DNA from: an uncultured Flavobacteriales bacterium
GTDB taxonomy: Bacteria > Bacteroidota > Bacteroidia > Flavobacteriales_F > PHOS-HE28
Length of the DNA stretch: 64,000 nt
NCBI GenBank assembly: GCA_937872175.1
Contig: CALMPI010000007.1
Span: 1 to 64,000, forward strand
Direction: 5' to 3'
Part shown: positions 1 through 64,000 of the stretch, in pieces
How the letters are laid out: every line of letters starts with the position of its first letter
Position numbering within the stretch: position 1 is the stretch's first letter
Program-made: the position numbers and the translations under genes
The notes under the pieces: generated by a model
Databases searched by the model: none
Seen by the model: only the letters and a program-made list of their open reading frames with translations
Told to the model about the DNA's origin: nothing

Positions 1-39
1 GATCAAGGTTAGGTGTTTCTACTTTCACCTGCACCTGTT

Positions 40-684
40 TCAGGGGGTGCTTACAACACCACTGAAGACGACGAACCCACCTTCTCCGTGGCCGGGCAGC
101 ACAGGCTCCGGTACGGTCATGGTATCCGGGTCCGTGAAGAGGGTCTGGCGGCTTTCGATGGCCACGAGACCATGAGCAGCCAGCAACGTTGCCACCTCCG
201 TGGCGGAATGAAAATGGGCCGTGTGGTAGAATAGGTGCCCTGCCTTCATCGCTTCATACCGTGCACCCAATGCACTATTACGGTCAATGATGCCCACCAC
301 CAGTCTTCCGCCCGGGCGCAGCACCCGCAGGGCCTCCTCGATCGCACGGTCCGTATCGCTCACAAAACATAGCGTGGTCACCATCAATACCATTTCAAAG
401 CGCGCATCCGCGAACGGCAACTGCTCAGCCGTTCCCTTCACCACGTGCACACCCCGCTCCCGGGCCAGCGCCACCATCTCTTCCGAGGGATCCACACCGG
501 TACGGATGCCCAACGGTGCCGCAAAACGACCGGTTCCCACGCCCACCTCAAGACCATCCATCCCAGCCGACATCAAGTCCCGCACGGCAGCCAACTCCGC
601 CGCGTAAGCATATGGATGCCGGTCGAACCATGCCTCGTAACGGGCCACTGCGGTGTTGAAGGGATCAGTTGGGATCATTTGCAT
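40..684 (-). CDS. Class I SAM-dependent methyltransferase
   Basis: A 214-residue cytosolic protein with the Rossmann-type methyltransferase fold. SAM motif I is seen at residues 45-54 (LEVGVGTGRF). An acidic motif II follows (GVDPS, Asp65), then the LPFADARF-type motif near residue 90 and the post-motif LRPGGRLVVGI near residue 120. This layout is that of the Methyltransf_11 family (UbiE/ubiquinone-type). The substrate cannot be told from sequence, and no partner gene is nearby on the same strand. It is transcribed away from the ars-like cassette that starts at about 1.3 kb. The start ATG at 684 has a second ATG two codons later, so the start is uncertain by two residues. Confidence 0.85.
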   Translation of the reverse strand: MQMIPTDPFNTAVARYEAWFDRHPYAYAAELAAVRDLMSAGMDGLEVGVGTGRFAAPLGIRTGVDPSEEMVALARERGVHVVKGTAEQLPFADARFEMVLMVTTLCFVSDTDRAIEEALRVLRPGGRLVVGIIDRNSALGARYEAMKAGHLFYHTAHFHSATEVATLLAAHGLVAIESRQTLFTDPDTMTVPEPVLPGHGEGGFVVFSGVVSTP

Positions 685-744
685 TGCCTCAGGGATGATG
701 TGTTGTTGGATGCACGAAGGTCACCACGAATACACCGGGAACCC

Positions 745-1224
745 ATGACATCCATCAGCGCTCACCAACACGAGGCCGTGGGCGTGTTCCGCCTGTGGCG
801 CGACCTGGGCTATGCCATCGGCGCGCTGGCCACCGGCCTCATCGCCGACCGCTTCGGCATCACGGCTTCCATCCTCGCTATTGGCGGGGTCACGGTGCTC
901 AGCGGCGTTGTGGTGTGGCTGCGCATGCCCAGCGAGCGCAAGTGCATCGAGCCCGATGTTCTGAAGCCGCTGCTCCGCAAACCTGGTTTGCGCGTGGTGG
1001 ATGTGCGCTCACCGGAGGAGTACGCCAGCGGCCACCTGCCGGAAGCGGTCAATATCCCGCTGCCCGAGCTACTGGAACGCGCGCGTAGCTGGTCGCCGAA
1101 GGAGCGGATCATCACCGTGTGTGCGAAGGGTGGCGGGCGCAGCGCACAAGCCGCACAGGTGCTGCGGGATATGGGCTTCGGACGGACGTGGTGGTTGTGC
1201 GGAGGTACGATGGGGTGGAGCTGA
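745..1224 (+). pseudogene. 3' remnant of an MFS transporter-rhodanese fusion gene
   Basis: The reading frame from the ATG at 745 (159 codons) matches the last ~150 residues of the intact MFS-rhodanese protein at 27466-28944. It keeps the last two membrane helices and the whole rhodanese domain, including the active-site Cys126 loop (VCAKGGGRS). The DNA is nearly identical at first: about 57 bases from 775 match 28504 onward without a difference. Upstream of about 770 the match stops, so the N-terminal ~345 residues are missing. It ends TMGWS, slightly longer than the intact copy. The rhodanese part could still be expressed as a membrane-anchored sulfurtransferase, because an ATG and an intact catalytic loop remain. 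It sits just upstream of the ArsR gene. Confidence 0.8.
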
Positions 1225-1272
1225 GGACGCTCATCCTTCCCGTGTGATGATCGTCACCCCACTACACACTTA

Positions 1273-1294
1273 TTCATCGTCCATTTGCGATGAA
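1273..1294. promoter_or_regulatory. Candidate ArsR operator (inverted repeat)
   Basis: A perfect 7-base inverted repeat (TTCATCG, 8-base spacer, CGATGAA) lies 18 bases before the TTG start of the ArsR-family gene. ArsR regulators usually bind such imperfect dyads over their own promoter and release on metal(loid) binding, so this is the likely autoregulatory operator. That role is inferred from position only. Confidence 0.5.
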
Positions 1295-1311
1295 CAAAGA
1301 AGCCACGCACC

Positions 1312-1617
1312 TTGCTCCGCAGTGCCATCGACATCGACTACACCCTTCAGGAGGAGGAGATGGCGCGCTATGCCAAGGCGCTGGGGCATCCTGTGCGCAT
1401 CCGTATCCTGAAGCTCCTTGCCGACCGCGCGTGCTGCTACAATGGCGACCTCACCGAGGAGATCCCCATGGCGCAGAGCACCATCAGCCAGCACCTGAAG
1501 GCCCTTAAGGATGCGGGGCTTATCCAGGGCGAGATCATGCCACCACGCGTGAAGTACTGCATCAACAAGGAGAACTGGAAACACGCGCAGAGCCTGTTCA
1601 AGGACCTGCTGAAGTAG
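1312..1617 (+). CDS. ArsR/SmtB-family winged-helix regulator
   Basis: A 101-residue repressor-type regulator. The winged helix-turn-helix spans about residues 46-75 ([21 protein letters not shown]), with the typical ArsR opening [14 protein letters not shown] at 23-36. A vicinal Cys pair at 41-42 and Cys83 are possible metalloid or thiol-sensing residues. The start is uncertain. TGA at 1291 closes this frame, leaving TTG 1312 or ATG 1360 (85 residues). An ATG at 1290 in another frame would give a more usual N-terminus (MNKEATH...) if one base near 1311 were extra. It heads the cassette running to 4668, with 16 bases to the next gene, and probably represses it through the dyad at 1273-1294. 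Confidence 0.85.
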
Positions 1618-1633
1618 TCAACCCAACGAACCC

Positions 1634-1867
1634 ATGAAGACCATCAAAGTGCTCGGCACCGGCTGTGCCAAATGCAAGTCCACCGTTGCGCATGCCGAAG
1701 AAGCCGTGAAGCAGAGCGGCGTGGAGGCCCAGGTGATCAAGGTGGAGGACATCATGGAGATCATGAAGTACAACATCCTCACCACGCCCGCCTTGGTGCT
1801 GGATGAGCAGGTGATGATCAAGGGACGCGTGCCCAGCGTGGAAGAGATCGCGACCCTGCTTCGCTGA
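1634..1867 (+). CDS. Mini-thioredoxin (redox-active disulfide protein 2 type)
   Basis: A 77-residue thioredoxin-fold protein without a signal peptide. It has a CxxC centre at Cys11-Ala-Lys-Cys14 directly after the first strand (VLGTGCAKC) and the cis-proline motif TTP at 50-52. Length and motif match the small 'redox-active disulfide protein 2' family (TIGR00412), commonly encoded next to ArsP-type permeases. It probably supplies or relays electrons, or hands over a thiol-bound metalloid. Its stop is two bases before the permease start, so co-translation is likely. By position it could play the ArsE part of an ArsEFG-like set, but that assignment is a guess. Confidence 0.85.
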
Positions 1868-1869
1868 GC

Positions 1870-2844
1870 ATGTTCGACTGGCTCGACAGCCTGATCGCGT
1901 GGCTGGTGTACGACACCATCGGCCTGGATGCGGCCACGCATTGGGGGCAGGCGCTGCACTTCTTCTTCTACGACTCGATCAAGATCCTGATCCTGCTGTT
2001 CCTGGTCACCTTCCTCATGGGGATCGTGAACGCCTACTTCCCCATCGACCGCATCCGCAACTTCCTCTCGCGCAACAAACTCTACGGCGGCGAATACCTG
2101 CTGGCCTCCACTTTCGGGGCCATCACCCCCTTCTGCTCGTGCAGTTCGGTGCCCCTGTTCATCGGCTTCGTGAAGGGCGGCATCCCCATGGGCGTCACGC
2201 TCGCCTTCCTGATCACCTCGCCGCTGGTGAACGAAGTGGCCATCGCCATCTTCATCGGCATGTTCGGCGTGAAGACCACGCTCCTCTATGCGGCCAGCGG
2301 CATCCTGCTGGGCACCATCGGCGGCTATGTGCTGGGGCGCTTCCGGCTGGAACGCTTCCTGACGCCCTGGGTGCAAGGCGTGATCCAACAGGCCGAGATG
2401 GAAGGCGCGTACGACGGCGAGCAACTCACCTTCTCCCAGCGCCTTCCCGGCGTGGCCCGCGAGGCCCTGGGGATCGTGAAAAGCGTGATCCTCTACGTGC
2501 TCATCGGCATCGGCATCGGAGCGCTCATGCACGGATTCGTGCCCACAGGCTTCTTCGAGAAGTACATCAGCGCCGACAACCCGCTGGCCGTGCCGCTGGC
2601 GGTGATCCTGGGTGTGCCCATGTACGCCAACGCCGCGGGCGTGCTGCCGGTGATCCAAGTGCTGGTGCAAAAAGGTGTTCCGCTGGGAACTGCGATCGCG
2701 TTCATGATGGCCGTGATCGGTCTTTCACTGCCCGAAGCCACCCTGTTGAAGAAGGTGATGACCATGAAGCTCATCGCCATCTTCTTCGGCACGGTGGCCA
2801 TCTTCATCATCCTCAGCGGCTACCTCTTCAACGCGATCCTGTGA
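1870..2844 (+). CDS. ArsP/DUF318-type permease
   Basis: A 324-residue polytopic inner-membrane protein of the UPF0718/COG0701 permease family, which includes the organoarsenical exporter ArsP. The signature is the cysteine-rich segment FCSCSSVPLFIG (Cys at 89 and 91) at a membrane helix, followed by the ITSPLVNEVAI motif. A second half-repeat (GVPMYANAAGVLP) comes later. About eight hydrophobic helices are visible. Family members export trivalent organoarsenicals or form thiol-linked transport with adjacent mini-thioredoxins. Here the mini-thioredoxin lies immediately upstream and the FmdE-like lipoprotein start overlaps the stop (GTGA), which argues for one operon. The real substrate is unknown. 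Confidence 0.85.
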   Translation: MFDWLDSLIAWLVYDTIGLDAATHWGQALHFFFYDSIKILILLFLVTFLMGIVNAYFPIDRIRNFLSRNKLYGGEYLLASTFGAITPFCSCSSVPLFIGFVKGGIPMGVTLAFLITSPLVNEVAIAIFIGMFGVKTTLLYAASGILLGTIGGYVLGRFRLERFLTPWVQGVIQQAEMEGAYDGEQLTFSQRLPGVAREALGIVKSVILYVLIGIGIGALMHGFVPTGFFEKYISADNPLAVPLAVILGVPMYANAAGVLPVIQVLVQKGVPLGTAIAFMMAVIGLSLPEATLLKKVMTMKLIAIFFGTVAIFIILSGYLFNAIL

Positions 2845-3533
2845 AGTGGACCCTGGCCATAGCACTGTTGTTCGCAGCCTGTTCCGCGCCGGAAAGTGCG
2901 AAGACCGCAGGGTCCCCTCCTTCGTCGGGAGACCCTTCGGAGGTCAGCTGGCGCGTGCTGGACACCGACTTCAGCAAGGGGCGCCTGGGCCATGAGCAGA
3001 CCGTGACCATGGATGACCTGATCCGGTTCCACGGGCATTGGTGCGACGGCCTCGTGGTGGGCGCGCTGGGTCTCGGAGAGGCCATGAAGCAACTGTACCC
3101 GAATGCGCCCATCGACCGCACCGACCTGCGCATCCTCAGCCGTTCCTCGCCCTGCCTCACCGATGTGGCCGTGATGCTCACCGGTGGACGGATGCAGTTC
3201 GGCACCTTTCAGGTGAGCGATACGTTGCCCGGTCTGTACATCGTGCAACGCATCAGTGATGGGCGTGCCTTCAGCGTGAAGCTGCAGCCCGGTGTGAAGC
3301 CCGCCGCCATCGACAGCTTGACCCCGTTGGCCGTGCGCCAGATGCTCTCCCCCTGCGGCCTCGATTCGCTCCAGGCCATCGAAGCCGCTTTCGGTGCCGA
3401 CCTGCTCGCTCGAGACCCGAAGACCACGTTCACGGTTGAGGAACTGCCCGGCTTCCAATGGCCGATGACCGCCTTCACCACCTACACCAAGACCGATATT
3501 CTGAACAAGAACGCGCCCCGGTGCGCACATTGA
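2841..3533 (+). CDS. FmdE-like metal-binding lipoprotein
   Basis: A 230-residue exported protein. The GTG start at 2841 overlaps the permease stop by four bases. The N-terminus is a lipoprotein signal (lipobox FAAC, Cys14). The mature part carries the FmdE-family motif HGHWCDG at residues 64-70 (His64, His66, Cys68) and a second cysteine site SSPCLTD near 102-108. This pattern fits PF02663 (FmdE), whose members bind zinc or other metals. FmdE was named from a formylmethanofuran dehydrogenase operon, but no such pathway is present here. In this cassette a metal or metalloid chaperone or sensor on the periplasmic face is more likely. This is inference; no catalytic role is claimed. Confidence 0.75.
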   Translation: MKWTLAIALLFAACSAPESAKTAGSPPSSGDPSEVSWRVLDTDFSKGRLGHEQTVTMDDLIRFHGHWCDGLVVGALGLGEAMKQLYPNAPIDRTDLRILSRSSPCLTDVAVMLTGGRMQFGTFQVSDTLPGLYIVQRISDGRAFSVKLQPGVKPAAIDSLTPLAVRQMLSPCGLDSLQAIEAAFGADLLARDPKTTFTVEELPGFQWPMTAFTTYTKTDILNKNAPRCAH

Positions 3534-3541
3534 ACCGCCCC

Positions 3542-3961
3542 ATGAAGCACCTGCTCCACCTCTCCTTCCTCGCGCTCGGCCTCTTCCTTACGGCCTACAC
3601 CAGCAACGCGCAGCAACCGGCGAAGCCAACAGCCACGCGTATCGATGTGATCGACTTCCACACCGACCATCGCTGCAAGACCTGCCTCACCATCCAGTCG
3701 CTCACCGAGGAAGTGCTCAACACCACTTTCGCGGCCGAGAAGAAGGCCGGCACCATCACCTTCCGGCTGGTGAACGTGGACGATGCCGCGAACGCGAAGG
3801 TGGCCGAGGACTTCGGCGCATACGGCACCGCGCTCTTCCTGCATGTCCACAAGAACGGCAAGGCCGAGAAGATCGACCTCACCGAGTGGTCCTTCATGAA
3901 GGCCAATGACGACGCCGCATTCAAGGCCGAGCTCACGGCACGCCTGAAGGCCCTCCTCTGA
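3542..3961 (+). CDS. arsF: ArsF-family thioredoxin-like protein
   Basis: A 139-residue exported protein with a clear signal peptide (cleavage near SNAQ, residue 24). A thioredoxin-like domain follows, with strand VIDFHT, then a Cys pair at HRCKTC (Cys45, Cys48). This matches the family annotated as nitrophenyl compound nitroreductase subunit ArsF, whose type member works with ArsE to reduce nitroaromatic arsenicals (recalled, not checked). The next gene is an ArsG-like permease, the expected partner. The stop overlaps the arsG start (TGATG). The start is the ATG at 3542, eight bases after the FmdE-like stop. Confidence 0.75.
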   Translation: MKHLLHLSFLALGLFLTAYTSNAQQPAKPTATRIDVIDFHTDHRCKTCLTIQSLTEEVLNTTFAAEKKAGTITFRLVNVDDAANAKVAEDFGAYGTALFLHVHKNGKAEKIDLTEWSFMKANDDAAFKAELTARLKALL

Positions 3962-4668
3962 TGGAGTGGCTCCGCGATCTGGCCATGGCGCGCGAAGCGC
4001 CCGCATTAGCGGCCTTCGCCTTGGGCCTGCTCACGGCCGTCGCACCCTGTCCGCTGGCCACCAACATCAGCGCCACGGCCTACATCGCCCGTGAACTGAA
4101 GTACCCGCGTGCCGCGCTCATCAGCGGACTGCTCTACACCATCGGTCGCGCGCTGAGCTATAGCGTGCTGGGCATGGTGCTCTACTGGGGCGCGAGCAAG
4201 TTCCATGTGGCGCGTTTCTTCCAGAGCAACGGCGAACTCTTCCTGGGTCCGATCCTCGTGCTGCTTGGTCTGGTCTTGCTCGGTGTGATCAAGATCGGCA
4301 GTGGCACCGGCGATGGCCTCATCAACCGCTTCACCGAACGCTTCAAGGACAAAGGGCACCTAGGCGCGCTGGTGCTGGGTGTGCTCTTCGCGCTGGCCTT
4401 CTGCCCATACAGCGGTGCGCTCTTCTTCGGCTCGCTCATCCCCATGACCCTCGCTCCCAACGGCGGACTACACCTGCCTGTGATCTTCGCCATCGGCACG
4501 GGCCTCCCTGTCATGCTCTTCTCCGTGGTGATGGCCTACAGCGCGAACCAACTCGGGCGCGTGTTCAAGGCCGTGCGACAAGTGGAGAAGGTGATGCGCT
4601 ACGTGGCGGGGGTGGTGTTCGTGCTAACGGGTCTGTACTACATCGGGATCTTTATGAAGGTGTGGTGA
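3961..4668 (+). CDS. arsG: ArsG-family (CcdA/DsbD-like) efflux permease
   Basis: A 235-residue inner-membrane protein with about six helices. It has the paired cysteine-proline motifs typical of CcdA/DsbD-like transmembrane thiol transporters: APCP around Cys30 and FCPYSG around Cys148. Adjacent to an ArsF-like protein it fits the ArsG family, reported to export trivalent aminoaromatic arsenicals. Transmembrane electron transfer to the periplasmic ArsF-like Cys pair, as in DsbD/CcdA, is an equally reasonable role from the motifs alone. It is the last gene of the cassette; a 205-base gap follows. Confidence 0.75.
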   Translation: MEWLRDLAMAREAPALAAFALGLLTAVAPCPLATNISATAYIARELKYPRAALISGLLYTIGRALSYSVLGMVLYWGASKFHVARFFQSNGELFLGPILVLLGLVLLGVIKIGSGTGDGLINRFTERFKDKGHLGALVLGVLFALAFCPYSGALFFGSLIPMTLAPNGGLHLPVIFAIGTGLPVMLFSVVMAYSANQLGRVFKAVRQVEKVMRYVAGVVFVLTGLYYIGIFMKVW

Positions 4669-4751
4669 GGTCCATATACCGGCTGACATCTCCGACTTTC
4701 CAGCGTACGAGCAACTGGGTAGTTGGTCCAGAGCAACTGGGCTCGCGTTGG

Positions 4752-4789
4752 AAGCACTTCAGTTGTAGCGCAGAATATCCGAAGTGCTT
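4752..4789. repeat. 9-base inverted repeat after arsG-like gene
   Basis: In the gap 4669-4873 a perfect 9-base inverted repeat (AAGCACTTC / GAAGTGCTT) is separated by 20 bases. It lies between the ars-like cassette and the next operon. The right position for a weak terminator or an operator, but there is no T-tract. A short direct repeat (GAGCAACTGGG, twice around 4708-4740) lies just upstream. Confidence 0.4.
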
Positions 4790-4873
4790 GACCAATTTCC
4801 CTTTCCGGAGGTGTAAGGTTTCCTGATACCAACGACTTGATGGTCGAAGAGGGTTCAATAGGCCCTCGCTAAC

Positions 4874-5383
4874 ATGACCGATCATACCCGGAACGATGCC
4901 CGATTTGCTCGCCGCCGAGCTGTCCGAAGAATCCTATTCGTGATCCTTGTCGCCGCACTTGTCGGCGGCGCCTACGCCTTCTACCTCTTCAACATGCCGC
5001 AACGCGATGTGCAGGCCACAGCGACGGATGCGCGCATTGAAGCAGGTGCCCTGGCGCAAGAATTCCTGAGCGATGCGAACACCGCCAACGCCAAGTACCT
5101 GGATGCCGAAGGCGATAGTAAGGTGCTGGAGGTAAGCGGCACGGTAAGCAGCATCGAGACCGACCTGAGCGGGCAGTCGGTGGTCACCTTGTCCTCGGAA
5201 GCATCACCGGCAGGGGTGCGCTGCAGCTTCACCGCCGCCACGAACGCACAGGTCGCCGAACTGAGGACTGGTGATGCAGCCACGATCAAAGGCGTGATCC
5301 GCGCTGGTGCATCCTACGACCCGGACTTGGAACTCTACGAGCACGTGGTACTGGAGAAATGCGCGCTCGTTCCATCGAACTGA
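4874..5383 (+). CDS. Membrane-anchored OB-fold (tRNA_anti-like) protein
   Basis: A 169-residue protein with one N-terminal membrane helix (about residues 19-38, after an Arg-rich cytoplasmic start) and a periplasmic domain. The domain has the alternating strands of the OB-fold 'tRNA_anti-like' family: a VLEVSGTVSSIE opening near residue 80 and an AATIKGVI strand near 135. Cys residues near positions 114 and 163 may pair. Members are common in Bacteroidota next to YceI-family genes, as here, where YceI follows after 35 bases. The molecular role is unknown; nucleic acid binding should not be assumed for an exported protein. It opens the run of co-directional genes ending at 11105. Confidence 0.65.
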   Translation: MTDHTRNDARFARRRAVRRILFVILVAALVGGAYAFYLFNMPQRDVQATATDARIEAGALAQEFLSDANTANAKYLDAEGDSKVLEVSGTVSSIETDLSGQSVVTLSSEASPAGVRCSFTAATNAQVAELRTGDAATIKGVIRAGASYDPDLELYEHVVLEKCALVPSN

Positions 5384-5418
5384 AGGACCTGAACACGAAC
5401 ATAAAACACAACACGACC

Positions 5419-5985
5419 ATGAACGCCAAACACCTTCTGCTTCTCGCCGCACTTCCCGCCGCCTTCGCTTTCGCACCCTTGCCCGAGGGCAAGTACGTGA
5501 GCCGCGCGGTCAACATTGAGTTCTTCTCCAGCACCCCGGCCGAGGACATCCGCGCCTCCAACAACACGGGTACGGGCACCATCGACCCCGCCACCGGCGA
5601 GGTCGTATTCAGCATTCCCATGCAAGGCTTCGAGTTCGAGAAGGCGCTCATGCAAAAGCACTTCAACAGTGCCGATTTCCTCGATACCCAGAAGTACCCC
5701 AAGGCCAAGTTCAAAGGGTCCATCACCGATCTCGCGGCGATCGACTTCCACAAGGACGGCACTTACACGGCGAACGTGCGCGGCGAAATGACGATCAAGG
5801 ACAAGACGAATCCAGTGACCACAATGGGTACGGTCACAGTGAAAGATGGGAAGGTGGGTATTGAAAGCAAATTCCCGCTGGTGCTGGCCGACTACGGCGT
5901 GACATTCGCGAAAGGCAAACCCAGCACCAACATCGCCAAGAACGTGGACGTGACCGTGAAAGCCGAATGCACCCACGAACAATGA
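5419..5985 (+). CDS. YceI-family periplasmic lipid-binding protein
   Basis: A 188-residue exported protein: signal peptide of about 18 residues (MNAKHLLLLAALPAAFAFA) and a YceI lipocalin-like barrel. Motifs seen are the central FLDTQKYPKAKF strand pair and ITDLAAIDFHKDGTYTANVRGEMTIKDKTNPVT. YceI proteins bind long isoprenoid or fatty-acyl chains in the periplasm. The start ATG 5419 is chosen over the upstream in-frame ATG at 5359, because only the shorter form begins with a signal peptide. Its stop overlaps the following DinB gene (ATGA). Confidence 0.88.
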   Translation: MNAKHLLLLAALPAAFAFAPLPEGKYVSRAVNIEFFSSTPAEDIRASNNTGTGTIDPATGEVVFSIPMQGFEFEKALMQKHFNSADFLDTQKYPKAKFKGSITDLAAIDFHKDGTYTANVRGEMTIKDKTNPVTTMGTVTVKDGKVGIESKFPLVLADYGVTFAKGKPSTNIAKNVDVTVKAECTHEQ

Positions 5986-6572
5986 GCATATTTGCAGCAA
6001 CCGCTCCGGTGAAAGAGGTGGTGTCGGGATCCGATCATTCGGAACCCCGGCACCACCGAGCGGCCCACCCGCTGGTCGCGCACGCGATTGCGCAGTTCAG
6101 TGAGCTTCACTCGCTCGTGGTACGACTTTCCATCAAGGGTTATGCGGAACCCGTACCGGTGTTGAGCAAGGCCAGCATCGGGCAGCATGTGCGTCACATC
6201 CTGGAGTTCTATCTCTGCTTGATGGAGGCCCGGGCCGGCGAGGTGGACTACGATGCTCGCGTGCGCGACAAGGCACTTGAAACCGAACGCGGGGCCGCCT
6301 TGGTGAAGCTGGAAAAACTATCCGGCTGGTTGAACGGCCTGAAGAACGACGCTCACTTGACCCTGATCGCCGATCACAGCCTGGACGGCAGTTCCAACGA
6401 ACGCATGTCCACCTCCTTGTTCCGCGAACTGGCCTATGCCTTCGACCATGCGATCCATCACATGGCCTTGTTGCGCATCGGCATCGCGCAGCAACATCCA
6501 GAGCTGGAGCTTCATCCTGATTTCGGTGTGGCACCCAGCACGATCCGGAACCGCAACCAATGTGTACGGTAA
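5982..6572 (+). CDS. DinB-like four-helix protein
   Basis: A 196-residue soluble protein of the DinB/YfiT-like superfamily. The metal-site pattern is visible as His in SIGQHVRHILEF (near residue 65) and the paired His of DHAIHHMALL (near residue 162). Such proteins bind Zn or Ni, and some are thiol-dependent S-transferases using bacillithiol or mycothiol. The start at 5982 overlaps the YceI stop by four bases, and its 3' end overlaps the NRDE gene by 13 bases, so translational coupling is likely. The specific reaction is unknown. Confidence 0.75.
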   Translation: MSIFAATAPVKEVVSGSDHSEPRHHRAAHPLVAHAIAQFSELHSLVVRLSIKGYAEPVPVLSKASIGQHVRHILEFYLCLMEARAGEVDYDARVRDKALETERGAALVKLEKLSGWLNGLKNDAHLTLIADHSLDGSSNERMSTSLFRELAYAFDHAIHHMALLRIGIAQQHPELELHPDFGVAPSTIRNRNQCVR

Positions 6573-7303
6573 GCTACTCCCCGTTGCGCGGTGGTGGCCA
6601 TGTGATCACCAGCAACCGCGATGAACGCACCGCGCGCCACGGCAGGCCCGCTGGTCCCTGGATGCATGAGGGTGCCGTGTTGCTGGCACCGAAGGATGCA
6701 TTGACGGGTACCACGTGGATCGCGGCTTCTTCGCTCGGTCGCACGGTGTGCCTGTTGAACGGAGCGGAAGGCACAATGCACTTCGCGGAGCAGCCTGCTC
6801 GAAGTCGTGGCACGGTGCTGCTGGAAATGGCTTCGGCGTTGGATGCTTTGGTCCCGCTTGTGCAGAGCGAATTGACCGACATGCATCCATTCACTCTGAT
6901 CAGTGCCGAGCACCACACCTTGTGGATGCTGCGCTGGGATGGCCGCGACCGTTGCGTGTGTACGCTGGATACCGAACGACCACAGGTGTGGAGCAGCCCC
7001 ACACTGTATGATGAGAGCGTGCGGGCAGAACGCGATGCACACTTCGATCGTATGGTGAAGCGCACCAGCTGGCCCACGCCGGACGATGTGTGGGAGTTCC
7101 ACAACAGACCGCACTTGAGCGACGGCGAACAAGCTGTGGTGATGGAACGCGAAGGCGACCTGCGCACAGTGAGCATCACGCAAGCGATCATGGAACCGAG
7201 CGGACTGGTCACCATGCGCTACCTCGACCTGATCACCGGCGAGGAACGCACCCGCCAGTTGAGCACCAAACCCTTCGACCTGCCGAGCGCGGCCAACGCA
7301 TGA
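6560..7303 (+). CDS. NRDE (TANGO2-like) family protein
   Basis: A 247-residue protein beginning MCTVSY, with the family-defining Asn-Arg-Asp-Glu motif in SNRDERTARHG near residues 18-28 and a GTTWIA motif near 49. An N-terminal Cys2 right after Met suggests an Ntn-hydrolase-like nucleophile once Met is removed; this is known as a possibility for the TANGO2/NRDE fold and inferred here. TANGO2 homologues have been linked to heme trafficking in eukaryotes, but the bacterial role is unsettled. Overlaps both neighbours (13 bases with DinB, 4 bases with the next gene). Confidence 0.85.
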   Translation: MCTVSYSPLRGGGHVITSNRDERTARHGRPAGPWMHEGAVLLAPKDALTGTTWIAASSLGRTVCLLNGAEGTMHFAEQPARSRGTVLLEMASALDALVPLVQSELTDMHPFTLISAEHHTLWMLRWDGRDRCVCTLDTERPQVWSSPTLYDESVRAERDAHFDRMVKRTSWPTPDDVWEFHNRPHLSDGEQAVVMEREGDLRTVSITQAIMEPSGLVTMRYLDLITGEERTRQLSTKPFDLPSAANA

Positions 7304-7950
7304 ACGGACCACAGGACATAGCGATCGCGCTGGCCTGGCCCGCCACCTTGTGCAAGCAGGCCGGTGCATGGTATGATGGACTGATGCACAAGATGAACAT
7401 CAACAGGAACGGGTACTACCAAGTAGGACACGCCGCTCTGGTGCTGCTAAAGCGTGATGCCCAAACGGCGCAGTACTTCGATCTGGGCCGCTACCACGCG
7501 CCAGCCGGCATGGCCCGTGTGCGCAGTGCCGAAACGGACCATGAACTGCGTATCCACACGCCCTTGACATGGCGACCGGACCTAGACGTACCCGTGAACA
7601 TCTGTTCTCTACTGGAAGAAGTAGCGAACAACCGCGCATGCCACGGAGATGGAGTGATGCATTGGTCGGCTGTGGCGGTGGAAGTCGAACACGCGTTGGC
7701 GAAAGCAAAGGCCATGCAAGCACGTGTGTTCATTCCCTACGGCCCTTTCGTTCTTGGCGGCAGCAACTGCTCGCGCTTCGTGAACACCGCGATCCGCGCA
7801 GGGCGGCCGCAACCGTTGGTGGGCTTGGGGCTTACGTTCCCCACCTCGCTATCGCCAACGCCAATCGGCAATGTGCGCACTGTTGGTCGCACCGGGTTGA
7901 TCGGCAAGGTGGACCCCGAGAGCCGTTCTGTCTGGCAACCTTGTTTGTGA
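7300..7950 (+). CDS. Uncharacterised protein (DUF6695-like)
   Basis: A 216-residue protein with no signal peptide. It is rich in conserved-looking short motifs: IALAWPATLCKQAGAWYD at the start, then NGYYQVGHAALVL, YFDLGRYHAP, TDHELRIHTP, and a GGSNCSRFV segment near residue 153. The Cys and His content of these motifs suggests a papain-like or NlpC-like hydrolase arrangement, but this is speculation. It resembles a family I recall as DUF6695, found in flavobacteria. The ATG at 7300 overlaps the NRDE stop (ATGA). Confidence 0.65.
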   Translation: MNGPQDIAIALAWPATLCKQAGAWYDGLMHKMNINRNGYYQVGHAALVLLKRDAQTAQYFDLGRYHAPAGMARVRSAETDHELRIHTPLTWRPDLDVPVNICSLLEEVANNRACHGDGVMHWSAVAVEVEHALAKAKAMQARVFIPYGPFVLGGSNCSRFVNTAIRAGRPQPLVGLGLTFPTSLSPTPIGNVRTVGRTGLIGKVDPESRSVWQPCL

Positions 7951-7953
7951 ACC

Positions 7954-8274
7954 ATGACCAACACACTTCCTCCTCCCGCACGTGCGCAAAACATACCCGC
8001 AGATGCCCAATGGCTGGCGGGTGAAGGCGCCGGCTCGTGGTTCATCATCGCCCCGCTTCCGAGCAACACTGACATCGTTTCCGTGCAGCGCTGCGGTCCA
8101 AAAGGCCACACGGAATGCCGCGGCTTGTTCATCTGCGATGAACATTCTTCAGCGTTCGAAGCGGGCAAGCCGTACGCGATCACCTACCCGAGCCATTGCG
8201 CACGGGTCACGCTCTTACAGAACGGTCAGGTCTTCACCCTGATACCACTTCCGCCCCAACTTATCCCCGCTTGA
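7954..8274 (+). CDS. Small uncharacterised protein
   Basis: A 106-residue protein starting three bases after the previous stop and ending three bases before the next start, which is strong context for a real gene. It has no signal peptide or membrane segment. A GEGAGSWFII segment lies near residue 25. Four Cys residues occur, in QRCGPKGHTECRGLFICDEH (three Cys and two His within about 25 residues) and in SHCARV. That spacing could bind a metal, though no known zinc-ribbon signature fits. Function unknown; probably acts with the preceding DUF6695-like protein. Confidence 0.65.
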   Translation: MTNTLPPPARAQNIPADAQWLAGEGAGSWFIIAPLPSNTDIVSVQRCGPKGHTECRGLFICDEHSSAFEAGKPYAITYPSHCARVTLLQNGQVFTLIPLPPQLIPA

Positions 8275-8277
8275 ACC

Positions 8278-8889
8278 ATGCAACGTTCCCTGCTGACATC
8301 TGCCCTCCTCGTTCTTGCACTCGCATGCTCCGCACAGGACGGCCCCAGCCCGCATTGCGGCACACTGGATACGCTCAAGGTGGGCGATACAGCACCCGTT
8401 TTCAACGTGGCGGATATCCACGGAGCATCGGTGGATCTTCCATCCTTGACCAAGGAACACGAGGTGGTGCTCGTCTTCTATCGTGGGGCATGGTGCCCGT
8501 ACTGCAACAAGCACATGAGCCACTTGCAGGACAGCCTGTCGCTGATCACTGCGAAGAACGCGGTGGTGCTCGCCATTTCGCCGGAACTGCCGGAGAGCGC
8601 CGAGGACATCGTGAAGAAGAGCGGCGCTTCGTTCAGCGTGATCCATGATGAAGGGTACCGGATCATGTGCGCGTACGGCACCGCGTTCGAAATGCCGAAG
8701 GCGCAACGCAACAAGTTGAAGCTGATGGGCCTGAATGTGGACAAGGCCAACGGCAATGAGGAAGGCGTTCTGCCTGTACCGGCCACCTTCATCATCGGTC
8801 GCGACGGCCGCATCAAGGCGGTACACTTCGATGCGAACTACAAGGAGCGCATGAGCGTGAAGGCCATTCTTTCCGCATTGGAAGGATGA
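8278..8889 (+). CDS. Exported peroxiredoxin-like (AhpC/TSA) protein
   Basis: A 203-residue exported protein with a signal sequence ending LALACSAQ (possible lipobox Cys17) and a thioredoxin/peroxiredoxin domain. The active-site loop is FYRGAWCPYCNKHM with Cys73 and Cys76, the pattern of the peroxiredoxin-like family with a CxxC resolving pair. The VPATFIIGRDGRI strand near residue 160 completes the fold and supplies the cis-Pro. Likely role: periplasmic peroxide or thiol redox. Three bases follow the previous stop, and its stop overlaps the exporter start (ATGA). Confidence 0.85.
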   Translation: MQRSLLTSALLVLALACSAQDGPSPHCGTLDTLKVGDTAPVFNVADIHGASVDLPSLTKEHEVVLVFYRGAWCPYCNKHMSHLQDSLSLITAKNAVVLAISPELPESAEDIVKKSGASFSVIHDEGYRIMCAYGTAFEMPKAQRNKLKLMGLNVDKANGNEEGVLPVPATFIIGRDGRIKAVHFDANYKERMSVKAILSALEG

Positions 8890-11105
8890 CCGGCGGGGGC
8901 GAACGTGGTGGTTTGATGCCCCCGCCAACGCGCCCGCGCTGGGTGCCAATCGCCCTCGCGTTGTTCTCCGTGTGGAGCGCCATCGGCCTTTCCAAAGTCC
9001 GCTTCAGCTACGATATCGACCGGTTCTTTCCGCAGGACGATCCGGCGGTGGCGGAATACCGCGCGCACAAGGAGTTGTTCGGCGATGAAATGCGCCTGCT
9101 CCTGGTGGGCCTTGAACTGCCGGGCGCATTGGACAGTGCTGCACTTGGCACCATCGCCCACACCACGGTTGTACTGGAGCAGCTGCCGTTCGTGACGGGC
9201 GTGCGCTCACTGACCAACCTGAGCGAGCCGATGAAAATGCCGCTGGGCGATTGGATCAGCGCGCCCTACTTCAACGCACCGTTCGGTGATCCCAAGGGTG
9301 TCTTGGAACGATTGCAAACTCGGCCTTCCGTGTTAGGCCTGTTCCTCTCTACCGATCAGCGCGCCACCACCTTGATCGTGGAGTTGGACAGCCTGCCCTC
9401 GAAGACCGAACGCGCCGACGCATTCCGCGCCCTGCATGTCGTGCTGGACCGAACAGGAGTGCAGTACCATTTGGCAGGGAGACTGGTCACTCAGGCGCAC
9501 TACTTGCACGCCACCCAGGAACAACTCGGCCGCCTGAGCCTGATGGCACTGGCCCTGATGGCGGTGGTGCTCTTCGTCCTGTTCCGTCATCCGGTCACGG
9601 CGCTCAGTCCCTTGCTGGTGTGCGCGCTGGCGCTGCTCTGGACCTTCGGGCCGATGGGCTGGCTGGGCATCGGCGTGGAACCCTTGCTCTCGCTGTTGCC
9701 CGCGCTCCTGTTAGTGCTGGGTTCATCGTTCAGTATCCATATCCTCTCTCGATTCCGCGCCTTCGCGGAAGTGGGGGTCACGCCCGAAGAAGCCATGCAG
9801 AGCGCCTTGCGCGAAACCACCGCGGCCAATCTCTTGAGCGCTGTGAGCACCGTCATCGGATTCTCGACCTTGGCATTCTATGCGATCCTGCCGCTGCGTG
9901 TGTTCGGTCTGGCGGCGGCGTGGGGCCTTGTTGCGGCCTTGGTCGCTGCGCGCACGGTGCTACCACTCATCGTTGGGGCATTGAAGCTTCCGCAAGCCAC
10001 AACGCATAGGCAAAGGTCCATGGGTTCGGCGGGCTGGATCTTTAGTCGAGGGAAGTACACCTTGTCCGCAACCGCTGCACTTCTCGTTGGCGGCGCGTTC
10101 GCGTACCAGCACCTCGTAGTGGACAACCACTTCCTCGACGACCTGGACCGAAGCAGCACCCTGGGCGTGGATGCCACCTTCTTCGAGGAGCACTTCAGCG
10201 GTACGCGGCCGTTGGAGATCGCGATCACGCCCGTAGCACCGGACAAGGACCTGCTGGATCCCGGCGTCTTGGCGGCAACGGATTCATTGGTGGCGGGTTT
10301 GGGATCGGTCCTCAACATCGTGCCGCCCCTTGCACCCACGGATGTGACGCGCGCGGCGATGCACGGCCTGTACCTCGGCGAGGGCTTGCCCACCGACAGC
10401 ATGGCGGAAAAGCAGGTACGCCGTGCGGTGAAGCAATTCGCGCGTGCCCATCAAGGGCCGCAACTGATCAACGCCGACCTGCGCCATGGCCGCATCACTG
10501 GGCGGCTCCCGGATATCGGCAGCTTCGCGTTCAAAGAAGCAGTACGCCGACTGGAACCCTTGCTCCACAACGACCGAATTCAGGCGACCATCACCGGCGG
10601 GGCTTGGTTGATGGACATCGCCAACCGGCGCATCGCCACCGTGTTGGTTCAAGGCATCCTCACCGCCATCCTGTTGAACGCTTTGCTGGTGGGCGCCTTC
10701 ACGCGCAGTTGGCGAAAGGGACTGATCAGCATCGTTCCGAACGTGTTGCCGCTGGCGTTCGCTGCGGTGCTCATGGCACTTTTTGGTGTACCGTTGAAAG
10801 TGGGCACCGCCATGATCTTTCCGATCCTGTACGGCATCGCATTGGATGACACCATGCACTACCTCCTGCACGCCCGCGACAATACCTTGCGCGCCAACCT
10901 CCGCACCTGGCACACCCTGCGGCGTTCGCTCTTCGGTACCACTTTGGTGATCACCGCAGGCTTCGCGCTCTTCGGCTTCGCCTCCTTCCCGAGCATCGCC
11001 GTGTTCGGTCTGATCACGGCCGCGTCGTTATGGGTGGCGCTGGCGGCGGACCTTTGGTTGCTGCCGGTGTTGCTGGGGGTGCGGCGCGGCGACTGGTCGA
11101 GCTGA
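8886..11105 (+). CDS. MMPL/HAE3-type RND exporter
   Basis: A 739-residue inner-membrane protein with the internal duplication of RND/MMPL transporters: a helix at about 20-36, a periplasmic loop, five helices (about 215-360), a second single helix near 390, another loop, and five more helices at 580-735. Motifs include SFSIHILSRFR in the first helix block and GIALDDTMHYLLHARD in the second, where the acidic pair is the usual proton-relay position. At about 740 residues it is closer to the hopanoid/lipid-type HAE3 exporters than to the 1,000-residue drug pumps. No adaptor or channel gene is on its strand. The stop is convergent with the RND triad. Substrate unknown. Confidence 0.82.
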   Translation: MTGGGERGGLMPPPTRPRWVPIALALFSVWSAIGLSKVRFSYDIDRFFPQDDPAVAEYRAHKELFGDEMRLLLVGLELPGALDSAALGTIAHTTVVLEQLPFVTGVRSLTNLSEPMKMPLGDWISAPYFNAPFGDPKGVLERLQTRPSVLGLFLSTDQRATTLIVELDSLPSKTERADAFRALHVVLDRTGVQYHLAGRLVTQAHYLHATQEQLGRLSLMALALMAVVLFVLFRHPVTALSPLLVCALALLWTFGPMGWLGIGVEPLLSLLPALLLVLGSSFSIHILSRFRAFAEVGVTPEEAMQSALRETTAANLLSAVSTVIGFSTLAFYAILPLRVFGLAAAWGLVAALVAARTVLPLIVGALKLPQATTHRQRSMGSAGWIFSRGKYTLSATAALLVGGAFAYQHLVVDNHFLDDLDRSSTLGVDATFFEEHFSGTRPLEIAITPVAPDKDLLDPGVLAATDSLVAGLGSVLNIVPPLAPTDVTRAAMHGLYLGEGLPTDSMAEKQVRRAVKQFARAHQGPQLINADLRHGRITGRLPDIGSFAFKEAVRRLEPLLHNDRIQATITGGAWLMDIANRRIATVLVQGILTAILLNALLVGAFTRSWRKGLISIVPNVLPLAFAAVLMALFGVPLKVGTAMIFPILYGIALDDTMHYLLHARDNTLRANLRTWHTLRRSLFGTTLVITAGFALFGFASFPSIAVFGLITAASLWVALAADLWLLPVLLGVRRGDWSS

Positions 11106-11224
11106 CGAACCGGACGGGTCCGCTAGCGCATCACTCTCTCAACACCCCGCCAAGAGCCACCTTCAACCGAAACAGCGCCGTGTTGAAGTCCACCACCGAT
11201 CGAATGCGATCCGGTGTACGATGA

Positions 11225-12514
11225 TCACGGCTGTTGCCCCACCCCCACCACCACCGCGTACTGCCCCTTGTTGTACCCCGTGATCGCTCTTACCCGCGCC
11301 AGTTCCGCTTGCAGCAGGGCCTCTTGCGCTTGCACGATCTCGAACGGGCGCGCGGTACCCAGGCGCATGCGCGCGGCGGTCTGGTCGTAGGCGCGTTGGG
11401 CCAGATCGCGCGACTCGGCGGCCACGCGTACTTGCTCGCGTGCGATGCGCAGTTGCTCTTGCGCGGCACGCAGCTCGGCTGTGGCTTCCGCTTCGGTGCG
11501 CGACAACTGCACTTCGCGCAGTGCGATGCGGGCGTTCGCCTGTTGCAGTTCTCCGCCGCCGAGCAGGGGCGACAGAGGGATGCGCCATTGCAGCCAGCCG
11601 TTGATCTCCCACGTGGGGTAGAGCGGATCGAACACGCCGCCGAAGTAGCTGCCCATGGTGGCCAACCGCAATTCGGGTAGCAACAGGCCCGTGGTGGTGG
11701 CGCGTTTGCGCTGTTGGGCGGCAAGCAGGCCGCTGCGCGCTGAAAGCACATCGGGGCGCACCCCGAGGAAGGCGCTGCGATCGGTGAACGTGCGGTCCGC
11801 ACCGGGCAGTGCCAGGGGTGCCAGCACCGTATCGGTTGGCAGCAGCACCGTCGCCGGATCCATTCCCAATGCAGCGACCAGTCGCGCTTGCAGCATGGCT
11901 TCCTGCATCTCGGCCTGCATGGTGGCCGCTTGCATGCGCAGTTGACCGCTCTGCGCCTGCAACAGATCGCTCTCGTAACCAAGGCCGTTGCGCACCAGCG
12001 CATCCAATTGCTGCGCGATGCTGTCCGCGCGTTGCGCCAGTTGCGCGTACGCCGATCGTTCGGCGCGCGCCGCGATGAGATCGAGGTAGGTGTTCACCGC
12101 ATCGAGCGCGGCGGTGTTGCGTTCCGCTTCCGTGCGCAGCCGCATGGCTTCGGCCTCGGTGCGTTGTGCGCGTGCGTTGATCGGCCCCTCGCCGAAGCGC
12201 CACGCGGCGTTCAGCCCAAGGCCGCCTTGAAAACTGGCGCGGTCCACATCGGTGAAGAAGCGGCCATCGCCGTTCATGGCGCTGCCTTGCAAGTGGTGCA
12301 TGGCGATGCCCGCGTTCAGGTCGGGCAGCCACCATTCACTGGCCCGTGCAGCATCGGCGTTGGCGAGTGCGGCGCGGGCTTCGGCATCGCGCACGGCCAG
12401 GTGATCGGCACCCGCGAGGCGCAGCACTTCGGCCAGGTCGATGGGGCGCGTTTGCCCGTGAGCGGCCACGAAGCAGCATACCGTGGCGGCTGAGATGAAT
12501 GTTGTGCGCAGCAT
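11225..12514 (-). CDS. TolC-type outer-membrane channel of RND triad (3' end probably frameshifted)
   Basis: A 429-residue outer-membrane factor with a signal peptide (to about residue 20, AAHGQ) and long Ala/Glu/Arg-rich helices repeated in two halves, typical of TolC/OEP proteins. The start ATG 12514 lies one base after the adaptor stop. The annotated end (GVGQQP) is odd: past a G-rich stretch (plus-strand C runs at 11237-11246) the +1 frame continues with NSRDHRTPDRIR and DFNTALFRLKVALGGVLRE, stopping at 11131. That reads like the missing channel C-terminus, so one extra base there probably truncates the frame, as either a real mutation or a sequence error. Third gene of the efflux operon. 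Confidence 0.82.
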   Translation of the reverse strand: MLRTTFISAATVCCFVAAHGQTRPIDLAEVLRLAGADHLAVRDAEARAALANADAARASEWWLPDLNAGIAMHHLQGSAMNGDGRFFTDVDRASFQGGLGLNAAWRFGEGPINARAQRTEAEAMRLRTEAERNTAALDAVNTYLDLIAARAERSAYAQLAQRADSIAQQLDALVRNGLGYESDLLQAQSGQLRMQAATMQAEMQEAMLQARLVAALGMDPATVLLPTDTVLAPLALPGADRTFTDRSAFLGVRPDVLSARSGLLAAQQRKRATTTGLLLPELRLATMGSYFGGVFDPLYPTWEINGWLQWRIPLSPLLGGGELQQANARIALREVQLSRTEAEATAELRAAQEQLRIAREQVRVAAESRDLAQRAYDQTAARMRLGTARPFEIVQAQEALLQAELARVRAITGYNKGQYAVVVGVGQQP

Positions 12515-12515
12515 G

Positions 12516-13577
12516 TCAGTTCTGGAGAATGGGTTGAACACGATCGCCGGGGCGAACCAGGTTGCGGCCTTCCACGATCACACTGTCCGCGCGGGTGAGC
12601 GGTGGCTCCAGTACGGTGAAGCGCTCCTTCGTGGATGGGCCTTTCCGTATGGGTACGCGCTGCACGATACCGTTGCGCACCAGCCAGATCCAATGCGATC
12701 CGCCGTCGGCCTCGGCGGCGGCGGCAGGCAGCGACATGCCTTGTTGCGCGCTGCTGGTCTGGAAGTCCACCGACGCGAAGGAGCCTGGGCGCAAGGCACC
12801 ATCGGCATTGGGCAGATCGATCTCCACGAGCATGCTGCCGCTGCCCGTAGCCAACGCGCCGCTGGTACGCGACACCTTCGCTTCACGCTCCAAGCCGGGC
12901 TTGTCGGGGAAGCGGATGCGCACGGCGGTACCTACGCGCACGGCAGCAGCATCGCGCGCGGTTACCGGCACACTTACGCGCACGGGGTCGATCGCCTGCA
13001 ACTCGAACAGGGGCTGCGCGTCCTTCACTGCTGTGCCGGACTGCACCAGTGCGCCCACATCGATGCTGCGCGCGGTGATCACGCCCGTGAACGGCGCACG
13101 CACACTGAGGAAGGCGATGCGCTCTTCCGTTGAGGAACGTCGTGCCTTCGCGATGTCGAAGGCCGCGCGCGCTTCATCGAGCTGCTGCTGCGGCACCAAG
13201 CCCGGGGCATCGGTGCGGGTACGTTCCAGGCGTTCGAATTGCGCGCGTACTGCTTGCACGGAAGCCAGTTGCTCCTGTGCGTTGCGATGCAGTTCAGGGT
13301 TGTCCAGCAACGCGAGCACTTCACCGGCCTGCACGCGATCGCCGATGTCGTGCAGCACCTGGCGCACGTAGCCGCTTTCGCGGGCATGCACCATCACCTG
13401 CTCGTTGGCGCGCAGTTGACCGGTCACGGAGAACGTAGCGGTGAACGCGGCGCTGTCGGGCAGCACCACGCCAACAGTGGGCAACGCGCACGCCTCCGCA
13501 GTTGATGTGGCCGCTTGTTCTCCGCAGGAAGCGAGCAAGACGATCGCGGCGGTGGAAAGGAAAAGGAGTTGTTGCAT
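12516..13577 (-). CDS. RND periplasmic adaptor lipoprotein
   Basis: A 353-residue membrane-fusion protein with a lipoprotein signal (LLASC, Cys18). It has a lipoyl-like half motif (ANEQVMVHARESGYVRQVLH near residues 57-76), a coiled-coil hairpin at about 95-150, the second lipoyl half (APFTGVITAR near 162), and beta-barrel regions after 190. It links the inner-membrane pump (gene 13581-16670, three-base gap) to the outer-membrane channel (gene ending 12514, one-base gap). Typical size for an AcrA/MexA-type adaptor in Bacteroidota. Confidence 0.9.
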   Translation of the reverse strand: MQQLLFLSTAAIVLLASCGEQAATSTAEACALPTVGVVLPDSAAFTATFSVTGQLRANEQVMVHARESGYVRQVLHDIGDRVQAGEVLALLDNPELHRNAQEQLASVQAVRAQFERLERTRTDAPGLVPQQQLDEARAAFDIAKARRSSTEERIAFLSVRAPFTGVITARSIDVGALVQSGTAVKDAQPLFELQAIDPVRVSVPVTARDAAAVRVGTAVRIRFPDKPGLEREAKVSRTSGALATGSGSMLVEIDLPNADGALRPGSFASVDFQTSSAQQGMSLPAAAAEADGGSHWIWLVRNGIVQRVPIRKGPSTKERFTVLEPPLTRADSVIVEGRNLVRPGDRVQPILQN

Positions 13578-13580
13578 GGG

Positions 13581-16500
13581 TCAAGGGGTGTTGATGCGCG
13601 GCTTCACGAGCAGCGCGAATAGGATGGGAGTGATGAATAGGGCAAGCAACGTAGCGGCGATGGTGCCACCGATCACGGCCACGGCGAGCGGCGCGTTCAC
13701 TTCGCCACCGGTGCCCAATGCGAGCGCGGTGGGTAGCAAGCCGAACACGGTGGTGCCGGCGGTCATCAGCAGCGGGCGGAACCGATCGGCGGTGCCTTGG
13801 CGGATCGCTTCCGATACGGATCGCCCATCGCGCACCAGCGCCGCCATGCGGTCCACCAGGATGTTTCCGTAGCTCACAGAGATGCCCACTATCATGATGA
13901 TGCCCATCACGCTTTGGATATTGAGGCGCGTGCCCGTGGCCCACATGAGCAGCGCCACACCGATCAGCCCCAACGGAAAACTGGCGAGGATGATGAGCGG
14001 CAAGCGGAAGGAACGGAACAGCGGAACGATGATGAGGAAGACCATGAGCACAGCGAGCACAAGGCCGAGGCCGAGGTCGCCGAAACTGCTGCGCATGGCG
14101 GCCACTTCACCTTGGAACGCGATGCTGTATCCGGTGGGCAAGGGCATGTCGTCGAGCAAGGACTGGATGCGCGAAGAGGCGCGTCCGGCGTCGGTACCGT
14201 CCACGCTGGCGTACACGTTGAAGACGCGCCCGAGCTGGTGGTGGTTCACTTCCACCGGATGGCTTGTTTCCTTGATGGTGGCGAAAGCACGATAGGGCAC
14301 TGCTCCGTGCGCACCCATCACCGTCACGTTCTCCAGCACTTCTTCGGCATCGATCAGCGCTTCGGGATAGGTGACGCCCACGAAGTAGTGGTTGCCGTTC
14401 TTCTCATCGATCCAGAAGGCCTTGTCGTACGTGGCCGATGAGTTGAGCGCGCTCACCAGGTTCTTGATCGCGTCCACGGGATCCACGCCGAGCAGGGCAG
14501 CCTTTGCACGGTCCACTTCCACTTGTTTCGCGGGAGCGTCGATGCGCTGCAGGATCCGCACGTCCACGATGCCGGGAACGGTGGCCAGCGTGTCGCGCAC
14601 GCGTTCGGCGATCGTATGCAGCACTTTCAGGTCGTTGCCCTTCACCTGCACGTCGATGGGCGCGGACTTGCCTTCGTTGAGCGCAGCGGTGATGAGGCCG
14701 CCGGTGTCGAAGGCGATCTCAACGCCGGGGAATTCCTGTCGGAAGCGCTCACGCACACGCCGCGCATATTCCGCTGTGCCGATGGCGTGCGCTCCGGTCA
14801 ATTGCACACCGATGAAAGCGTCCTGCGTGCCGCTGTTGGGCGTATAAGCCGCTGGCAGATCGTAGAACACGCCGATGTTCGAGATCACCTGCCGCAGGTC
14901 GGCGCCGAGTTCAGCACGGATGGCCGCTTCCATGCGGGCGATGGTGACTTCCATGTCGCGCAACGACGTTCCGCTCGCGCGGCGCACACTGATCTCCATC
15001 TGCCCCACATCGCTGCTGGGGAAGAGCTCGAAACCTGAGCGACCGAGCAGCAGCAATGACAGCGCGAACACCACGAGCGTGGAGAGGAGCACCAGGCGTT
15101 TGCGCAGCAGCACCCGTTGCAAGAGCCGCGCGTAACCCGCACGCCAGCCGTTCAACACGCGCTCGAAACGCTTGGGGTCGGTGGCTTCGCGCAAGGGCCT
15201 GTTGCGGAAGAGGCGCGCCGCTGCCAGGGGCACCACGGTGAGCGAGAACACGTAGCTGCCGAGCATGGCACCGGCCACGGTGATCGCCAGCGGCGTGAAC
15301 AGGTCGCGCGCGATGCCGCTGAGGAAGACCACCGGAAAGAAGACAACGATGATCACCAGTGTGCTGGCGAGAATGGGCAGCGCCACTTCCACCGTGGCTT
15401 CGTACGCGGCCTGCTCAGCAGATTTGCCCATGCGGCGGTGGCGGTCGATGTTCTCCAGTACCACGATCGCATTGTCCACCAACAGGCCAAGCACCAACGC
15501 CATGCCTCCGAGCGTGATGCTGTTGATGCTCTGACCCGCGCCCCAGAGCACCAGAAAACCAGTGAGCGCTGCGAGTGGCAACGCGAGCAAGGCGATGAAC
15601 GACGCGCGCGCATCACCGAGGAAAAGCATCAGCACCAGCGCCACCAGCACGAGGCCGCCACCGCCGGCCCAAGCCAGTCCGCTGATCGCTTCGCGCACAT
15701 AAGCGCTCTGGTCGAAGACCACTTCCAGCTTTACATCAGCGGGCAGCCGTTCGCGCAAGCTGGGCAGCGCGGCCTTCACGGCTTCCACACTGGCAATGGT
15801 GTTGGCCTTGGAACGCTTGAACACGGGCAGGTACACCTGCTCGCGGCCGTCCACGCGCACGAGGTTGGTCTGGATCGCGCTGGCATCGGCGGCGTGGCCC
15901 ACGTCGCGCACGAAGACCGGCTTGCCATCGCGCATGGCCACCACGATGTCGTTGAACTCGTCCACGTTCTGCAGCATGCCGCGCGCGTCGATGCTCCAGT
16001 TGAGCGGACCGATGCGCGCGATGCCGCTGGGGATCATGGTGGTGTTGCGCTGGATGGCCTCGTTCACCTCGGTCTGCGAGATGCCCAATGCTTGCAGCCG
16101 CACGGGATCCACGTAGATGTGGATGCGGCGAAGCGCACCACCGTACGCCGCGGGCGCGATGATGCCCGGCACGCCACTGAGCATCTGGCGCAACGCATAG
16201 TAGGCCACATCGTACAGCTCTTTGCCGCTCTTGGTATCGCTGCTCACGGTGAGCAGCAGCAGCGGCTTGCTGGCCGTGGGGTCGAAGGGCTGGATCATGG
16301 GCGGCAGCGTACCAGGTGGCTGGTAGTACATGTCGCTCATGGCGTAGCTGCTGGCGTTGGCCATGGCTTCAGCAGGCTCCACATCGGCGCCGTAGTAATT
16401 GGTCACCAGGCTCACGCCCATGATGCTCTTGCTGATCTGCTTCTCGATGCCGGGGCTCTGGCCGGTCCAGCGTTCCATGCGGCTGGTGATGTCCTTTTCC

Positions 16501-16670
16501 ACCACTTCCGCGGGCATGCCGGGGTAGAGTGTGAGGATCTGCATGGCGCTCTTGCGGAACTGCGGCAGCAGGTCCACCGGCATGCGCGGAATGGCCACCA
16601 GCGCCAGTGCTACCACAGCGATGGCCAGCACAACGGCGAGATAGGGATTCTTGAAAACGGTCTTGATCAT
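13581..16670 (-). CDS. RND inner-membrane pump (AcrB/HAE1-like)
   Basis: A 1029-residue proton-driven efflux pump. Helix 1 is at residues 10-28, followed by the DLLPQFRKSAMQI pore-domain start and a paired periplasmic porter/docking region. The TM4 motif is LLVDNAIVVLENIDRHR near residue 400; the second acidic position is Asn, as in many non-drug HAE1-like pumps. The C-terminal half repeats the pattern and ends with about five helices. The porter domain contains MYYQPPGTLPP, a common 'ACR_tran' sequence. The preceding small Cys/His protein suggests a metal or other toxic cation as substrate, but the TM4 motif is not the classical heavy-metal (HME) version. Confidence 0.9.
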   Translation of the reverse strand: MIKTVFKNPYLAVVLAIAVVALALVAIPRMPVDLLPQFRKSAMQILTLYPGMPAEVVEKDITSRMERWTGQSPGIEKQISKSIMGVSLVTNYYGADVEPAEAMANASSYAMSDMYYQPPGTLPPMIQPFDPTASKPLLLLTVSSDTKSGKELYDVAYYALRQMLSGVPGIIAPAAYGGALRRIHIYVDPVRLQALGISQTEVNEAIQRNTTMIPSGIARIGPLNWSIDARGMLQNVDEFNDIVVAMRDGKPVFVRDVGHAADASAIQTNLVRVDGREQVYLPVFKRSKANTIASVEAVKAALPSLRERLPADVKLEVVFDQSAYVREAISGLAWAGGGGLVLVALVLMLFLGDARASFIALLALPLAALTGFLVLWGAGQSINSITLGGMALVLGLLVDNAIVVLENIDRHRRMGKSAEQAAYEATVEVALPILASTLVIIVVFFPVVFLSGIARDLFTPLAITVAGAMLGSYVFSLTVVPLAAARLFRNRPLREATDPKRFERVLNGWRAGYARLLQRVLLRKRLVLLSTLVVFALSLLLLGRSGFELFPSSDVGQMEISVRRASGTSLRDMEVTIARMEAAIRAELGADLRQVISNIGVFYDLPAAYTPNSGTQDAFIGVQLTGAHAIGTAEYARRVRERFRQEFPGVEIAFDTGGLITAALNEGKSAPIDVQVKGNDLKVLHTIAERVRDTLATVPGIVDVRILQRIDAPAKQVEVDRAKAALLGVDPVDAIKNLVSALNSSATYDKAFWIDEKNGNHYFVGVTYPEALIDAEEVLENVTVMGAHGAVPYRAFATIKETSHPVEVNHHQLGRVFNVYASVDGTDAGRASSRIQSLLDDMPLPTGYSIAFQGEVAAMRSSFGDLGLGLVLAVLMVFLIIVPLFRSFRLPLIILASFPLGLIGVALLMWATGTRLNIQSVMGIIMIVGISVSYGNILVDRMAALVRDGRSVSEAIRQGTADRFRPLLMTAGTTVFGLLPTALALGTGGEVNAPLAVAVIGGTIAATLLALFITPILFALLVKPRINTP

Positions 16671-16753
16671 GTGCGTTCGATCGATCGTGTTGGAGGAAAC
16701 GCACGCAGCCGCCGTACGACGGACAACGCGCGAGAACCCTGCCCATGGCAGGC

Positions 16754-16834
16754 GCGATCGGAACGCTCAGGCGATCAGCGCATAGGCGCGATCACCGCGA
16801 GGAAGACAATAGAATAGCTGTCCGTTCCGATCGC
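16754..16834. repeat. 12-base inverted repeat inside efflux operon
   Basis: Perfect arms GCGATCGGAACG (16754-16765) and CGTTCCGATCGC (16823-16834) lie 57 bases apart, between the small secreted protein and the RND pump. The right arm abuts the stop codon of the small gene. It could fold in mRNA as an intercistronic processing or attenuation hairpin, or be a regulator site. Short GCGATC words recur between the arms. Confidence 0.45.
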
Positions 16835-17224
16835 TCAAGCGAGGAACGGCGGGCCACGCAGGGAATGCGCGGAAACCGTGGGCGCCGACCGGCATCGCGG
16901 TACCGGGGGATCGATGAACGTTTGTTCTTCGGTGGTTTCCACCGCTATCAGGAGCAACGGCAAGGGTACGGTCAGTTCGGATTGCGGCCGCCCCACCGTC
17001 ACCGGATCCATGCCCACATAGTCGTCCGTGTTCATGGAGAATTCCTGGCAATGCATGGGGGGCCAGACTGCCGCGCCCCCTTTCCACAGCGCACGTTTCT
17101 CGCAAGTGCTCAGTCCTTCGTGGTGCGGCTCGCCAAAAGGGTGCGCCACGCAGAAGTCGATGCTCTTCCAAGGCAGGCACAGGCCGAGAGCAATGACGAG
17201 GAGCACACGTGAAGCAGACTTCAT
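16835..17224 (-). CDS. Small secreted Cys/His protein heading the RND operon
   Basis: A 129-residue protein starting MKSASRVLLVIALGLCLPW, a signal peptide or membrane anchor; a longer start at 17236 adds four residues. The mature part has scattered Cys and His (DFCVAHPFGEPHHEG, STCEKRA, MHCQEF) and ends in SLRGPPFLA. A small exported His/Cys protein ending in an R-x-PP tail directly upstream of an RND system is a recurrent arrangement in Bacteroidota metal-efflux clusters, and this window has a second case at 60526-60918. Role unproven; a periplasmic metal-binding accessory is likely. Confidence 0.6.
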   Translation of the reverse strand: MKSASRVLLVIALGLCLPWKSIDFCVAHPFGEPHHEGLSTCEKRALWKGGAAVWPPMHCQEFSMNTDDYVGMDPVTVGRPQSELTVPLPLLLIAVETTEEQTFIDPPVPRCRSAPTVSAHSLRGPPFLA

Positions 17225-17377
17225 CCGAAGGGCCAAGGTAGTGGTTATGCCATGCGTGCTATGGTAACGATCACGACCCTGTTGCCTACACCCATCAAGG
17301 ACGATCGCACCCTGTGATCACTCCATGACTGCTCATTTGACAACACCGCTATACGCAACCAGGTGTTCCCGAGCCGG

Positions 17378-17992
17378 CTACACCTTCACGAACCGCCCTA
17401 CGAACTGCCGACTATTGCTCGTGGCCTCATAGATGTAAGTTCCTGGTGGGAGGCCGGACAGATCAAGCGGAATGACCGGACCTGCGATCCCGAGTTGCTC
17501 GACCAAGATGCGCCCACTTTCATCCAGAATCCGCAGATCCACGGCATCGGCAGATGCAACGTTCAGAGCCAAGGTGGCCTGATCCCGCACCGGTGATGGA
17601 AAGAAGCGCTGCGCACTTGTGGTGATCTGATCGAAGGTCATGGTCTTCACCGAAGTGTATCCATCGAAGCCAAGTTTGATGCGGTAGTACAGCGTACTGA
17701 ACTCGGGCGGTGCCTCATCGATCCAGTCGTAGGGAATGGCTACACCCGCATCACCGCAAATGCCTTCGATGCGATGCACGTTCACGAATACGATCCCATC
17801 CGTGGAACGCTCCACATCCTGGCCATTGCAGGTGCTTCCGCCCTGTATGGTCCAATCGATGCGGATGGCCCCGGACAATTCGGTGAGCTCATACTGCGCG
17901 ATGAACGGATGCTCTTGCCCGCGCGCCAACCCACCCAGAAAGATGAGGCAAGCGGTCGCCAGGTGTCGCAGGTGCATATGCATCGGGTTCAT
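17378..17992 (-). CDS. Secreted T9SS sorting-domain protein
   Basis: A 204-residue exported protein: signal peptide (about residues 8-25, ending ARGQ), a short Ig-like or fibronectin-like region (QYELTELSGAIRIDWTIQGGSTCNGQDVERS reads as the usual flavobacterial opening, shortened here to its key feature, the CNGQ..ERS motif), then a type A T9SS tail. The tail starts at FFPSPVRDQATL and ends GTYIYEATSNSRQFVGRFVKV-like, with the hallmark G-Y/I-Y core and basic C-terminus. Tail domains of this type send the protein through the type IX secretion system. Its ligand is unknown. It is divergent from the operon at 18119. Confidence 0.82.
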   Translation of the reverse strand: MNPMHMHLRHLATACLIFLGGLARGQEHPFIAQYELTELSGAIRIDWTIQGGSTCNGQDVERSTDGIVFVNVHRIEGICGDAGVAIPYDWIDEAPPEFSTLYYRIKLGFDGYTSVKTMTFDQITTSAQRFFPSPVRDQATLALNVASADAVDLRILDESGRILVEQLGIAGPVIPLDLSGLPPGTYIYEATSNSRQFVGRFVKV

Positions 17993-18028
17993 GAGTTGAC
18001 CAAGGGTGGTGTCGCTACTCGGAAAGAA

Positions 18029-18050
18029 ACCTTACTGTGAAGTGTAAGGT
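18029..18050. promoter_or_regulatory. Candidate MerR-type operator (dyad)
   Basis: A perfect 7-base dyad (ACCTTAC, 8-base spacer, GTAAGGT) lies in the divergent gap between the T9SS gene (minus) and the operon starting at 18119 (plus). The half-site ACCTTnC is strikingly like copper-type MerR (CueR) operators, which have ACCTTCC and GGAAGGT with a 7-base spacer. No MerR gene was found in the window, so the regulator is unidentified. Function inferred from form and position. Confidence 0.45.
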
Positions 18051-18118
18051 CTGCCCGGCACGGCCGACGGCACCACCAGTAACCACCGGACCGAACCCCG
18101 TTAACAACCCAACCGAAC

Positions 18119-18547
18119 ATGAACCCGAAAGTAACCAAGGCTATTGTGGCCGGCATCGCCGGCACCGCTGTAATGACGCTAATCATGAAGGTGGCCCCGA
18201 TGATGGGGATGCCGAAGATGGACCCCGCCGCCATGCTGAGCATGATGATGGGCGTGCCCTTGGTGATCGGCTGGGTCATGCATTTCATGATCGGGATCGT
18301 GTTCGCCATTGGCTATGCGCTCTTCTTCATGAAGCTGGTGCGCAAGGTGAGCAGCCCTGTATTGAAAGGCGCACTGTTCGGCTTGGCCGCGTTCGTTTTC
18401 GCACAGCTGGCCATGGGCGTGATGGGCGCGATGATGGGGGGCATGCCACCCATGGAAGGCAGCATGATGCTGATGGCCATTGGAAGTATCATGGGCCATG
18501 TGGTCTTCGGTATCGTGGTGGCCTTGATGGTGAAGGACAATGCCTGA
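18119..18547 (+). CDS. Met-rich membrane protein (DUF6789-like)
   Basis: A 142-residue inner-membrane protein with four hydrophobic helices and an unusually high Met content, including methionine clusters such as MMGMPKM, MLSMMMG and MMGGMPPMEGSMMLM. It resembles the DUF6789 membrane family. Met-rich periplasmic or membrane loops often bind Cu(I) or Ag(I), which would suit the metal-type operator upstream and the Cys/His lipoprotein downstream. First gene of the five-gene run ending at 20225. Confidence 0.65.
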   Translation: MNPKVTKAIVAGIAGTAVMTLIMKVAPMMGMPKMDPAAMLSMMMGVPLVIGWVMHFMIGIVFAIGYALFFMKLVRKVSSPVLKGALFGLAAFVFAQLAMGVMGAMMGGMPPMEGSMMLMAIGSIMGHVVFGIVVALMVKDNA

Positions 18548-18610
18548 CGCACGGGTTGGCTGATGCTTCGACCTTGAACACACAACGATCCACAACAACA
18601 ACCAACACCC

Positions 18611-18955
18611 ATGAAATTCCTCCTCATTCCCTTCACTGCGCTGCTATTGAACGGATGCTGCGCGGGCGGCAATTGCAGCAAACCCGCAGATGACCAGACG
18701 AGCACACAAACTGTAACCGGTGCGCACACGTGCACCACCGCATGCGCGAACGGCTCGCACGTGTACGCCCACGGCGAAACAGGCCACGTATGCGATGCGT
18801 CATGCATGCCCACCGAAGCGATGGCTGCGGATACATCTGAAGTAGCACACGTCTGCACCGCAGCCTGCATGAACGGCCAGCACACGTACGTCCATGGTGA
18901 AACGGGGCACTTTTGCGATCCGACCTGCAAGCATGCCAAGACCAAGCGCATGTGA
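18611..18955 (+). CDS. Cys/His-repeat lipoprotein
   Basis: A 114-residue lipoprotein (lipobox LLNGC, Cys16, followed by a second Cys). The mature chain holds two ~28-residue repeats of the form H-x-C-T-x2-C-x-N-G-x-H-x-Y-x-H-G-E-T-G-H-x-C-D-x2-C, near residues 38-66 and 76-104. Each has four Cys and four His, ideal for binding a soft or transition metal, and the chain has few other conserved-looking residues. No named family was recognised. It lies between the Met-rich membrane protein and the membrane/ECF genes and is a strong candidate for a periplasmic metal buffer or sensor. Confidence 0.75.
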   Translation: MKFLLIPFTALLLNGCCAGGNCSKPADDQTSTQTVTGAHTCTTACANGSHVYAHGETGHVCDASCMPTEAMAADTSEVAHVCTAACMNGQHTYVHGETGHFCDPTCKHAKTKRM

Positions 18956-18964
18956 ACCTTCGCG

Positions 18965-19336
18965 ATGGAGAACTGGACGCTGCAGCTTTCGCTGATCCCT
19001 TCGTTGGCCGTGATCCTCACGAGCACCTCGCGGATGACGCTCGGCTTGAGCGATGAACTCACCAACATGGTGAAGACCGTGGGACATGACCCGCAGTTGG
19101 TGCAGGAGAAGCTGGAGCAGATCAAACGCCTCAGCTTGGCCGGTGTGTTCATGTACCTGAGCATGGCCGTGCTGGTGGTTGCGGTACTGTTCAACGGAGC
19201 AGGCTGGATCGATCCGCGATGGGAGGATGGTGCCATGCTGATCGCCGTGGCCATCTTCTTCATGGCGATCGTGATCAAGGTGCGGTTCTCCTACTTCGCC
19301 TATTTCATCCGGCAACGGCAGTTCGCGGGGCGATAG
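18965..19336 (+). CDS. Three-helix membrane protein (DUF2721-like)
   Basis: A 123-residue membrane protein with helices at about residues 9-27, 55-77 and 88-107, and a charged loop between helices 1 and 2. The first-helix pattern (IPSLAVILTSTSRMTLGLSDEL) resembles the DUF2721 family of small membrane proteins of unknown role. It starts nine bases after the Cys/His lipoprotein stop and precedes the sigma gene by 18 bases. It could anchor or signal to the cytoplasmic anti-sigma protein, which itself has no membrane helix. This last point is inference. Confidence 0.6.
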   Translation: MENWTLQLSLIPSLAVILTSTSRMTLGLSDELTNMVKTVGHDPQLVQEKLEQIKRLSLAGVFMYLSMAVLVVAVLFNGAGWIDPRWEDGAMLIAVAIFFMAIVIKVRFSYFAYFIRQRQFAGR

Positions 19337-19354
19337 ACGAAGTACTTTGCAGTC

Positions 19355-19954
19355 ATGCGCGAAGAACAGGCAACATCGGAAGAACGGTTACCGGCCACAT
19401 GGGGCAACGACGACATGGCCGCGCTGGTGAAGCAGTACACACGCATGCTCTTGAGCCACGCGCGCGCACGGCTCAATGACCAGACACTGGCGGAGGACCT
19501 GGTTCAGCAGACCTTCCTCGCGGCATGGGAAGGGCGTACACGTTTCGCCGGTGAAAGCAGCCCGCGCACCTGGTTGTTCAGCATCCTGAAGAACAAGATC
19601 GCCGATCACTACCGCAAGCACTACCGCGATCCGCAAATGGCATCGATGGATCCCGAAGATGTGGAACGCTTCGACAGTGACGGTCGCTGGCTACCACAAC
19701 ACAGACCAACGGACTGGCAGGCGGAGGATGCTGAGGACAAGGAAACGCTGTTCGTCGTGCTCGCAAATTGCTTGGACAAGTTGCCGGAAACGTGGCGCGC
19801 GGCGGTGGAGATGAAGTATTTGAAGGAATGCGATGCCGCTGCCATTTGCCAAGAGCTGGGACTTTCCGCAACACACTACTGGCAACAGATCCACCGCGCC
19901 AAGCTCCGCCTGCGCGCGTGCATGGAGAACGGCCTGCACCAACATACCGCTTGA
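19355..19954 (+). CDS. ECF-type sigma-70 factor
   Basis: A 199-residue alternative sigma factor. Region 2 is seen at residues about 20-90 (LVKQYTRMLLSHARARL..LAEDLVQQTFLAAWEGRTRF and SPRTWLFSILKNKIADHYRK). A linker follows, then region 4 at about 130-190 with the helix-turn-helix CDAAAICQELGLSATHYWQQIHRAKLRLR. Partner: the anti-sigma gene starts one base after its stop. The linker (PQHRPTDWQAEDAEDKE) is longer than usual and acidic. Probably controls the operon it lies in and other metal-stress genes. The target promoter is not known. Confidence 0.88.
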   Translation: MREEQATSEERLPATWGNDDMAALVKQYTRMLLSHARARLNDQTLAEDLVQQTFLAAWEGRTRFAGESSPRTWLFSILKNKIADHYRKHYRDPQMASMDPEDVERFDSDGRWLPQHRPTDWQAEDAEDKETLFVVLANCLDKLPETWRAAVEMKYLKECDAAAICQELGLSATHYWQQIHRAKLRLRACMENGLHQHTA

Positions 19955-19955
19955 C

Positions 19956-20225
19956 ATGAGTTTGATGAACACCTTGATGCTTTCATGCCGTAAGGCCACC
20001 CACCTGATGGAGCGGCGCACTATGGAAGAGCTGGGAACCCTGGGCCGCATGCAGCTCTGGGTGCACTTGCGGGTCTGCGATGGCTGCCGCGCCTTCCAGA
20101 AACAGAATGCGCAGATGGACGTACTGATGAAAAACCGGGAGCCCGTTGATGCTTCGGTGGACACCACGGTCCTTGAGAAGAGGATACTGACCGCTCTGGA
20201 GAAAGGCCCAGGCCCGATAGACTGA
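19956..20225 (+). CDS. Soluble zinc-finger anti-sigma factor
   Basis: An 89-residue protein with a zf-HC2-like zinc-binding pattern: Cys11, His16, then His37-x3-Cys41-x2-Cys44 (HLRVCDGCRAF). No membrane helix follows, so it is a cytoplasmic ZAS-type anti-sigma that would release the sigma factor when its zinc thiols are oxidised or metal-exchanged. It starts one base after the sigma stop. The short C-terminal tail has a helix likely to hold region 2 or 4 of sigma. Assignment of its partner is by position. Confidence 0.78.
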   Translation: MSLMNTLMLSCRKATHLMERRTMEELGTLGRMQLWVHLRVCDGCRAFQKQNAQMDVLMKNREPVDASVDTTVLEKRILTALEKGPGPID

Positions 20226-20467
20226 ATTTGCACCGGCACGGCTGAGCGAAACCTGTCTCCGTAACGATCCAATTCCATCCTCCTTCGGTCCTCGTATGAT
20301 CCTCGGTAGTTCTTCTCGCGCTGTAATTCAGAAACCCGGATGATCGGAAGCGTGCGCTTCAGGTCATTCCACATGTTGGCAAGTCGCAGCACGCAACTCC
20401 GGGGTGGGTACGTGCCCCCCCCTGTGGTAGTTTAGCTTCTCCCATTGGTCCCAGGTAATTCCATGCC

Positions 20468-20941
20468 ATGGATCCCCGCACCACTTCCCTCCTCGCCCTC
20501 TTCACCGAGGGCCGCACACGCTTCACCAAGCTGCTTGACACGCTTACCGCGGCCGACCTGCCGAAGCGGCTCGCTCCCTCGCCCAACAGCATCGGCTTCC
20601 TGGTGCGGCATATCGGTGATGTGGAACTGCTCTTCGCCAAGAACGTGTTCGGCTTGAAGGACGTGCAGGTGCATGCCAGCACGGTGGCGAAGGGACATGA
20701 TACTGGCGAGTGGACCGACCTGGCCGCGCTGAAAGCCTATGTGCAGGAGAGCGCCGATACGCTGCGCCGTGCCATCGAAGCCCTGCCACGGCAGGCAGGC
20801 ACGCCCGATGCAGACTGGGACACCGTTATCGAGACCAAGGAATTCGGACGGAAGACCAAAGCCGAAGCGCTGGGACGCATCGTGACGCACACGGCCTACC
20901 ATGACGGGCAGATCGGGATGGTGCTGAAGTACGGTCAATGA
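20468..20941 (+). CDS. DinB-family protein
   Basis: A 157-residue soluble four-helix-bundle protein. The metal-binding histidines are visible in SIGFLVRHIGDVE (near residue 43) and in TAYHDGQIG near residue 145. This is the second DinB-like gene in the window (also 5982-6572); it is only distantly similar to it. No pathway can be assigned; thiol S-transferase or nuclease-like roles are known in the superfamily. The 242 bases upstream (20226-20467) hold no gene on this strand. Confidence 0.8.
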   Translation: MDPRTTSLLALFTEGRTRFTKLLDTLTAADLPKRLAPSPNSIGFLVRHIGDVELLFAKNVFGLKDVQVHASTVAKGHDTGEWTDLAALKAYVQESADTLRRAIEALPRQAGTPDADWDTVIETKEFGRKTKAEALGRIVTHTAYHDGQIGMVLKYGQ

Positions 20942-20977
20942 ACCCGACTTCACGGTCACGACCCTTTGCCATGCAGA

Positions 20978-20998
20978 TAGCCGGCTTCGCTCCGGCTA
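20978..20998. terminator. Weak hairpin after DinB gene
   Basis: A 7-base perfect stem (TAGCCGG / CCGGCTA) with a 7-base loop lies 37 bases past the DinB stop and 74 bases from the convergent sulfate permease end at 21072. No T-tract follows, so this is a low-confidence terminator. Confidence 0.35.
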
Positions 20999-21071
20999 GT
21001 TCGATCGTATTGGCCAACATACCTCCCCTTCCGCAGCCGATCACCTGATCATCTCATTACCTGATCGGCGT

Positions 21072-22613
21072 TCAGTTCCTGTCCAGCACCACCATGTAGC
21101 TGGGGTCTTCCATGATGTTCACCTCGATCACCTCCTCCGCGTTCTTCAGCAGCTCGCGGCAATCGGCGCTGAGGTGGCGCAGGTGGATGCGCTTGCCCGC
21201 TTCGCGATAGCGTTCGGTGATGCGGTTCAGCGCTTCAATCCCGCTCATGTCCACCACACGGCTCTCGCTGAAGTCGATGATCACCTCGGCGGTGTCGTTC
21301 ACGTAGTCGAACTTCTCCGTGAAGGCCTGCACGCTGCCGAAGAAGAGCGGACCGAAGATCTCGTAGTGCTTCACGCCCTGCTCGTCAACGTACTTGCGCG
21401 CACGGATGCGCTTGGCGTTCTCCCACGCGAAGACCAGCGCACTGATGACCACCCCCGCCAGCACCGCCACGGCCAGGTTGTGGAAGAACACCGTGATCGC
21501 CATCACCACCAGCATCACGAACACATCGTGACGCGGCATGCGGCCGAAGGTCTTCAGGCTGGCCCACTCGAAGGTGCCGATGGCCACCATGAACATCACG
21601 CCCACCAGCGCCGCCATGGGCAAGCGCTCGATCAGCGGCGCAGCGAACATCACGAACACCAACAGCATCACGGCCGCCACGATGCCGCTCAACCGCGCTC
21701 GAGCACCGCTGCTCACGTTGATGAGGCTCTGTCCGATCATGGCGCAACCGCCCATGCCGCTGAACACGCCGCTGAGGATGTTGGCCGCGCCCTGCGCCAC
21801 CGCCTCCTTGTTGCTGCGGCCGCGCGTGTTGGTGATCTCGTCCAGCAGGTTCAGGGTGAGCAGGCTTTCGATCAGGCCCACACCCGCCACGATCGCGGCA
21901 TAGGGCAGAATGATCATCAACGTCTCCAACGTGAACGGCACGGCCGGGATGTGGAAGGGTGGGAAGCCACCGGCGATGCTGGCGATATCACCCACTGTGC
22001 GCGTATCAATGTTCAATCCGATGATGATGCCCGCCACCACCAGGATGGCCACCAGCGATGCGGGCACCACCTTGCTGAGCTTCGGCATGCCCCAGATGAT
22101 GAACATGGTGAGCAGCACGAAACCGACCATGGTGAGCAATGGCGCGCCCGTGAGCCAGTCGCCGTCGGCACCCTTGAACTGCGCGAGCTGCGCAATGAAG
22201 ATCACGATGGCCAGTCCGTTCACGAAGCCGAACATGACGGGATGCGGCACCAGGCGGATGAACTTGCCCAAGCGCAATACACCGGCCAGCACTTGGATGA
22301 CGCCCGCGAGCACTACCGTGGCGAAGACGTACTCCACACCATGCCGCGCGGCCAGCGCCACGATCACCACCGCGATGGCACCCGTGGCCCCGCTGATCAT
22401 GCCGGGCCTGCCGCCGAAGATGCTGGTGATGAGGCCCACCACGAAGGCGGCGTAAAGTCCGGTGAGCGGCGAAAGCCCTGCGATCAGTGCGAAGGCCACG
22501 GCCTCGGGGATCAGCGCAAGGGCTACTGTGAGGCCGGAAAGCACCTCGGTGCGGTAGTCCACTTTCTGGCTGAAGTCGAACAAACGGATGTACTGGCGCA
22601 TGGGCAGCGTCAA
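21072..22613 (-). CDS. SulP-family anion permease with STAS domain
   Basis: A 513-residue inner-membrane transporter. The N-terminal about 400 residues contain ten or more helices with SulP signatures ([22 protein letters not shown] near 24-45 and [17 protein letters not shown]). A C-terminal STAS domain spans about residues 420-513 ([29 protein letters not shown]). Family members carry sulfate, bicarbonate or related anions; sequence cannot settle which. An alternative start, four codons downstream at 22601 ([10 protein letters not shown]), is equally plausible. Divergent from the DoxX gene, with a 147-base promoter gap. The nearby sulfur-type genes (rhodanese fusion, DsrE) make sulfate a reasonable guess. 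Confidence 0.88.
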
Positions 22614-22760
22614 GGTGGGATTGATGAAAGCCTCGGTGTGCGGACCGCTGAACGATCACGAGGTCCGGCCGTTGGACCACCTCGACCCCGGATCACCGGG
22701 GGAGCTCCACAAAAGACGCCACGAATGTAGAACTTTGAGCAGCACGCATCGGCCGCGATC

Positions 22761-23183
22761 ATGACCAATACACCCGTCCTCAACACCTGGCCTTCGCTGC
22801 TCATCCGACTGATGGTGGGCGCCGTGTTCCTCTCGGAAGGCATCCAGAAATTCCTCTTCGCCGCTGAGCTGGGTGCCGGGCGTTTCGCGAAGATCGGCTT
22901 GCCCAACCCGGAGTTCCTCGGGCCTTTCGTGGGCTCCTTCGAGATCCTTTCCGGCGTACTGATCCTCATCGGCCTCTTCACGCGCCTGGCCGCCATTCCC
23001 ACGCTCGTTATCATGCTCGTGGCGATCTTCACCACTAAAGGCACCGTTCTTACGAACGAAGGCTTCTGGCCCATGATGCACGGCAGTCGCACGGATTGGG
23101 CAATGCTCTTGGGAAGCATCTACCTTATCTTCGAAGGTGGTGGGAGGTGGTCGTTGGACCGCAAACTGATGGACAAAGAATGA
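22761..23183 (+). CDS. DoxX-family membrane protein
   Basis: A 140-residue inner-membrane protein with four helices and the DoxX-type features LIRLMVGAVFLSEGIQKFLF near residues 14-34 and SFEILSGVLILIGLFTRLAA near 59-78. Family members include subunits of thiosulfate:quinone oxidoreductase and MauF-like assemblies, but most are unassigned quinone-linked membrane proteins. Its stop overlaps the next gene (ATGA), so the two are translationally coupled. With the neighbouring SulP and sulfur-transfer genes a role in sulfur redox is possible. Confidence 0.82.
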   Translation: MTNTPVLNTWPSLLIRLMVGAVFLSEGIQKFLFAAELGAGRFAKIGLPNPEFLGPFVGSFEILSGVLILIGLFTRLAAIPTLVIMLVAIFTTKGTVLTNEGFWPMMHGSRTDWAMLLGSIYLIFEGGGRWSLDRKLMDKE

Positions 23184-24457
23184 ACGCAACAGGCACAAGT
23201 CTGCATCGGGCTCTCGGCCTTTGGGACGCTGTGGGAGTGGGCCTCGGGGCCATCATTGGTGCGGGCATCTTCGTGGTCACGGGTGAAGCGGCCGGTGTGG
23301 CAGGTCCGGCATTCCTGGTGGGCCTGGGCATCGCGGGTGCCGTGGCGGCTTTCAACGGGATCAGTTCGGCACAGCTCGCCGCGGTATATCCATACTCCGG
23401 CGGCACTTACGAATACGGCCACCGCTTGCTTGGTCCGGTGTGGGGCTTCAGTGCCGGCTGGATGTTCGTGGCCAGCAAGCTCAGCGCGGCCGGTGTGGTT
23501 GCCCTTGGCTTCGGCGCGTACGCGCATGCCCTGTTACCAAAAGTTCCTGCCATGGCCTTATCGGTGGGTGCGGTGGTGCTGCTCACGTTGGCCAATATCC
23601 TTGGTATCCGCAAAGCTGGCACGCTGAATCTGCTGATCGTGGGCATCACGTTGCTGGTGCTCCTCTACTTCAGCGTGGGCGGTCTATCACAGGTGAGCCG
23701 CGATCACTTCGTGCCCTTCGCGCCGACGGGCTGGACGGGCGTGCTCACTTCGGCCGCCCTGCTCTTCTTCGCCTTCACCGGCTACGCGCGCATCGCCACA
23801 CTGGCCGAGGAAGTACGCGATCCGAAGCGCACCATCCCCCGCGCGGTGATCATCACCATCGCCGTGGCCATCGTGCTCTATGCCCTGGTGGCCTTCGTGG
23901 CGGTGGGCACCATCGGCGCACCGGCCATGGCCGCCACCAATGCCCCCTTGCAAGCCGCGGCCAGCGCCATGGACCTTCCCGGCATCGGCATCCTTATCCT
24001 GTTGGCTGCGGCCACCGCCATGCTCGGCGTGCTGCTCAGCCAGGTGCTCGGCATCAGCCGCATGTTGTTGGCCATGGGCCGCCGCCACGACCTGCCACCC
24101 GCATTGGCACGCATCCACTCCAGGCGAAAAGTACCCATCGTGGCCATCGTACTCACCGGCGGCATCATCCTCGCCATGGTGCTCTTCGGTACCATCGGCT
24201 TCATCCTGCGCACGGCCACATTCACCATACTGCTCTACTACGCGATCACCAATATCGCCGCGCTGAAACAGCCTGGTAACGAACAGCAATACGGCCGCTG
24301 GGTGCCGGCGTTGGGGCTTGTCGGCTGTGTGGTGATGGCCGCATCGCTGTCCGGGCAGACCGTGCTTTACGGTATTGGTGTGCTGCTTGTCGGCTTGCTG
24401 TTCCGCGCGGCGATGCACCGACTCTTCGGTCCTGCGACCAACACCACTGACGCCTGA
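23180..24457 (+). CDS. APC-superfamily amino-acid permease
   Basis: A 425-residue inner-membrane permease with 12 predicted helices. The APC substrate-site signature is in helix 1 (GVGLGAIIGAGIFVVTGEAA, near residues 18-37), with SGGTYEYGHRLLG near 74 and FFAFTGYARIATLAEEVRDPKRTIP near 190. It resembles cationic amino-acid or polyamine transporters of the APA/CAT type. The start overlaps the DoxX stop. No specific substrate can be read from the sequence. Confidence 0.87.
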   Translation: MNATGTSLHRALGLWDAVGVGLGAIIGAGIFVVTGEAAGVAGPAFLVGLGIAGAVAAFNGISSAQLAAVYPYSGGTYEYGHRLLGPVWGFSAGWMFVASKLSAAGVVALGFGAYAHALLPKVPAMALSVGAVVLLTLANILGIRKAGTLNLLIVGITLLVLLYFSVGGLSQVSRDHFVPFAPTGWTGVLTSAALLFFAFTGYARIATLAEEVRDPKRTIPRAVIITIAVAIVLYALVAFVAVGTIGAPAMAATNAPLQAAASAMDLPGIGILILLAAATAMLGVLLSQVLGISRMLLAMGRRHDLPPALARIHSRRKVPIVAIVLTGGIILAMVLFGTIGFILRTATFTILLYYAITNIAALKQPGNEQQYGRWVPALGLVGCVVMAASLSGQTVLYGIGVLLVGLLFRAAMHRLFGPATNTTDA

Positions 24458-24461
24458 ACCC

Positions 24462-24953
24462 ATGAGACACCTGATCTACACCCTGCTCCTGCTCGCTTCA
24501 CTGGCCGCCTGCCGGAACGGAACTGACGATGCGCCCGCCGGACCCGGAGGCTGGCTCAAGGGCGAAGCACAACAGAAGTTCGACACGCTGGCGACGCATC
24601 TGCGCGGTTTCGATGTGGTGATGCTGGAGGTGGGTCATCGCCACCGCGAACTCTACCACGCCGGTGCAGAGGGCAACTGGCCGCTGGCCGACTACCATGT
24701 GCAGAAGATCCGCACCACAATGGAACTCGGCCTGGTGCGTCGACCGAAGCGCGGGGCATCCGCACAACATTTCCTCGACGAGGACCTGCCCGCCATGAAG
24801 GCCGCGATCGCCAGGGAGGACAGCGCCACCTTCGTGCAAGCCTATTCCACATTCACCGCTTCGTGCAACGCCTGCCACGCCAAGGAGCAGGTGCCGCACT
24901 TCAGAGCCAAGGTCCCCGGCGAAGCCTTGATCCCCAACCCGACCTCGAACTGA
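24462..24953 (+). CDS. Heme-c lipoprotein
   Basis: A 163-residue lipoprotein (lipobox LAAC, Cys17) with one heme-binding motif CNACH at residues 135-139, late in the chain. Before it is a helical region with conserved-looking HRHRELYHAGAEGNW and YHVQKIRTTMELG. The layout, a helix bundle then a C-terminal CxxCH, fits small periplasmic electron carriers of the cytochrome c' or related type, but no axial ligand was identified. It follows the permease after four bases and precedes the PAP2 gene by four bases. Confidence 0.75.
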   Translation: MRHLIYTLLLLASLAACRNGTDDAPAGPGGWLKGEAQQKFDTLATHLRGFDVVMLEVGHRHRELYHAGAEGNWPLADYHVQKIRTTMELGLVRRPKRGASAQHFLDEDLPAMKAAIAREDSATFVQAYSTFTASCNACHAKEQVPHFRAKVPGEALIPNPTSN

Positions 24954-24957
24954 TCCA

Positions 24958-25575
24958 ATGGAGATCGAAGCCCGCATCCTTCAGGCATTGAACGGGCCGT
25001 TCGCTACTGGGGACACTGCTGCGCTCCACTGGCTCACCGACTCCGCCGCCTGGGTCGCATACGGCCTTCCTGCTTGCCTGCTTCTGTTCGGCTGGTTGCG
25101 CAAGCACCCGGACTCGACCCGCAGGGCTTTGGTCATCCTGGCTTCGGCAGGCATTGCGGCCTTGGTTGTCAATGTGCTCAAGTTCACCATCGATCGGCCA
25201 CGACCGTTCGATGTCCTACCCTTTGTGACGAAACTGGCGGGTGGCGGTGGCGGCTCCTTCCCTTCGGGCCATACAAGTGATGCATTTGCTGCTACCCTGG
25301 CCATTACCTTGCTCTTACGTCGCTGGTGGGTCGCACTACCAATGTTCGTCTGGGCGTTGGCGGTCGGGTGGTCGCGCATGGCTTTAGGGGTCCATTATCC
25401 CAGTGATGTGATCGTAGGTGCGGTCATTGGTGCGCTCGCAGCCTTGGTCACATACTATTATTGCGCACCACGATGGCTGATGGCAACCGGTACCAAGCAG
25501 TTCCAAGGCCCAAGTGGGACGAGCATGGCAGACGATGGTCGCGACCCTTACACGGATAATAGAACCCGCATCTGA
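24958..25575 (+). CDS. PAP2-family membrane phosphatase
   Basis: A 205-residue inner-membrane protein with the three catalytic motifs of type 2 phosphatidic acid phosphatases: K-x6-RP at residues 75-83 (KFTIDRPRP), PSGH at 102-105 with catalytic His105, and SR-x5-H-x3-D at 139-150 (Ser139, Arg140, His146, Asp150). Six helices are predicted. The likely substrate is undecaprenyl pyrophosphate or a lipid phosphate. The C-terminal tail of about 25 residues (after YYYCAPRW) is hydrophilic and odd, possibly a read-through into a formerly non-coding stretch. Next is the MFS remnant. Confidence 0.9.
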   Translation: MEIEARILQALNGPFATGDTAALHWLTDSAAWVAYGLPACLLLFGWLRKHPDSTRRALVILASAGIAALVVNVLKFTIDRPRPFDVLPFVTKLAGGGGGSFPSGHTSDAFAATLAITLLLRRWWVALPMFVWALAVGWSRMALGVHYPSDVIVGAVIGALAALVTYYYCAPRWLMATGTKQFQGPSGTSMADDGRDPYTDNRTRI

Positions 25576-25604
25576 CATCGAGCAAGGTCTGAACGAATTG
25601 GATC

Positions 25605-25727
25605 ATGGATCAAACACAATTCGGCCTCCGCGCCAACTGGAAGCAGTTCACGCTGCTCGTCATCGTCAACGCCTTCGTGGGCGACATGGTGGGCATCGGA
25701 ACACAAGGCAAGATCGGCACACGATAA
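25605..25727 (+). pseudogene. 5' remnant of the MFS-rhodanese gene, coupled to crp
   Basis: The 40-codon frame from ATG 25605 matches the first about 31 residues of the intact MFS-rhodanese protein at 27466 (both share LR-x-NWKQFTLLVIVNAFVG-x-MVGI), then diverges to a short tail and stops. The DNA is about 90% identical over this stretch. The stop TAA overlaps the ATG of the Crp/Fnr gene (TAATG, 25725-25729), so ribosomes finishing it would reinitiate there. The copy could be a neutral leftover or may now serve as a leader peptide. Confidence 0.8.
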
Positions 25728-26287
25728 TGGATGCACTTCATCATTTTCATTCCATCCACTCCTTGAACGGGGCGGCCGAAAATGCTCTTCGCTCGGTCAT
25801 TAAAGTCAATGACCTGCCCAAGAATAAGGTTATCCAGCGACCGGGGAGCACCTGCCGTACGCTCTACTTCGTGGAGGACGGCATCGCGCGGATCTTCTAC
25901 CGGAATCAAGATCATGAGGTAACGGAGCACTTCGCCTACGACGGCAATATGATCATCCGCGCCGAGAGTTTGTTCACCGGCCAGCCTACGCCAAAGGGTA
26001 TCCAGGCGGTTACCGATATCCGCCTTGCGATAATAGACGCGCAGAAGCTGTTCGATCTCTTCGAACGGAACCACGAGATCGAAAGGCTGTTCCACAAAGT
26101 GATCATCCGCGAGTACGTGGCCACTATCCACCGCGCCGAAAGCTTCCAGATGAAGACCGCCACTACGCGTTACTTGGAACTATTGAATGCCACGCCACTG
26201 TTGCAGCACGTACCATTGAAGCACATCGCGTCCTACCTCGGCATCACCCAGGTCAGCCTGAGCCGCATCAGGGCTGGTGTGAAGTAG
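25727..26287 (+). CDS. Crp/Fnr-family transcription regulator
   Basis: A 186-residue regulator with an N-terminal cyclic-nucleotide-binding-like beta-barrel (about 20-115, IQRPGSTCRTLYFVEDGIARIFY and ITDVR-like strands) and a C-terminal helix-turn-helix (HIASYLGITQVSLSRIRAG, residues 165-183). The barrel lacks an obvious Fe-S cluster Cys set (only Cys44 is near the effector region), so oxygen sensing as in Fnr is not supported. This short type, ending right after the recognition helix, is common in Bacteroidota. The ATG at 25727 overlaps the remnant's stop codon; the longer in-frame extension to 25514 is judged shadow sequence. Confidence 0.85.
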   Translation: MDALHHFHSIHSLNGAAENALRSVIKVNDLPKNKVIQRPGSTCRTLYFVEDGIARIFYRNQDHEVTEHFAYDGNMIIRAESLFTGQPTPKGIQAVTDIRLAIIDAQKLFDLFERNHEIERLFHKVIIREYVATIHRAESFQMKTATTRYLELLNATPLLQHVPLKHIASYLGITQVSLSRIRAGVK

Positions 26288-26310
26288 TTCCCGACATTAT
26301 TTATCATTTG

Positions 26311-26343
26311 AAAGATCCAGGAGCACGGTGCGCTTGGATCTTT
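26311..26343. terminator. Hairpin after crp/fnr-type gene
   Basis: A 9-base perfect stem (AAAGATCCA / TGGATCTTT) with a 15-base loop begins 23 bases after the Crp/Fnr stop; TTTG follows. It fits a simple intrinsic terminator before the DsrE gene at 26362. The A-T-rich outer stem gives a run of three Ts, less than the usual tract. Confidence 0.5.
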
Positions 26344-26361
26344 GTATTTCATTCAGCACCA

Positions 26362-26793
26362 ATGCTCAGGTACTTGTTCATCCTCACCCTTTCCGCTACC
26401 ATGGCACTTTCAATGTCGGCACAAACGGAGGTGCTTGGCGCCGAAGCCACCAAGACCGCGTCCACGACCGGCTCGGATCTCGGTATCGTCATCCACAGCA
26501 ACGATCCCGAAACGGTATGGAACGCCTTCCGACTCGCCAACCATGCCGCAGGGCAGAAGGACAAGGTGCGCGTGTTCCTGCTGGCCAAGGGTGTGGAAGC
26601 GCAGAACCTCGGCAACAAGGACTTCGATGTGGAGGCCATGATGAAGAAATTCGTGGATGCCGGTGGCGAGATCCTAGCCTGTGGCACCTGCTTGAAGCTG
26701 CGTAATACCGAAGGCACCGCCCTGTGCCCGCTCAGCACGATGGCCGACCTCTACGAGATCGTGAAGCGATCGGACAAGATCATCACATTCTGA
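26362..26793 (+). CDS. Secreted DsrE/DsrF-like protein
   Basis: A 143-residue exported protein with a signal peptide (MLRYLFILTLSATMALSMSAQ) and a DsrE/TusD-like alpha/beta domain: GIVIHSNDPETVWNAFRLANHA near residues 41-62, KVRVFLLAKGVEAQNL near 68-83, and a conserved Cys pair GTC-type segment LACGTCLK (Cys107, Cys110). The latter matches the sulfur-carrying Cys region of the family. DsrE-like proteins relay sulfane sulfur. Being exported is unusual, but it is seen in Bacteroidota. The ATG at 26362 is preferred over the upstream one at 26308, because the shorter protein starts with the signal peptide. Confidence 0.82.
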   Translation: MLRYLFILTLSATMALSMSAQTEVLGAEATKTASTTGSDLGIVIHSNDPETVWNAFRLANHAAGQKDKVRVFLLAKGVEAQNLGNKDFDVEAMMKKFVDAGGEILACGTCLKLRNTEGTALCPLSTMADLYEIVKRSDKIITF

Positions 26794-26813
26794 AGGAACA
26801 ACACCCATACGCC

Positions 26814-27419
26814 ATGAAAAAGCTCTTGGTATTGATGGTCATCGCACTGCTCGTGAGCGGTTTCGCCATGAGCACGCAGGAGTATCCGCCGGGTGTCGGC
26901 GTGTTGACCGACTCCCGCTCCTGCATAAGCTGCCATGCGGACAACGGACCATGGAACAAGGATGACCGCACCATCATCGATGTGCTGGACCAGGAGACCA
27001 AGGCCTCTTTGCGCCAGCCGGACGGAAGCTTCGCCATGGAAGTGATGCGCGGACATCGCCGCACGGTGCTTACCGTGATCGGCCGCCCGAAGTCCGACTC
27101 GCTTGCTGTCCCCAATCGTCACGGTTGGACCTACATCGATCCACTGCGCATTGGCACCGGCTCCATCTCGAAATTCGCTCCAGGCTGGGCCGTGGACCTG
27201 CAAATGTCCTGCAGACTTGTGGGCGACCAGTTACCGGGCTTCGAGGATGCCAACATCACCGTGCTGCCCATGACGGTGATGCCGTTGGACGATGCGCGCG
27301 ATGCGGAAGTGGAATTACAGCTCATGCTTACCGCAGGTGACTCGGGAAAGGGTGCGGCCATGCAACATATGCTCGGCAGCTATTTCGTGCGGACGCTGAA
27401 GCTGAAGGTTACCCGATGA
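26814..27419 (+). CDS. Exported heme-c protein
   Basis: A 201-residue protein with a signal peptide or membrane anchor (residues 1-20) and an early heme-c motif CISCH at residues 37-41 in SRSCISCHADNGPW. The rest is mostly beta-strand with no second CxxCH. The VMRGHRRTVLTVIG segment near 80 and a long C-terminal half resemble a carrier or ligand-binding domain fused to a small cytochrome domain. Function is unassigned; the neighbouring DsrE and rhodanese fusion suggest sulfur-related electron transfer. The start is ATG 26814, 20 bases after the DsrE stop. Confidence 0.7.
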   Translation: MKKLLVLMVIALLVSGFAMSTQEYPPGVGVLTDSRSCISCHADNGPWNKDDRTIIDVLDQETKASLRQPDGSFAMEVMRGHRRTVLTVIGRPKSDSLAVPNRHGWTYIDPLRIGTGSISKFAPGWAVDLQMSCRLVGDQLPGFEDANITVLPMTVMPLDDARDAEVELQLMLTAGDSGKGAAMQHMLGSYFVRTLKLKVTR

Positions 27420-27465
27420 ACCTGTTGCGGAACTGGAACCTCGATCATCCCATCCAAGCAGGATC

Positions 27466-28944
27466 GTGAACACCACTCCCACCCTCGGCCTCCGCCAGAA
27501 CTGGAAGCAGTTCACGCTGCTTGTGATCGTGAACGCCTTCGTGGGCGGCATGGTGGGCATCGAACGCACCGTGTTGCCGCTGCTGGCGGAAGTGGAGTTC
27601 GGCATCGCCTCGCATGCGGCGGCGCTCAGCTTCATCATGGCCTTCGGTATCAGCAAGGCGTTGGCGAACTACTTCACCGGAAGGCTCGCGGGGCGGTACG
27701 GCCGCAAGGCCTTGCTCGTGACCGGATGGACCCTCGCGCTACCTGTGCCCTTCATGCTGATCTACGCCGATGTTTGGGCATGGATCGTGGCGGCGAACAT
27801 CCTGCTGGGTATCCACCAAGGCTTTGCGTGGAGCAGCACCGTGGTGATGAAGATGGACCTGGTGGGCGAGAAGGACCGCGGCCTGGCGATGGGCCTGAAC
27901 GAGTTCGCCGGTTACCTCGCGGTGGGGTTGATGGCCTTCCTCACGGGTTACCTCGCCGCGCACTACGGACCGCGACCGGTACCCTTCCAAGTGGGCATCG
28001 GCATCGCGGTGATCGGGCTGTTGCTGACGCTGCTGTGGGTGAAGGACACCGTGCACCACGTGGCGGCCGAGGGTGCGACGAGCGCCATCCCCAAGCTGAA
28101 GCGCGTGTTCGTGGAGACCAGCCTCACGCACCGCACCCTGGGCCCTGTGACACAGGCCGGGCTGGTGAACAACCTGAACGACGGTATGCTGTGGGGCCTG
28201 CTGCCGGTGCTGCTCTTCAACGAGGGCCTCGGACAGGAGCGCATCGGCCTCATCGCGGCGGTGTACCCGGCCGTGTGGGGCATCGGGCAGCTCTTCACCG
28301 GCACCCTCGCCGACCATGCGAACCGCCGCACCCTGCTCATGCTCGGCATGGTGCTGCAAGGCATCGCCATCCTGGGGCTGCCCTTCGTGCACGCGCAAGG
28401 CGCCTACATCGCGCTCAGCGCCGCGCTCGGCCTGGGCACCGCGCTGGTTTACCCCACCTTCCTGGCCGTGCTGGCCGCGCACACCCATCCGCAGCAGCGC
28501 AGCGAGGCCGTGGGCGTGTTCCGCCTGTGGCGCGACCTGGGCTATGCCATCGGCGCGCTGCTCACCGGCCTCCTCGCCGACCGCTTCGGCATCACGGTCT
28601 CCATCCTGGCCATTGGAGCGGTCACGGTGCTCAGTGGTTTGGTGGTGTGGCTGCGCATGCCAAGCGAGCGGGAATGCCTGGAACCTGAGGATCTGAAGCC
28701 GCTGCTGAACAGGGCCGGTGTGCGCGTGGTGGATGTGCGCAGCCCGGAGGAGTATGAAAGCGGCCATTTGCCCGAGGCGATCAACATCCCCCTCACCGAG
28801 CTGCTGGAACGCACACGCAGCTGGTCGCCGCGGGAGCGGATCATCACCGTATGCGCCACGGGCGGCGGGCGCAGTGCCCAGGCCGCGCAGATCCTTCGTG
28901 ACCTCGGCTTCGGGCGGACGTGGTGGTTGTGCGGGGGGCGGTGA
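27466..28944 (+). CDS. MFS transporter fused to a rhodanese domain
   Basis: A 492-residue inner-membrane fusion. Residues about 15-395 form the 12-helix major facilitator core, with the Gly/Arg loop motif LAGRYGRKALL near 75 and a second-half counterpart near 280. Residues about 400-492 are a cytoplasmic rhodanese domain (VRVVDVRSPEEYESGHLPEAINIP) with catalytic Cys463 in VCATGGGRS. It probably imports or exports a sulfur compound and passes sulfane sulfur on. GTG start at 27466, 46 bases after the heme protein. Truncated copies of the same gene lie at 745-1224 and 25605-25727, so this is the intact member of a duplicated family. Confidence 0.9.
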   Translation: MNTTPTLGLRQNWKQFTLLVIVNAFVGGMVGIERTVLPLLAEVEFGIASHAAALSFIMAFGISKALANYFTGRLAGRYGRKALLVTGWTLALPVPFMLIYADVWAWIVAANILLGIHQGFAWSSTVVMKMDLVGEKDRGLAMGLNEFAGYLAVGLMAFLTGYLAAHYGPRPVPFQVGIGIAVIGLLLTLLWVKDTVHHVAAEGATSAIPKLKRVFVETSLTHRTLGPVTQAGLVNNLNDGMLWGLLPVLLFNEGLGQERIGLIAAVYPAVWGIGQLFTGTLADHANRRTLLMLGMVLQGIAILGLPFVHAQGAYIALSAALGLGTALVYPTFLAVLAAHTHPQQRSEAVGVFRLWRDLGYAIGALLTGLLADRFGITVSILAIGAVTVLSGLVVWLRMPSERECLEPEDLKPLLNRAGVRVVDVRSPEEYESGHLPEAINIPLTELLERTRSWSPRERIITVCATGGGRSAQAAQILRDLGFGRTWWLCGGR

Positions 28945-28981
28945 GGGTGGATCCAGCCCGCACGCGCTCACGGACCGCGCC

Positions 28982-28997
28982 TACCGCAATTGCGGTA
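28982..28997. promoter_or_regulatory. 16-base palindrome
   Basis: A perfect 16-base palindrome (TACCGCAATTGCGGTA) lies between the MFS-rhodanese stop and the start of the membrane protein at 29056. The flanking word GGACCGCGCCT appears twice, at about 28973 and 29009. A dimeric regulator's operator for the downstream gene is a fair guess, but no candidate regulator is tied to it. Confidence 0.4.
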
Positions 28998-29055
28998 TTG
29001 CCCTGCCCGGACCGCGCCTTCACCTTCGCAGCCCGACAACACGTACACGCGGCGC

Positions 29056-29976
29056 ATGCGCACAGGACCAGAAGGAACGAGCAGGAAGGTGGTGAAGGGC
29101 GGACGCCTGACGGGTGCGCTGGCCTTCGTGATCGTGCTGCTCTTCATGCCCATCGGCCATGCGCTGATGGTGTTGAACGAAGCGGTGCTGGGGGCCTCCA
29201 AGCTGGTGGGGGCGGGCAGCCTGGGCACCCTGGGCGCGCTGCTGCTGCTGCTGGGTGTGCGCCTGAACCGGAACGCGCTGAGCGCGACCCTGCTCGGCCT
29301 GGTCGCGGGCATCCTGGTGTGGACCGGCTGGGTGGAGTTCTCCTTCGTGTGGATCGCGGAAAAACATGGGGTGGCCCCCCTGATGGACGGCGATGAGGTG
29401 GCCACCCGGCCGGAGTACCTCGTGATGGTGTCCTCCCTGGGCCTTCTGGGGTGCATGCTGCTCTTCTTCCTGTTCACCAGCACCCGCTGCACCCTGTTCC
29501 TCTGGTTCCAGCGGCAGCTGCGCGTGAACAGGCAGGCCGGTGCGCGCAGCGGGCCCGGCCCAGGGCGACCGGTGGCGCTGGTCACCTTCATCGAAACGGT
29601 GATGATCATCTGGACCTTCTACCTGCTGCTGCTGCTGGCGTACGATCCGGACCTGGCCGGCGATCGGCATCCCCTCACCTGGCTGGTGGCCTTCGGCTCC
29701 CTGGCCTGGTCGGCCTGGCTGATCGCGCGCCTGCTGCGGATCCACGCGTTCGACCACGCCGTGCGCTATGCCGTGCCCACCGTGGTGATCTTCTGGAACT
29801 TCGTGGAGGTGGCCGGCCGCTGGGGCCTCTTCAAGGAGATCTGGGTGCATCCGCTGGAGCATTGGGTGGAGAACAGCCTCATCGCGCTGGCCCTCCTGCT
29901 GTTCATGGGCCGGTATGTGCTGGACCATGCGCGCGGCCGACGGCTGCGGCCCACCGGACCCGCAGGGCCGGCGTGA
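29056..29976 (+). CDS. Eight-helix membrane protein, unknown function
   Basis: A 306-residue inner-membrane protein with about eight hydrophobic segments (near residues 16-38, 53-70, 78-101, 116-136, 176-195, 209-229, 237-256, 271-290) and a basic Arg-rich C-terminus. No family was recognised. The start ATG 29056 is chosen over the in-frame ATG at 28990 because the added 22 residues are Pro-rich and not conserved-looking. Its last about seven codons (GPAGPA, stop) fall inside the dispersed repeat starting at about 29957, so part of the tail probably came from insertion of that repeat. Confidence 0.6.
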   Translation: MRTGPEGTSRKVVKGGRLTGALAFVIVLLFMPIGHALMVLNEAVLGASKLVGAGSLGTLGALLLLLGVRLNRNALSATLLGLVAGILVWTGWVEFSFVWIAEKHGVAPLMDGDEVATRPEYLVMVSSLGLLGCMLLFFLFTSTRCTLFLWFQRQLRVNRQAGARSGPGPGRPVALVTFIETVMIIWTFYLLLLLAYDPDLAGDRHPLTWLVAFGSLAWSAWLIARLLRIHAFDHAVRYAVPTVVIFWNFVEVAGRWGLFKEIWVHPLEHWVENSLIALALLLFMGRYVLDHARGRRLRPTGPAGPA

Positions 29977-30142
29977 CGATCCTCCTCCTGATCCGGTCGG
30001 GTACAGGACGCGTGCACCCCCCCTCCTGAGCAGCGAACGCTCGCTGCTCAGGAGGGGGGGTCATGGCGTGCGGGTAGGGTCGCGATGACGGCGTGGGAAA
30101 GGGAGATCGCTTCGCCCGCGGAGCCGTGCCCGCGAAGACCAT
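29957..30142. repeat. Dispersed hairpin repeat, copy A
   Basis: About 185 bases that align, with gaps, to 53273-53572 (copy B). Shared blocks include CCCGCAGGGCC at the left edge, TGATCCGG, GTACAGGACGCGTGCA, the hairpin arm CTCCTGAGCAGCGAACGCTC, TCATGGCGTGCGGGTAG, TCGCGATGAC and ATCGCTTCGCCCGC at the right. Copy B has about 110 extra bases in the middle. It sits between a plus-strand gene end and a minus-strand gene end, and its left edge enters the 3' codons of the gene at 29056. Two copies on one 64-kb window suggest an intergenic mobile repeat of the REP or MITE sort. Boundaries are approximate; no transposase is near. Confidence 0.7.
30017..30060. terminator. Perfect 20-base hairpin in repeat copy A
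   Basis: A perfect 20-base inverted repeat (arms C7-TCCTGAGCAGCGA and its complement) with a 4-base loop ACGC. It lies between convergent genes (ends at 29976 and 30180), so it would stop transcription from both sides even without a T-tract. It is also the core of the dispersed repeat, and only one of its two arms is fully preserved in copy B, where the inner stem is 9 bases. Confidence 0.6.
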
Positions 30143-30179
30143 GCGGGAAGTTCAGCGCGGCGGCGCATCTGCGCTCCGG

Positions 30180-31295
30180 TCAGGGTTTCCGGCCGAACAT
30201 GCGTTTGAGGCGCTCCATGCCGCGGCGTTCCTGCTCTTCGGCACGATCGACCATCCACCGCAAGGGGCGCGGCGCACCGAACCGGACGCCGAGGAAGACC
30301 TGGAAGTAGTACCGGTCCTTGATCACCACGGCCACGGTGTTCTCCTGATCGTACTGCTCGCGGGACCCGACGAACTGACCACCTCCGAAGAAGCGTTCTC
30401 CATTGTAGCCCAGGGCGGCGGAAAGGTCAGCGCGGTAAAGGATGTTCCGCTGATCGGAATCCACATCCCCGGAGGGCAGGCGCGTGAGCAGGTCCGTGTG
30501 GAGGTAGCCGATGCCCGGACCGCCGCCCAGCGCCACATAGGCGTTGCGCAGAAAGACGAAGCAATGCACGTAGGTGGCGGACAACACCACCTCGATGTTG
30601 CGCGATCGCTGGCTGCTGTTCGTTCCGGTGAGGTAGGTGCGGTCGTCCAGTTCGTAGTAGTGGTAGCTGAGCAGCGGCATGAAGGTGCCCGCGCTTTTGC
30701 GCTGGCGCTCCCCCTGGCTCACCAGGGCATTGAACGACAAGCGGCGGTCCGTCCGGTAGCCGGTCTGCCCGAAGAACGAGGTGTACACCAGGTCGGGGAA
30801 CTGGATGTACGGGTCGACATCCTTTCGCCAACCGGGAATGAAGTCGCTGGTGTTGGCGAGGTAGTAGCCCTTGGTGCGGGTATAGGCCAGCACCTGCGTC
30901 AGATGGCCCGGCATCAGCGTGAAGGCATACCGGTGGTGGCGCGTGCGACCGCGGAGCGCATTGTCCGCGTTGCCCGGTAAAAAGGTGGGGGCCCATCCGG
31001 CGGAGAACGAGACCACGCGGTAGGCGAAGGAGAACTTGAGCGCGGTGCGGATGTTCGGGTCGATCGCGTAGCGCACGTCGCCCGCCTGCAGGTCGAAGAC
31101 CTCCGGATCATCGGTGAGCGCCACCCGCAGGGCCACCAGGTGGTTCATCGGTTCGAAATAGTTCTTCCAGCGGGGCGCCGGCTCCACCTGCGCGCTGTCC
31201 TTCGGCGGTTCCACGGCCTGGCCGGCCGTGTCGCCGCCACCGGCGAGCAGGATCCCGCACAGGAGGGCTCGAAGGACCGGGCTTGGCGATGGCAT
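30180..31295 (-). CDS. Outer-membrane barrel protein (DUF4421-like)
   Basis: A 371-residue exported protein with a signal peptide (to about residue 24) and alternating short beta-strands typical of an outer-membrane barrel ending near FQVFLGVRFGAPRPLRW. Motifs such as YAIDPNIRTALKFSFAYRVVSFSAGWAPTFLPGNAD (near 77-110) match what I recall of the DUF4421 family; the shorter key pieces are YRVVSFSAGWAPTFLPG. The C-terminal ~30 residues are very Arg-rich. Function unknown. It is divergent from the AI-2E exporter gene at 31354 (58-base gap). Confidence 0.65.
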   Translation of the reverse strand: MPSPSPVLRALLCGILLAGGGDTAGQAVEPPKDSAQVEPAPRWKNYFEPMNHLVALRVALTDDPEVFDLQAGDVRYAIDPNIRTALKFSFAYRVVSFSAGWAPTFLPGNADNALRGRTRHHRYAFTLMPGHLTQVLAYTRTKGYYLANTSDFIPGWRKDVDPYIQFPDLVYTSFFGQTGYRTDRRLSFNALVSQGERQRKSAGTFMPLLSYHYYELDDRTYLTGTNSSQRSRNIEVVLSATYVHCFVFLRNAYVALGGGPGIGYLHTDLLTRLPSGDVDSDQRNILYRADLSAALGYNGERFFGGGQFVGSREQYDQENTVAVVIKDRYYFQVFLGVRFGAPRPLRWMVDRAEEQERRGMERLKRMFGRKP

Positions 31296-31353
31296 GCCGG
31301 CGAAAATACCTGTCGGACAGCATGCAGGTGGCTACCTTGGCGCACAACGACCC

Positions 31354-32466
31354 ATGCGCGCACGGATCCCTCTCGAACGCTTCCTGTTCATCGTGGTGGT
31401 GTCGGCCATCCTGGTGATCACCTACCTGCTGCTGTACGCGTTGCGTGATGTGCTGCTTCCCTTCGTGGTGGCCCTCGGCATCGCCTACCTCTTCCGCCCG
31501 CTGATGCACGCCATTGAGCGCTTCGTCCGGTCGCGCGGGCTGGCCGCCCTGGCCACCACCCTGCTCGCCCTGGCCGTGATCGGCGGCATGGTGACGCTGG
31601 TGGCGGAGATCCTCGCTGCGGAATTGAGCCACCTCCAGGCACTGCTGTCCACGCACCTTCACCCGGGCGCGCTGATGCAGGACCTGGAGCGGGTGGAAAC
31701 GCGCCTGCTGGGCAGCGTGGACCCCGAGCGTGTGCGTGCGTTCCTTTCCCCGGAGCGGCTGGGCGAGGTGGGCAAAAGCCTCATGCCCGGCTTCATGCAC
31801 GGGCTTGCGGGTGTCTTCGGCGTGCTCGCCACCCTGGGCACCGTGCTCGCCGTCACCCTCTACACCTTCTTCATCCTGCTGGACCTGGAGCGCATCCTCG
31901 CGAGCGTGAAAAGCCTGTTCCCCACGCGTGCGCATGGCCTGATGCGCGATGTGGTGACCGACCTGGCCCGCGACCTCAACCTCTATTTCAAGGGGCAGTT
32001 CAAGGTGAGCCTGGCGCTGGCGTTGATCTATGCCACGGGCTTCAAGCTGATCGGCCTGCCGGTGGGCATCGGCATCGGCCTGCTGGCCGGGCTGCTGAAC
32101 ATGGTGCCCTATATGGCCCTGCTCAGCATCGTGCCCGCCACCCTGAGCGCGGCGCTGCTGGCCATGGAGACCGGATCCGCCTTCGGTGCGATCATGGCCC
32201 AGGTGGGCATCGTGTACGCGGTGGCCGTGGTGGCGGACAACATCGTGCTCACCCCGCGCATCCTGGGCAAGGCCACCGGCCTGCCGCCCGCCATCGTGTT
32301 GCTCGCCCTTTCCATCTGGGGCAGCTTGCTCGGGCTCATCGGCATGGTGCTGGCCCTGCCGCTCACCACCGTGGCCATCGCCTACTTCAAGCGCTTCGTG
32401 CTGCATGGTCCGGAGGCGGTCGCTCAGCCACCTGATATCGGTCAGGACCGCCGTGAAGGTCAGTAG
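31354..32466 (+). CDS. AI-2E (PerM/TqsA)-family transporter
   Basis: A 370-residue inner-membrane protein with eight helices. Helices 1-3 are N-terminal (residues 8-80), then a periplasmic or cytoplasmic loop with PGALMQDLERVETRLLG, then about five C-terminal helices ending in the family motif IVLLALSIWGSLLGLIGMVLALPL (near residues 312-335). The AI-2E exporter family also includes antiporters and unassigned members. ATG 31354 is preferred over an upstream in-frame ATG at 31228, whose added residues are low-complexity. A short gap leads to the barrel protein at 32492. Confidence 0.87.
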   Translation: MRARIPLERFLFIVVVSAILVITYLLLYALRDVLLPFVVALGIAYLFRPLMHAIERFVRSRGLAALATTLLALAVIGGMVTLVAEILAAELSHLQALLSTHLHPGALMQDLERVETRLLGSVDPERVRAFLSPERLGEVGKSLMPGFMHGLAGVFGVLATLGTVLAVTLYTFFILLDLERILASVKSLFPTRAHGLMRDVVTDLARDLNLYFKGQFKVSLALALIYATGFKLIGLPVGIGIGLLAGLLNMVPYMALLSIVPATLSAALLAMETGSAFGAIMAQVGIVYAVAVVADNIVLTPRILGKATGLPPAIVLLALSIWGSLLGLIGMVLALPLTTVAIAYFKRFVLHGPEAVAQPPDIGQDRREGQ

Positions 32467-32491
32467 CGAGGTTTGGGCAAAACCCGACCCT

Positions 32492-33127
32492 ATGCGCCCG
32501 ACCTTCCTTCTTTCGATCCTCTCCCTCTCCGCGCTGACCAGTTCCGCCCAGAAAATGGTCGAGCTCCGCGGTTACGGCGGCATCAACCTCATCGAGCTCA
32601 CGCACGGCGGGGCCAGCACCGTGGTCATCGACGGCCAGACCCACGACCGCAATGTGAAAGGCAACGTGGGCTACCAGGCCGGGCTCGGTGTCTCCATCGG
32701 GCACCGCTTCTACGTGCAGCCCGGTGTGTACTGGCAGACCATCAGCGCCAAGACCATCAACACCAACCAGACCACGGGGGTGAAGCTGGAGGACGAACCC
32801 TCCGTGAGCGTCATTTCCGTGCCGGTGCGCGTAGGCCTGCGGCTGCTGCCCACCATGGCCGAACGCATCGTGGACGTGCGCATCTTCGGCGGCATCACCG
32901 GCAACCATGTCCTCAGCGTGAAGGACGGCAGCGACAAGATCGACCTGGACAAGGACGACTTCAAGAACCTGTTCATGGGTGCCGACGTGGGCCTCGGAGT
33001 GGACGTGCTGTTCCTTTTCCTGGACGCCGGTTATGAGTTCGGGCTGTCGCCGATCTTCAGCGACCCGGCCGACCCCACGCGCTACAACATGTTCTTCGCC
33101 CGGCTCGGCGTGCGCATCGGCCTCTGA
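32492..33127 (+). CDS. Small outer-membrane beta-barrel protein
   Basis: A 211-residue exported protein: signal peptide (MRPTFLLSILSLSALTSSAQ), then strands alternating through VELRGYGGINLIEL, YQAGLGVSIGHRFYVQPGVYW, VISVPVRVGLRLLP, and the final FARLGVRIGL with a C-terminal aromatic/Leu end. This is the pattern of the outer-membrane beta-barrel domain family (porin-like or OMP_b-brl_2), common in Bacteroidota. No specific ligand is visible. It follows the AI-2E gene by 25 bases and ends 33 bases from the convergent MscS gene. Confidence 0.72.
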   Translation: MRPTFLLSILSLSALTSSAQKMVELRGYGGINLIELTHGGASTVVIDGQTHDRNVKGNVGYQAGLGVSIGHRFYVQPGVYWQTISAKTINTNQTTGVKLEDEPSVSVISVPVRVGLRLLPTMAERIVDVRIFGGITGNHVLSVKDGSDKIDLDKDDFKNLFMGADVGLGVDVLFLFLDAGYEFGLSPIFSDPADPTRYNMFFARLGVRIGL

Positions 33128-33160
33128 GCGGACCGACCTTCAAGCGGCCCGTGACCGGTG

Positions 33161-35539
33161 CTATCCGGCCGCGGGCCGTTCGCTTTCCCGGTTGTCCAGC
33201 CGTGCCGGATCGCGAAGGTTCCACGTGATCCCGTGCTCGCGCAGGGCATGCGCCAGGGCGGCCAGCACCGCATCGCGCTTCTCATACGGCCGGGTGATGT
33301 TGCCCACCCAGAGCAGCACCTCGAAGCGCGCCCAGTAGCGGTCCATCTCCACCAGGTGCACCTGCGGCGCGGTGAGGCCCGGTTCGGCCATGCCCTCCAG
33401 CACCTGCGCCATGGCCGCATGCGCGGCCCGCAGGTCGTTGTCCAGCGGGATGTTGATGTGGAGGTTGAGCCTTCCGCTGGGGTCGTTCATGGTCCGGTTC
33501 TCCACCAGGTCGCTCACCAGCATGGCATTGGGGACCACGAGCGTGCTGCCTGCGTAGGTGGACACGCGGGTGCTGCGCAGGCCGATGTCGCGGATGATGC
33601 CCAGCCGCCCTTGCACGAGGATCTCATCGCCCGGGCGCACGGGCCGCTCCATGGCGAGCATGATGCCTGAAACGAGGTTGTTGGCCAGTTGCTGGAAGCC
33701 GAGCCCGATGCCGAGACCGAACGCCCCCATCAACACCACCAAGCGGTCCACCGGGATGCCCGACGACCACAGCGCCAGGGCGCCCCCGGCGACCAGCAGG
33801 GCGAGGCGCACCAGCAACACCGTCCCCCCCTGCTTGCGGGCGTTCAAGCGCCCTGCATCCTCTTCGGAGAACAGGTCCTTCACCAATTCGGAGAGCACGA
33901 TGGCCAGGGCGAAACTGCCGAAGAAGGCCACCACGGCCATCCACGTGAAGCCCACGCCCAACAAGGCCCGCGGTGCCTCCAGGAACTCGCCCAGCCGCAC
34001 CCACAGCACATCCCAAAGGTCCATGCCGTTGAGCACCGCGTAGGCCCAGACGAGCAGCCCGAACAGGTTGAGCAGACCGACCAGGCGCGGTCGTGCCCGC
34101 TCCGGATCGAACCGTGCCCGTCCGGTGCGTTCCTCCAGCACTCCGGTCAGCAAGGTGAGGCCGTCCATGGCCAGCCGCACCATCAGGGCCAGGGCGATGG
34201 CGATGATGAGCCCGTCCAGGGAGACCCCGACAAGGTTGCTCCCCAGCCGGTACCAGCCCATCACGTTCAGGACCCAGCCGCCCGCCAGCATGGCGATGGA
34301 CACGCCGACGAGCATCCGGAGCCGGCGGGGATGCGGGTAGCCTCCTCGGATCAACACGTTCCGCAGGCGGAGCATGAGCGGCAGGAAAACGATGCACCCG
34401 ACCAGCAGCCAGCGCCGCATGAGGGTCGGTTCCACGAGCAGGTTGCTCACCTTCACCAGCAGCACGAGGGCCATGGCGGCCCAGAGGCGGCGGCGATCAA
34501 GCCCGGGATATTCGTGCTGCAGCAGCCAGGCGAGCAGGGGGATGGCCGCGATCAGCGCCAGGTCGTGGAACAGCTGCGGGGCGCGGACCACGGTGAAGGG
34601 CGCCACGATGGCCATGGCGAGCAGGGCCAGCGCCCCGCCATGTTCGTGGAACAGGGTGCGCCCCACGGTGTCCCGGCCCCGTTGTTGGGCGGCGATGAAC
34701 ACGGGCAGCAGCAGGAGCGCGAGCAGCAGCACACGCGATGGCAGCAACTGCCGCGGCAGGTGGTCCCACACCACGGCCACGGTGAGGAGGATGGAGCGCC
34801 CCGTGCGCGCCACCACGTCGCCGAACGGCGCATAGGGAGGATCGGCCTTCGCCCACACCGGCCCATGTCGCCGTTCGACCAGGGTCCGCTCCTCCGCCAC
34901 GATCCGGGCGGCGATCGCATCGCGCATGGTGACGGCACGCACGCTGAGGTCGAGGCCCGCATCCACCACGCGGATGATGGCGAAGGTGCGTTCGTCGCAC
35001 AATCGGACCGTGGCGTTCACCAGCGTATCCAGGATGGACCGCTCCCGGGCGTACAGCTCCGCCAGGGCGCTGTCGGCGGCGGCGGCGGCTTCGACCTCAC
35101 GGCGCATGCCGACCAGTTCGGTCCGGATGTCGGCGAGTTCGCCGGCCCTGGCCTGCAACGGAGCAATGTCGCCCTCGGCCACCCCGCGCACGCGCTCGGC
35201 GGCGGAACGGATCGCACGAAGTCCGCGCAGCATCAGGCTGCCTTCCACGCCTTGCAGCTGGCGGTGCAACCGGTCCAGCATGCGCTGCCCATCCCGCACC
35301 CCCGCACCCACGGCGGCGGTATCGGGAAGTGGCAGCGCCTGTGCGTGCAATTGCTTGGCCCGGCTGATGCGCAGGGCCAGGTGCCGCGGCTCCAGCACGT
35401 CCTCCGGGCCGGCGGCCACAGCCATCACCCCCGCGAGGAACAGCCCAAGCACCATCGCGAAGCGAAGCATCGATGGATGACGGGACCTCATGGCTGGCAC
35501 GGCGGCGCAAGGTATCGAAGCGAAGTGCGTCCGGTTCAT
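33161..35539 (-). CDS. Large mechanosensitive channel (MscS/MscK-like)
   Basis: A 792-residue membrane protein. The N-terminal region has a signal peptide or anchor and a periplasmic coiled-coil (about 60-250), followed by about eight helices. The C-terminal core (about residues 600-790) has the MscS pore and cytoplasmic domain: FGLGIGLGFQQLANNLVSG, then MERPVRPGDEILV and STYAGSTLVVPNAMLVS. The size and extra helices resemble MscK/YbdG-type channels that gate on membrane tension. The start at 35539 overlaps the upstream AsmA-like stop (ATGA); an alternative start is at 35491, where the signal-like segment is closer to the N-terminus. Confidence 0.88.
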   Translation of the reverse strand: MNRTHFASIPCAAVPAMRSRHPSMLRFAMVLGLFLAGVMAVAAGPEDVLEPRHLALRISRAKQLHAQALPLPDTAAVGAGVRDGQRMLDRLHRQLQGVEGSLMLRGLRAIRSAAERVRGVAEGDIAPLQARAGELADIRTELVGMRREVEAAAAADSALAELYARERSILDTLVNATVRLCDERTFAIIRVVDAGLDLSVRAVTMRDAIAARIVAEERTLVERRHGPVWAKADPPYAPFGDVVARTGRSILLTVAVVWDHLPRQLLPSRVLLLALLLLPVFIAAQQRGRDTVGRTLFHEHGGALALLAMAIVAPFTVVRAPQLFHDLALIAAIPLLAWLLQHEYPGLDRRRLWAAMALVLLVKVSNLLVEPTLMRRWLLVGCIVFLPLMLRLRNVLIRGGYPHPRRLRMLVGVSIAMLAGGWVLNVMGWYRLGSNLVGVSLDGLIIAIALALMVRLAMDGLTLLTGVLEERTGRARFDPERARPRLVGLLNLFGLLVWAYAVLNGMDLWDVLWVRLGEFLEAPRALLGVGFTWMAVVAFFGSFALAIVLSELVKDLFSEEDAGRLNARKQGGTVLLVRLALLVAGGALALWSSGIPVDRLVVLMGAFGLGIGLGFQQLANNLVSGIMLAMERPVRPGDEILVQGRLGIIRDIGLRSTRVSTYAGSTLVVPNAMLVSDLVENRTMNDPSGRLNLHINIPLDNDLRAAHAAMAQVLEGMAEPGLTAPQVHLVEMDRYWARFEVLLWVGNITRPYEKRDAVLAALAHALREHGITWNLRDPARLDNRESERPAAG

Positions 35540-38500
35540 GGCGCCACGTCGTGATCCAAGCGTCGCAGGAGCTCCTGTTCGGGACTATGCTTCGCCTTTC
35601 CCTTCTTCCCCGGCAGGCGCATGCTTCCAGGCAGTGCGGCGATGCTCTGCTTGTAGATGTAGTTCAGCAGGCTGCGGTCCTTGTAGCGTTCCTGGTAGAT
35701 CGCGGACGGACGCTTGCGCGCTCCCAGCACGCCGTCGGCCAGCAGCAGCGCCTCCGCGATCGAGGTCTCCAGGGCGGCGAGGGGGTCGGTGCCGTGATCG
35801 TGGCCCCGTGGAAGCACCCAGAGCCTCAGTCCCCGATGCGCCAGGTGGAGCTCGCCGATGGCCACATCGTCGTTCGCTTCGCTGGTGATCCGCAGGGTGT
35901 CCAACCGGCCCTTCACCACCTTCACCTGCGCCGCGTGCGCGAGCATCGGGTTCAGCGTGCGCAGGTCCATCGGCCCCACGTGCAGGCGGTAGCGGAAGTC
36001 GTCACGTGGCGCATCGGGAAGGAAGCCCACCTTCAGGTGAAAGCGGCCGGCATCCTCCAGGAGGCCCGTGGCCTCCATGCTCAAGGTGTCCGCTGCTGCG
36101 GCGGCGGGGGTCGCGATCCGCGTGATGTGCGCGTTCAGCGCGGTGAAGCGGATGGTGGCCGGGCCGGTGGGATGGATCTCGGTATAGGTGGCCCGCCCGC
36201 CGGTGATCCGGATGCTGTCCACCCGCAGGTGGGCCTGCAACGAATCGAGCATCGTGGGCGGCAGCGGTTTGTAGCGGAACGGAGGCCGCGGCAGGCGATG
36301 GTCGCGCAGGTCATCCAGCAGGGGGTCCACCAGCTCGACCGAGCGCACCCGGTATCGTCGTTCGCGCAGCGCGGCGTGCAGGTCGAGGCCGCGGACCTTC
36401 ACCCAGGGCACATCCAGGAGGATGGCATCCTTGCGGTACGGGCCTGCTCCAGCATGGGCACCCTGGTCGGCCAGCGGTGCGAAGTGCAGGTCGCGGATGT
36501 CGATGGATCCCTTGTCGGCATCGAGTGCGATGCGGGCCGCATCGAGCACGGTCCCCGCGCGAGCCAGACGCAGGTCCGCACCGACGGTCTCCATCCGCAG
36601 TCCGCGCAGGTCGGGCCCACCCTGACCGGCCCACTCCAGCCCGTCCAAGGTCACCCGCACGCTGTCCATGGAAGTGGCCCAGGCGCTGTCGGCGGCCGCA
36701 CCACGGAAGCCCACGGCCTCGATCCGCGATGGACCGGCGGTGACGGACAGCCCCTGTTCCGCCTGCCGCAACCAGAGCTCGCCGGCATGCATGCGGAAGG
36801 CCCCGGCGAAGGTCCCCGCACCCTCCTGGCGGAATCGCCCGTCATCCAGGTCCACCGACGCCGCATGAACGCCCCAGGCCATCCCGGCCCGAGGCGGGGA
36901 GCGATGCTGTTCGCGGGCCTTCGGAGGCGATGTGCCTTCGGCGCCGCCGGCGCTCATCGCCACGCGGGCGCCGTGCAGCCGGAGGTGGCCCAGCTCCACG
37001 ACGGACGTGGTCCGCAGCAGCTCCGGGTCGTAGCCACGGCCCACGATGCTGTCCAGGTGAAGCACCATCGCGGGTCCCGGGCCCTTCCGCTGCAGCCGCA
37101 GGCCCGCAGCGATGGAACGCGCCTCCGCCGGATCGATGTGGAACCGATCGATCGAAGCCTCCAGCCCGGCGGCCGTCCGCAACCGGAGCCGTCGGCCCGC
37201 TACACGTTCCGCATCGCGGAGATACGACGGTTCCCCGCGAAGGAACGCCTCGCGATCGGGGCGCAGTCCGATGATCCGCAGGTCCAGGGAATCGACCGCC
37301 AGCTCCACGGCCTGGCCCACATGGACCAGGAGCTTCACGTCGGAGATCGACACGGTATCGAGCCGGAACTGGGGCGGCCCTTTGCGCGGCCCGGAAGCGG
37401 GCCGGGCGTTCCCCGCGGGAAGCTCGATCGTCGCCTCGGTACGGGCCAGCTCCAGGTGCCGGGCCCGCAGTTCACCACCCTCCAGCAGCGTTGGAAGATC
37501 GAACCCGGCCAGGTCGAACATGGTGATGTTGACCTCCCCCTCGTGGAGGGTGTCGCCGCTCCACCGCAAGCCTTCGACATGCACATTGCGTTCTGGCACA
37601 CGCGCGCGGATCATCCGTGCGGTGACCTCCCCGTGCGTGGCCGGTGTGGCCAACGCAAGGTCCTCGATGTACAGCACCGCACCGTCCGCGTACAGATCGC
37701 GGTGCGGTTCGCCCGGGGCTTCCGGGCAGCGCACGCCGATCGCCCTGAACCGCAGGTTCCCCACGGAGATCCGCGTGTCCCCGCCGGAGACCGCTGCGGA
37801 ACCGTTCAGTTCCACGCGGTCCAGCACCAAGGCGGCGATGCCGGCCTGCGCCAGCAGGCGCGGAAGCGGAATGCGCGCCTTGCCCGGAGCGGGCCGTGGC
37901 CGGTGCTTCGTTCCCCGATGGCCGCGAAGCCGCGCGTCCAGGTCCAGTTCGAGCACTTCCACGGCGCCCGCCCGCACGGACCGCTGCTGCGTCCATGCCG
38001 GAATGTCGAGATCCAGCAAGCGCAGGTGCCCCATGCTCACCGGCTCCGGGAGCACCGGACTGTCGTAGTACACGCTGTCCATCCGCAGCGATCGGCTGGC
38101 GATGTCCAGGTCCACATGACCGCCAAGCACCTGCACGCTCCTCGACCGGAAGGCGAGACCGTCCATCCGCACCCGGCCGTCGGTCGGCGCATGATACCGG
38201 AATCGACCCGTCACCGTGTCCGGCCCGGCGCTGAACCCGATCACCTCGGCATCCACCCGGTCCACATGGAGTTCGAGCGTGGTATCCCCGGCCAGGTCCA
38301 GACGACCATCGCGCAGCACGAAAGTGTCCACCTGCAGATGTGGGAGCAGGGCCAGCAGGGCTGGATCGAGGCGGAGCGGCTGTTCGGGGTCGTGATGGCC
38401 GCCGTGGGGGACCTGAAAGGCGGCCTGCACCTGCGGCCGATCGACCTCGAGACGACGGAGCTCCAACGTGTCGTCCTCGCGGAGCCCTTCATGATCGAGG

Positions 38501-39327
38501 CCGTGCAGGGCCAGCCGGTCCACCCGGGCCTGCACCCCGCGCCCCTGGCCATCGGCGGAGCGGGTCGTCACCTCCAATCCATCGATGGCCAGGGAATCCC
38601 CCTGCAGGCTGATGGCGAAGTGGTCCATGCGATACGCGGACCGGCCATCCGGGGTATGGAAGCGCTGGTCGCGGAAGGCCAGGTGGAACTCCTCCAGCGG
38701 TATGTGCAGGGGATCCGCCAGGACCGCTGTATCGACCTGCAGGCCGCGCACCTCCAGTTCCACGCCGGCCAGCTCCAAGGCGCGGCCATCCGCCGCGCCC
38801 TGCACGGCGTACGTCACGGTACCGTCGCTGATCCGCAGGTCCTCCAGGCCGATGCTGTGCAGATAGCCGGCAAGCCCACCGCGCAGATCGCGCAGCATCT
38901 GCAGGAAACCCGCCTGTTTCCGGGGCGCAACGTCACCCCGATCGACGAGCGCGACCCGGGCCCCGGCGAAATGCACGTCCTCCAAACGCAGGTCGCCGGA
39001 CAGGAGGGCAAGGGGCCTGAGGCGCATGCCGAACTCGGGCACGGCCAGGGACAGCAGCATGTGCTGCCCACGGGCCACCGCCTCCGCACTGTCCGTCCGC
39101 ACCAGCAGGTCCTTCACGTCCAGCCGCCCCCGGAGGAGATGTGCGCGCACCACCAGCGCCCGCTCGTCCACCACGTGGCCGCCTTCGCTCAACGCAGCGA
39201 CCAACAGCTTCCGCGCCTGGGCGGACGACCATCGGTCGAGCGCGCCGGTGAGGACGAACAGCAGGAAGAGCAGGACACCGAGGCCGCCCGTCCACCACCA
39301 CCTGAAGCGCCTCCGCATGGCCACCAC
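35536..39327 (-). CDS. AsmA/DUF748-like giant protein
   Basis: A 1263-residue protein with one N-terminal membrane helix (residues 12-30) and a very long repetitive beta-rich periplasmic region. Most of it is made of recurring short units with strings like LRLEDVHFAGARVAL, ELEVRGLQVDTAVL and VDIASRSLRMDSVYY, as in the AsmA/TamB/YhdP/DUF748 class thought to form lipid-transfer or bridge-like rods. No catalytic motif was found. The stop overlaps the MscS start, so the two are translationally coupled. Divergent from the His-rich lipoprotein at 39401. Family by architecture; the specific subfamily is uncertain. Confidence 0.7.
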   Translation of the reverse strand: MVAMRRRFRWWWTGGLGVLLFLLFVLTGALDRWSSAQARKLLVAALSEGGHVVDERALVVRAHLLRGRLDVKDLLVRTDSAEAVARGQHMLLSLAVPEFGMRLRPLALLSGDLRLEDVHFAGARVALVDRGDVAPRKQAGFLQMLRDLRGGLAGYLHSIGLEDLRISDGTVTYAVQGAADGRALELAGVELEVRGLQVDTAVLADPLHIPLEEFHLAFRDQRFHTPDGRSAYRMDHFAISLQGDSLAIDGLEVTTRSADGQGRGVQARVDRLALHGLDHEGLREDDTLELRRLEVDRPQVQAAFQVPHGGHHDPEQPLRLDPALLALLPHLQVDTFVLRDGRLDLAGDTTLELHVDRVDAEVIGFSAGPDTVTGRFRYHAPTDGRVRMDGLAFRSRSVQVLGGHVDLDIASRSLRMDSVYYDSPVLPEPVSMGHLRLLDLDIPAWTQQRSVRAGAVEVLELDLDARLRGHRGTKHRPRPAPGKARIPLPRLLAQAGIAALVLDRVELNGSAAVSGGDTRISVGNLRFRAIGVRCPEAPGEPHRDLYADGAVLYIEDLALATPATHGEVTARMIRARVPERNVHVEGLRWSGDTLHEGEVNITMFDLAGFDLPTLLEGGELRARHLELARTEATIELPAGNARPASGPRKGPPQFRLDTVSISDVKLLVHVGQAVELAVDSLDLRIIGLRPDREAFLRGEPSYLRDAERVAGRRLRLRTAAGLEASIDRFHIDPAEARSIAAGLRLQRKGPGPAMVLHLDSIVGRGYDPELLRTTSVVELGHLRLHGARVAMSAGGAEGTSPPKAREQHRSPPRAGMAWGVHAASVDLDDGRFRQEGAGTFAGAFRMHAGELWLRQAEQGLSVTAGPSRIEAVGFRGAAADSAWATSMDSVRVTLDGLEWAGQGGPDLRGLRMETVGADLRLARAGTVLDAARIALDADKGSIDIRDLHFAPLADQGAHAGAGPYRKDAILLDVPWVKVRGLDLHAALRERRYRVRSVELVDPLLDDLRDHRLPRPPFRYKPLPPTMLDSLQAHLRVDSIRITGGRATYTEIHPTGPATIRFTALNAHITRIATPAAAAADTLSMEATGLLEDAGRFHLKVGFLPDAPRDDFRYRLHVGPMDLRTLNPMLAHAAQVKVVKGRLDTLRITSEANDDVAIGELHLAHRGLRLWVLPRGHDHGTDPLAALETSIAEALLLADGVLGARKRPSAIYQERYKDRSLLNYIYKQSIAALPGSMRLPGKKGKAKHSPEQELLRRLDHDVAP

Positions 39328-39400
39328 CGTTGCGAACGAATGTAATCACTACGACCGGGATGGATGGTTAGCTTTCGCGCTCTTCACCAAAACCAACCCC

Positions 39401-40123
39401 ATGAAGATCCAGTTCCTTGCGCTTGCGGCGCTAGCCGCCCTGAGTTCCTGCGGAGAGCCCGCACCGGCCGAACAGGTGGCCGAGCCCACGCCACCGCCCA
39501 CCGCCGAGGCCACACCCACCGAGGTGGCCCCGCTGATCATCACCGAGGACGTGTGCCTCAACATCCCCATGGACCATGCGCACCATGTGGCCGCCCACCG
39601 GAAGGAGCCGGCCCCTGTGCGCGCAGCGAACGAGCCGTACGTGACCGTGATGCACACCCATCTTGATTCGGCACTGGTGCTCCAGGAGCATGCGCCGGTG
39701 GCCCCGCGCCTCGTCTCCGCCCACATCATGCCCCCGCACAAGGAGCTGATGGACGTGAAGGAGACCGACCAGGTGACCCTGATCGCCTATGAGAAGAAAG
39801 GCGTGGAGGCCATGCACATCGTCACGGACCCGATGGATCCGAAGCATGTGCAGCATGTGGCCTTCCTGCACAAGGATCATGTGGACCAGTACAATGTGCG
39901 CCCCGGCATGAAGGGGCATGAGGCCCGCAAGCTGCGCCACGAGCTGAAACACATGGCCCGCAAAGGCCACGTCTTCCTCTACTCCGAGGAGTCGAACATC
40001 GTGTACCGCATGCGGGTGGTCGATCCCGCCAAGGCGGACTACACCATGGAGGAAGTGGAGAACCTCGAGGTGGAGGCCATCATCTGGCGGAACAAGCATC
40101 ACAAGCACCAGAAGAACGCCTGA
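39401..40123 (+). CDS. His-rich lipoprotein, unknown family
   Basis: A 240-residue lipoprotein (lipobox LSSC, Cys17) with a Pro/Thr/Glu spacer, then a domain rich in His: DHAHHVAAHRK, MHTHLD, HIMPPHKE, HVQHVAFLHKDHVDQY and a His/Lys tail NKHHKHQKNA. Histidine plus Asp/Glu density suggests metal binding on the periplasmic face, likely Zn or Ni. It precedes the L,D-transpeptidase gene by 31 bases. No named family recognised. The in-frame ATG at 39026 would add 125 codons of shadow sequence and is rejected. Confidence 0.65.
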   Translation: MKIQFLALAALAALSSCGEPAPAEQVAEPTPPPTAEATPTEVAPLIITEDVCLNIPMDHAHHVAAHRKEPAPVRAANEPYVTVMHTHLDSALVLQEHAPVAPRLVSAHIMPPHKELMDVKETDQVTLIAYEKKGVEAMHIVTDPMDPKHVQHVAFLHKDHVDQYNVRPGMKGHEARKLRHELKHMARKGHVFLYSEESNIVYRMRVVDPAKADYTMEEVENLEVEAIIWRNKHHKHQKNA

Positions 40124-40154
40124 GCCGAAGGAACGGACCAGCGACCAGCGAGCC

Positions 40155-41774
40155 ATGGCCACACCTCGATCATCCGTGCCGGGCGGTCTGCTCCTGGCGC
40201 TCCTGCTGAACGGCTGCGCCGACGTGAAGCGCAGCGAGCACACGAACGAAGCCCCTTCAACGCCCGCCCCGGTGGAGCCGTTCCGATCGGCCGAACCGGT
40301 GGCGGGCCTGGAGGTGGACAGCGCGGCCGTGGCCGCGTACATCGCCGGATGGGACCGCCGTGCAACGGACTCGGCGGGCTTCATGGACCACTATCGCCAT
40401 CGCCGCTTCGTGGGCGGTTGGGTCACGGATGACGGCCACCTCACCCATGCGGGCGAGGTCTTCCTCCACCTGACCAGCACCTCGGACAGCCTGCTGCACG
40501 GCATGCGGCTCCATCACGACACCACCGTGCAGGGCCTTGTTTCCAGGGCCGGGGAGCCGGGGCAGATCCGGCTGCCGGATCCCCTGGGCTCCGAGCTGGC
40601 GCTCACCGCGGCGTTCTTCCCCTTCGCCCAGGAACGGTACGAAGGGGTGGACGCCGACCGGACGCGCTCCCTGCACTGGTTCATCCCCACGCACAAAAAG
40701 GACGCCTCCGCGATGTTGGAGGCCCTGACAGCGGACAGCACCGACCTCGCGCCCTACGAGCCGGTGCATCCCCAGTACCAGGCCCTCCGGAGGATGCTCC
40801 GCACGTATCGCGCCCTGGAGCTCAAAGGCGGATGGGAACCGGTACCCGTTCCCAAGGCCCCCCTGCACAAGGGCGACAGCGACCCGGCCGTCAGCAGCGT
40901 GCGCAAGCGGTTGACGGCCACGGGCGACATCGCCCGGGACGACCGCAGCGCGGACTTCGACACCGGGCTCGAGGCCGGCGTGAAGCGCTATCAGGTGCGC
41001 AACGGGATGGATACCACAGGCCGGATCGACGAGGCGCTCGTGCAGGAGATGAACCGGCCCATCGGGGACCGGGTGCGGCAGATCATGCTCAACATGGAGC
41101 GGCTGCGCTGGCTGGACGGGCATGCCCCGGACGACTTCCTGCTGGTGAACATCCCGGAGTACAGGCTGCACGTGTTCGAGGGTGGCCGGGAAGTGTGGGA
41201 CATGGTGGTGGTGGTGGGCAAGCCGGCCACGCGCACGGAGGTCTTCAGCGGCAACCTGTCCACCGTGGTGCTGGCCCCCTACTGGAACATCCCGCAGAGC
41301 ATCCTGGACAAGGACGTGATCCCCGGCATGCGCCGCGACCCGAACTACGTGAAGCGGCTGCATCTGGAAGTGGTGTCCGAGCATCCGCTGCAGGTGCGGC
41401 AGAAGCCGGGTGAGTTCAATTCGCTCGGGCTGGCCAAGTTCCTGTTCCCGAACAGCTACAGCATCTACATGCACGACACGCCGAGCAAGGGCCTCTTCGA
41501 GCGCCCCGATCGCGCCTTCAGCCATGGCTGTGTGCGGCTGAAGGAGCCTGCGAAGCTGGCGGCCTACCTGCTCCGCGACCGGGCGGAATGGACGCCGGAG
41601 GCCATCCAAGCGGCCATGCACGGTGGTGCGGAACGCGCCATCCCCGTCACCCGGCCGGTGCCCGTGCATATCGTATACCTCACCGCCTGGGTGGACGGCC
41701 AGGGGCGGTTGAACTTCAGGGACGACGTGTATGGCCGCGACGCACGGCTGGCCGCCGAGCTGTTCGTGAACTAA
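40155..41774 (+). CDS. L,D-transpeptidase lipoprotein (YcbB-like)
   Basis: A 539-residue periplasmic enzyme that makes 3-3 peptidoglycan cross-links or attaches lipoproteins. It has a lipobox LLNGC (Cys21), an N-terminal scaffold domain (about 50-200), a peptidoglycan-binding-1-like domain (about 230-300, GDSDPAVSSVRKRLTATGD), and the YkuD catalytic domain (about 330-500) with the S-HGCVRL motif (His457, Gly458, Cys459, Arg461). This domain order is that of LdtD/YcbB. The upstream His-rich lipoprotein is likely in the same transcript. Confidence 0.9.
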   Translation: MATPRSSVPGGLLLALLLNGCADVKRSEHTNEAPSTPAPVEPFRSAEPVAGLEVDSAAVAAYIAGWDRRATDSAGFMDHYRHRRFVGGWVTDDGHLTHAGEVFLHLTSTSDSLLHGMRLHHDTTVQGLVSRAGEPGQIRLPDPLGSELALTAAFFPFAQERYEGVDADRTRSLHWFIPTHKKDASAMLEALTADSTDLAPYEPVHPQYQALRRMLRTYRALELKGGWEPVPVPKAPLHKGDSDPAVSSVRKRLTATGDIARDDRSADFDTGLEAGVKRYQVRNGMDTTGRIDEALVQEMNRPIGDRVRQIMLNMERLRWLDGHAPDDFLLVNIPEYRLHVFEGGREVWDMVVVVGKPATRTEVFSGNLSTVVLAPYWNIPQSILDKDVIPGMRRDPNYVKRLHLEVVSEHPLQVRQKPGEFNSLGLAKFLFPNSYSIYMHDTPSKGLFERPDRAFSHGCVRLKEPAKLAAYLLRDRAEWTPEAIQAAMHGGAERAIPVTRPVPVHIVYLTAWVDGQGRLNFRDDVYGRDARLAAELFVN

Positions 41775-41780
41775 GCCATT

Positions 41781-41833
41781 CCGAAAAAGGAGCGGGGCGG
41801 TGTTCGACGAACACCGCCCCGCTCCTTTTTCGG
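41781..41833. terminator. Bidirectional intrinsic terminator
   Basis: A long perfect dyad (26 bases per arm, CCGAAAAAGGAGCGGGGCGG start, loop essentially GAC) between convergent genes ending at 41774 and 41841. The arms end in AAAAA and TTTTT, which provide U-tracts in both directions. This is a textbook two-way rho-independent terminator. Confidence 0.9.
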
Positions 41834-41840
41834 CCGGCGA

Positions 41841-43190
41841 CTATCGCCAGTACTTCACCGTGAACTCGACACGGCGGTTCTTGGCACGACCCTGCTTGGT
41901 CGCGTTGTCAGCGATGGGCTTGGTCTCCCCAAGTCCCTCGGACATGATCCGGGCATGTTCGATCCCTTTGTCCTCGAGGTACTTCTCCACCGCGGCCGCC
42001 CGTTGCTTGCTCAAGTCCAGGTTGAAGTTGTCGTCGCCCACATTGTCCGTATGACCGGCGATGTCGAGGAGATAGTCGGGGTTCTCTTTCATCGCCGCGA
42101 CCACCTCGTCCAGGATGGGATAGCTCTTCTTCTTGATCGTGGCTTTTCCGGTCTCGAACTGGATCCCGTACATGGCCCGCTCGAACAACGTCTTCACGAT
42201 GGGCTTGGGCTCCGGGCAACCCTGGAGCGCTGGAACACCGGCCACCATCGGGCAGCGGTCCACGTTATCGGCGATCCGGTCACCATCCGTATCCGGGCAG
42301 CCCTTATCCGCGATGGGGCCCGCCTTGTCCGGGCAGGCATCCTCCTTGTCGGCAAGGCCGTCGCCATCCCGGTCCGGGCAGCCTTTCAGCGCCTTGGGAC
42401 CGGCCTCCTTCGGGCAGGCATCCTCCCGGTCCACCAAGCCGTCACCGTCAGTGTCCGGAACAAGCTCCACGCTCACCAGGTCAACGTAGTAGTACGCGTG
42501 CTGATTGTCGGGTCCGCTGATGATGTCGACCTTGCGCATCCCGGCGGCGGGGAAGGCCCCCACGGTGATGAAACGCTCGCCTCCGGCCGCGATCATCGAC
42601 CCCCTCACCTGCACCCACTTCCCACTGTTCTGAAGCACCTGACCCTCATGGATCTGAGGCTTCTCATCCAGGAAGCGGTTATTCGCATGTTTTACCTGTT
42701 CCTTGGTGAGCAAGGCACCGAGGCCGCTCACCGCCCGATCGCTGGAGGACGCGAGATGGACCCAGAAGCTGACGTCGTAGAGCTTGCCCGCCTCCAAGGC
42801 CGCGCTCAGCGGGGCCTGTACGTACTCGGCATACTTGTCCCACAGGTCCTTGCTCTCGTTCACCGGACCTCGTTTCCGGGCCACCCAGTGCGCGTTCTCC
42901 TGGTTGTAGGCGATGAAACCCGCGTAGTGATTCCCTTCATGCGGCGCAGCCGTGCCTAGGAAGTTGGTCGGGATGCCCACGTTCTTGGCCGTGCCATCCG
43001 GACTGAACAGGTCCGCCGTGCCAAGATTGGCGTTGGACCAGTCCGGTGCGTGGGAGAGCTGATCCCAGGTGACCACTTTCTTGGTGATGTTCTCGAAGCC
43101 TGGGTTCACCACCAGGTTCTGGCCTACTTGTGCATGCACAAGTAGGCCCATTAGACCGGCCCAGCCGGTCAACATTGTCCTTACCTCCAT
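41841..43190 (-). CDS. OmpA-family protein with thrombospondin type 3 repeats
   Basis: A 449-residue exported protein: signal peptide to about residue 21 (HAQ), an N-terminal carbohydrate-binding-like jelly-roll domain (about 25-240), three TSP type-3 calcium-binding repeats at about 245-325 (DTDGDGLVDREDACP, DRDGDGLADKEDACP, DTDGDRIADNVDRCP), and a C-terminal OmpA peptidoglycan-binding domain with the IAGHTDNVGDD motif near 395. It anchors the outer membrane to peptidoglycan. Similar proteins act in gliding or surface attachment. An alternative Met lies five codons in. Confidence 0.9.
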   Translation of the reverse strand: MEVRTMLTGWAGLMGLLVHAQVGQNLVVNPGFENITKKVVTWDQLSHAPDWSNANLGTADLFSPDGTAKNVGIPTNFLGTAAPHEGNHYAGFIAYNQENAHWVARKRGPVNESKDLWDKYAEYVQAPLSAALEAGKLYDVSFWVHLASSSDRAVSGLGALLTKEQVKHANNRFLDEKPQIHEGQVLQNSGKWVQVRGSMIAAGGERFITVGAFPAAGMRKVDIISGPDNQHAYYYVDLVSVELVPDTDGDGLVDREDACPKEAGPKALKGCPDRDGDGLADKEDACPDKAGPIADKGCPDTDGDRIADNVDRCPMVAGVPALQGCPEPKPIVKTLFERAMYGIQFETGKATIKKKSYPILDEVVAAMKENPDYLLDIAGHTDNVGDDNFNLDLSKQRAAAVEKYLEDKGIEHARIMSEGLGETKPIADNATKQGRAKNRRVEFTVKYWR

Positions 43191-43261
43191 GTCGTTCTGG
43201 TTTTGGTTAAGTGAAGCTGCGCATGCGGTCCGGATGCGGACTTGACATTTGTCATAACAAC

Positions 43262-43294
43262 GAACGACCCTGAGGTTCTCCCCCAGGGTCGTTC
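43262..43294. terminator. Hairpin after lipoprotein gene
   Basis: An 11-base perfect stem (GAACGACCCTG / CAGGGTCGTTC) with an 11-base loop follows the minus-strand lipoprotein stop (43314) and precedes the OmpA promoter. On the minus strand the run after the stem is GTTGTT, so the U-tract is weak; a moderately confident terminator. Confidence 0.5.
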
Positions 43295-43313
43295 ATCACG
43301 ATGGCCAAACCGG

Positions 43314-44150
43314 TCACATCATCTTGTCCTCGTCCACCCGGCCCATCAACTGGTAGTACTTCAGGATGTTCGCAAAGGCCTCGCGCTCCACATCGGTGAT
43401 CTTCCGCGTGTAGGTCTCCTTGGTGCCCACGAAGGAGATCTCCGCGTCGGGCGATCCGATGATCTCGCGGATCACGCGAAGGTCCTCCAAGGAAGGCGGG
43501 GTATCGTTCCACTCTGTGACCGTGAGATCGCCGGCCTTGCTGAACATGAGCGTGGGGTCCGGGTGCCGCACGAAATCGACGCGGCCGGAACGCAGCACGA
43601 AGGAGTTGATGTACAGCCAGTGGTTGCCGGCGTATTGGGTGTGCATGCGGAGCCAGGGCGCACCCGTCGCCTTGTGACCGATGTAGAGGTAGAAGGCCGT
43701 GGTATCCAGCCGGCGCGCTACGCGGCGGTCGTAGTACCAGGTGATGCCGTCGGCTTCATCCTTCACCACCTCGATGTGCTCGTTGAGGTCGGTCTTGGCC
43801 ACGGTCTCCGTGGAGGTCGTGGTCATGCGCTTCTCCAGGTCGGCGGCCTTCTTGGCGTGCTCGCCGCCATGGGCCTTGGCCTTTTCGATGTGGGGCGCCG
43901 CCTTGCTGTGCTCGCCGCGCTCCACGTGGTACTCGGCCAGCACCAAGGCCTGCGGGGCCATGCAGGTCTCCAGCAAGTGCGACACGTAGGCGAGCTCGTT
44001 GTGGGTGCGCTTGTTCTCACGCTCCAGGCTGTCGACCATGGCCTGCGGCACGTAGCCGGCATGATCCGGAGCGGCGGCCTGGGGGCTGGAACAGCCAACA
44101 GCACCCAGCAAACAGGTGCCCAAGGCGATCAAGGGGAAGGTGTGTCTCAT
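43314..44150 (-). CDS. Uncharacterised lipoprotein
   Basis: A 278-residue lipoprotein (lipobox GAVGC, Cys20). The N-terminal half (about 25-125) is helical, charged and TPR-like or coiled (YHVERGEHSKAAPHIEKAKAH), and the C-terminal half is beta-rich with WYYDRRVARRLDTTAFYLYIGHKATG and a DVEREAFANILKYY helix. No family recognised. It lies 63 bases downstream of tamL on the same strand and is probably co-transcribed, which suggests a role in outer-membrane biogenesis, though this is only context. Confidence 0.6.
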   Translation of the reverse strand: MRHTFPLIALGTCLLGAVGCSSPQAAAPDHAGYVPQAMVDSLERENKRTHNELAYVSHLLETCMAPQALVLAEYHVERGEHSKAAPHIEKAKAHGGEHAKKAADLEKRMTTTSTETVAKTDLNEHIEVVKDEADGITWYYDRRVARRLDTTAFYLYIGHKATGAPWLRMHTQYAGNHWLYINSFVLRSGRVDFVRHPDPTLMFSKAGDLTVTEWNDTPPSLEDLRVIREIIGSPDAEISFVGTKETYTRKITDVEREAFANILKYYQLMGRVDEDKMM

Positions 44151-44213
44151 GGGTTCTAAAGGTGCCCGAATGTAATCCGCCCGACCCGATCGGCAATTGA
44201 CACCGATCGACGC

Positions 44214-46490
44214 TCAGAACGGGTAGCCGATGGCCAGGTTGAAGACCACGTTCCGGAACAGGCGTGGGTCCTGATCATCGAAGGTCCAGCGATCGCCGGC
44301 GGGCAGGGAGGGTCTGCGCAGGGGCACTCCCAGGTCGAGGCGTGCGACGATGAAATCCGCGTCGAACCGCAGGCCGGCACCCGCCCCCACCGCCAATTCG
44401 TCCAGCATGCGGTCCCACGCGAAGGAGCCGCCGGGTCGCTGCGGATCCTCACGGAGCAACCACACGTTGCCGGCATCCACGAAGAGCGCGCCCTTGAAGT
44501 AGCCGATGAGCCCGAACCGGTATTCCGCGTTCACCTCGAACTTGATGTCGCCCACCTGGTCGATGAGGGTGTTGGCGGGCGAGTTCGCCGCGTCGTAGGC
44601 GCCGGGCCCCACCCCACGGGACCGGAAGGCGCGCAGGCTGTAAGGACCGCCCACGAAGAACTGACGGGAGTAGGGCATCACGGCATCCTCGCCGATGGGG
44701 ATGCCGACACCGGCAAGAAGACGGAAGGCCAGCACATCCTGGCGGCGACCGACAGCCCACCGGAGACGGGCCTCGGGCATGAAGCGCACAAAGCGTGAGA
44801 TCGGGATCCCAAAGACCCGTTGCGCATCGCCGTCAGCAGGCTCCACCGCGCGCAGGATGGTGTGCAGCAGATTGCCGGCCACCTCGACGCCGCCGCGCAG
44901 GTCCCCGTGGTAGCGCCTGGTCCGATCGGCCGGATAGGCGTAGGTGATGGTGTAGCCGGAACCCAGGATGAACTGCTCCTGGAAGCTGCGGCGGATCACC
45001 GGGTTCTCTGCGAGGAACTCCTCGAACACCGAGGAACTGCGGCTCAGCTGGCTGATGCCAAGGTCCACCACCGTGAGGTCGTGCCAGAGGCGGCGGGTCT
45101 GCCGATAGCCGTAGCCGAACGTGGTGCCCAGCGTGGTGAGGCCGTAGAGGTCGATCCGGTCGAAGGTGCCCACCTTCAGATCCACCTTGGTGTGCGGAAC
45201 ATAGCTGCGCGAGACCTTCTTGAGGTGGAACGGTTCGATGCGCGGCACCATCAGTGAGATGGTGGCCTCGGTGAGGAAGGCATAGGTGCCTGTACGCCCC
45301 CGTCCGATCTGCGCCTCGAACCCGACCTTGAGGTCCGTGGAAAGCACCTCGGCACCCCGGAACACATCGCGGTCCTTGAAGCCCACGCGCAGCGCCGGCC
45401 CGGCGAACTGATTGCTCTTGGCCAGCACATCCTGCTCCGCGAACAAGGACCAGCGCCGCACCGGCGTCAGGCGCAGATCCACGTCCACGATCCCGCTCCG
45501 CAGGCTGTCCGCGGCCAGGTCCACGTCCACGCTCTGGAAGACGCCGTAGCTGGACAGGTAGGATGACGTGCGGGCCACCCTGCGCCGCGAGTACCGGTCA
45601 CCCGGGCGGATGAAGACGCCGTTGAGGATGGTGCGCGGCCGGTAGTAGTTCAGGTAGCTGATGTAGTGCACGCCGTCCACCAGCACCGTGTCGTTCGGGG
45701 CGAGCAAGGCATCGTGATCGCCATGCACGTACACCTCGCCGATGCGGTAGCGGATGAAGGGCTCCGGTCCGCCCGTGCTATCCAGCACGATGCGGAGGTC
45801 GATGGCGGTATCGCCTCGCAGCGTATCGGCCACCCAAAGGAGGTTCTCGGCACGAAGGCGCCACCACCCGCGGTCCTGCAAGGCCTGCACGATCCGCGCA
45901 CGCTCTGACCGCAGCAGGTCCAGGTCATAGCGGTCCCCCGCTTTCACCGCGCCGTTGGCCAGCTGTTCGCGCACGGCGCTGCGCAGGGTGTCCTCGCCGC
46001 CTGGCGGCACCACCGTGCGGTAGCGATGGGCCGGACCGGCGTTCACATGGAAGTCGACCGTGCTGGTCCGGCCCTTCATGTGCACTTCGTATTCGACCCT
46101 GGCCTCGAAGAAGCCATGGTTCTGGAGTCGGTTCTCCTGCGCCGCACGGATGGGATCAAGCTTGAGCTTCGAGAGCCGCACCGGCGCATGGCCCACCCGG
46201 TACTTCAGGTGATAGGACAGGCCCCGCTTGCGCCGCGGTTCCCGACGGATCGCATTGTGCAGCACCACACGCGGCCGCATCCCCAGAAAGCTCAGGTTCG
46301 GCGAGGGCGCGATGAGCCCCTCCAGTTGACGTTCGAGGGCCTTCCGGTCCCCGGGGGCCGCGCCCTCCCAGTGCACGGTGTGCCCGACGAAGAGGGGATC
46401 CTCCGGTGTGATGTCCCGCAGGCCGCGGCATCCGGAAAGGAGGAACGCGATCGCACCGATCGCCAGAAGGTGATGCCGCACCGTGCTCAT
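44214..46490 (-). CDS. tamL: TamL: BamA-like outer-membrane lipoprotein
   Basis: A 758-residue outer-membrane insertase. It has a lipobox LLSGC (Cys21), several POTRA-like domains (about 30-360), and a C-terminal 16-strand barrel. The barrel's L6 loop signature is seen at FVGGPYSLRAFRSRGVGPG (near residue 630) and its final strand ends FNLAIGYPF with the terminal Phe needed for barrel assembly. A lipidated BamA relative directly coupled to TamB (ATGA overlap at 46487-46490) is the TamL type of Bacteroidota. It probably helps insert surface lipoproteins or outer-membrane proteins. Confidence 0.88.
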   Translation of the reverse strand: MSTVRHHLLAIGAIAFLLSGCRGLRDITPEDPLFVGHTVHWEGAAPGDRKALERQLEGLIAPSPNLSFLGMRPRVVLHNAIRREPRRKRGLSYHLKYRVGHAPVRLSKLKLDPIRAAQENRLQNHGFFEARVEYEVHMKGRTSTVDFHVNAGPAHRYRTVVPPGGEDTLRSAVREQLANGAVKAGDRYDLDLLRSERARIVQALQDRGWWRLRAENLLWVADTLRGDTAIDLRIVLDSTGGPEPFIRYRIGEVYVHGDHDALLAPNDTVLVDGVHYISYLNYYRPRTILNGVFIRPGDRYSRRRVARTSSYLSSYGVFQSVDVDLAADSLRSGIVDVDLRLTPVRRWSLFAEQDVLAKSNQFAGPALRVGFKDRDVFRGAEVLSTDLKVGFEAQIGRGRTGTYAFLTEATISLMVPRIEPFHLKKVSRSYVPHTKVDLKVGTFDRIDLYGLTTLGTTFGYGYRQTRRLWHDLTVVDLGISQLSRSSSVFEEFLAENPVIRRSFQEQFILGSGYTITYAYPADRTRRYHGDLRGGVEVAGNLLHTILRAVEPADGDAQRVFGIPISRFVRFMPEARLRWAVGRRQDVLAFRLLAGVGIPIGEDAVMPYSRQFFVGGPYSLRAFRSRGVGPGAYDAANSPANTLIDQVGDIKFEVNAEYRFGLIGYFKGALFVDAGNVWLLREDPQRPGGSFAWDRMLDELAVGAGAGLRFDADFIVARLDLGVPLRRPSLPAGDRWTFDDQDPRLFRNVVFNLAIGYPF

Positions 46491-49400
46491 GGTCCGGATG
46501 GTGTGCTTTCCGTGCCGCTCCGCCTTAACCGCCGTTGCTCCTCCTCCTTGCGGCGTTCGGCATCCTCCACCAGCTTGCGCTCGCCGGCCGCCTGCTTCCG
46601 ATCACGATCGCGGGCCCGCTGGTTCTCCTCCAGTTCCACGCTGTAGATCACCCCCAATCCACCCTCCATGATGTCGCCGTCGAACAGGTCGTAGGCGTTG
46701 CGCTGGAAGCCCTTGAGCCGATACCGACCGTTCGGCGTCAGCAGGTAGGTCACCGCATAGTTCAGGGTCTGCGTGGAGTGCACCGTTCCGGTCTGGTCGC
46801 TCACCTGGTCGATGCCAAGGGTGCTGCCGACCTGCACATCCAGGCGACCATCGAGGAACTGCTTGCCCACGCTGAGGTCCACGGCGGTGCGCTGGTAGGT
46901 GCTCTGCCCCTGCACCTGGTCGTAGGTGTTGATGCCGATGTTGGTGCGGATCCCCTTGATGTGCTCGCCCGCGAACCGGTTGAGCTGTTCGCTCAGGATG
47001 TTGTTCAAGGTGCTCCGCGAGGCACGGGCGGCCCATTCACCCGCATCCGCTGCTCCACCCCCTTCGATGAAGCCGCCCAGCACCAGCAGCGCGAACACCT
47101 GCCGGTCGCGCTCCTCATCCTGCTCGGGACGGGCCAGTTGGTCCAGCCGGTCGCTCACCTCCGGATAGGTCCGCCGGTACTGCTCGTCCAGACCCAGGGA
47201 GAACCCGATCTCCGGGCTGGACACCGTTCCTTCGATGTGGACCACGACATCGAACGGCAGCGGGGCCTGAAGGCGGTTGCGCATGCCCTCGGTCATCTCG
47301 GCACCGTTCGCGCTCGACACCAGCGGCAGCGCACTGGTGGTCACCGGATGATGGGCGTTCAACCGCATCCGCCCCGTGAGCGGGTCTCCGTCCCAGACCA
47401 TGTAGCTGGTGCTGTCCAGGCTGAATTGTCGCTTCACCAATCCGTACAGTTCGACGGCGTAGGAACCGTTGAGGATATTGAAGCGGCCGTCGAGGGTGAG
47501 CGGCATGCGCTCGTTGAGGCGCACCCGCAGGTCCGCCCTTCCGGAGAACGCCGCCGAGTCGCCCGTCGCGCGATCGAGCACGACCCCGTATTGTCCGCCC
47601 GGTTCCACCAACACGCGCACGTCCACGTCCACACTTCCGAACAGGGCCTGCAGGGTGTCGTTCAAGGCCTCCAGCGCGTGGGGACGGTCCGCCTCCGCCT
47701 CCGCACCGGTGCGGGAGCGGAATTCCACCACGCCGTCGGCCGTCTCCAGCTCAACGTCCTGCTCCGGCAGCACAATGCTGAACGCACTTCCGCCGAGCAG
47801 CCGCGTGGAGCCGCGCACCACCGGTCCGGCCAGGGTGCCGCCCACCTCCAGGTCCAGACCGAGCAGCAATCTGCCGTAGTAGTCGAGGCTGTCCTCCACC
47901 GCCGCATCCACCAGCTCGAACCGATCGGTGGTCAGGGACAGGTCCAGGGCGCCTTGCGCCCCATCGAGCACACCCACGCGACCATCGGCGATGAAGCGTC
48001 CGCCCAAGGTGTCCATGATGGTCACCCGATCGAGCGCCACTCCTCGAGCGTCCACCCGCAGCTGTTCCGCAGGCAGGGTGTACAGCGATCCGGTGAACAC
48101 GGGTCGCACCCGCATCCGGTCCGTGGTCAGGGTCCCGTTCAGCCGCGGGCGCGGCAGAAGTCCCTCCAGGCGGACCTCGCCGCGCAGGCCGCCGCCCACC
48201 TCCCTTACCTGATCCCGCATCACCACGGCGTAGGGTGCCAGGTCCTCGATCGCGACGGCGAGCGCGCCACGCGCGTCCACAGCCTCGCCGCCCAGGTCGA
48301 CCGTGCCCTCGGCCTGGATCCGGTTGCGTTCCAGGGTCGAAGCGGCCTGCACCTGCACCGCACCGTTGAGGTTCCCTTCGGCCTTTACGCGGACCGCCCC
48401 CAGTTCCTGCGACAACCAGGTGATGCCGTTGGCGTCCAACGCGGCGTTCAATCGTCCGTCGGCGCGCCACGCCACCGTTCCATCCAGGATCCCGTCGATC
48501 GTGGGCAGCGAATCCGTTCGGGTGATCAGGTCGAGCACGGTCCCCAGCCGCAGGGCGGAGAGCTTGACATGGCCTTCCTGTTCATCCAGTGCCGCTTCCA
48601 CACGCTCGGTCCCGTTCGTCAGCACGAGGTCCTCCAACCGGAGGCCTTGCGCGGAGCGCTTGAAGCTGCCGCCTTGTTCCACGCGCCAGGTCCTTCCGGC
48701 GAGGATCGGCGCTTCGGGTCCCACACGCAGTCCGAGCTCTTCTCCGGCCGCCGCGATCCTCGCCATCACCCGGTAGCGGAACATCCCCGAAGTATCCGGC
48801 ACCTGGAGGTCCACGGTGAGGGAATCCGCTTCGGGTGCGCCGCGAAGCACCAGAGGACCGACGCTCTGTTCGCCGTATGCGGCACGTCCGAGGCGCACCT
48901 CGAACCGGGGTTCATGCCCGTCGCTGCTTCCCATCACCTTCAGGGAATCGACGCGCAGATCGTCGATGTCGAGCTCATCGAGTTGAAGGTCGATGTCCAT
49001 CTCGCCAGTGGTGGCGTCAAGGGCCGCATGGCAGGTGGAGAGCCGGATGGACCGTACCTCGGGAGCCACGACACGGGTGAGCCAGTCGGTACGAGGGAGT
49101 TCGACATCCACCTGCATCTCCCCGCCCTCCTCCAGGCAGAGCGCGTCACCGGCGAAGCCACTGGCGGGCCAACGCTTCAGCAGGTCGGCCACGGCGCCCG
49201 GATCCGCGGAACTGAACGCACTGGCCCGAAGCGCGTCGCTCTCGAGCTCGAGGGTCATCGCGCCGGGCCGCTGCTGGAACCGCAGATCGAGCCCCGCGAT
49301 GGTGGCGCGTTCACCCGTTCGATGAAGCAACACCGTGTCGCTGGACAGGCCCAGCAGCAGCGTGCTGTCCGAGGCCCAACGCACGTCCAGGTCGATCGGG

Positions 49401-51577
49401 CCGCTGAAGGCGAGCGGACGCTCCATCAGGCCGGCCTGCTGCAGGTCCACCAGGCCGGCGTCCAGCCGGGCGGCGAGGTGCAGGCTGTCCGGCAGGGTGT
49501 TGAGCGAAGCGCGGACGTCCAGGGCGAAGTCGAGCGGCGCCGTGGTGTCCGCAACGAGGAGCCGCAACGAATCGCCCGCGGCCCACCCGTGCACGTCGAT
49601 CCCACCCAGCTGGTTCCCGGATATCTTGATGTCACCGATCCGGCCATCCAGCGTGGCGACGCGTCGGGGTGAACCGAGATCGGTCCCCTGAAAAGCGAGC
49701 GATGCATCCAAGGGCGCCACAGCGGTGTCCCCGGTGATCCGGTGCACCGCCATGTGGCGCAGGTCGATACGGGCGGTGGCGGAGGCCGGCACTTCGCCGG
49801 GCGATCCATCGAACGCTGCGGCCACATCGAGGTCGCCCACGTCGCTGCGCACGTGCAGGTCCACCTCGCCATCGCCGGCCTGGTACCGGACCCGACCCTC
49901 CACCACGGCACGCCGGGGGGAACGCCCTCCCTCGGGCCACACCGACGCGATGTAGGCCAGCGGCACCTCACCGCAGCGCACCGGGTCGATGTCCGCGTGG
50001 AACGTGCTCCGCGCCGGATCGTCCAGACCGGTGGCCGACCCCCGGAGCCGAACGCGGGTCCCTTCATCACCATCCATCGCAAGCCGGAGACTGTCCACAC
50101 GCTGCAAACCGCCTTCGGCCATGGCGTGCAGCTGCAGCCGGCGGGCCGGCAGGTGCGCATCACCCAGGTGGATGCCGAACGCTTCCAGGTGCGTCTGTGC
50201 GGCGCTGGCGACCAGGTCCGCGTCCACCGTGATGCGCGCGGGTACCACGGGCAGGCTGTCGAGCAACGCTTCCAGGGATCCGGGACGCACATCCGCGGCG
50301 AAGTCGAGATCCACATCGCTCAGGTGTACGGACCCGTTATCGACACGCATCCGATCGGGCCGCAGGTCGGCCTGCAGGCGCAGCTCCACCACCGGACCCA
50401 CCTGCGGGGTGGCCTGCAGCCGGTCCACCGAGACGGCGATGCCGTCGTTCCTGTAGCGCGCCCCGGATGCGTCGAGCGCGATCGCGTTCCACACGAGGTG
50501 GTCGGCATCCGCAGGACCGGTGGGCGTGGCCTCCGGACCGCTATGGAGCGCCAGGCGGCCTTCGGAGAGGTGCAGGCGGCCACAGGTGATGGCCATGTCG
50601 CGCACCCAGTAGCGGAAGCCATCGTTCCGTCCCCGCCAGGGGGCAGGCGCCGGAACCGTCGTGGCTGCCGGACGGGTCGTATCGCCGGCGATCGTCAACC
50701 ACGGGCCGCGCACCACGGCCTCGTCCACCGCGATCATGCTGCGCCCCAGGTCCATGTCGGTCATCGCGATGTGCGCCTCCGCCAACCCGGTGCTCAAGCG
50801 CCCACCGGAACTCCGATCGACCAGGGTGAACCGCAGATCGCCCAGCTCGGCCCGGCGGGCGCCGACATCGATGCCGGTGAGGATCGGCTCCAGGTCCGGA
50901 TACGTGTCCGGGGTGTCCTCCCCCGGGACCATGTGCATGGCCACATCGGCACCCCGCAGGCGGATGGTGTGCGCCCGGAACCGGAGCGGAGCGAGCTCAC
51001 CGGCCTCCAGGTCGATGTCCAGCGTATCCAGCCGCACCGCCAGGCCCAGCGCGGAGGGCTCCATCTCCATGCGGTACCGCAGCCGCCGCACGTGCAGGTC
51101 CGCGAACGACACCGACCACGCCGAAGGGCCTGTCGTGGTGTCGGCCGGGGCCGATCCGGAGCTGAAGGCATCCACGATGAACTGGAAGTTGAACCGGCCT
51201 TCCTGGTCCTGCATCAGCTCGGCCACCACATCGTCCAGGTGGATGTCAGCGATGCGGACGTTCCTGTCCAGCAGGGCCGGCACGTCCAACCGGGCTGCGA
51301 TGCGGCCGGCGACGAGCAGCGTATCGCCCGGAGGGGTGAAGACCTTCAGGCCGTGCAGCGAGACCCCGATCGGGAACCGCAGGTGCAGGGCCCCCAGCTC
51401 AACCCGGGTGTCCAACGTATTCCTGAGCCAGCTGAGCAAGGGCTTGCGAGCCGCGTTCTGCACCGCAGGCACGTACAGGGCCACGCCGAACAGCATCAGC
51501 AGGGCCAGCAAGACCGCGACCAGCCAGGCCAGCGCACGAAGCACCAGCCGAAGGGGACGGAACGATCGAGGGGCCAT
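46487..51577 (-). CDS. tamB: TamB translocation/assembly protein
   Basis: A 1696-residue protein with one N-terminal membrane helix (about residues 12-34), a periplasm-spanning beta-taco rod made of repeated short strands with Asp/Arg-rich loops, and a C-terminal DUF490 domain (about 1250-1650) that meets the TamL barrel. It ends in a charged Lys/Glu/Arg-rich tail (AAGERKLVEDAERRKEEEQRRLRR type), an unusual acidic-basic coiled tail. It transfers lipids or membrane proteins across the envelope with TamL. Its start at 51577 is divergent from the lipoprotein at 51656. Confidence 0.9.
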   Translation of the reverse strand: MAPRSFRPLRLVLRALAWLVAVLLALLMLFGVALYVPAVQNAARKPLLSWLRNTLDTRVELGALHLRFPIGVSLHGLKVFTPPGDTLLVAGRIAARLDVPALLDRNVRIADIHLDDVVAELMQDQEGRFNFQFIVDAFSSGSAPADTTTGPSAWSVSFADLHVRRLRYRMEMEPSALGLAVRLDTLDIDLEAGELAPLRFRAHTIRLRGADVAMHMVPGEDTPDTYPDLEPILTGIDVGARRAELGDLRFTLVDRSSGGRLSTGLAEAHIAMTDMDLGRSMIAVDEAVVRGPWLTIAGDTTRPAATTVPAPAPWRGRNDGFRYWVRDMAITCGRLHLSEGRLALHSGPEATPTGPADADHLVWNAIALDASGARYRNDGIAVSVDRLQATPQVGPVVELRLQADLRPDRMRVDNGSVHLSDVDLDFAADVRPGSLEALLDSLPVVPARITVDADLVASAAQTHLEAFGIHLGDAHLPARRLQLHAMAEGGLQRVDSLRLAMDGDEGTRVRLRGSATGLDDPARSTFHADIDPVRCGEVPLAYIASVWPEGGRSPRRAVVEGRVRYQAGDGEVDLHVRSDVGDLDVAAAFDGSPGEVPASATARIDLRHMAVHRITGDTAVAPLDASLAFQGTDLGSPRRVATLDGRIGDIKISGNQLGGIDVHGWAAGDSLRLLVADTTAPLDFALDVRASLNTLPDSLHLAARLDAGLVDLQQAGLMERPLAFSGPIDLDVRWASDSTLLLGLSSDTVLLHRTGERATIAGLDLRFQQRPGAMTLELESDALRASAFSSADPGAVADLLKRWPASGFAGDALCLEEGGEMQVDVELPRTDWLTRVVAPEVRSIRLSTCHAALDATTGEMDIDLQLDELDIDDLRVDSLKVMGSSDGHEPRFEVRLGRAAYGEQSVGPLVLRGAPEADSLTVDLQVPDTSGMFRYRVMARIAAAGEELGLRVGPEAPILAGRTWRVEQGGSFKRSAQGLRLEDLVLTNGTERVEAALDEQEGHVKLSALRLGTVLDLITRTDSLPTIDGILDGTVAWRADGRLNAALDANGITWLSQELGAVRVKAEGNLNGAVQVQAASTLERNRIQAEGTVDLGGEAVDARGALAVAIEDLAPYAVVMRDQVREVGGGLRGEVRLEGLLPRPRLNGTLTTDRMRVRPVFTGSLYTLPAEQLRVDARGVALDRVTIMDTLGGRFIADGRVGVLDGAQGALDLSLTTDRFELVDAAVEDSLDYYGRLLLGLDLEVGGTLAGPVVRGSTRLLGGSAFSIVLPEQDVELETADGVVEFRSRTGAEAEADRPHALEALNDTLQALFGSVDVDVRVLVEPGGQYGVVLDRATGDSAAFSGRADLRVRLNERMPLTLDGRFNILNGSYAVELYGLVKRQFSLDSTSYMVWDGDPLTGRMRLNAHHPVTTSALPLVSSANGAEMTEGMRNRLQAPLPFDVVVHIEGTVSSPEIGFSLGLDEQYRRTYPEVSDRLDQLARPEQDEERDRQVFALLVLGGFIEGGGAADAGEWAARASRSTLNNILSEQLNRFAGEHIKGIRTNIGINTYDQVQGQSTYQRTAVDLSVGKQFLDGRLDVQVGSTLGIDQVSDQTGTVHSTQTLNYAVTYLLTPNGRYRLKGFQRNAYDLFDGDIMEGGLGVIYSVELEENQRARDRDRKQAAGERKLVEDAERRKEEEQRRLRRSGTESTPSGP

Positions 51578-51655
51578 GCGCTGCGAACGCCCAAAGTAGG
51601 CAGGTCCATGTTCGCGGCCGTGTGACGAAGCTTAGGGTTTCCGTTACCTTTCGAC

Positions 51656-52300
51656 ATGGCCACGGCACCGACCGCCTTCAGATGCATCGTTGGTGTGCTC
51701 GGCCTCGCCGCCTGTGGAACCGGGTCTTCCTCCCCCGAGGCAACCAACCGTCCCGCTCCCGTCTCGGTGCAACGGCCGACCGCGGAACCCGTTCATCTGG
51801 CGCAACGCGACACGACCGCGCTGCCGGACGGGTCGCCAGTGCTGCCGACCAGCGATGACCAGGTGCTGGCGGACTCCACGGCCGCCTACCTCCTTCGCAG
51901 CCTGCGGGACGATCTGCCCGCAATGAGCGCGACGGACCGGCGCTTCCAAGTGCTTCCGGTGGACCTGAACGACGATGGAAGGCCCGAGCGCTTCATCCGG
52001 TTCATGTCCCCCTGGTTCTGCGGCTCGGGTGGATGCACCCTGCTCCTGCTCGACGACCAGTGGACCATCCTCACCCGGTTCACGGTGACGGATCCCCCGC
52101 TGTTCGCGACCAGCACGCGCACCGATGGATGGCGTGACCTCATGGTCTCCAACGGGGGCCGGTGGAGGATCCTGCACCATGGGGCGGATGGCTACCCGTC
52201 AAACCCGAGCGTTGTGCCCCCCACGGATCTCGCCCCATCCGGCCACGACCTGCTCATCTTTCACGACACCTTCGCGCCCTGTCGCACCTGGACCTATTGA
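51656..52300 (+). CDS. Uncharacterised lipoprotein
   Basis: A 214-residue lipoprotein (lipobox LAAC, Cys20) with a low-complexity spacer, then a folded domain containing VDLNDDGRPERFIRF, an FG-GAP/integrin-like calcium strand, then GSGGCTLLLLDDQW. A pair of Cys (near 123 and 128) may form a disulfide. Proteins with this dGRPE pattern and GCTL strand occur widely in Bacteroidota and Proteobacteria; no function is known. Divergent from tamB across a 78-base gap and convergent with the gene at 52310. Confidence 0.65.
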   Translation: MATAPTAFRCIVGVLGLAACGTGSSSPEATNRPAPVSVQRPTAEPVHLAQRDTTALPDGSPVLPTSDDQVLADSTAAYLLRSLRDDLPAMSATDRRFQVLPVDLNDDGRPERFIRFMSPWFCGSGGCTLLLLDDQWTILTRFTVTDPPLFATSTRTDGWRDLMVSNGGRWRILHHGADGYPSNPSVVPPTDLAPSGHDLLIFHDTFAPCRTWTY

Positions 52301-52309
52301 GCGCCGTGC

Positions 52310-53140
52310 TCAAGGCTTGATGTACAACGGCGAGCGCTTCCACAGGTAGCTCAGCGTCACCTTATAGGCGTCGCTCGTGTTCCAGAACGAGGTGCGTTCC
52401 TTGTCGTAGAGCCGGTTGCCGTCCCGGTCCATCAATGTCATGGTGATCGAGGTCTCGTAGTTCACCGTGGTGGTGGAGTTGCCGGTCTGCACGTTCCAAA
52501 TGTTCGTCTTCGTGTCCGACTTTTCCCTGATACCCGTGTAGCCTCCCTTGGTGGTATTGGTCGAGGTCCCCTTTGTGTTGCGGGCCACCACGCCCATCAC
52601 CACTTTTTCCACGCCCAGGATCGAGCACAGTTCATCGGAGAGGTGGTCGCGTACCTCATCCAGTGGGATGCCGTGCTTCAGGAGCAGCGCGTTGGTCTTC
52701 ATGGGATCCTGGTACACGTTGCCGCTCGGCGCGCTGTTGAACAGCCGGAAGCACTCGTCCTGGATCTGCCGCGCCAACTCGGGGTTCGGGGCCGGGCTGG
52801 CGTCCGAGATGAAGCGGAACGGCAGGATCGCCACGGAATTGGCGGCAGCCTTATCAGAGCGAACCGGGCTCATCGCCGACGCACCGCCCTCGGTGCTCTG
52901 CATCGCGTTGAAGACCTCCTGCCGACCGCTGGCGAAGTCGATCTTGAAGATCTCGTCACGCTTGTAGCTGTACTCCACCACCTCGTCCTCATGCACGAAA
53001 CCGATCCCCGCCTCCGTCACTTTCGTCACCTTGCCCCGGTGCTCGGTGCCGTTGAGCATGTGCACGATGTCCACCTTTCCCGATTGTGCGTGGGCGAACA
53101 GCGGCAACAGGGCAAGCAGGAGGGGGAGAAGGATGCGCAT
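52310..53140 (-). CDS. Exported protein, CsgG/LpoB-like architecture
   Basis: A 276-residue exported protein: signal peptide (MRILLPLLLALLPLFAHAQ), a small beta domain (about 22-70), then a domain opening SVAILPFRFISD near residue 100 with a long helix ELARQIQDECFRLF. That opening resembles the LpoB/CsgG-type fold that begins with a 'vAVlPF' strand and an N-terminal helix. The C-terminal half has ordered strands NIWNVQTGNSTTTVNYETSITMTLMD. A periplasmic or outer-membrane accessory role is likely. The ATG at 53140 is taken; the longer frame upstream (to 54187) crosses the repeat and is shadow sequence. Confidence 0.6.
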   Translation of the reverse strand: MRILLPLLLALLPLFAHAQSGKVDIVHMLNGTEHRGKVTKVTEAGIGFVHEDEVVEYSYKRDEIFKIDFASGRQEVFNAMQSTEGGASAMSPVRSDKAAANSVAILPFRFISDASPAPNPELARQIQDECFRLFNSAPSGNVYQDPMKTNALLLKHGIPLDEVRDHLSDELCSILGVEKVVMGVVARNTKGTSTNTTKGGYTGIREKSDTKTNIWNVQTGNSTTTVNYETSITMTLMDRDGNRLYDKERTSFWNTSDAYKVTLSYLWKRSPLYIKP

Positions 53141-53272
53141 GGAGGGGGTTATTGGGGCGGTAAAACTATGCAGGCCCCGGCAGCCTTGTATGACGATCGC
53201 CACCCCATGGACCATCATCGCGCACCGCCCTAAGGGATGAGTGGCGCTCTCCCCTGACGGTCCTCGGGAGAC

Positions 53273-53572
53273 GGTCCCGCAGGGCCAGCGCGGCGATCTC
53301 CTTGATCCGGACAGTACAGGACGCGTGCAAGCCCCCTCCTGAGCAGCGAACGCTCGCTGCTCCGCACAAGGAGGGGAACGGGGTGGTTTCCGCTTTCCAT
53401 GAAGAATGCGGCGTGACTGAGTTGAAACCTCCCCCGGCCCCTCCTTGCACGGCGCGTGGAGCGATCCACGCGCAGGAGGGGGGTTCATGGCGTGCGGGTA
53501 GCGTCGCGATGACAGCGGGGGAAAGGGCGATCGCTTCGCCCGCAACGCCGGCCTCGCGAGGACGGCGGGGGG
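53273..53572. repeat. Dispersed hairpin repeat, copy B (double hairpin)
   Basis: This copy fills most of the 443-base gap 53141-53583 between the minus-strand genes ending at 53584 (QueD) and starting at 53140. It aligns to copy A at both ends but carries about 110 extra bases. It has two hairpins of like design: one with inner stem GAGCAGCGA / TCGCTGCTC and loop ACGC (53341-53362), flanked by CCCCTCCT ... AGGAGGGG; and one with stem GCGCGTGGA / TCCACGCGC and loop GCGA (53452-53473), again flanked by CCCCTCCT and AGGAGGGG. The rest of the gap (53141-53272) shows no gene. Likely a compound or less decayed form of the element. Confidence 0.7.
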
Positions 53573-53583
53573 TACGTGCGTCC

Positions 53584-54027
53584 TCAGCGCGCCTCCCACT
53601 CGGCCCAGCTGGTGGCCGTCTCCTGCAGGCGGGCCGCCGCCAGCAGCACCCCGGCCGGTAGCTGCGGCGCCAACTCCTCCACGATGGCCAGGAGGATGTT
53701 CTCGCACGTGGGCTGCCAGGGGGTGAGGATCACCCGGCCGAAGAGCGGGTTGGCCGCATCCACCGTGCCGCGCTCCTGCTCGTGCAGGAAGAGCGCATGG
53801 TCGTAGCGGTCCACGATGGGCTTCACTAGGCGCTTGAGGTCGGCGAAGTCGATCACCATGCCGTCCTTGGGGTGGCCGGGCGCCACGGTGGGCGTGCCGG
53901 CGATGGTGATGTCCAGCACGTAGCTGTGGCCGTGGATGTTCGCGCACAAGCCATCGTGGCAGCGCAGGGCGTGGGCCATCTCGAAGGTGAAGCGCTTGGT
54001 GACGCGGACGGTGCGGTGGATGCTCAT
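53584..54027 (-). CDS. queD: 6-carboxytetrahydropterin synthase (QueD)
   Basis: A 147-residue enzyme that converts dihydroneopterin triphosphate to 6-carboxy-5,6,7,8-tetrahydropterin in queuosine biosynthesis. Zinc ligands His19, His32 and His34 (HALRCHDGLCANIHGHSY), catalytic Cys28 and the DHALFLHE segment near residue 78 are visible, along with the CENIL-type end motif. The start at 54027 (MSIHRTVRV) is chosen over the upstream in-frame ATG at 54072. No other queuosine genes are in the window. Divergent from the DUF2490 gene at 54105. Confidence 0.93.
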   Translation of the reverse strand: MSIHRTVRVTKRFTFEMAHALRCHDGLCANIHGHSYVLDITIAGTPTVAPGHPKDGMVIDFADLKRLVKPIVDRYDHALFLHEQERGTVDAANPLFGRVILTPWQPTCENILLAIVEELAPQLPAGVLLAAARLQETATSWAEWEAR

Positions 54028-54104
54028 GGGTTCCGGACGAAGGACGCCCGTTGGGGCCCGCGAAGATCGCAAGCGGCCGCGGTCCGCCGTTCCTTCGCAG
54101 CGCG

Positions 54105-54884
54105 ATGCGGCGCCTCCTGCTCCTCCTTTCCCTCGGTCCGATCGGCCTCGCGGCAGCGGCCCAGCGCGTCACCAGCGCGAATGCCAACCTATGGCTCTCC
54201 CACTGGGGCGATCACCGGCTGGCCGCCCGGTGGAGCGTGCACACCGAGGGCCACTGGCGCCGGGCGGGGCTGGGCGAGCATGCGCAACAGCTGCTGCTGC
54301 GGCCTGCGGTCAACTTCCACCTGCACGACCAGGTGCTGCTCACCCAGGGCTACAGCTATTACGAGAACCACAGCTACGGCACCCACCCCATCCGCTTCGC
54401 GAACCACGAGCACCACCTCTACCAGCAGGTGCAGCTCACCCAGCCCATCGGCCGCGTGGGCCTGCAACACCGCTTCCGCATGGAGGAGCGCTTCATCGCC
54501 CGCCTGGTGCCTTCATCGGATGACCCGAACACGGCGGTGTTCGACCGATACGTGTACCAGAGCCGCTTCCGCTACCGCGTGTGGGTGACCGTGCCGCTGA
54601 ACCGCCCCACCGTGGAACCCGGCGCCTTCATGGCCAACCTGTACGATGAGGTGTTCCTGAACTTCGGCGACAGCCAGCGGCTCGACCTGATCCAGCAGAA
54701 CCGGATCTCCCTTCTCTTCGGGTACCAGGTGAGCAAGCCGGTGAACGTGCTGCTCGGCTACCTGTACCAGACCATCCAACGGCCGGGGGCGGCGAACGGC
54801 GCCGACCTCATCGAGCTGAACAGCACGCTGCACCTGGCGGTGGTGTGCAACCTGGACCTGCGGAAGGTGAAGCGCGCCCCGTAG
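54105..54884 (+). CDS. Exported DUF2490-like protein
   Basis: A 259-residue exported protein with a signal peptide (MRRLLLLLSLGPIGLAAAAQ), then beta-strand-rich sequence: ANANLWLSHWGDHRLAARWSVHTEGHWRR, RPAVNFHLHDQVLLTQGYSYYE, and RVGLQHRFRMEERFI. The W/Y/H-rich strands and R-x-E-R-F motif match DUF2490, a family of outer-membrane beta-barrels of unknown role. Cys near residue 246 is single. Its end is eight bases from the convergent RND adaptor gene. Confidence 0.72.
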   Translation: MRRLLLLLSLGPIGLAAAAQRVTSANANLWLSHWGDHRLAARWSVHTEGHWRRAGLGEHAQQLLLRPAVNFHLHDQVLLTQGYSYYENHSYGTHPIRFANHEHHLYQQVQLTQPIGRVGLQHRFRMEERFIARLVPSSDDPNTAVFDRYVYQSRFRYRVWVTVPLNRPTVEPGAFMANLYDEVFLNFGDSQRLDLIQQNRISLLFGYQVSKPVNVLLGYLYQTIQRPGAANGADLIELNSTLHLAVVCNLDLRKVKRAP

Positions 54885-54892
54885 GCATCCGC

Positions 54893-56071
54893 CTACTCCT
54901 CCTCGCCGCTGTTCATCAGGACCGACAGCAGCGTGTACGCGCCCTCCACCACCACAGGCCTCCCGCGCAGTTCCGCGGGCGGTTCCAGGAGCTCGAGGAA
55001 CCCGTACTCCTGCGCCCCGGTGGTCACAGGGACCAGCGTGTAACTGCTGTCGGCGTTCGCGATGAACACGGCCTGGCCTTCGCCGGTGCGCACCACGGCG
55101 CCCTCCGGAACGCACCACACGCTGTCCGTGCGGCTCTCCAGCGTGGCGCTCATGGCCATGCCCGGCACCAGGTCGCGCGGGGCCTTGGTGAAGTGGCAGT
55201 GCACCACCGTGCTGCGGTCGCTGTCCAGGCTGCGGCCCACCAGGATCACCTCGGCCTCGTACTCGTCCTGCGGGTGTGCCGTGGGCCGCGCGTGCACCTC
55301 CTGGCCTTCGCGCACCTTCGGCAGGTCCTTCTCGAACACGGTGAGCGCAAGGTGGATGTCCTTCGGGTCCACCAGTTCGAAGAGCACGTCCGTGGGCTGA
55401 ACGTACCGGCCGATGTTGACCTTCACACTGCTCACCCACCCGTGGATGGGCGAGCGCAGCGCCACGCTGCGGGAGATGTTGTCGGCGGTGAGCTTGGCGG
55501 GGTCGATGCCGATGAGGCGCAGTTGCTCGGCGAGCGCGCGCAGCGTCACGGTCTGGGTGTTCAGTTCGGTGGACACCTCCTGGAACACCTTGTCGCTTGT
55601 GGTCTTCGATGCGTTCAGGGCCTTCTGCCGCTCGAAGTCCAGGCGGAGCAGGTCCACGCGGCCTTGCGCCACCAGGTAGTCCTGTTGCAGTTGGATGAAG
55701 CGCGCATCCTCGAGCAGGGCGAGCGCCTGGCCCTGCTGCACCTCCATGCCGGGGAGCAGGTCGGTGCTGCGCAGGTAGCCTCCGAGCGGTGCGCTCACGC
55801 TCACCAGGTTCTGCGGCGGCACTTCGATCACGCCCTGCACGGGCAGCAGCACGCCGAGCGAGCGGCGTTCCATGGTGGAGGTGGCCACACCGGCGTTCGT
55901 GCGCTGCTCCGGCGTGAGCCTGACGTTGTGCGCGCTGGTGGGCGGGGTCTCTTCCGCGGCTTGCTCGGGCGCGGTGGAACAGGCGGTGGCGAGCAGGAGG
56001 AGAAGCACGACGGGCGCGCAGGCCGTGTTCGTGGGGATGGCATGGGTGCGCATGGGATGCGAGGGGGTCAT
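54893..56071 (-). CDS. RND adaptor lipoprotein (CusB/CzcB-like)
   Basis: A 392-residue membrane-fusion lipoprotein (lipobox LATAC, Cys31). It has a lipoyl-like region near 70-110 (SAPLGGYLRSTDLLPGMEVQQGQALALLEDARF, with the key VSAPLGGYL portion), a coiled-coil hairpin about 115-190, and beta-barrel and membrane-proximal domains. The architecture is that of heavy-metal-type adaptors, and the ATG at 56071 overlaps the pump stop (ATGA), so the two are translationally coupled. Second adaptor gene in the window. Metal specificity (Cu, Ag, Zn, Co) cannot be told. Confidence 0.88.
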   Translation of the reverse strand: MTPSHPMRTHAIPTNTACAPVVLLLLLATACSTAPEQAAEETPPTSAHNVRLTPEQRTNAGVATSTMERRSLGVLLPVQGVIEVPPQNLVSVSAPLGGYLRSTDLLPGMEVQQGQALALLEDARFIQLQQDYLVAQGRVDLLRLDFERQKALNASKTTSDKVFQEVSTELNTQTVTLRALAEQLRLIGIDPAKLTADNISRSVALRSPIHGWVSSVKVNIGRYVQPTDVLFELVDPKDIHLALTVFEKDLPKVREGQEVHARPTAHPQDEYEAEVILVGRSLDSDRSTVVHCHFTKAPRDLVPGMAMSATLESRTDSVWCVPEGAVVRTGEGQAVFIANADSSYTLVPVTTGAQEYGFLELLEPPAELRGRPVVVEGAYTLLSVLMNSGEEE

Positions 56072-59000
56072 TGTTGGTCGTAGGACTCGAGCTCGATGCT
56101 GATGCGGCCCAGGGCCAGGAGCGCATCGAGGTGCTCCAGGGTGAGTTGGATGGCCTGTCCGTTCAGCAGGCTCCATTCCAGGCGATCGATCTGGCCGTTG
56201 GAGAAGGCTTCCTCCGCAGCCTTGCGGAGCTGGACGGCCTCCACGGTGCCGCCTTGTTCCAGTGCTTCCACGCGGCCCAGCTGGGCGGTGTAGCGTTCAC
56301 GCAGTTGCCGCAGCTGCGTGCGGATCTCCAGCTCCAGCGCGTCCACCTCGTTCAGCGCGCGCTCATGATCGATGCGTGCGGCCTTCGTGCGGGCGTCCTG
56401 CGCGCCGAAGAACAGCGGCACACCGATGCCGGCCTTCACGGTGGTGAAGCGGTCGCCCCGGTCGTAGATCACGGCGCCGTCGGGTACGGAAGGCGACGCG
56501 TTCAGGGTCATGGACGACACGCCGAACGTGAGGCCGGGCAGCATGCTGGAGCGTTCGGACCGCCAGCGCGCCTCCGCCGAGCGCTCCTGTTCCCGCATGG
56601 CGCGCACCAACGGATGCCTGGCCACGGCGCTGTCCCCGGGGATCGCCGAAGGCAGCAGCTTCAGATCGCCGGGCACCGTGCGCACGGGCACGGAACTGTT
56701 GACCAGTTGCTGCAGGCGCGCGTTGGCCTGCGCCCATGCGGCCTCCACCTCCTGCAGCCGCGCGTGGATCAGCATGGCCTGTGAGCGGGCTGTGGCCCGC
56801 TGCAGGGCGTTGGCCGCACCCCGATCGAAGCGCTGCTGCTCACCGGCCACGGCCGCGCGGTGTATGCTGTCGGCGGTCGTCAGCTCGGTGCGCATGCGCT
56901 CGAGCACGCGCACTTCGTGGTAGGTCCGCCGCACATGCACACGCAGCTCGCGTTCGCGCAACGCCTGTTCCCAGCGCAGCCCGGCCGCCGTGTGCTTCAA
57001 CATCTTCCGGCGCTGGGCGTACACACTGGGGAAGGCGAGGCTCTGGTCGATGGCGATACGGTCGTCGTTGGCGTTGGTGTTGAGCTGGCCGTACTCGTAG
57101 GTCACGGCGGTGCGCGGCAGGTCCCAGGCCTCGCCGATCATCCGTTCACCGGCGTCGGTGCGCAGGGCGGCCCCGCGCAGCATCAGGTTGTTCCGCAGCG
57201 CGCTGTCCACGGCCTGTTCCACGGTGAGCACCTGCTCGGTCGCTTGCCCGTGGGACCATGAGGGGATGAAGAGGAGCAGCACCACCGTCGCGGCGGCCAG
57301 AGCACCTCCTCCGCTGGTGCGCTTGTTCCGCGTGCGGAAGACGAGCATGTACAGGGCGGGCAGTACGAAGAGCGTGAGGACCGTGGCGGTGATGAGGCCA
57401 CCGATCACCACGGTGGCCAGGGGGCGTTGCACCTCGGCGCCGCTGCCGTTGCTCAGGGCCATGGGCAGGAAGCCGAGCGAGGCCACACTGGCCGTCATCA
57501 GCACCGGGCGCAGGCGGTTGGCGGTGCCGGTGCGGATGCGCGCGGCCACGTCCTTCATCCCGTCCTTGCGCAGGTGCTCGAACTCGCTGATGAGCACGAT
57601 GCCGTTGAGCACCGCCACGCCGAAGAGGGCGATGAAGCCCACACCGGCCGAGATGCTGAAGGGCATGCCGCGGCCCCACAGGGCGAACACGCCGCCGATG
57701 GCGCTGAGCGGCACCGCGCTGAACACGAGCAGGCTCAACTTCAGGCTGCCGAAGGCGAAGTAGAGCAGGAGCAGGATCAGCAGCAGCGCGATGGGCACGA
57801 CCACGCTGAGGCGCTGCTTGGCCTCGATGAGGTTCTCGAAGGTGCCACCGTAGGTGATGAAGTAGCCGGCGGGCAGCTTCAGCTCCGCGTCCACCTTGCC
57901 CTGCAGGTCGGTCACGATGCTCTGCACGTCGCGGCCGCGCACGTTGAAGCCCACGGTGATGCGGCGCTTGGCGTCCTCCCGCTGCACCTGGTTGGGCCCG
58001 TCGATCACGTCCACCTTGGCCAGCAGGCTCAGGGGCACGGGCTTGCCCATGGGTGTGGGCACCAGCAGGCGCTGCACATCCGTCAGTTCGGTGCGGCTCT
58101 GTTCCCGGGCGCGCACCACCAGGTCGAAGCGGCGCTCGCCCTCGAACACCTGCCCGGCCACGCTGCCGGCGAAGGCCGTGCGCACCACGTCGTTCACGGC
58201 CTCCACGTCGAGGGCGTAGCGCGCGAGCGCGTCGCGGTCGTGCTTCACCACGATCTGCGGCAGGCCGCCCACGCGCTCCACGTACAGGTCCTTCGCGCCT
58301 TCCACACCGTTCACGAGCGTGCCGAGCTTCTCGCCGTAACGCGCCAGGGTGTCGAGGTCCTCGCCGAAGATCTTGCACACCACGTCCTGGCGCGCACCGG
58401 TCATCAGTTCGTTGAAGCGCATCTGCACGGGGAATTGGAAGCCGAAGCTCACGCCGGGGACCGCGCTCAGTGCGCTGCCCATCTTCTCGGCGAGCTCATC
58501 GAAGCTCTCCGCGCTGGTCCATTCCTTCTTGGGCTTCAGGATCACCATCATGTCGGCGGCCTCGATGGGCATGGGATCGGTGGGGATCTCGCCGCTGCCG
58601 ATCTTGCTCACCACCTTCACCACTTCAGGGAACTGCGCCTTCAGGATGCCCGCACCTTTCTTGCAGGCATCCACCGAGGCGGACAGCGAGCTGCCGGTGA
58701 GCAGGCGCGTCTCCACGGCGAAGTCGCCCTCCTCCAGCTCGGGGATGAACTCGCCGCCCATGGAGCCCAGGATGCCGCCGGCCAGCAGCAGCAGCACCAG
58801 CGCGCCCACCACGAGCCGCAGGGGTTTCGCGATGGCGGTGTCGAGCCAGCGGCGATAACCACGGCCCAGGCGTTCCATCATGCGGTCGGTCCGGGTGGCC
58901 GGCGCATCGGTGCGCTTGCTCAGGAACAAGGCGCTCATCATGGGCACGTAGGTGAGGGAGAGGATGGCGGCGCCCAGCACGGCGAAGGCCACGGTCTGTG

Positions 59001-60429
59001 CCATGGGCTTGAACATCTTGCCCTCGATCCCCTGCAGCGAGAGGATGGGCAGGTACACGATGAGGATGATCACCTGGCCGAACATGGCGGAGTTCATCAT
59101 GCGGCTGGCGCTGCTGCGCACCACCTCGTCCATCCGCGCCTGGTCAAGCCGCCCGGTGCCGCGATGTGCGCCGCCGTGCATGTGGTGCAGCACCGCCTCC
59201 ACGATGATCACCGCACCGTCCACGATGAGGCCGAAGTCGAGCGCACCCAGGCTCATGAGGTTGCCGCTCACGCCGAACAGGTTCATCATGATCACGGCGA
59301 AGAGCATGGCCAGCGGGATCACCGAGGCCACCACCAGGCCGGCCCGCAGGTTGGCGAGGAAGAGCACCAGGATCAGCACCACGATCAGCGCGCCTTCCAT
59401 CAGGTTGGTCTCCACGGTGTGGATGGCGTTGTTCACCATCTTGGTGCGGTCCAGGAAGGGCTCGATCACCACGCCTTCCGGCAGGGTCTTGGCGATCTGC
59501 GCGATGCGCTCCTTGACGTTCCTCACCACTTCGCTGGAGTTGGCGCCCTTCAGCATCATCACGATGGCGCCGGTGGCCTCCTCCTGGTCGTGCACCAAGG
59601 CTCCGTAGCGGGTGGCGGTGCCCAGACGCACCTCGGCCACATCGCGCAGCAGCACGGGCGTGTGGTCGGGCAACACCTTCACCTGGATCGCACGGATGCC
59701 GTCCATGTCCTCCAGCAGGCCCTCGGTGCGGATGAACAGGAGCTGTGGCCCCTTCTCGATGTAAGCGCCGCCGGTGTTGGCGTTGTTGCGGGCCACGGCA
59801 TCGAACACGTCGGCGAGCGTGATGCCCATGGCGCCGAGCCGCTCGGGGTCCACGGCGATCTCGACCTGCTTCAACAGCCCGCCGAAGCTGCTCACGTCGG
59901 CCACGCCCTCGGTGCCGATGAGCTGCCGGCGCACGATCCAGTCCTGGATGGTGCGGAGCTCCATGGGGCTGTAGCGGCCCTCGTAGCCGGGCCTGGGCTT
60001 CACCACGTACTGGTAGATCTCGCCCAGGCCGGTGGTCACCGGACCGAGCTCGGGCTTGCCGAGGTGCTCGGGGATGGTGAGCTGCGTGAGGCGCTCGGTG
60101 ACCTGCTGCCGCGCCCAGTACACATCGGTGGCATCGTCGAAGACGATGGTGACCACGCTGAGCCCGAAGCGGCTGAAGCTGCGCTGCTCGATGATGCCGG
60201 GCACGTTGCGCGTGGCCTGCTCGATGGGGAAGGTGATGAGGCGCTCGATATCACCGGCGCCCAGCGCAGGGCTCACCGTGATCACCTGCACCTGGTTGTT
60301 GGTGATGTCGGGTACGGCGTCGATGGGCAGCCGCGTGACCTGATAGGCCCCGGTGGCGATGAGGCCCAGTACCAGCAGGCCCACGATGAGCTTCTGTTGG
60401 ATGGAGAAGGCGATGATGCGGTCCAGCAT
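56068..60429 (-). CDS. CusA/CzcA-type metal efflux pump fused to TolC-type channel
   Basis: A 1453-residue fusion. Residues 1-1040 are a heavy-metal RND pump: N-terminal helix IIAFSIQQKLIVGLLVLGL, the porter start LPIDAVPDITNNQVQV, and the HME TM4 motif LDFGLIVDGAVIIVEAVLHH near 405. About residues 1050-1453 are a TolC-like outer-membrane channel with its own signal-like segment (LLLFIPSWSHGQ) and two helical repeats. Pump-channel fusions are known in Bacteroidota. The start ATG 60429 (MLDRIIAF) is preferred to the ATG at 60465. It forms an operon with the adaptor (54893-56071) and the small His-rich gene upstream. Confidence 0.9.
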   Translation of the reverse strand: MLDRIIAFSIQQKLIVGLLVLGLIATGAYQVTRLPIDAVPDITNNQVQVITVSPALGAGDIERLITFPIEQATRNVPGIIEQRSFSRFGLSVVTIVFDDATDVYWARQQVTERLTQLTIPEHLGKPELGPVTTGLGEIYQYVVKPRPGYEGRYSPMELRTIQDWIVRRQLIGTEGVADVSSFGGLLKQVEIAVDPERLGAMGITLADVFDAVARNNANTGGAYIEKGPQLLFIRTEGLLEDMDGIRAIQVKVLPDHTPVLLRDVAEVRLGTATRYGALVHDQEEATGAIVMMLKGANSSEVVRNVKERIAQIAKTLPEGVVIEPFLDRTKMVNNAIHTVETNLMEGALIVVLILVLFLANLRAGLVVASVIPLAMLFAVIMMNLFGVSGNLMSLGALDFGLIVDGAVIIVEAVLHHMHGGAHRGTGRLDQARMDEVVRSSASRMMNSAMFGQVIILIVYLPILSLQGIEGKMFKPMAQTVAFAVLGAAILSLTYVPMMSALFLSKRTDAPATRTDRMMERLGRGYRRWLDTAIAKPLRLVVGALVLLLLAGGILGSMGGEFIPELEEGDFAVETRLLTGSSLSASVDACKKGAGILKAQFPEVVKVVSKIGSGEIPTDPMPIEAADMMVILKPKKEWTSAESFDELAEKMGSALSAVPGVSFGFQFPVQMRFNELMTGARQDVVCKIFGEDLDTLARYGEKLGTLVNGVEGAKDLYVERVGGLPQIVVKHDRDALARYALDVEAVNDVVRTAFAGSVAGQVFEGERRFDLVVRAREQSRTELTDVQRLLVPTPMGKPVPLSLLAKVDVIDGPNQVQREDAKRRITVGFNVRGRDVQSIVTDLQGKVDAELKLPAGYFITYGGTFENLIEAKQRLSVVVPIALLLILLLLYFAFGSLKLSLLVFSAVPLSAIGGVFALWGRGMPFSISAGVGFIALFGVAVLNGIVLISEFEHLRKDGMKDVAARIRTGTANRLRPVLMTASVASLGFLPMALSNGSGAEVQRPLATVVIGGLITATVLTLFVLPALYMLVFRTRNKRTSGGGALAAATVVLLLFIPSWSHGQATEQVLTVEQAVDSALRNNLMLRGAALRTDAGERMIGEAWDLPRTAVTYEYGQLNTNANDDRIAIDQSLAFPSVYAQRRKMLKHTAAGLRWEQALRERELRVHVRRTYHEVRVLERMRTELTTADSIHRAAVAGEQQRFDRGAANALQRATARSQAMLIHARLQEVEAAWAQANARLQQLVNSSVPVRTVPGDLKLLPSAIPGDSAVARHPLVRAMREQERSAEARWRSERSSMLPGLTFGVSSMTLNASPSVPDGAVIYDRGDRFTTVKAGIGVPLFFGAQDARTKAARIDHERALNEVDALELEIRTQLRQLRERYTAQLGRVEALEQGGTVEAVQLRKAAEEAFSNGQIDRLEWSLLNGQAIQLTLEHLDALLALGRISIELESYDQQ

Positions 60430-60525
60430 GAGGATGCGGAATGGGTGTGAAAGGCACCGGTGCACCGCGTGTGGCGGTTCATCGGTCCGGCCGGACCAGC
60501 AGGAACAGGAAGGTGCGGCCTGGGA

Positions 60526-60918
60526 TCAGGCCAGGGGACGAGGGGGCCTCAAGAGCGCGCCCACGTGGCCACGAAGCGGCCTACCGGCGACCGGCAGGGG
60601 CCGATCGCGATCGGCGGCGGCCTCGGGGAAGCTCACCACCGCCAGGGCCTCGGAACTGATGATCTTGGTGACGCAGTGGTCGGCCACCATGCCGTGATGG
60701 TGGTGATGATACGGAAGTGAACCGTGTTCGCCGTGATCGCTCTCCTCGTGGGCATCATCGGCGTAATGCTCCACCAGGTAACCGGAGAACGTAAGGTCCT
60801 GCTCCTGCTGAAGGTGGTGGGCAAAGTGGAGGAAGAGCATGGGCAACCGGCCCAGCTCCGGGCTCAACAGATGCGCTTGGAGCCAGAGAACGAGGGCGAT
60901 GCGCAGCCAGGGGGTCAT
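60526..60918 (-). CDS. Small His-rich protein heading the metal-efflux operon
   Basis: A 130-residue protein with a hydrophobic start (MTPWLRIALVLWLQ) and a His-rich middle: LHFAHHLQQEQ, EHYADDAHEESDHGEHG, and the HHHHHGMVADHCV stretch (seven His within nine residues). The C-terminus, GALLRPPRPLA, has the R-PP tail seen in the other RND leader gene (16835-17224). Similar small proteins with FxH..H and an R-PP end precede CusA-type pumps in other Bacteroidota. A periplasmic metal-buffering role is inferred. It starts 36 bases after an alternative ATG at 60954. Confidence 0.7.
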   Translation of the reverse strand: MTPWLRIALVLWLQAHLLSPELGRLPMLFLHFAHHLQQEQDLTFSGYLVEHYADDAHEESDHGEHGSLPYHHHHHGMVADHCVTKIISSEALAVVSFPEAAADRDRPLPVAGRPLRGHVGALLRPPRPLA

Positions 60919-61063
60919 GCGTGGACGAAGGTAGGTGCGGGGAACTTGGCGCACCGCTGACCACCATCAGGTCCTGGGTCCAACGCGGAGCATCCGGATC
61001 GAGGGGATGGCGATGCGCGTTGCGGCCGATCCAGTGCGCGCCCGCCGGAGGTCCGGTCGTTGC

Positions 61064-63448
61064 TCATGGAACGACGACGCGCGCCGCGGACCGGTGCGCA
61101 CCATCGTCGACCACGAACAGATAGACACCCGCCCCAAGACCGTTGAACGATACGCCGTTCGCGCCTCGTGCGGTCCCGAGGTGCCGCCCCTGCATGTCGA
61201 ACACCTGCATGGTCGAGGGTCCGGACGCCCCTTGCGGCAGGTCCTCCACGTGGACCGTGTTCAGATCCACAACGAAGCGCGCCCCGGATCCGGCCGTGGC
61301 CGGATCATCCATGGTCACCATTCCGCTGGCCGTGTTCCAGTTGAGCCTGGTCACGAACCCATCCTGGGATCCGCCGATCGATGACTGATGCGAAGGATTG
61401 GTGGCCACGTTGGTCTCTGAGAACGTGAACCCTCCCACGATGATGCTGACGTCCGAACCACTGGTACGCAGGCTCACCGCCGCGCCCTGGTCGGTCTGGT
61501 CGCCGCCGATGTACCCCGACCAGAGCTTCGCCCCGCTGCTGGAATAGGCGCCCACGAAGGCATCCTGCGAACCGTTCCACGTGGGGTCCCACGAGCCGGA
61601 AGTGCCCAGCGATCCACCTGCACCGCCGGTGATGATCGCGGTGCCATCGCTGGTGCCCACCACGTCATTGACCACGTCGTCGACCGCGGTGTAGTAACTG
61701 CCGACGTAGGTGGCCCATTGGCGCGTGCCGCTGATCGAGAAGGAGGCCAGATAGCCATCGCCCACGCTGCCACCGATGTATCCCGGAGCGGATTGCGCCA
61801 CACCGGACGTTCCCAGCCCGGTGGTGGATGTGGTGCGCCCCACAAGTGCGATGCGGTCCAAGGCGAGGAACGCCGCACTGGTCCCGGTCTCTGCGCCCGG
61901 ACCGCCGAAATAGGTGCACCACTGCATCTGGCCGGAGACGCTCAATCGCGCCAGGAAGGCATCGGACGAGCCTCCCAAGGCGGTGTCCCACGCACCGGTG
62001 GTGGCCACCCCCGCAGGTGACGATGTCGTGCCCGAAACGATGATCGACGTGCTGCCCAGGAACGTACGGACATTCACTCCCAAGGCCTCATCGCTCTGGG
62101 TGCCGCCGATGTACGTGCTCCATATCCGCCCGCCGGCATCGTCGAAGCGGGCCACGAAGGCATCCGTTCCGCCGCCGAAGGTGATGTCACCCGTGGTGGC
62201 CATCCCTGTGGCGTTACTGGTGCTTCCGACCACGGTGCTCACGCCGCTTTCATTCAAGGAGATGTCATGGATCAGATCGTACGCGGGGCCGCCATAATAG
62301 GTGCACCATTGCAGCGCGCCGGAGCTGCTGAAGCGGGCGATGAACCCGTCCACCGTGCCGGCGAGGGCGGGTTGAAAGGTCCCTGCCGTGCCCAGGCCCG
62401 GGTTCTTCGTGTACCCGGCGATCGCCACGCTGGTGGAGTTCGCCGAGCAGGTGACCGCACGACAGGGCTTCCCGCCATCATTGCCGAAATAGGTGGCCCA
62501 CTGGCGGATACCGTTCGCATTGAACTTCACGAGCATCGCTCCGGGGTAGCCTGAATAGAACTGGTCGAACGCGCCGGTGGTGGCGATGTTGTTGGCCGAG
62601 AGCGTCTCACCCGTGGCGTAGACGTTGCCCGCCGGGTCGTTCGCCACACCGGCGACATTGTCCGCAAGGCTTCCACCGTAGAAGGTGCTCCAGCTCACCA
62701 CGGGTACGGGATCGATCACCAATGTGCCCGGTCGATCATCCTCGCGAACGAATCCGAAGGAGCCGTCCTCATGGACCCGATATCGCACATCCGCGCGGGT
62801 CTTCCGGCCGTTCACCTCCGACCAGCTCATCGGCAGCACCTCCCGCATCCGTCCTTCCCCCCACGCGAACACCAGCGCACCGTCCGGATCCAGTGAAAGA
62901 ACCGCGCCGTCCACCTTGAACCGCACATCGCTCAAGCGCCCACCGGGATGCACGATGACCTCGTACTTGAACCGGTCATCCTCCATCATGCAGCGCAGGT
63001 CGACCCCGGGCCATGGACCGGTGTAGGTCACCGTCGAGCAGTGGTGGACATCGGTCGCGCCGCCCTCACCAATGGCTTCGGAGTAGAAATTCAGATGGTC
63101 CTCGCTCGTGCCACCGGGCTCCAGGCCGACATGCGGATCACCGTTCACGAAGCGCAGGTCGATGCGATGAAAGCGGAAGGTCCGTCCCTGGCTTTCATCG
63201 AGCGGCTCCGCATCCTTGGCCGGATGTTCCTCCACCCGATAGGTGTCGTATGTGATCCCATCCCCCTGCAACCGCACGTTGAGGCCCGGCCGTGCCAGCA
63301 TGTACTTCACCTGGGGCACAGGTTCCAGGTCCTGATCGCGCACTTGGCCATGATTGGCCATGAACCCTTCATGCTGCCCGTCGGCCTGCGCGACGGTGAG
63401 AAGGAGGAACATGACAAGGGAGGATGCCTGCGCAGCTGAACGGTCCAT
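61064..63448 (-). CDS. Secreted SBBP-repeat T9SS protein
   Basis: A 794-residue secreted protein. It has a signal peptide (about residues 12-25), an N-terminal domain (about 27-260) with HEGFMANHGQVRDQD, the opening typical of such proteins, then about seven WCTYFGG-type SBBP repeats (about 265-700) forming a beta-propeller. A T9SS type A tail follows (SFNGLGAGVYLFVVDDGAHRSAARVVVP-like, with the GVYLFVV core). Proteins of this layout are large surface adhesins or unknown exported proteins. The start at 63448 (MDRSAAQ) is preferred over the ATG at 63499. Confidence 0.8.
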   Translation of the reverse strand: MDRSAAQASSLVMFLLLTVAQADGQHEGFMANHGQVRDQDLEPVPQVKYMLARPGLNVRLQGDGITYDTYRVEEHPAKDAEPLDESQGRTFRFHRIDLRFVNGDPHVGLEPGGTSEDHLNFYSEAIGEGGATDVHHCSTVTYTGPWPGVDLRCMMEDDRFKYEVIVHPGGRLSDVRFKVDGAVLSLDPDGALVFAWGEGRMREVLPMSWSEVNGRKTRADVRYRVHEDGSFGFVREDDRPGTLVIDPVPVVSWSTFYGGSLADNVAGVANDPAGNVYATGETLSANNIATTGAFDQFYSGYPGAMLVKFNANGIRQWATYFGNDGGKPCRAVTCSANSTSVAIAGYTKNPGLGTAGTFQPALAGTVDGFIARFSSSGALQWCTYYGGPAYDLIHDISLNESGVSTVVGSTSNATGMATTGDITFGGGTDAFVARFDDAGGRIWSTYIGGTQSDEALGVNVRTFLGSTSIIVSGTTSSPAGVATTGAWDTALGGSSDAFLARLSVSGQMQWCTYFGGPGAETGTSAAFLALDRIALVGRTTSTTGLGTSGVAQSAPGYIGGSVGDGYLASFSISGTRQWATYVGSYYTAVDDVVNDVVGTSDGTAIITGGAGGSLGTSGSWDPTWNGSQDAFVGAYSSSGAKLWSGYIGGDQTDQGAAVSLRTSGSDVSIIVGGFTFSETNVATNPSHQSSIGGSQDGFVTRLNWNTASGMVTMDDPATAGSGARFVVDLNTVHVEDLPQGASGPSTMQVFDMQGRHLGTARGANGVSFNGLGAGVYLFVVDDGAHRSAARVVVP

Positions 63449-63699
63449 GGGGGTGGTGGGTTCTGGATCACGAAAGTGTGGTGCGGCGACCGTGTGCACC
63501 GGTGCATCCGAGCGAGCGGATGTCCTGTCGAGGGAACGGCTTCGCAGGCACTTGTCCGCACATCACGACCGCTGCGGTGCATGTGCCTCGCACGGGGGAA
63601 AAAGGTCCCCCATCCGGGTCGGTGCCGCCTGGCGACGCTCCAGCCCAGACCGGGAACGATGTTGGACCCTGCGACGTGCACCGTCCGGCCGGAAATGCA

Positions 63700-63727
63700 G
63701 AAGCCCCGGCCTTCCGACCGGGGCTTC
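63700..63727. terminator. Hairpin after rhodanese gene
   Basis: A perfect 10-base stem (GAAGCCCCGG / CCGGGGCTTC) with an 8-base loop lies 18 bases beyond the stop (63746) of the minus-strand rhodanese gene. On the minus strand TGCATTT follows, a partial U-tract. This shape is common for Bacteroidota intrinsic terminators. The rest of 63449-63745 holds no gene on either strand that I trust, only a 12-base palindrome at 63495-63506. Confidence 0.65.
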
Positions 63728-63745
63728 ACGTTGATGCTGGACGAC

Positions 63746-64000
63746 TTACAACAGCGTCGTCGGGCACACGTACTCCGTCACCTTCACGCCGGTCTTCTTG
63801 ATGCCATTGAAGCCGGTCTCCACGTCCACGAAGTCGTCCCACCCGCGCTGCTTCAGGATGCTGGCGGCGATCATGCTGCGGTAGCCGCCGGCGCAGTGCA
63901 GGATGAAGGGCTTGTCCTTCGGGAACTCGGCAAGGTGCTCGTTGATGCGGTTGAGCGGCACGTTGATGGCGCCTTCCACATGCTCGCTATCGTACTCGCT
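63746..64000 (-). CDS. Rhodanese-domain protein, C-terminal part (runs off the window)
   Basis: The visible 84 codons are the C-terminus of a longer gene that continues past 64000. They carry a rhodanese domain: HVEGAINVPLNRINEHLAEF, then the active-site loop HCAGGYRS, whose Cys is the sulfur carrier, and a WDDFVDVETGF end. The loop with a Gly-Gly-Tyr-Arg pattern and the sequence around it resemble the rhodanese domains of Bacteroidota metallo-beta-lactamase/rhodanese proteins that handle persulfides. The open frame reaches the edge without a start, so the N-terminus and any MBL domain lie outside. A third rhodanese in this window. Confidence 0.85.
   Translation of the reverse strand, partial: SEYDSEHVEGAINVPLNRINEHLAEFPKDKPFILHCAGGYRSMIAASILKQRGWDDFVDVETGFNGIKKTGVKVTEYVCPTTLL

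Follow-up and report, generated by a model that had tools for sequence, protein, structure and literature searches.

The window analysed here, a stretch of 64,000 nucleotides from an uncultured Flavobacteriales bacterium, carries two copies, A and B, of a palindromic repeat, the first of which runs into the 3' end of a protein-coding gene; this raises the question of what kind of element the repeat is and what could have moved it. The explanation that we consider probable is a non-autonomous mobile element of about 165 nt, present in full as copy B and in collapsed form as copy A, which is moved in trans by a stand-alone DUF559 nuclease found in relatives and to which a CGTC-REP-like repeat is fused.

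The initial annotation had described a dispersed hairpin repeat with a perfect 20-base stem and a tetraloop, and both are real. The arms of copy A (30017-30036 and 30041-30060) are perfectly complementary over 20 bp and enclose the loop ACGC (30037-30040), the outer pattern CCCCTCCTG-N20-CAGGAGGGG has one match in the window against 0.00 in 100 shuffles, and the fold of the region has a z value of -4.2 relative to dinucleotide shuffles. No Rfam family matched the window at gathering thresholds. The hairpin of copy A lies in an intergenic region between convergent genes. It had been proposed to work as a terminator as well; nevertheless, the stem is followed by no T-tract on either strand and 0 intrinsic-terminator sites were found in 29700-30400, so that it is not an ordinary intrinsic terminator.

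Both copies had been reported previously, but the difference in their architecture, as well as the link to a nuclease, had been missed. The two are 96% alike over the left 49 nt and 83% alike over the right 105 nt, and copy B is longer by 111 nt because the single hairpin of copy A is represented in it by two hairpins with a core between them (Table 1). In copy A, the left-end arm and tip are joined to the right-end outer arm and right flank, and it is thus composed of parts from both ends; as judged from this arrangement, it looks like a collapsed form of the two-hairpin element. The element itself is 145-190 nt in length, with inverted hairpin ends and no gene inside. The core of copy B occupies the place at which the coding form found in other genomes carries a DUF559 gene.

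Table 1. Features of the two repeat copies and of the region between them (positions in the window).
Feature	Position	Strand	Description
Membrane-protein-like gene	29056..29976	+	Last codons G-P-A-G-P-A and stop are repeat sequence
Copy A, left part	29954..30016	+	CGTC-REP-like arm (CCGGACCCGCAGGGCCGGCGTGACGATC) and linker GTACAGGACGCGTGCA, both common to other copies
Copy A, hairpin	30017..30060	+	Single; left-end tip AGCAGCGA/TCGCTGCT closed by two outer-type arms (apparent collapsed form)
Copy A, right part	30061..30142	+	TCATGGCGTGCGGGTAG, then CGTC-REP-like arm (GTCGCGATGACG ... GATCGCTTCGCCCGC)
Block between copies A and B	30061..53332	.	Absent between orthologues of the genes at 29056 and 53584 in the nearest genome
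Copy B, whole (complete form)	53272-53563		Two hairpins around a 61-nt core
Copy B, left flank	53272..53332	+	Homologous to left part of copy A
Copy B, left-end hairpin	53333..53376	+	CCCCTCCTG-tip-CCGCACAAGGAGGGG
Copy B, core between hairpins	53377..53437	+	GGGGTGGTTTCC ... GAGTTGAAACCTCCCCC
Copy B, right-end hairpin	53438..53481	+	CCCCTCCTTGCACGG-CGCGTGGAGCGATCCACGCG-CAGGAGGGG
Copy B, right flank	53482..53563	+	Homologous to right part of copy A

The claim that the repeat supplies the final codons of the gene at 29056 stands, although these codons do not derive from the hairpin element but from a second repeat family, CGTCATCGCGAG ... GCGATCTCC, which is fused to it. The stretch 29954-29981, which encodes the terminal residues and the stop codon, matches the other copies, where the corresponding sequence is CCGGTCCCGCAGGGCC(A/G)GCG(C/T)GGCGATC-like. 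The pattern CGTCATCGCGAG...GCGATC is seen in relatives as well as in the window's genome, with the CGTC tag degraded at copy A. The gene has no match in Pfam; its orthologue in the closest genome (G025; 85% amino-acid identity) ends differently and without the repeat (...STGSEAAILEV stop), and the repeat was also absent from all other orthologue stretches examined, so that the GPAGPA end was not encountered apart from it. Just upstream of the gene lies the second unit (28503-28802) of a 300-nt direct repeat of 85% identity, the first unit of which is at 771-1070, both being inside transporter-like genes.

A 23.6-kb block has copy A at one end and copy B at the other. In G025 the orthologue of the gene at 29056 is followed by 240 nt of unrelated sequence and then by the region starting at window position 53595 (L114 3360-4657 corresponds to window 28642-29934 and L114 4898-6480 to window 53595-55191); since this genome is an 83% complete draft in which part of the 53584 gene is present a second time close by, a mis-assembly is possible.

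As the initial annotation had anticipated, the repeat recurs throughout the genome. About 15 full two-hairpin copies and additional fragments are present, and BLAST of the whole genome returned 62 pieces for copy A and 30 for the two-hairpin form. Their neighbours are unrelated genes, tandem copies exist, both orientations are represented and some copies coincide with contig breaks, several of the full ones being cut at contig ends. The distribution of the element in the genus is patchy, with presence in seven of 58 genomes including that of the window. In an alignment of 23 full copies, 98% of the stem cells are paired, five pairs are changed on both sides and the hairpin covariation score is 0.087, compared with 0.035 for shuffled and no more than 0.021 for slid alignments; in G026, moreover, the left tip is an entirely different sequence, TCCGGCGGA, with the same pairing. 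It is therefore structure rather than sequence that is conserved at the tips. Copies from several genomes (L009, L020, L116, L121, L124) have the hairpin GTCCGCCATAGCGAAGCGACGGCGGAC inserted at one fixed place in the core, and many lie just past the 3' ends of genes sharing a common repeated C-terminal domain, followed by a GGCCGC hairpin (L027, L029, L036, L041, L042, L046, L124, L125).

Target-site duplications, which the initial annotation had suggested as a check, did not exceed chance in the window's genus (one of 55 flank pairs, compared with 2.0 in shuffles). At one locus of G026 the repeats are missing from G023, where the whole intergenic stretch is unrelated, so that no clean junction can be read, and for the clean DUF559 element of G021 the relatives are too divergent for the insertion to be read by comparison.

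Orthologous sites in Azospirillum offer a more direct view of change within such elements. On the megaplasmids of this genus a DUF559 gene adjoins prfA with a two-hairpin element upstream, and further copies are present on other replicons. Among the named strains compared, the racemase/FAD locus contains two hairpins in four strains and one in MTCC4038, the ABC/ADH locus displays the same double versus single difference, and at a glycosyltransferase locus the element is in the opposite orientation in Sp7; in the outgroup A. ramasamyi the racemase and FAD genes are 14 bp apart with no element between them. The change between double and single is the same as that which distinguishes copy A from copy B. 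The earlier suggestion of mobility is thus strengthened by the many copies, their patchy presence in the genus and this structural polymorphism, and the element is probably mobile.

A search with the inner-arm and core pattern retrieved related two-hairpin elements from Bacteroidota, Balneolaceae, Armatimonadota, Uhrbacteria, Thiomargarita, cyanobacteria and others, and the general form CCCCTCCTT-AAGGAGGGG-GGGGTGGTT is present in many phyla. Two full elements from Balneolaceae (L170 and L200) carry a DUF559 gene between inward-facing hairpins; the open reading frame after the element in the latter (L200:1410-2597) likewise has codons that come from the repeat, within which it starts (MMSYEGTTPGPSLERRGG...). 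Three genomes of the window's genus combine DUF559 genes with hairpins of the same family as copies A and B (family 1): the hairpins are on both sides of the gene in G025:C210 and in G026:C65, and in G005 they are next to it. The gene of G025:C210 is on the minus strand (L175:383-760), and its protein has the putative catalytic motif D...ExD. Some of the genes in these three genomes face a hairpin from its outer side, and these loci have therefore been rearranged or the gene adjoins the element rather than lying inside it.

The association was also assessed without the use of the repeat sequence, from the best inverted match between the 300 nt before and the 300 nt after a gene, with a cut-off of z above 4 relative to dinucleotide shuffles. 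Inverted flanks were detected at 22 of the 32 stand-alone DUF559 genes of the class and at 10/16 in an independent phylum sample; for pooled Bacteroidota loci with full flanks the figures were 30/46, compared with 0/90 positions shifted by 850 nt (p = 8e-19). An unrelated control gene gave 0/16 and long DUF559 proteins 3/14, while one third of the stand-alone genes have no inverted flanks. The repeats on the two sides vary in sequence from genome to genome and share one design. The bracketing of this small nuclease gene by paired hairpins, in relatives and in many other bacteria, suggests a transposase-free kind of mobile element. There is good support for viewing the window's repeat as a dispersed element with hairpin ends, of the type by which DUF559 genes are bracketed. 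The nuclease of the relatives matches PF04480 with an E value of 2e-29 (101.9 bits; curated cut-off 20.6), and a predicted model of the G025 protein, built from four sequences with a mean pLDDT of 73, has as its best matches the DUF559 structure 3hrl and the catalytic domain of I-Bth0305I (3r3p), followed by Vsr (1cw0); in its modelled fold the protein thus resembles this homing endonuclease and Vsr. I-Bth0305I is intron-encoded, and its PDB entry names a mobile intron protein, whereas the DUF559 gene lies between hairpin repeats. PF04480 has no match in the window's own genome, and any mobilizer must therefore have been lost or be hidden in assembly gaps.

In its CGTC-AT... stem and its tail the flanking repeat resembles the published CGTC-tagged REPs, a group stated to lack a dedicated transposase (Di Nocera 2013, PMC3733652); in relatives, on the other hand, such repeats surround GIY-YIG nuclease genes. 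CGTC-type palindromes lie beside seven of the 34 small GIY-YIG genes of the class under a strict test, compared with one of 103 control genes, three more GIY-YIG genes are inside arrays of the CGTC-type family (L354, L370 and L372), and inverted flanks are present at 17/30 small GIY-YIG genes. The one small GIY-YIG gene of the window's genome (G000:C25:8257-8481, L368) has a third palindrome family in its flanks (CGTCATCCCGGAAAGCGGG ... ATCCGGGATCTCC).

Among known systems, REP elements and their RAYT transposases, which form REPtrons and TIRtrons (Di Nocera 2013, PMC3733652), are similar in consisting of short intergenic palindromes that occur as singles, pairs and clusters, sometimes within genes, and that bracket a small gene; they differ in that the bracketed enzyme is an HUH tyrosine transposase rather than a Vsr/homing-type PD-(D/E)XK nuclease and in their GTAG tag, which was not seen here. 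PATEs and IS200/IS605 share a hairpin at each end and the lack of target-site duplication, but no matching Y1 transposase was found beside the window's repeat. Four Y1-transposase-like genes are present in the window's genome (G000 C4:6256, C17:48381, C41:46195 and C17:120773; L137, L144, L148 and L151), each with its own, other palindromic repeats in its flanks, and the family-1 repeat was beside none of 24 Y1 loci from eight genomes; Y1/RAYT transposases were rejected as movers, as their loci carry other repeats. For the hupL MITE of Ca. Thiomargarita nelsonii an origin from an element with a PD-(D/E)XK nuclease has been proposed (PMC4853749), although that nuclease is of the PD-(D/E)XK_2 (YhgA) type and the MITE ends have 10-bp direct repeats, in contrast to the DUF559 type (in relatives) and the hairpin ends without direct repeats of the present element. 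The latter has the terminal inverted repeats, short length and non-coding nature of a MITE, with no target-site duplication, and in relatives that share its ends the enzyme is a DUF559 nuclease and not a transposase; no RAYT gene flanked by it is among the 24 Y1 loci. It behaves like a REP/RAYT or MITE system, yet it fails the defining tests of both, since there is neither a RAYT nor a target duplication, and it is likely to be a MITE/REP-like element whose partner is a homing-type nuclease in place of a transposase. No DUF559 element is described in the open-access journal literature searched.

We infer that the nuclease drives the movement of the repeat, a reading that is weakened by the absence of DUF559 from the window's genome. 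The element has a hairpin at each end, each with an inverted G/C-rich block inside, and in coding relatives a stand-alone gene for the Vsr/homing-endonuclease-like PD-(D/E)XK nuclease lies between such ends. Acting in trans, the nuclease would cut either targets or the DNA in or close to the hairpin ends, and the segment bounded by the hairpins would be copied to a new place during repair, comparable to the dependence of REPs on RAYT but with no transposase. Two-ended copies could later give rise to single perfect hairpins such as copy A through deletion or template switching between the ends. The CGTC-REP-like repeat, with a GIY-YIG nuclease as its probable partner, is fused to the element here, and from this composite the gene at 29056 received its new 3' end.

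Other explanations account for part of these observations. Another enzyme, for example a Y1/RAYT transposase, might spread the repeats, the DUF559 and GIY-YIG genes being passengers in hairpin-rich landing sites; this would agree with a genome that has repeats and Y1-transposase-like genes and no DUF559, but it is unlikely given that those Y1 genes are flanked by other palindromes, that family 1 is missing from the Y1 loci sampled and that the inverted repeats on either side of DUF559 genes differ between genomes and yet follow one design. Still less probable is a conserved regulator of transcripts, either a terminator or an mRNA stabilizer, spread by homologous recombination and duplication alone: the missing T-tracts, the varied settings of the copies (unrelated neighbouring genes, tandem arrangement, either orientation, contig breaks) and the in-place inversion in Azospirillum all argue against it, in spite of the very stable structure, the intergenic position between convergent genes at copy A and the several copies located after the 3' ends of repeated genes.

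The direction of change could also be reversed, with copy A as an ancestral single hairpin from which the two-hairpin elements arose. Single-hairpin units do exist elsewhere, as in G021, where those of another DUF559 repeat family are single-ended and scattered singly (L412-L415); on the other hand, copy A holds parts of both ends, a second single-hairpin copy on contig C36 has a tip that is a left/right chimera, and two Azospirillum loci are single in one strain and double in others, which makes such an origin improbable.

Beyond this locus, it is conceivable, if more doubtful than the nuclease-driven reading of the window's own repeat, that two kinds of stand-alone nuclease, Vsr-like (DUF559) and GIY-YIG, each move a class of hairpin-ended mobile elements of their own without a transposase, and that much of what is seen as dispersed palindromes in Bacteroidota and other phyla, CGTC REPs included, consists of such elements. 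Palindromic repeats that abound in many bacterial phyla and have had no known mover thereby gain a candidate enzyme and origin, and the question of what moves CGTC REPs becomes directly testable. Such repeats re-model the ends of genes and sit at breakpoints of gene order.
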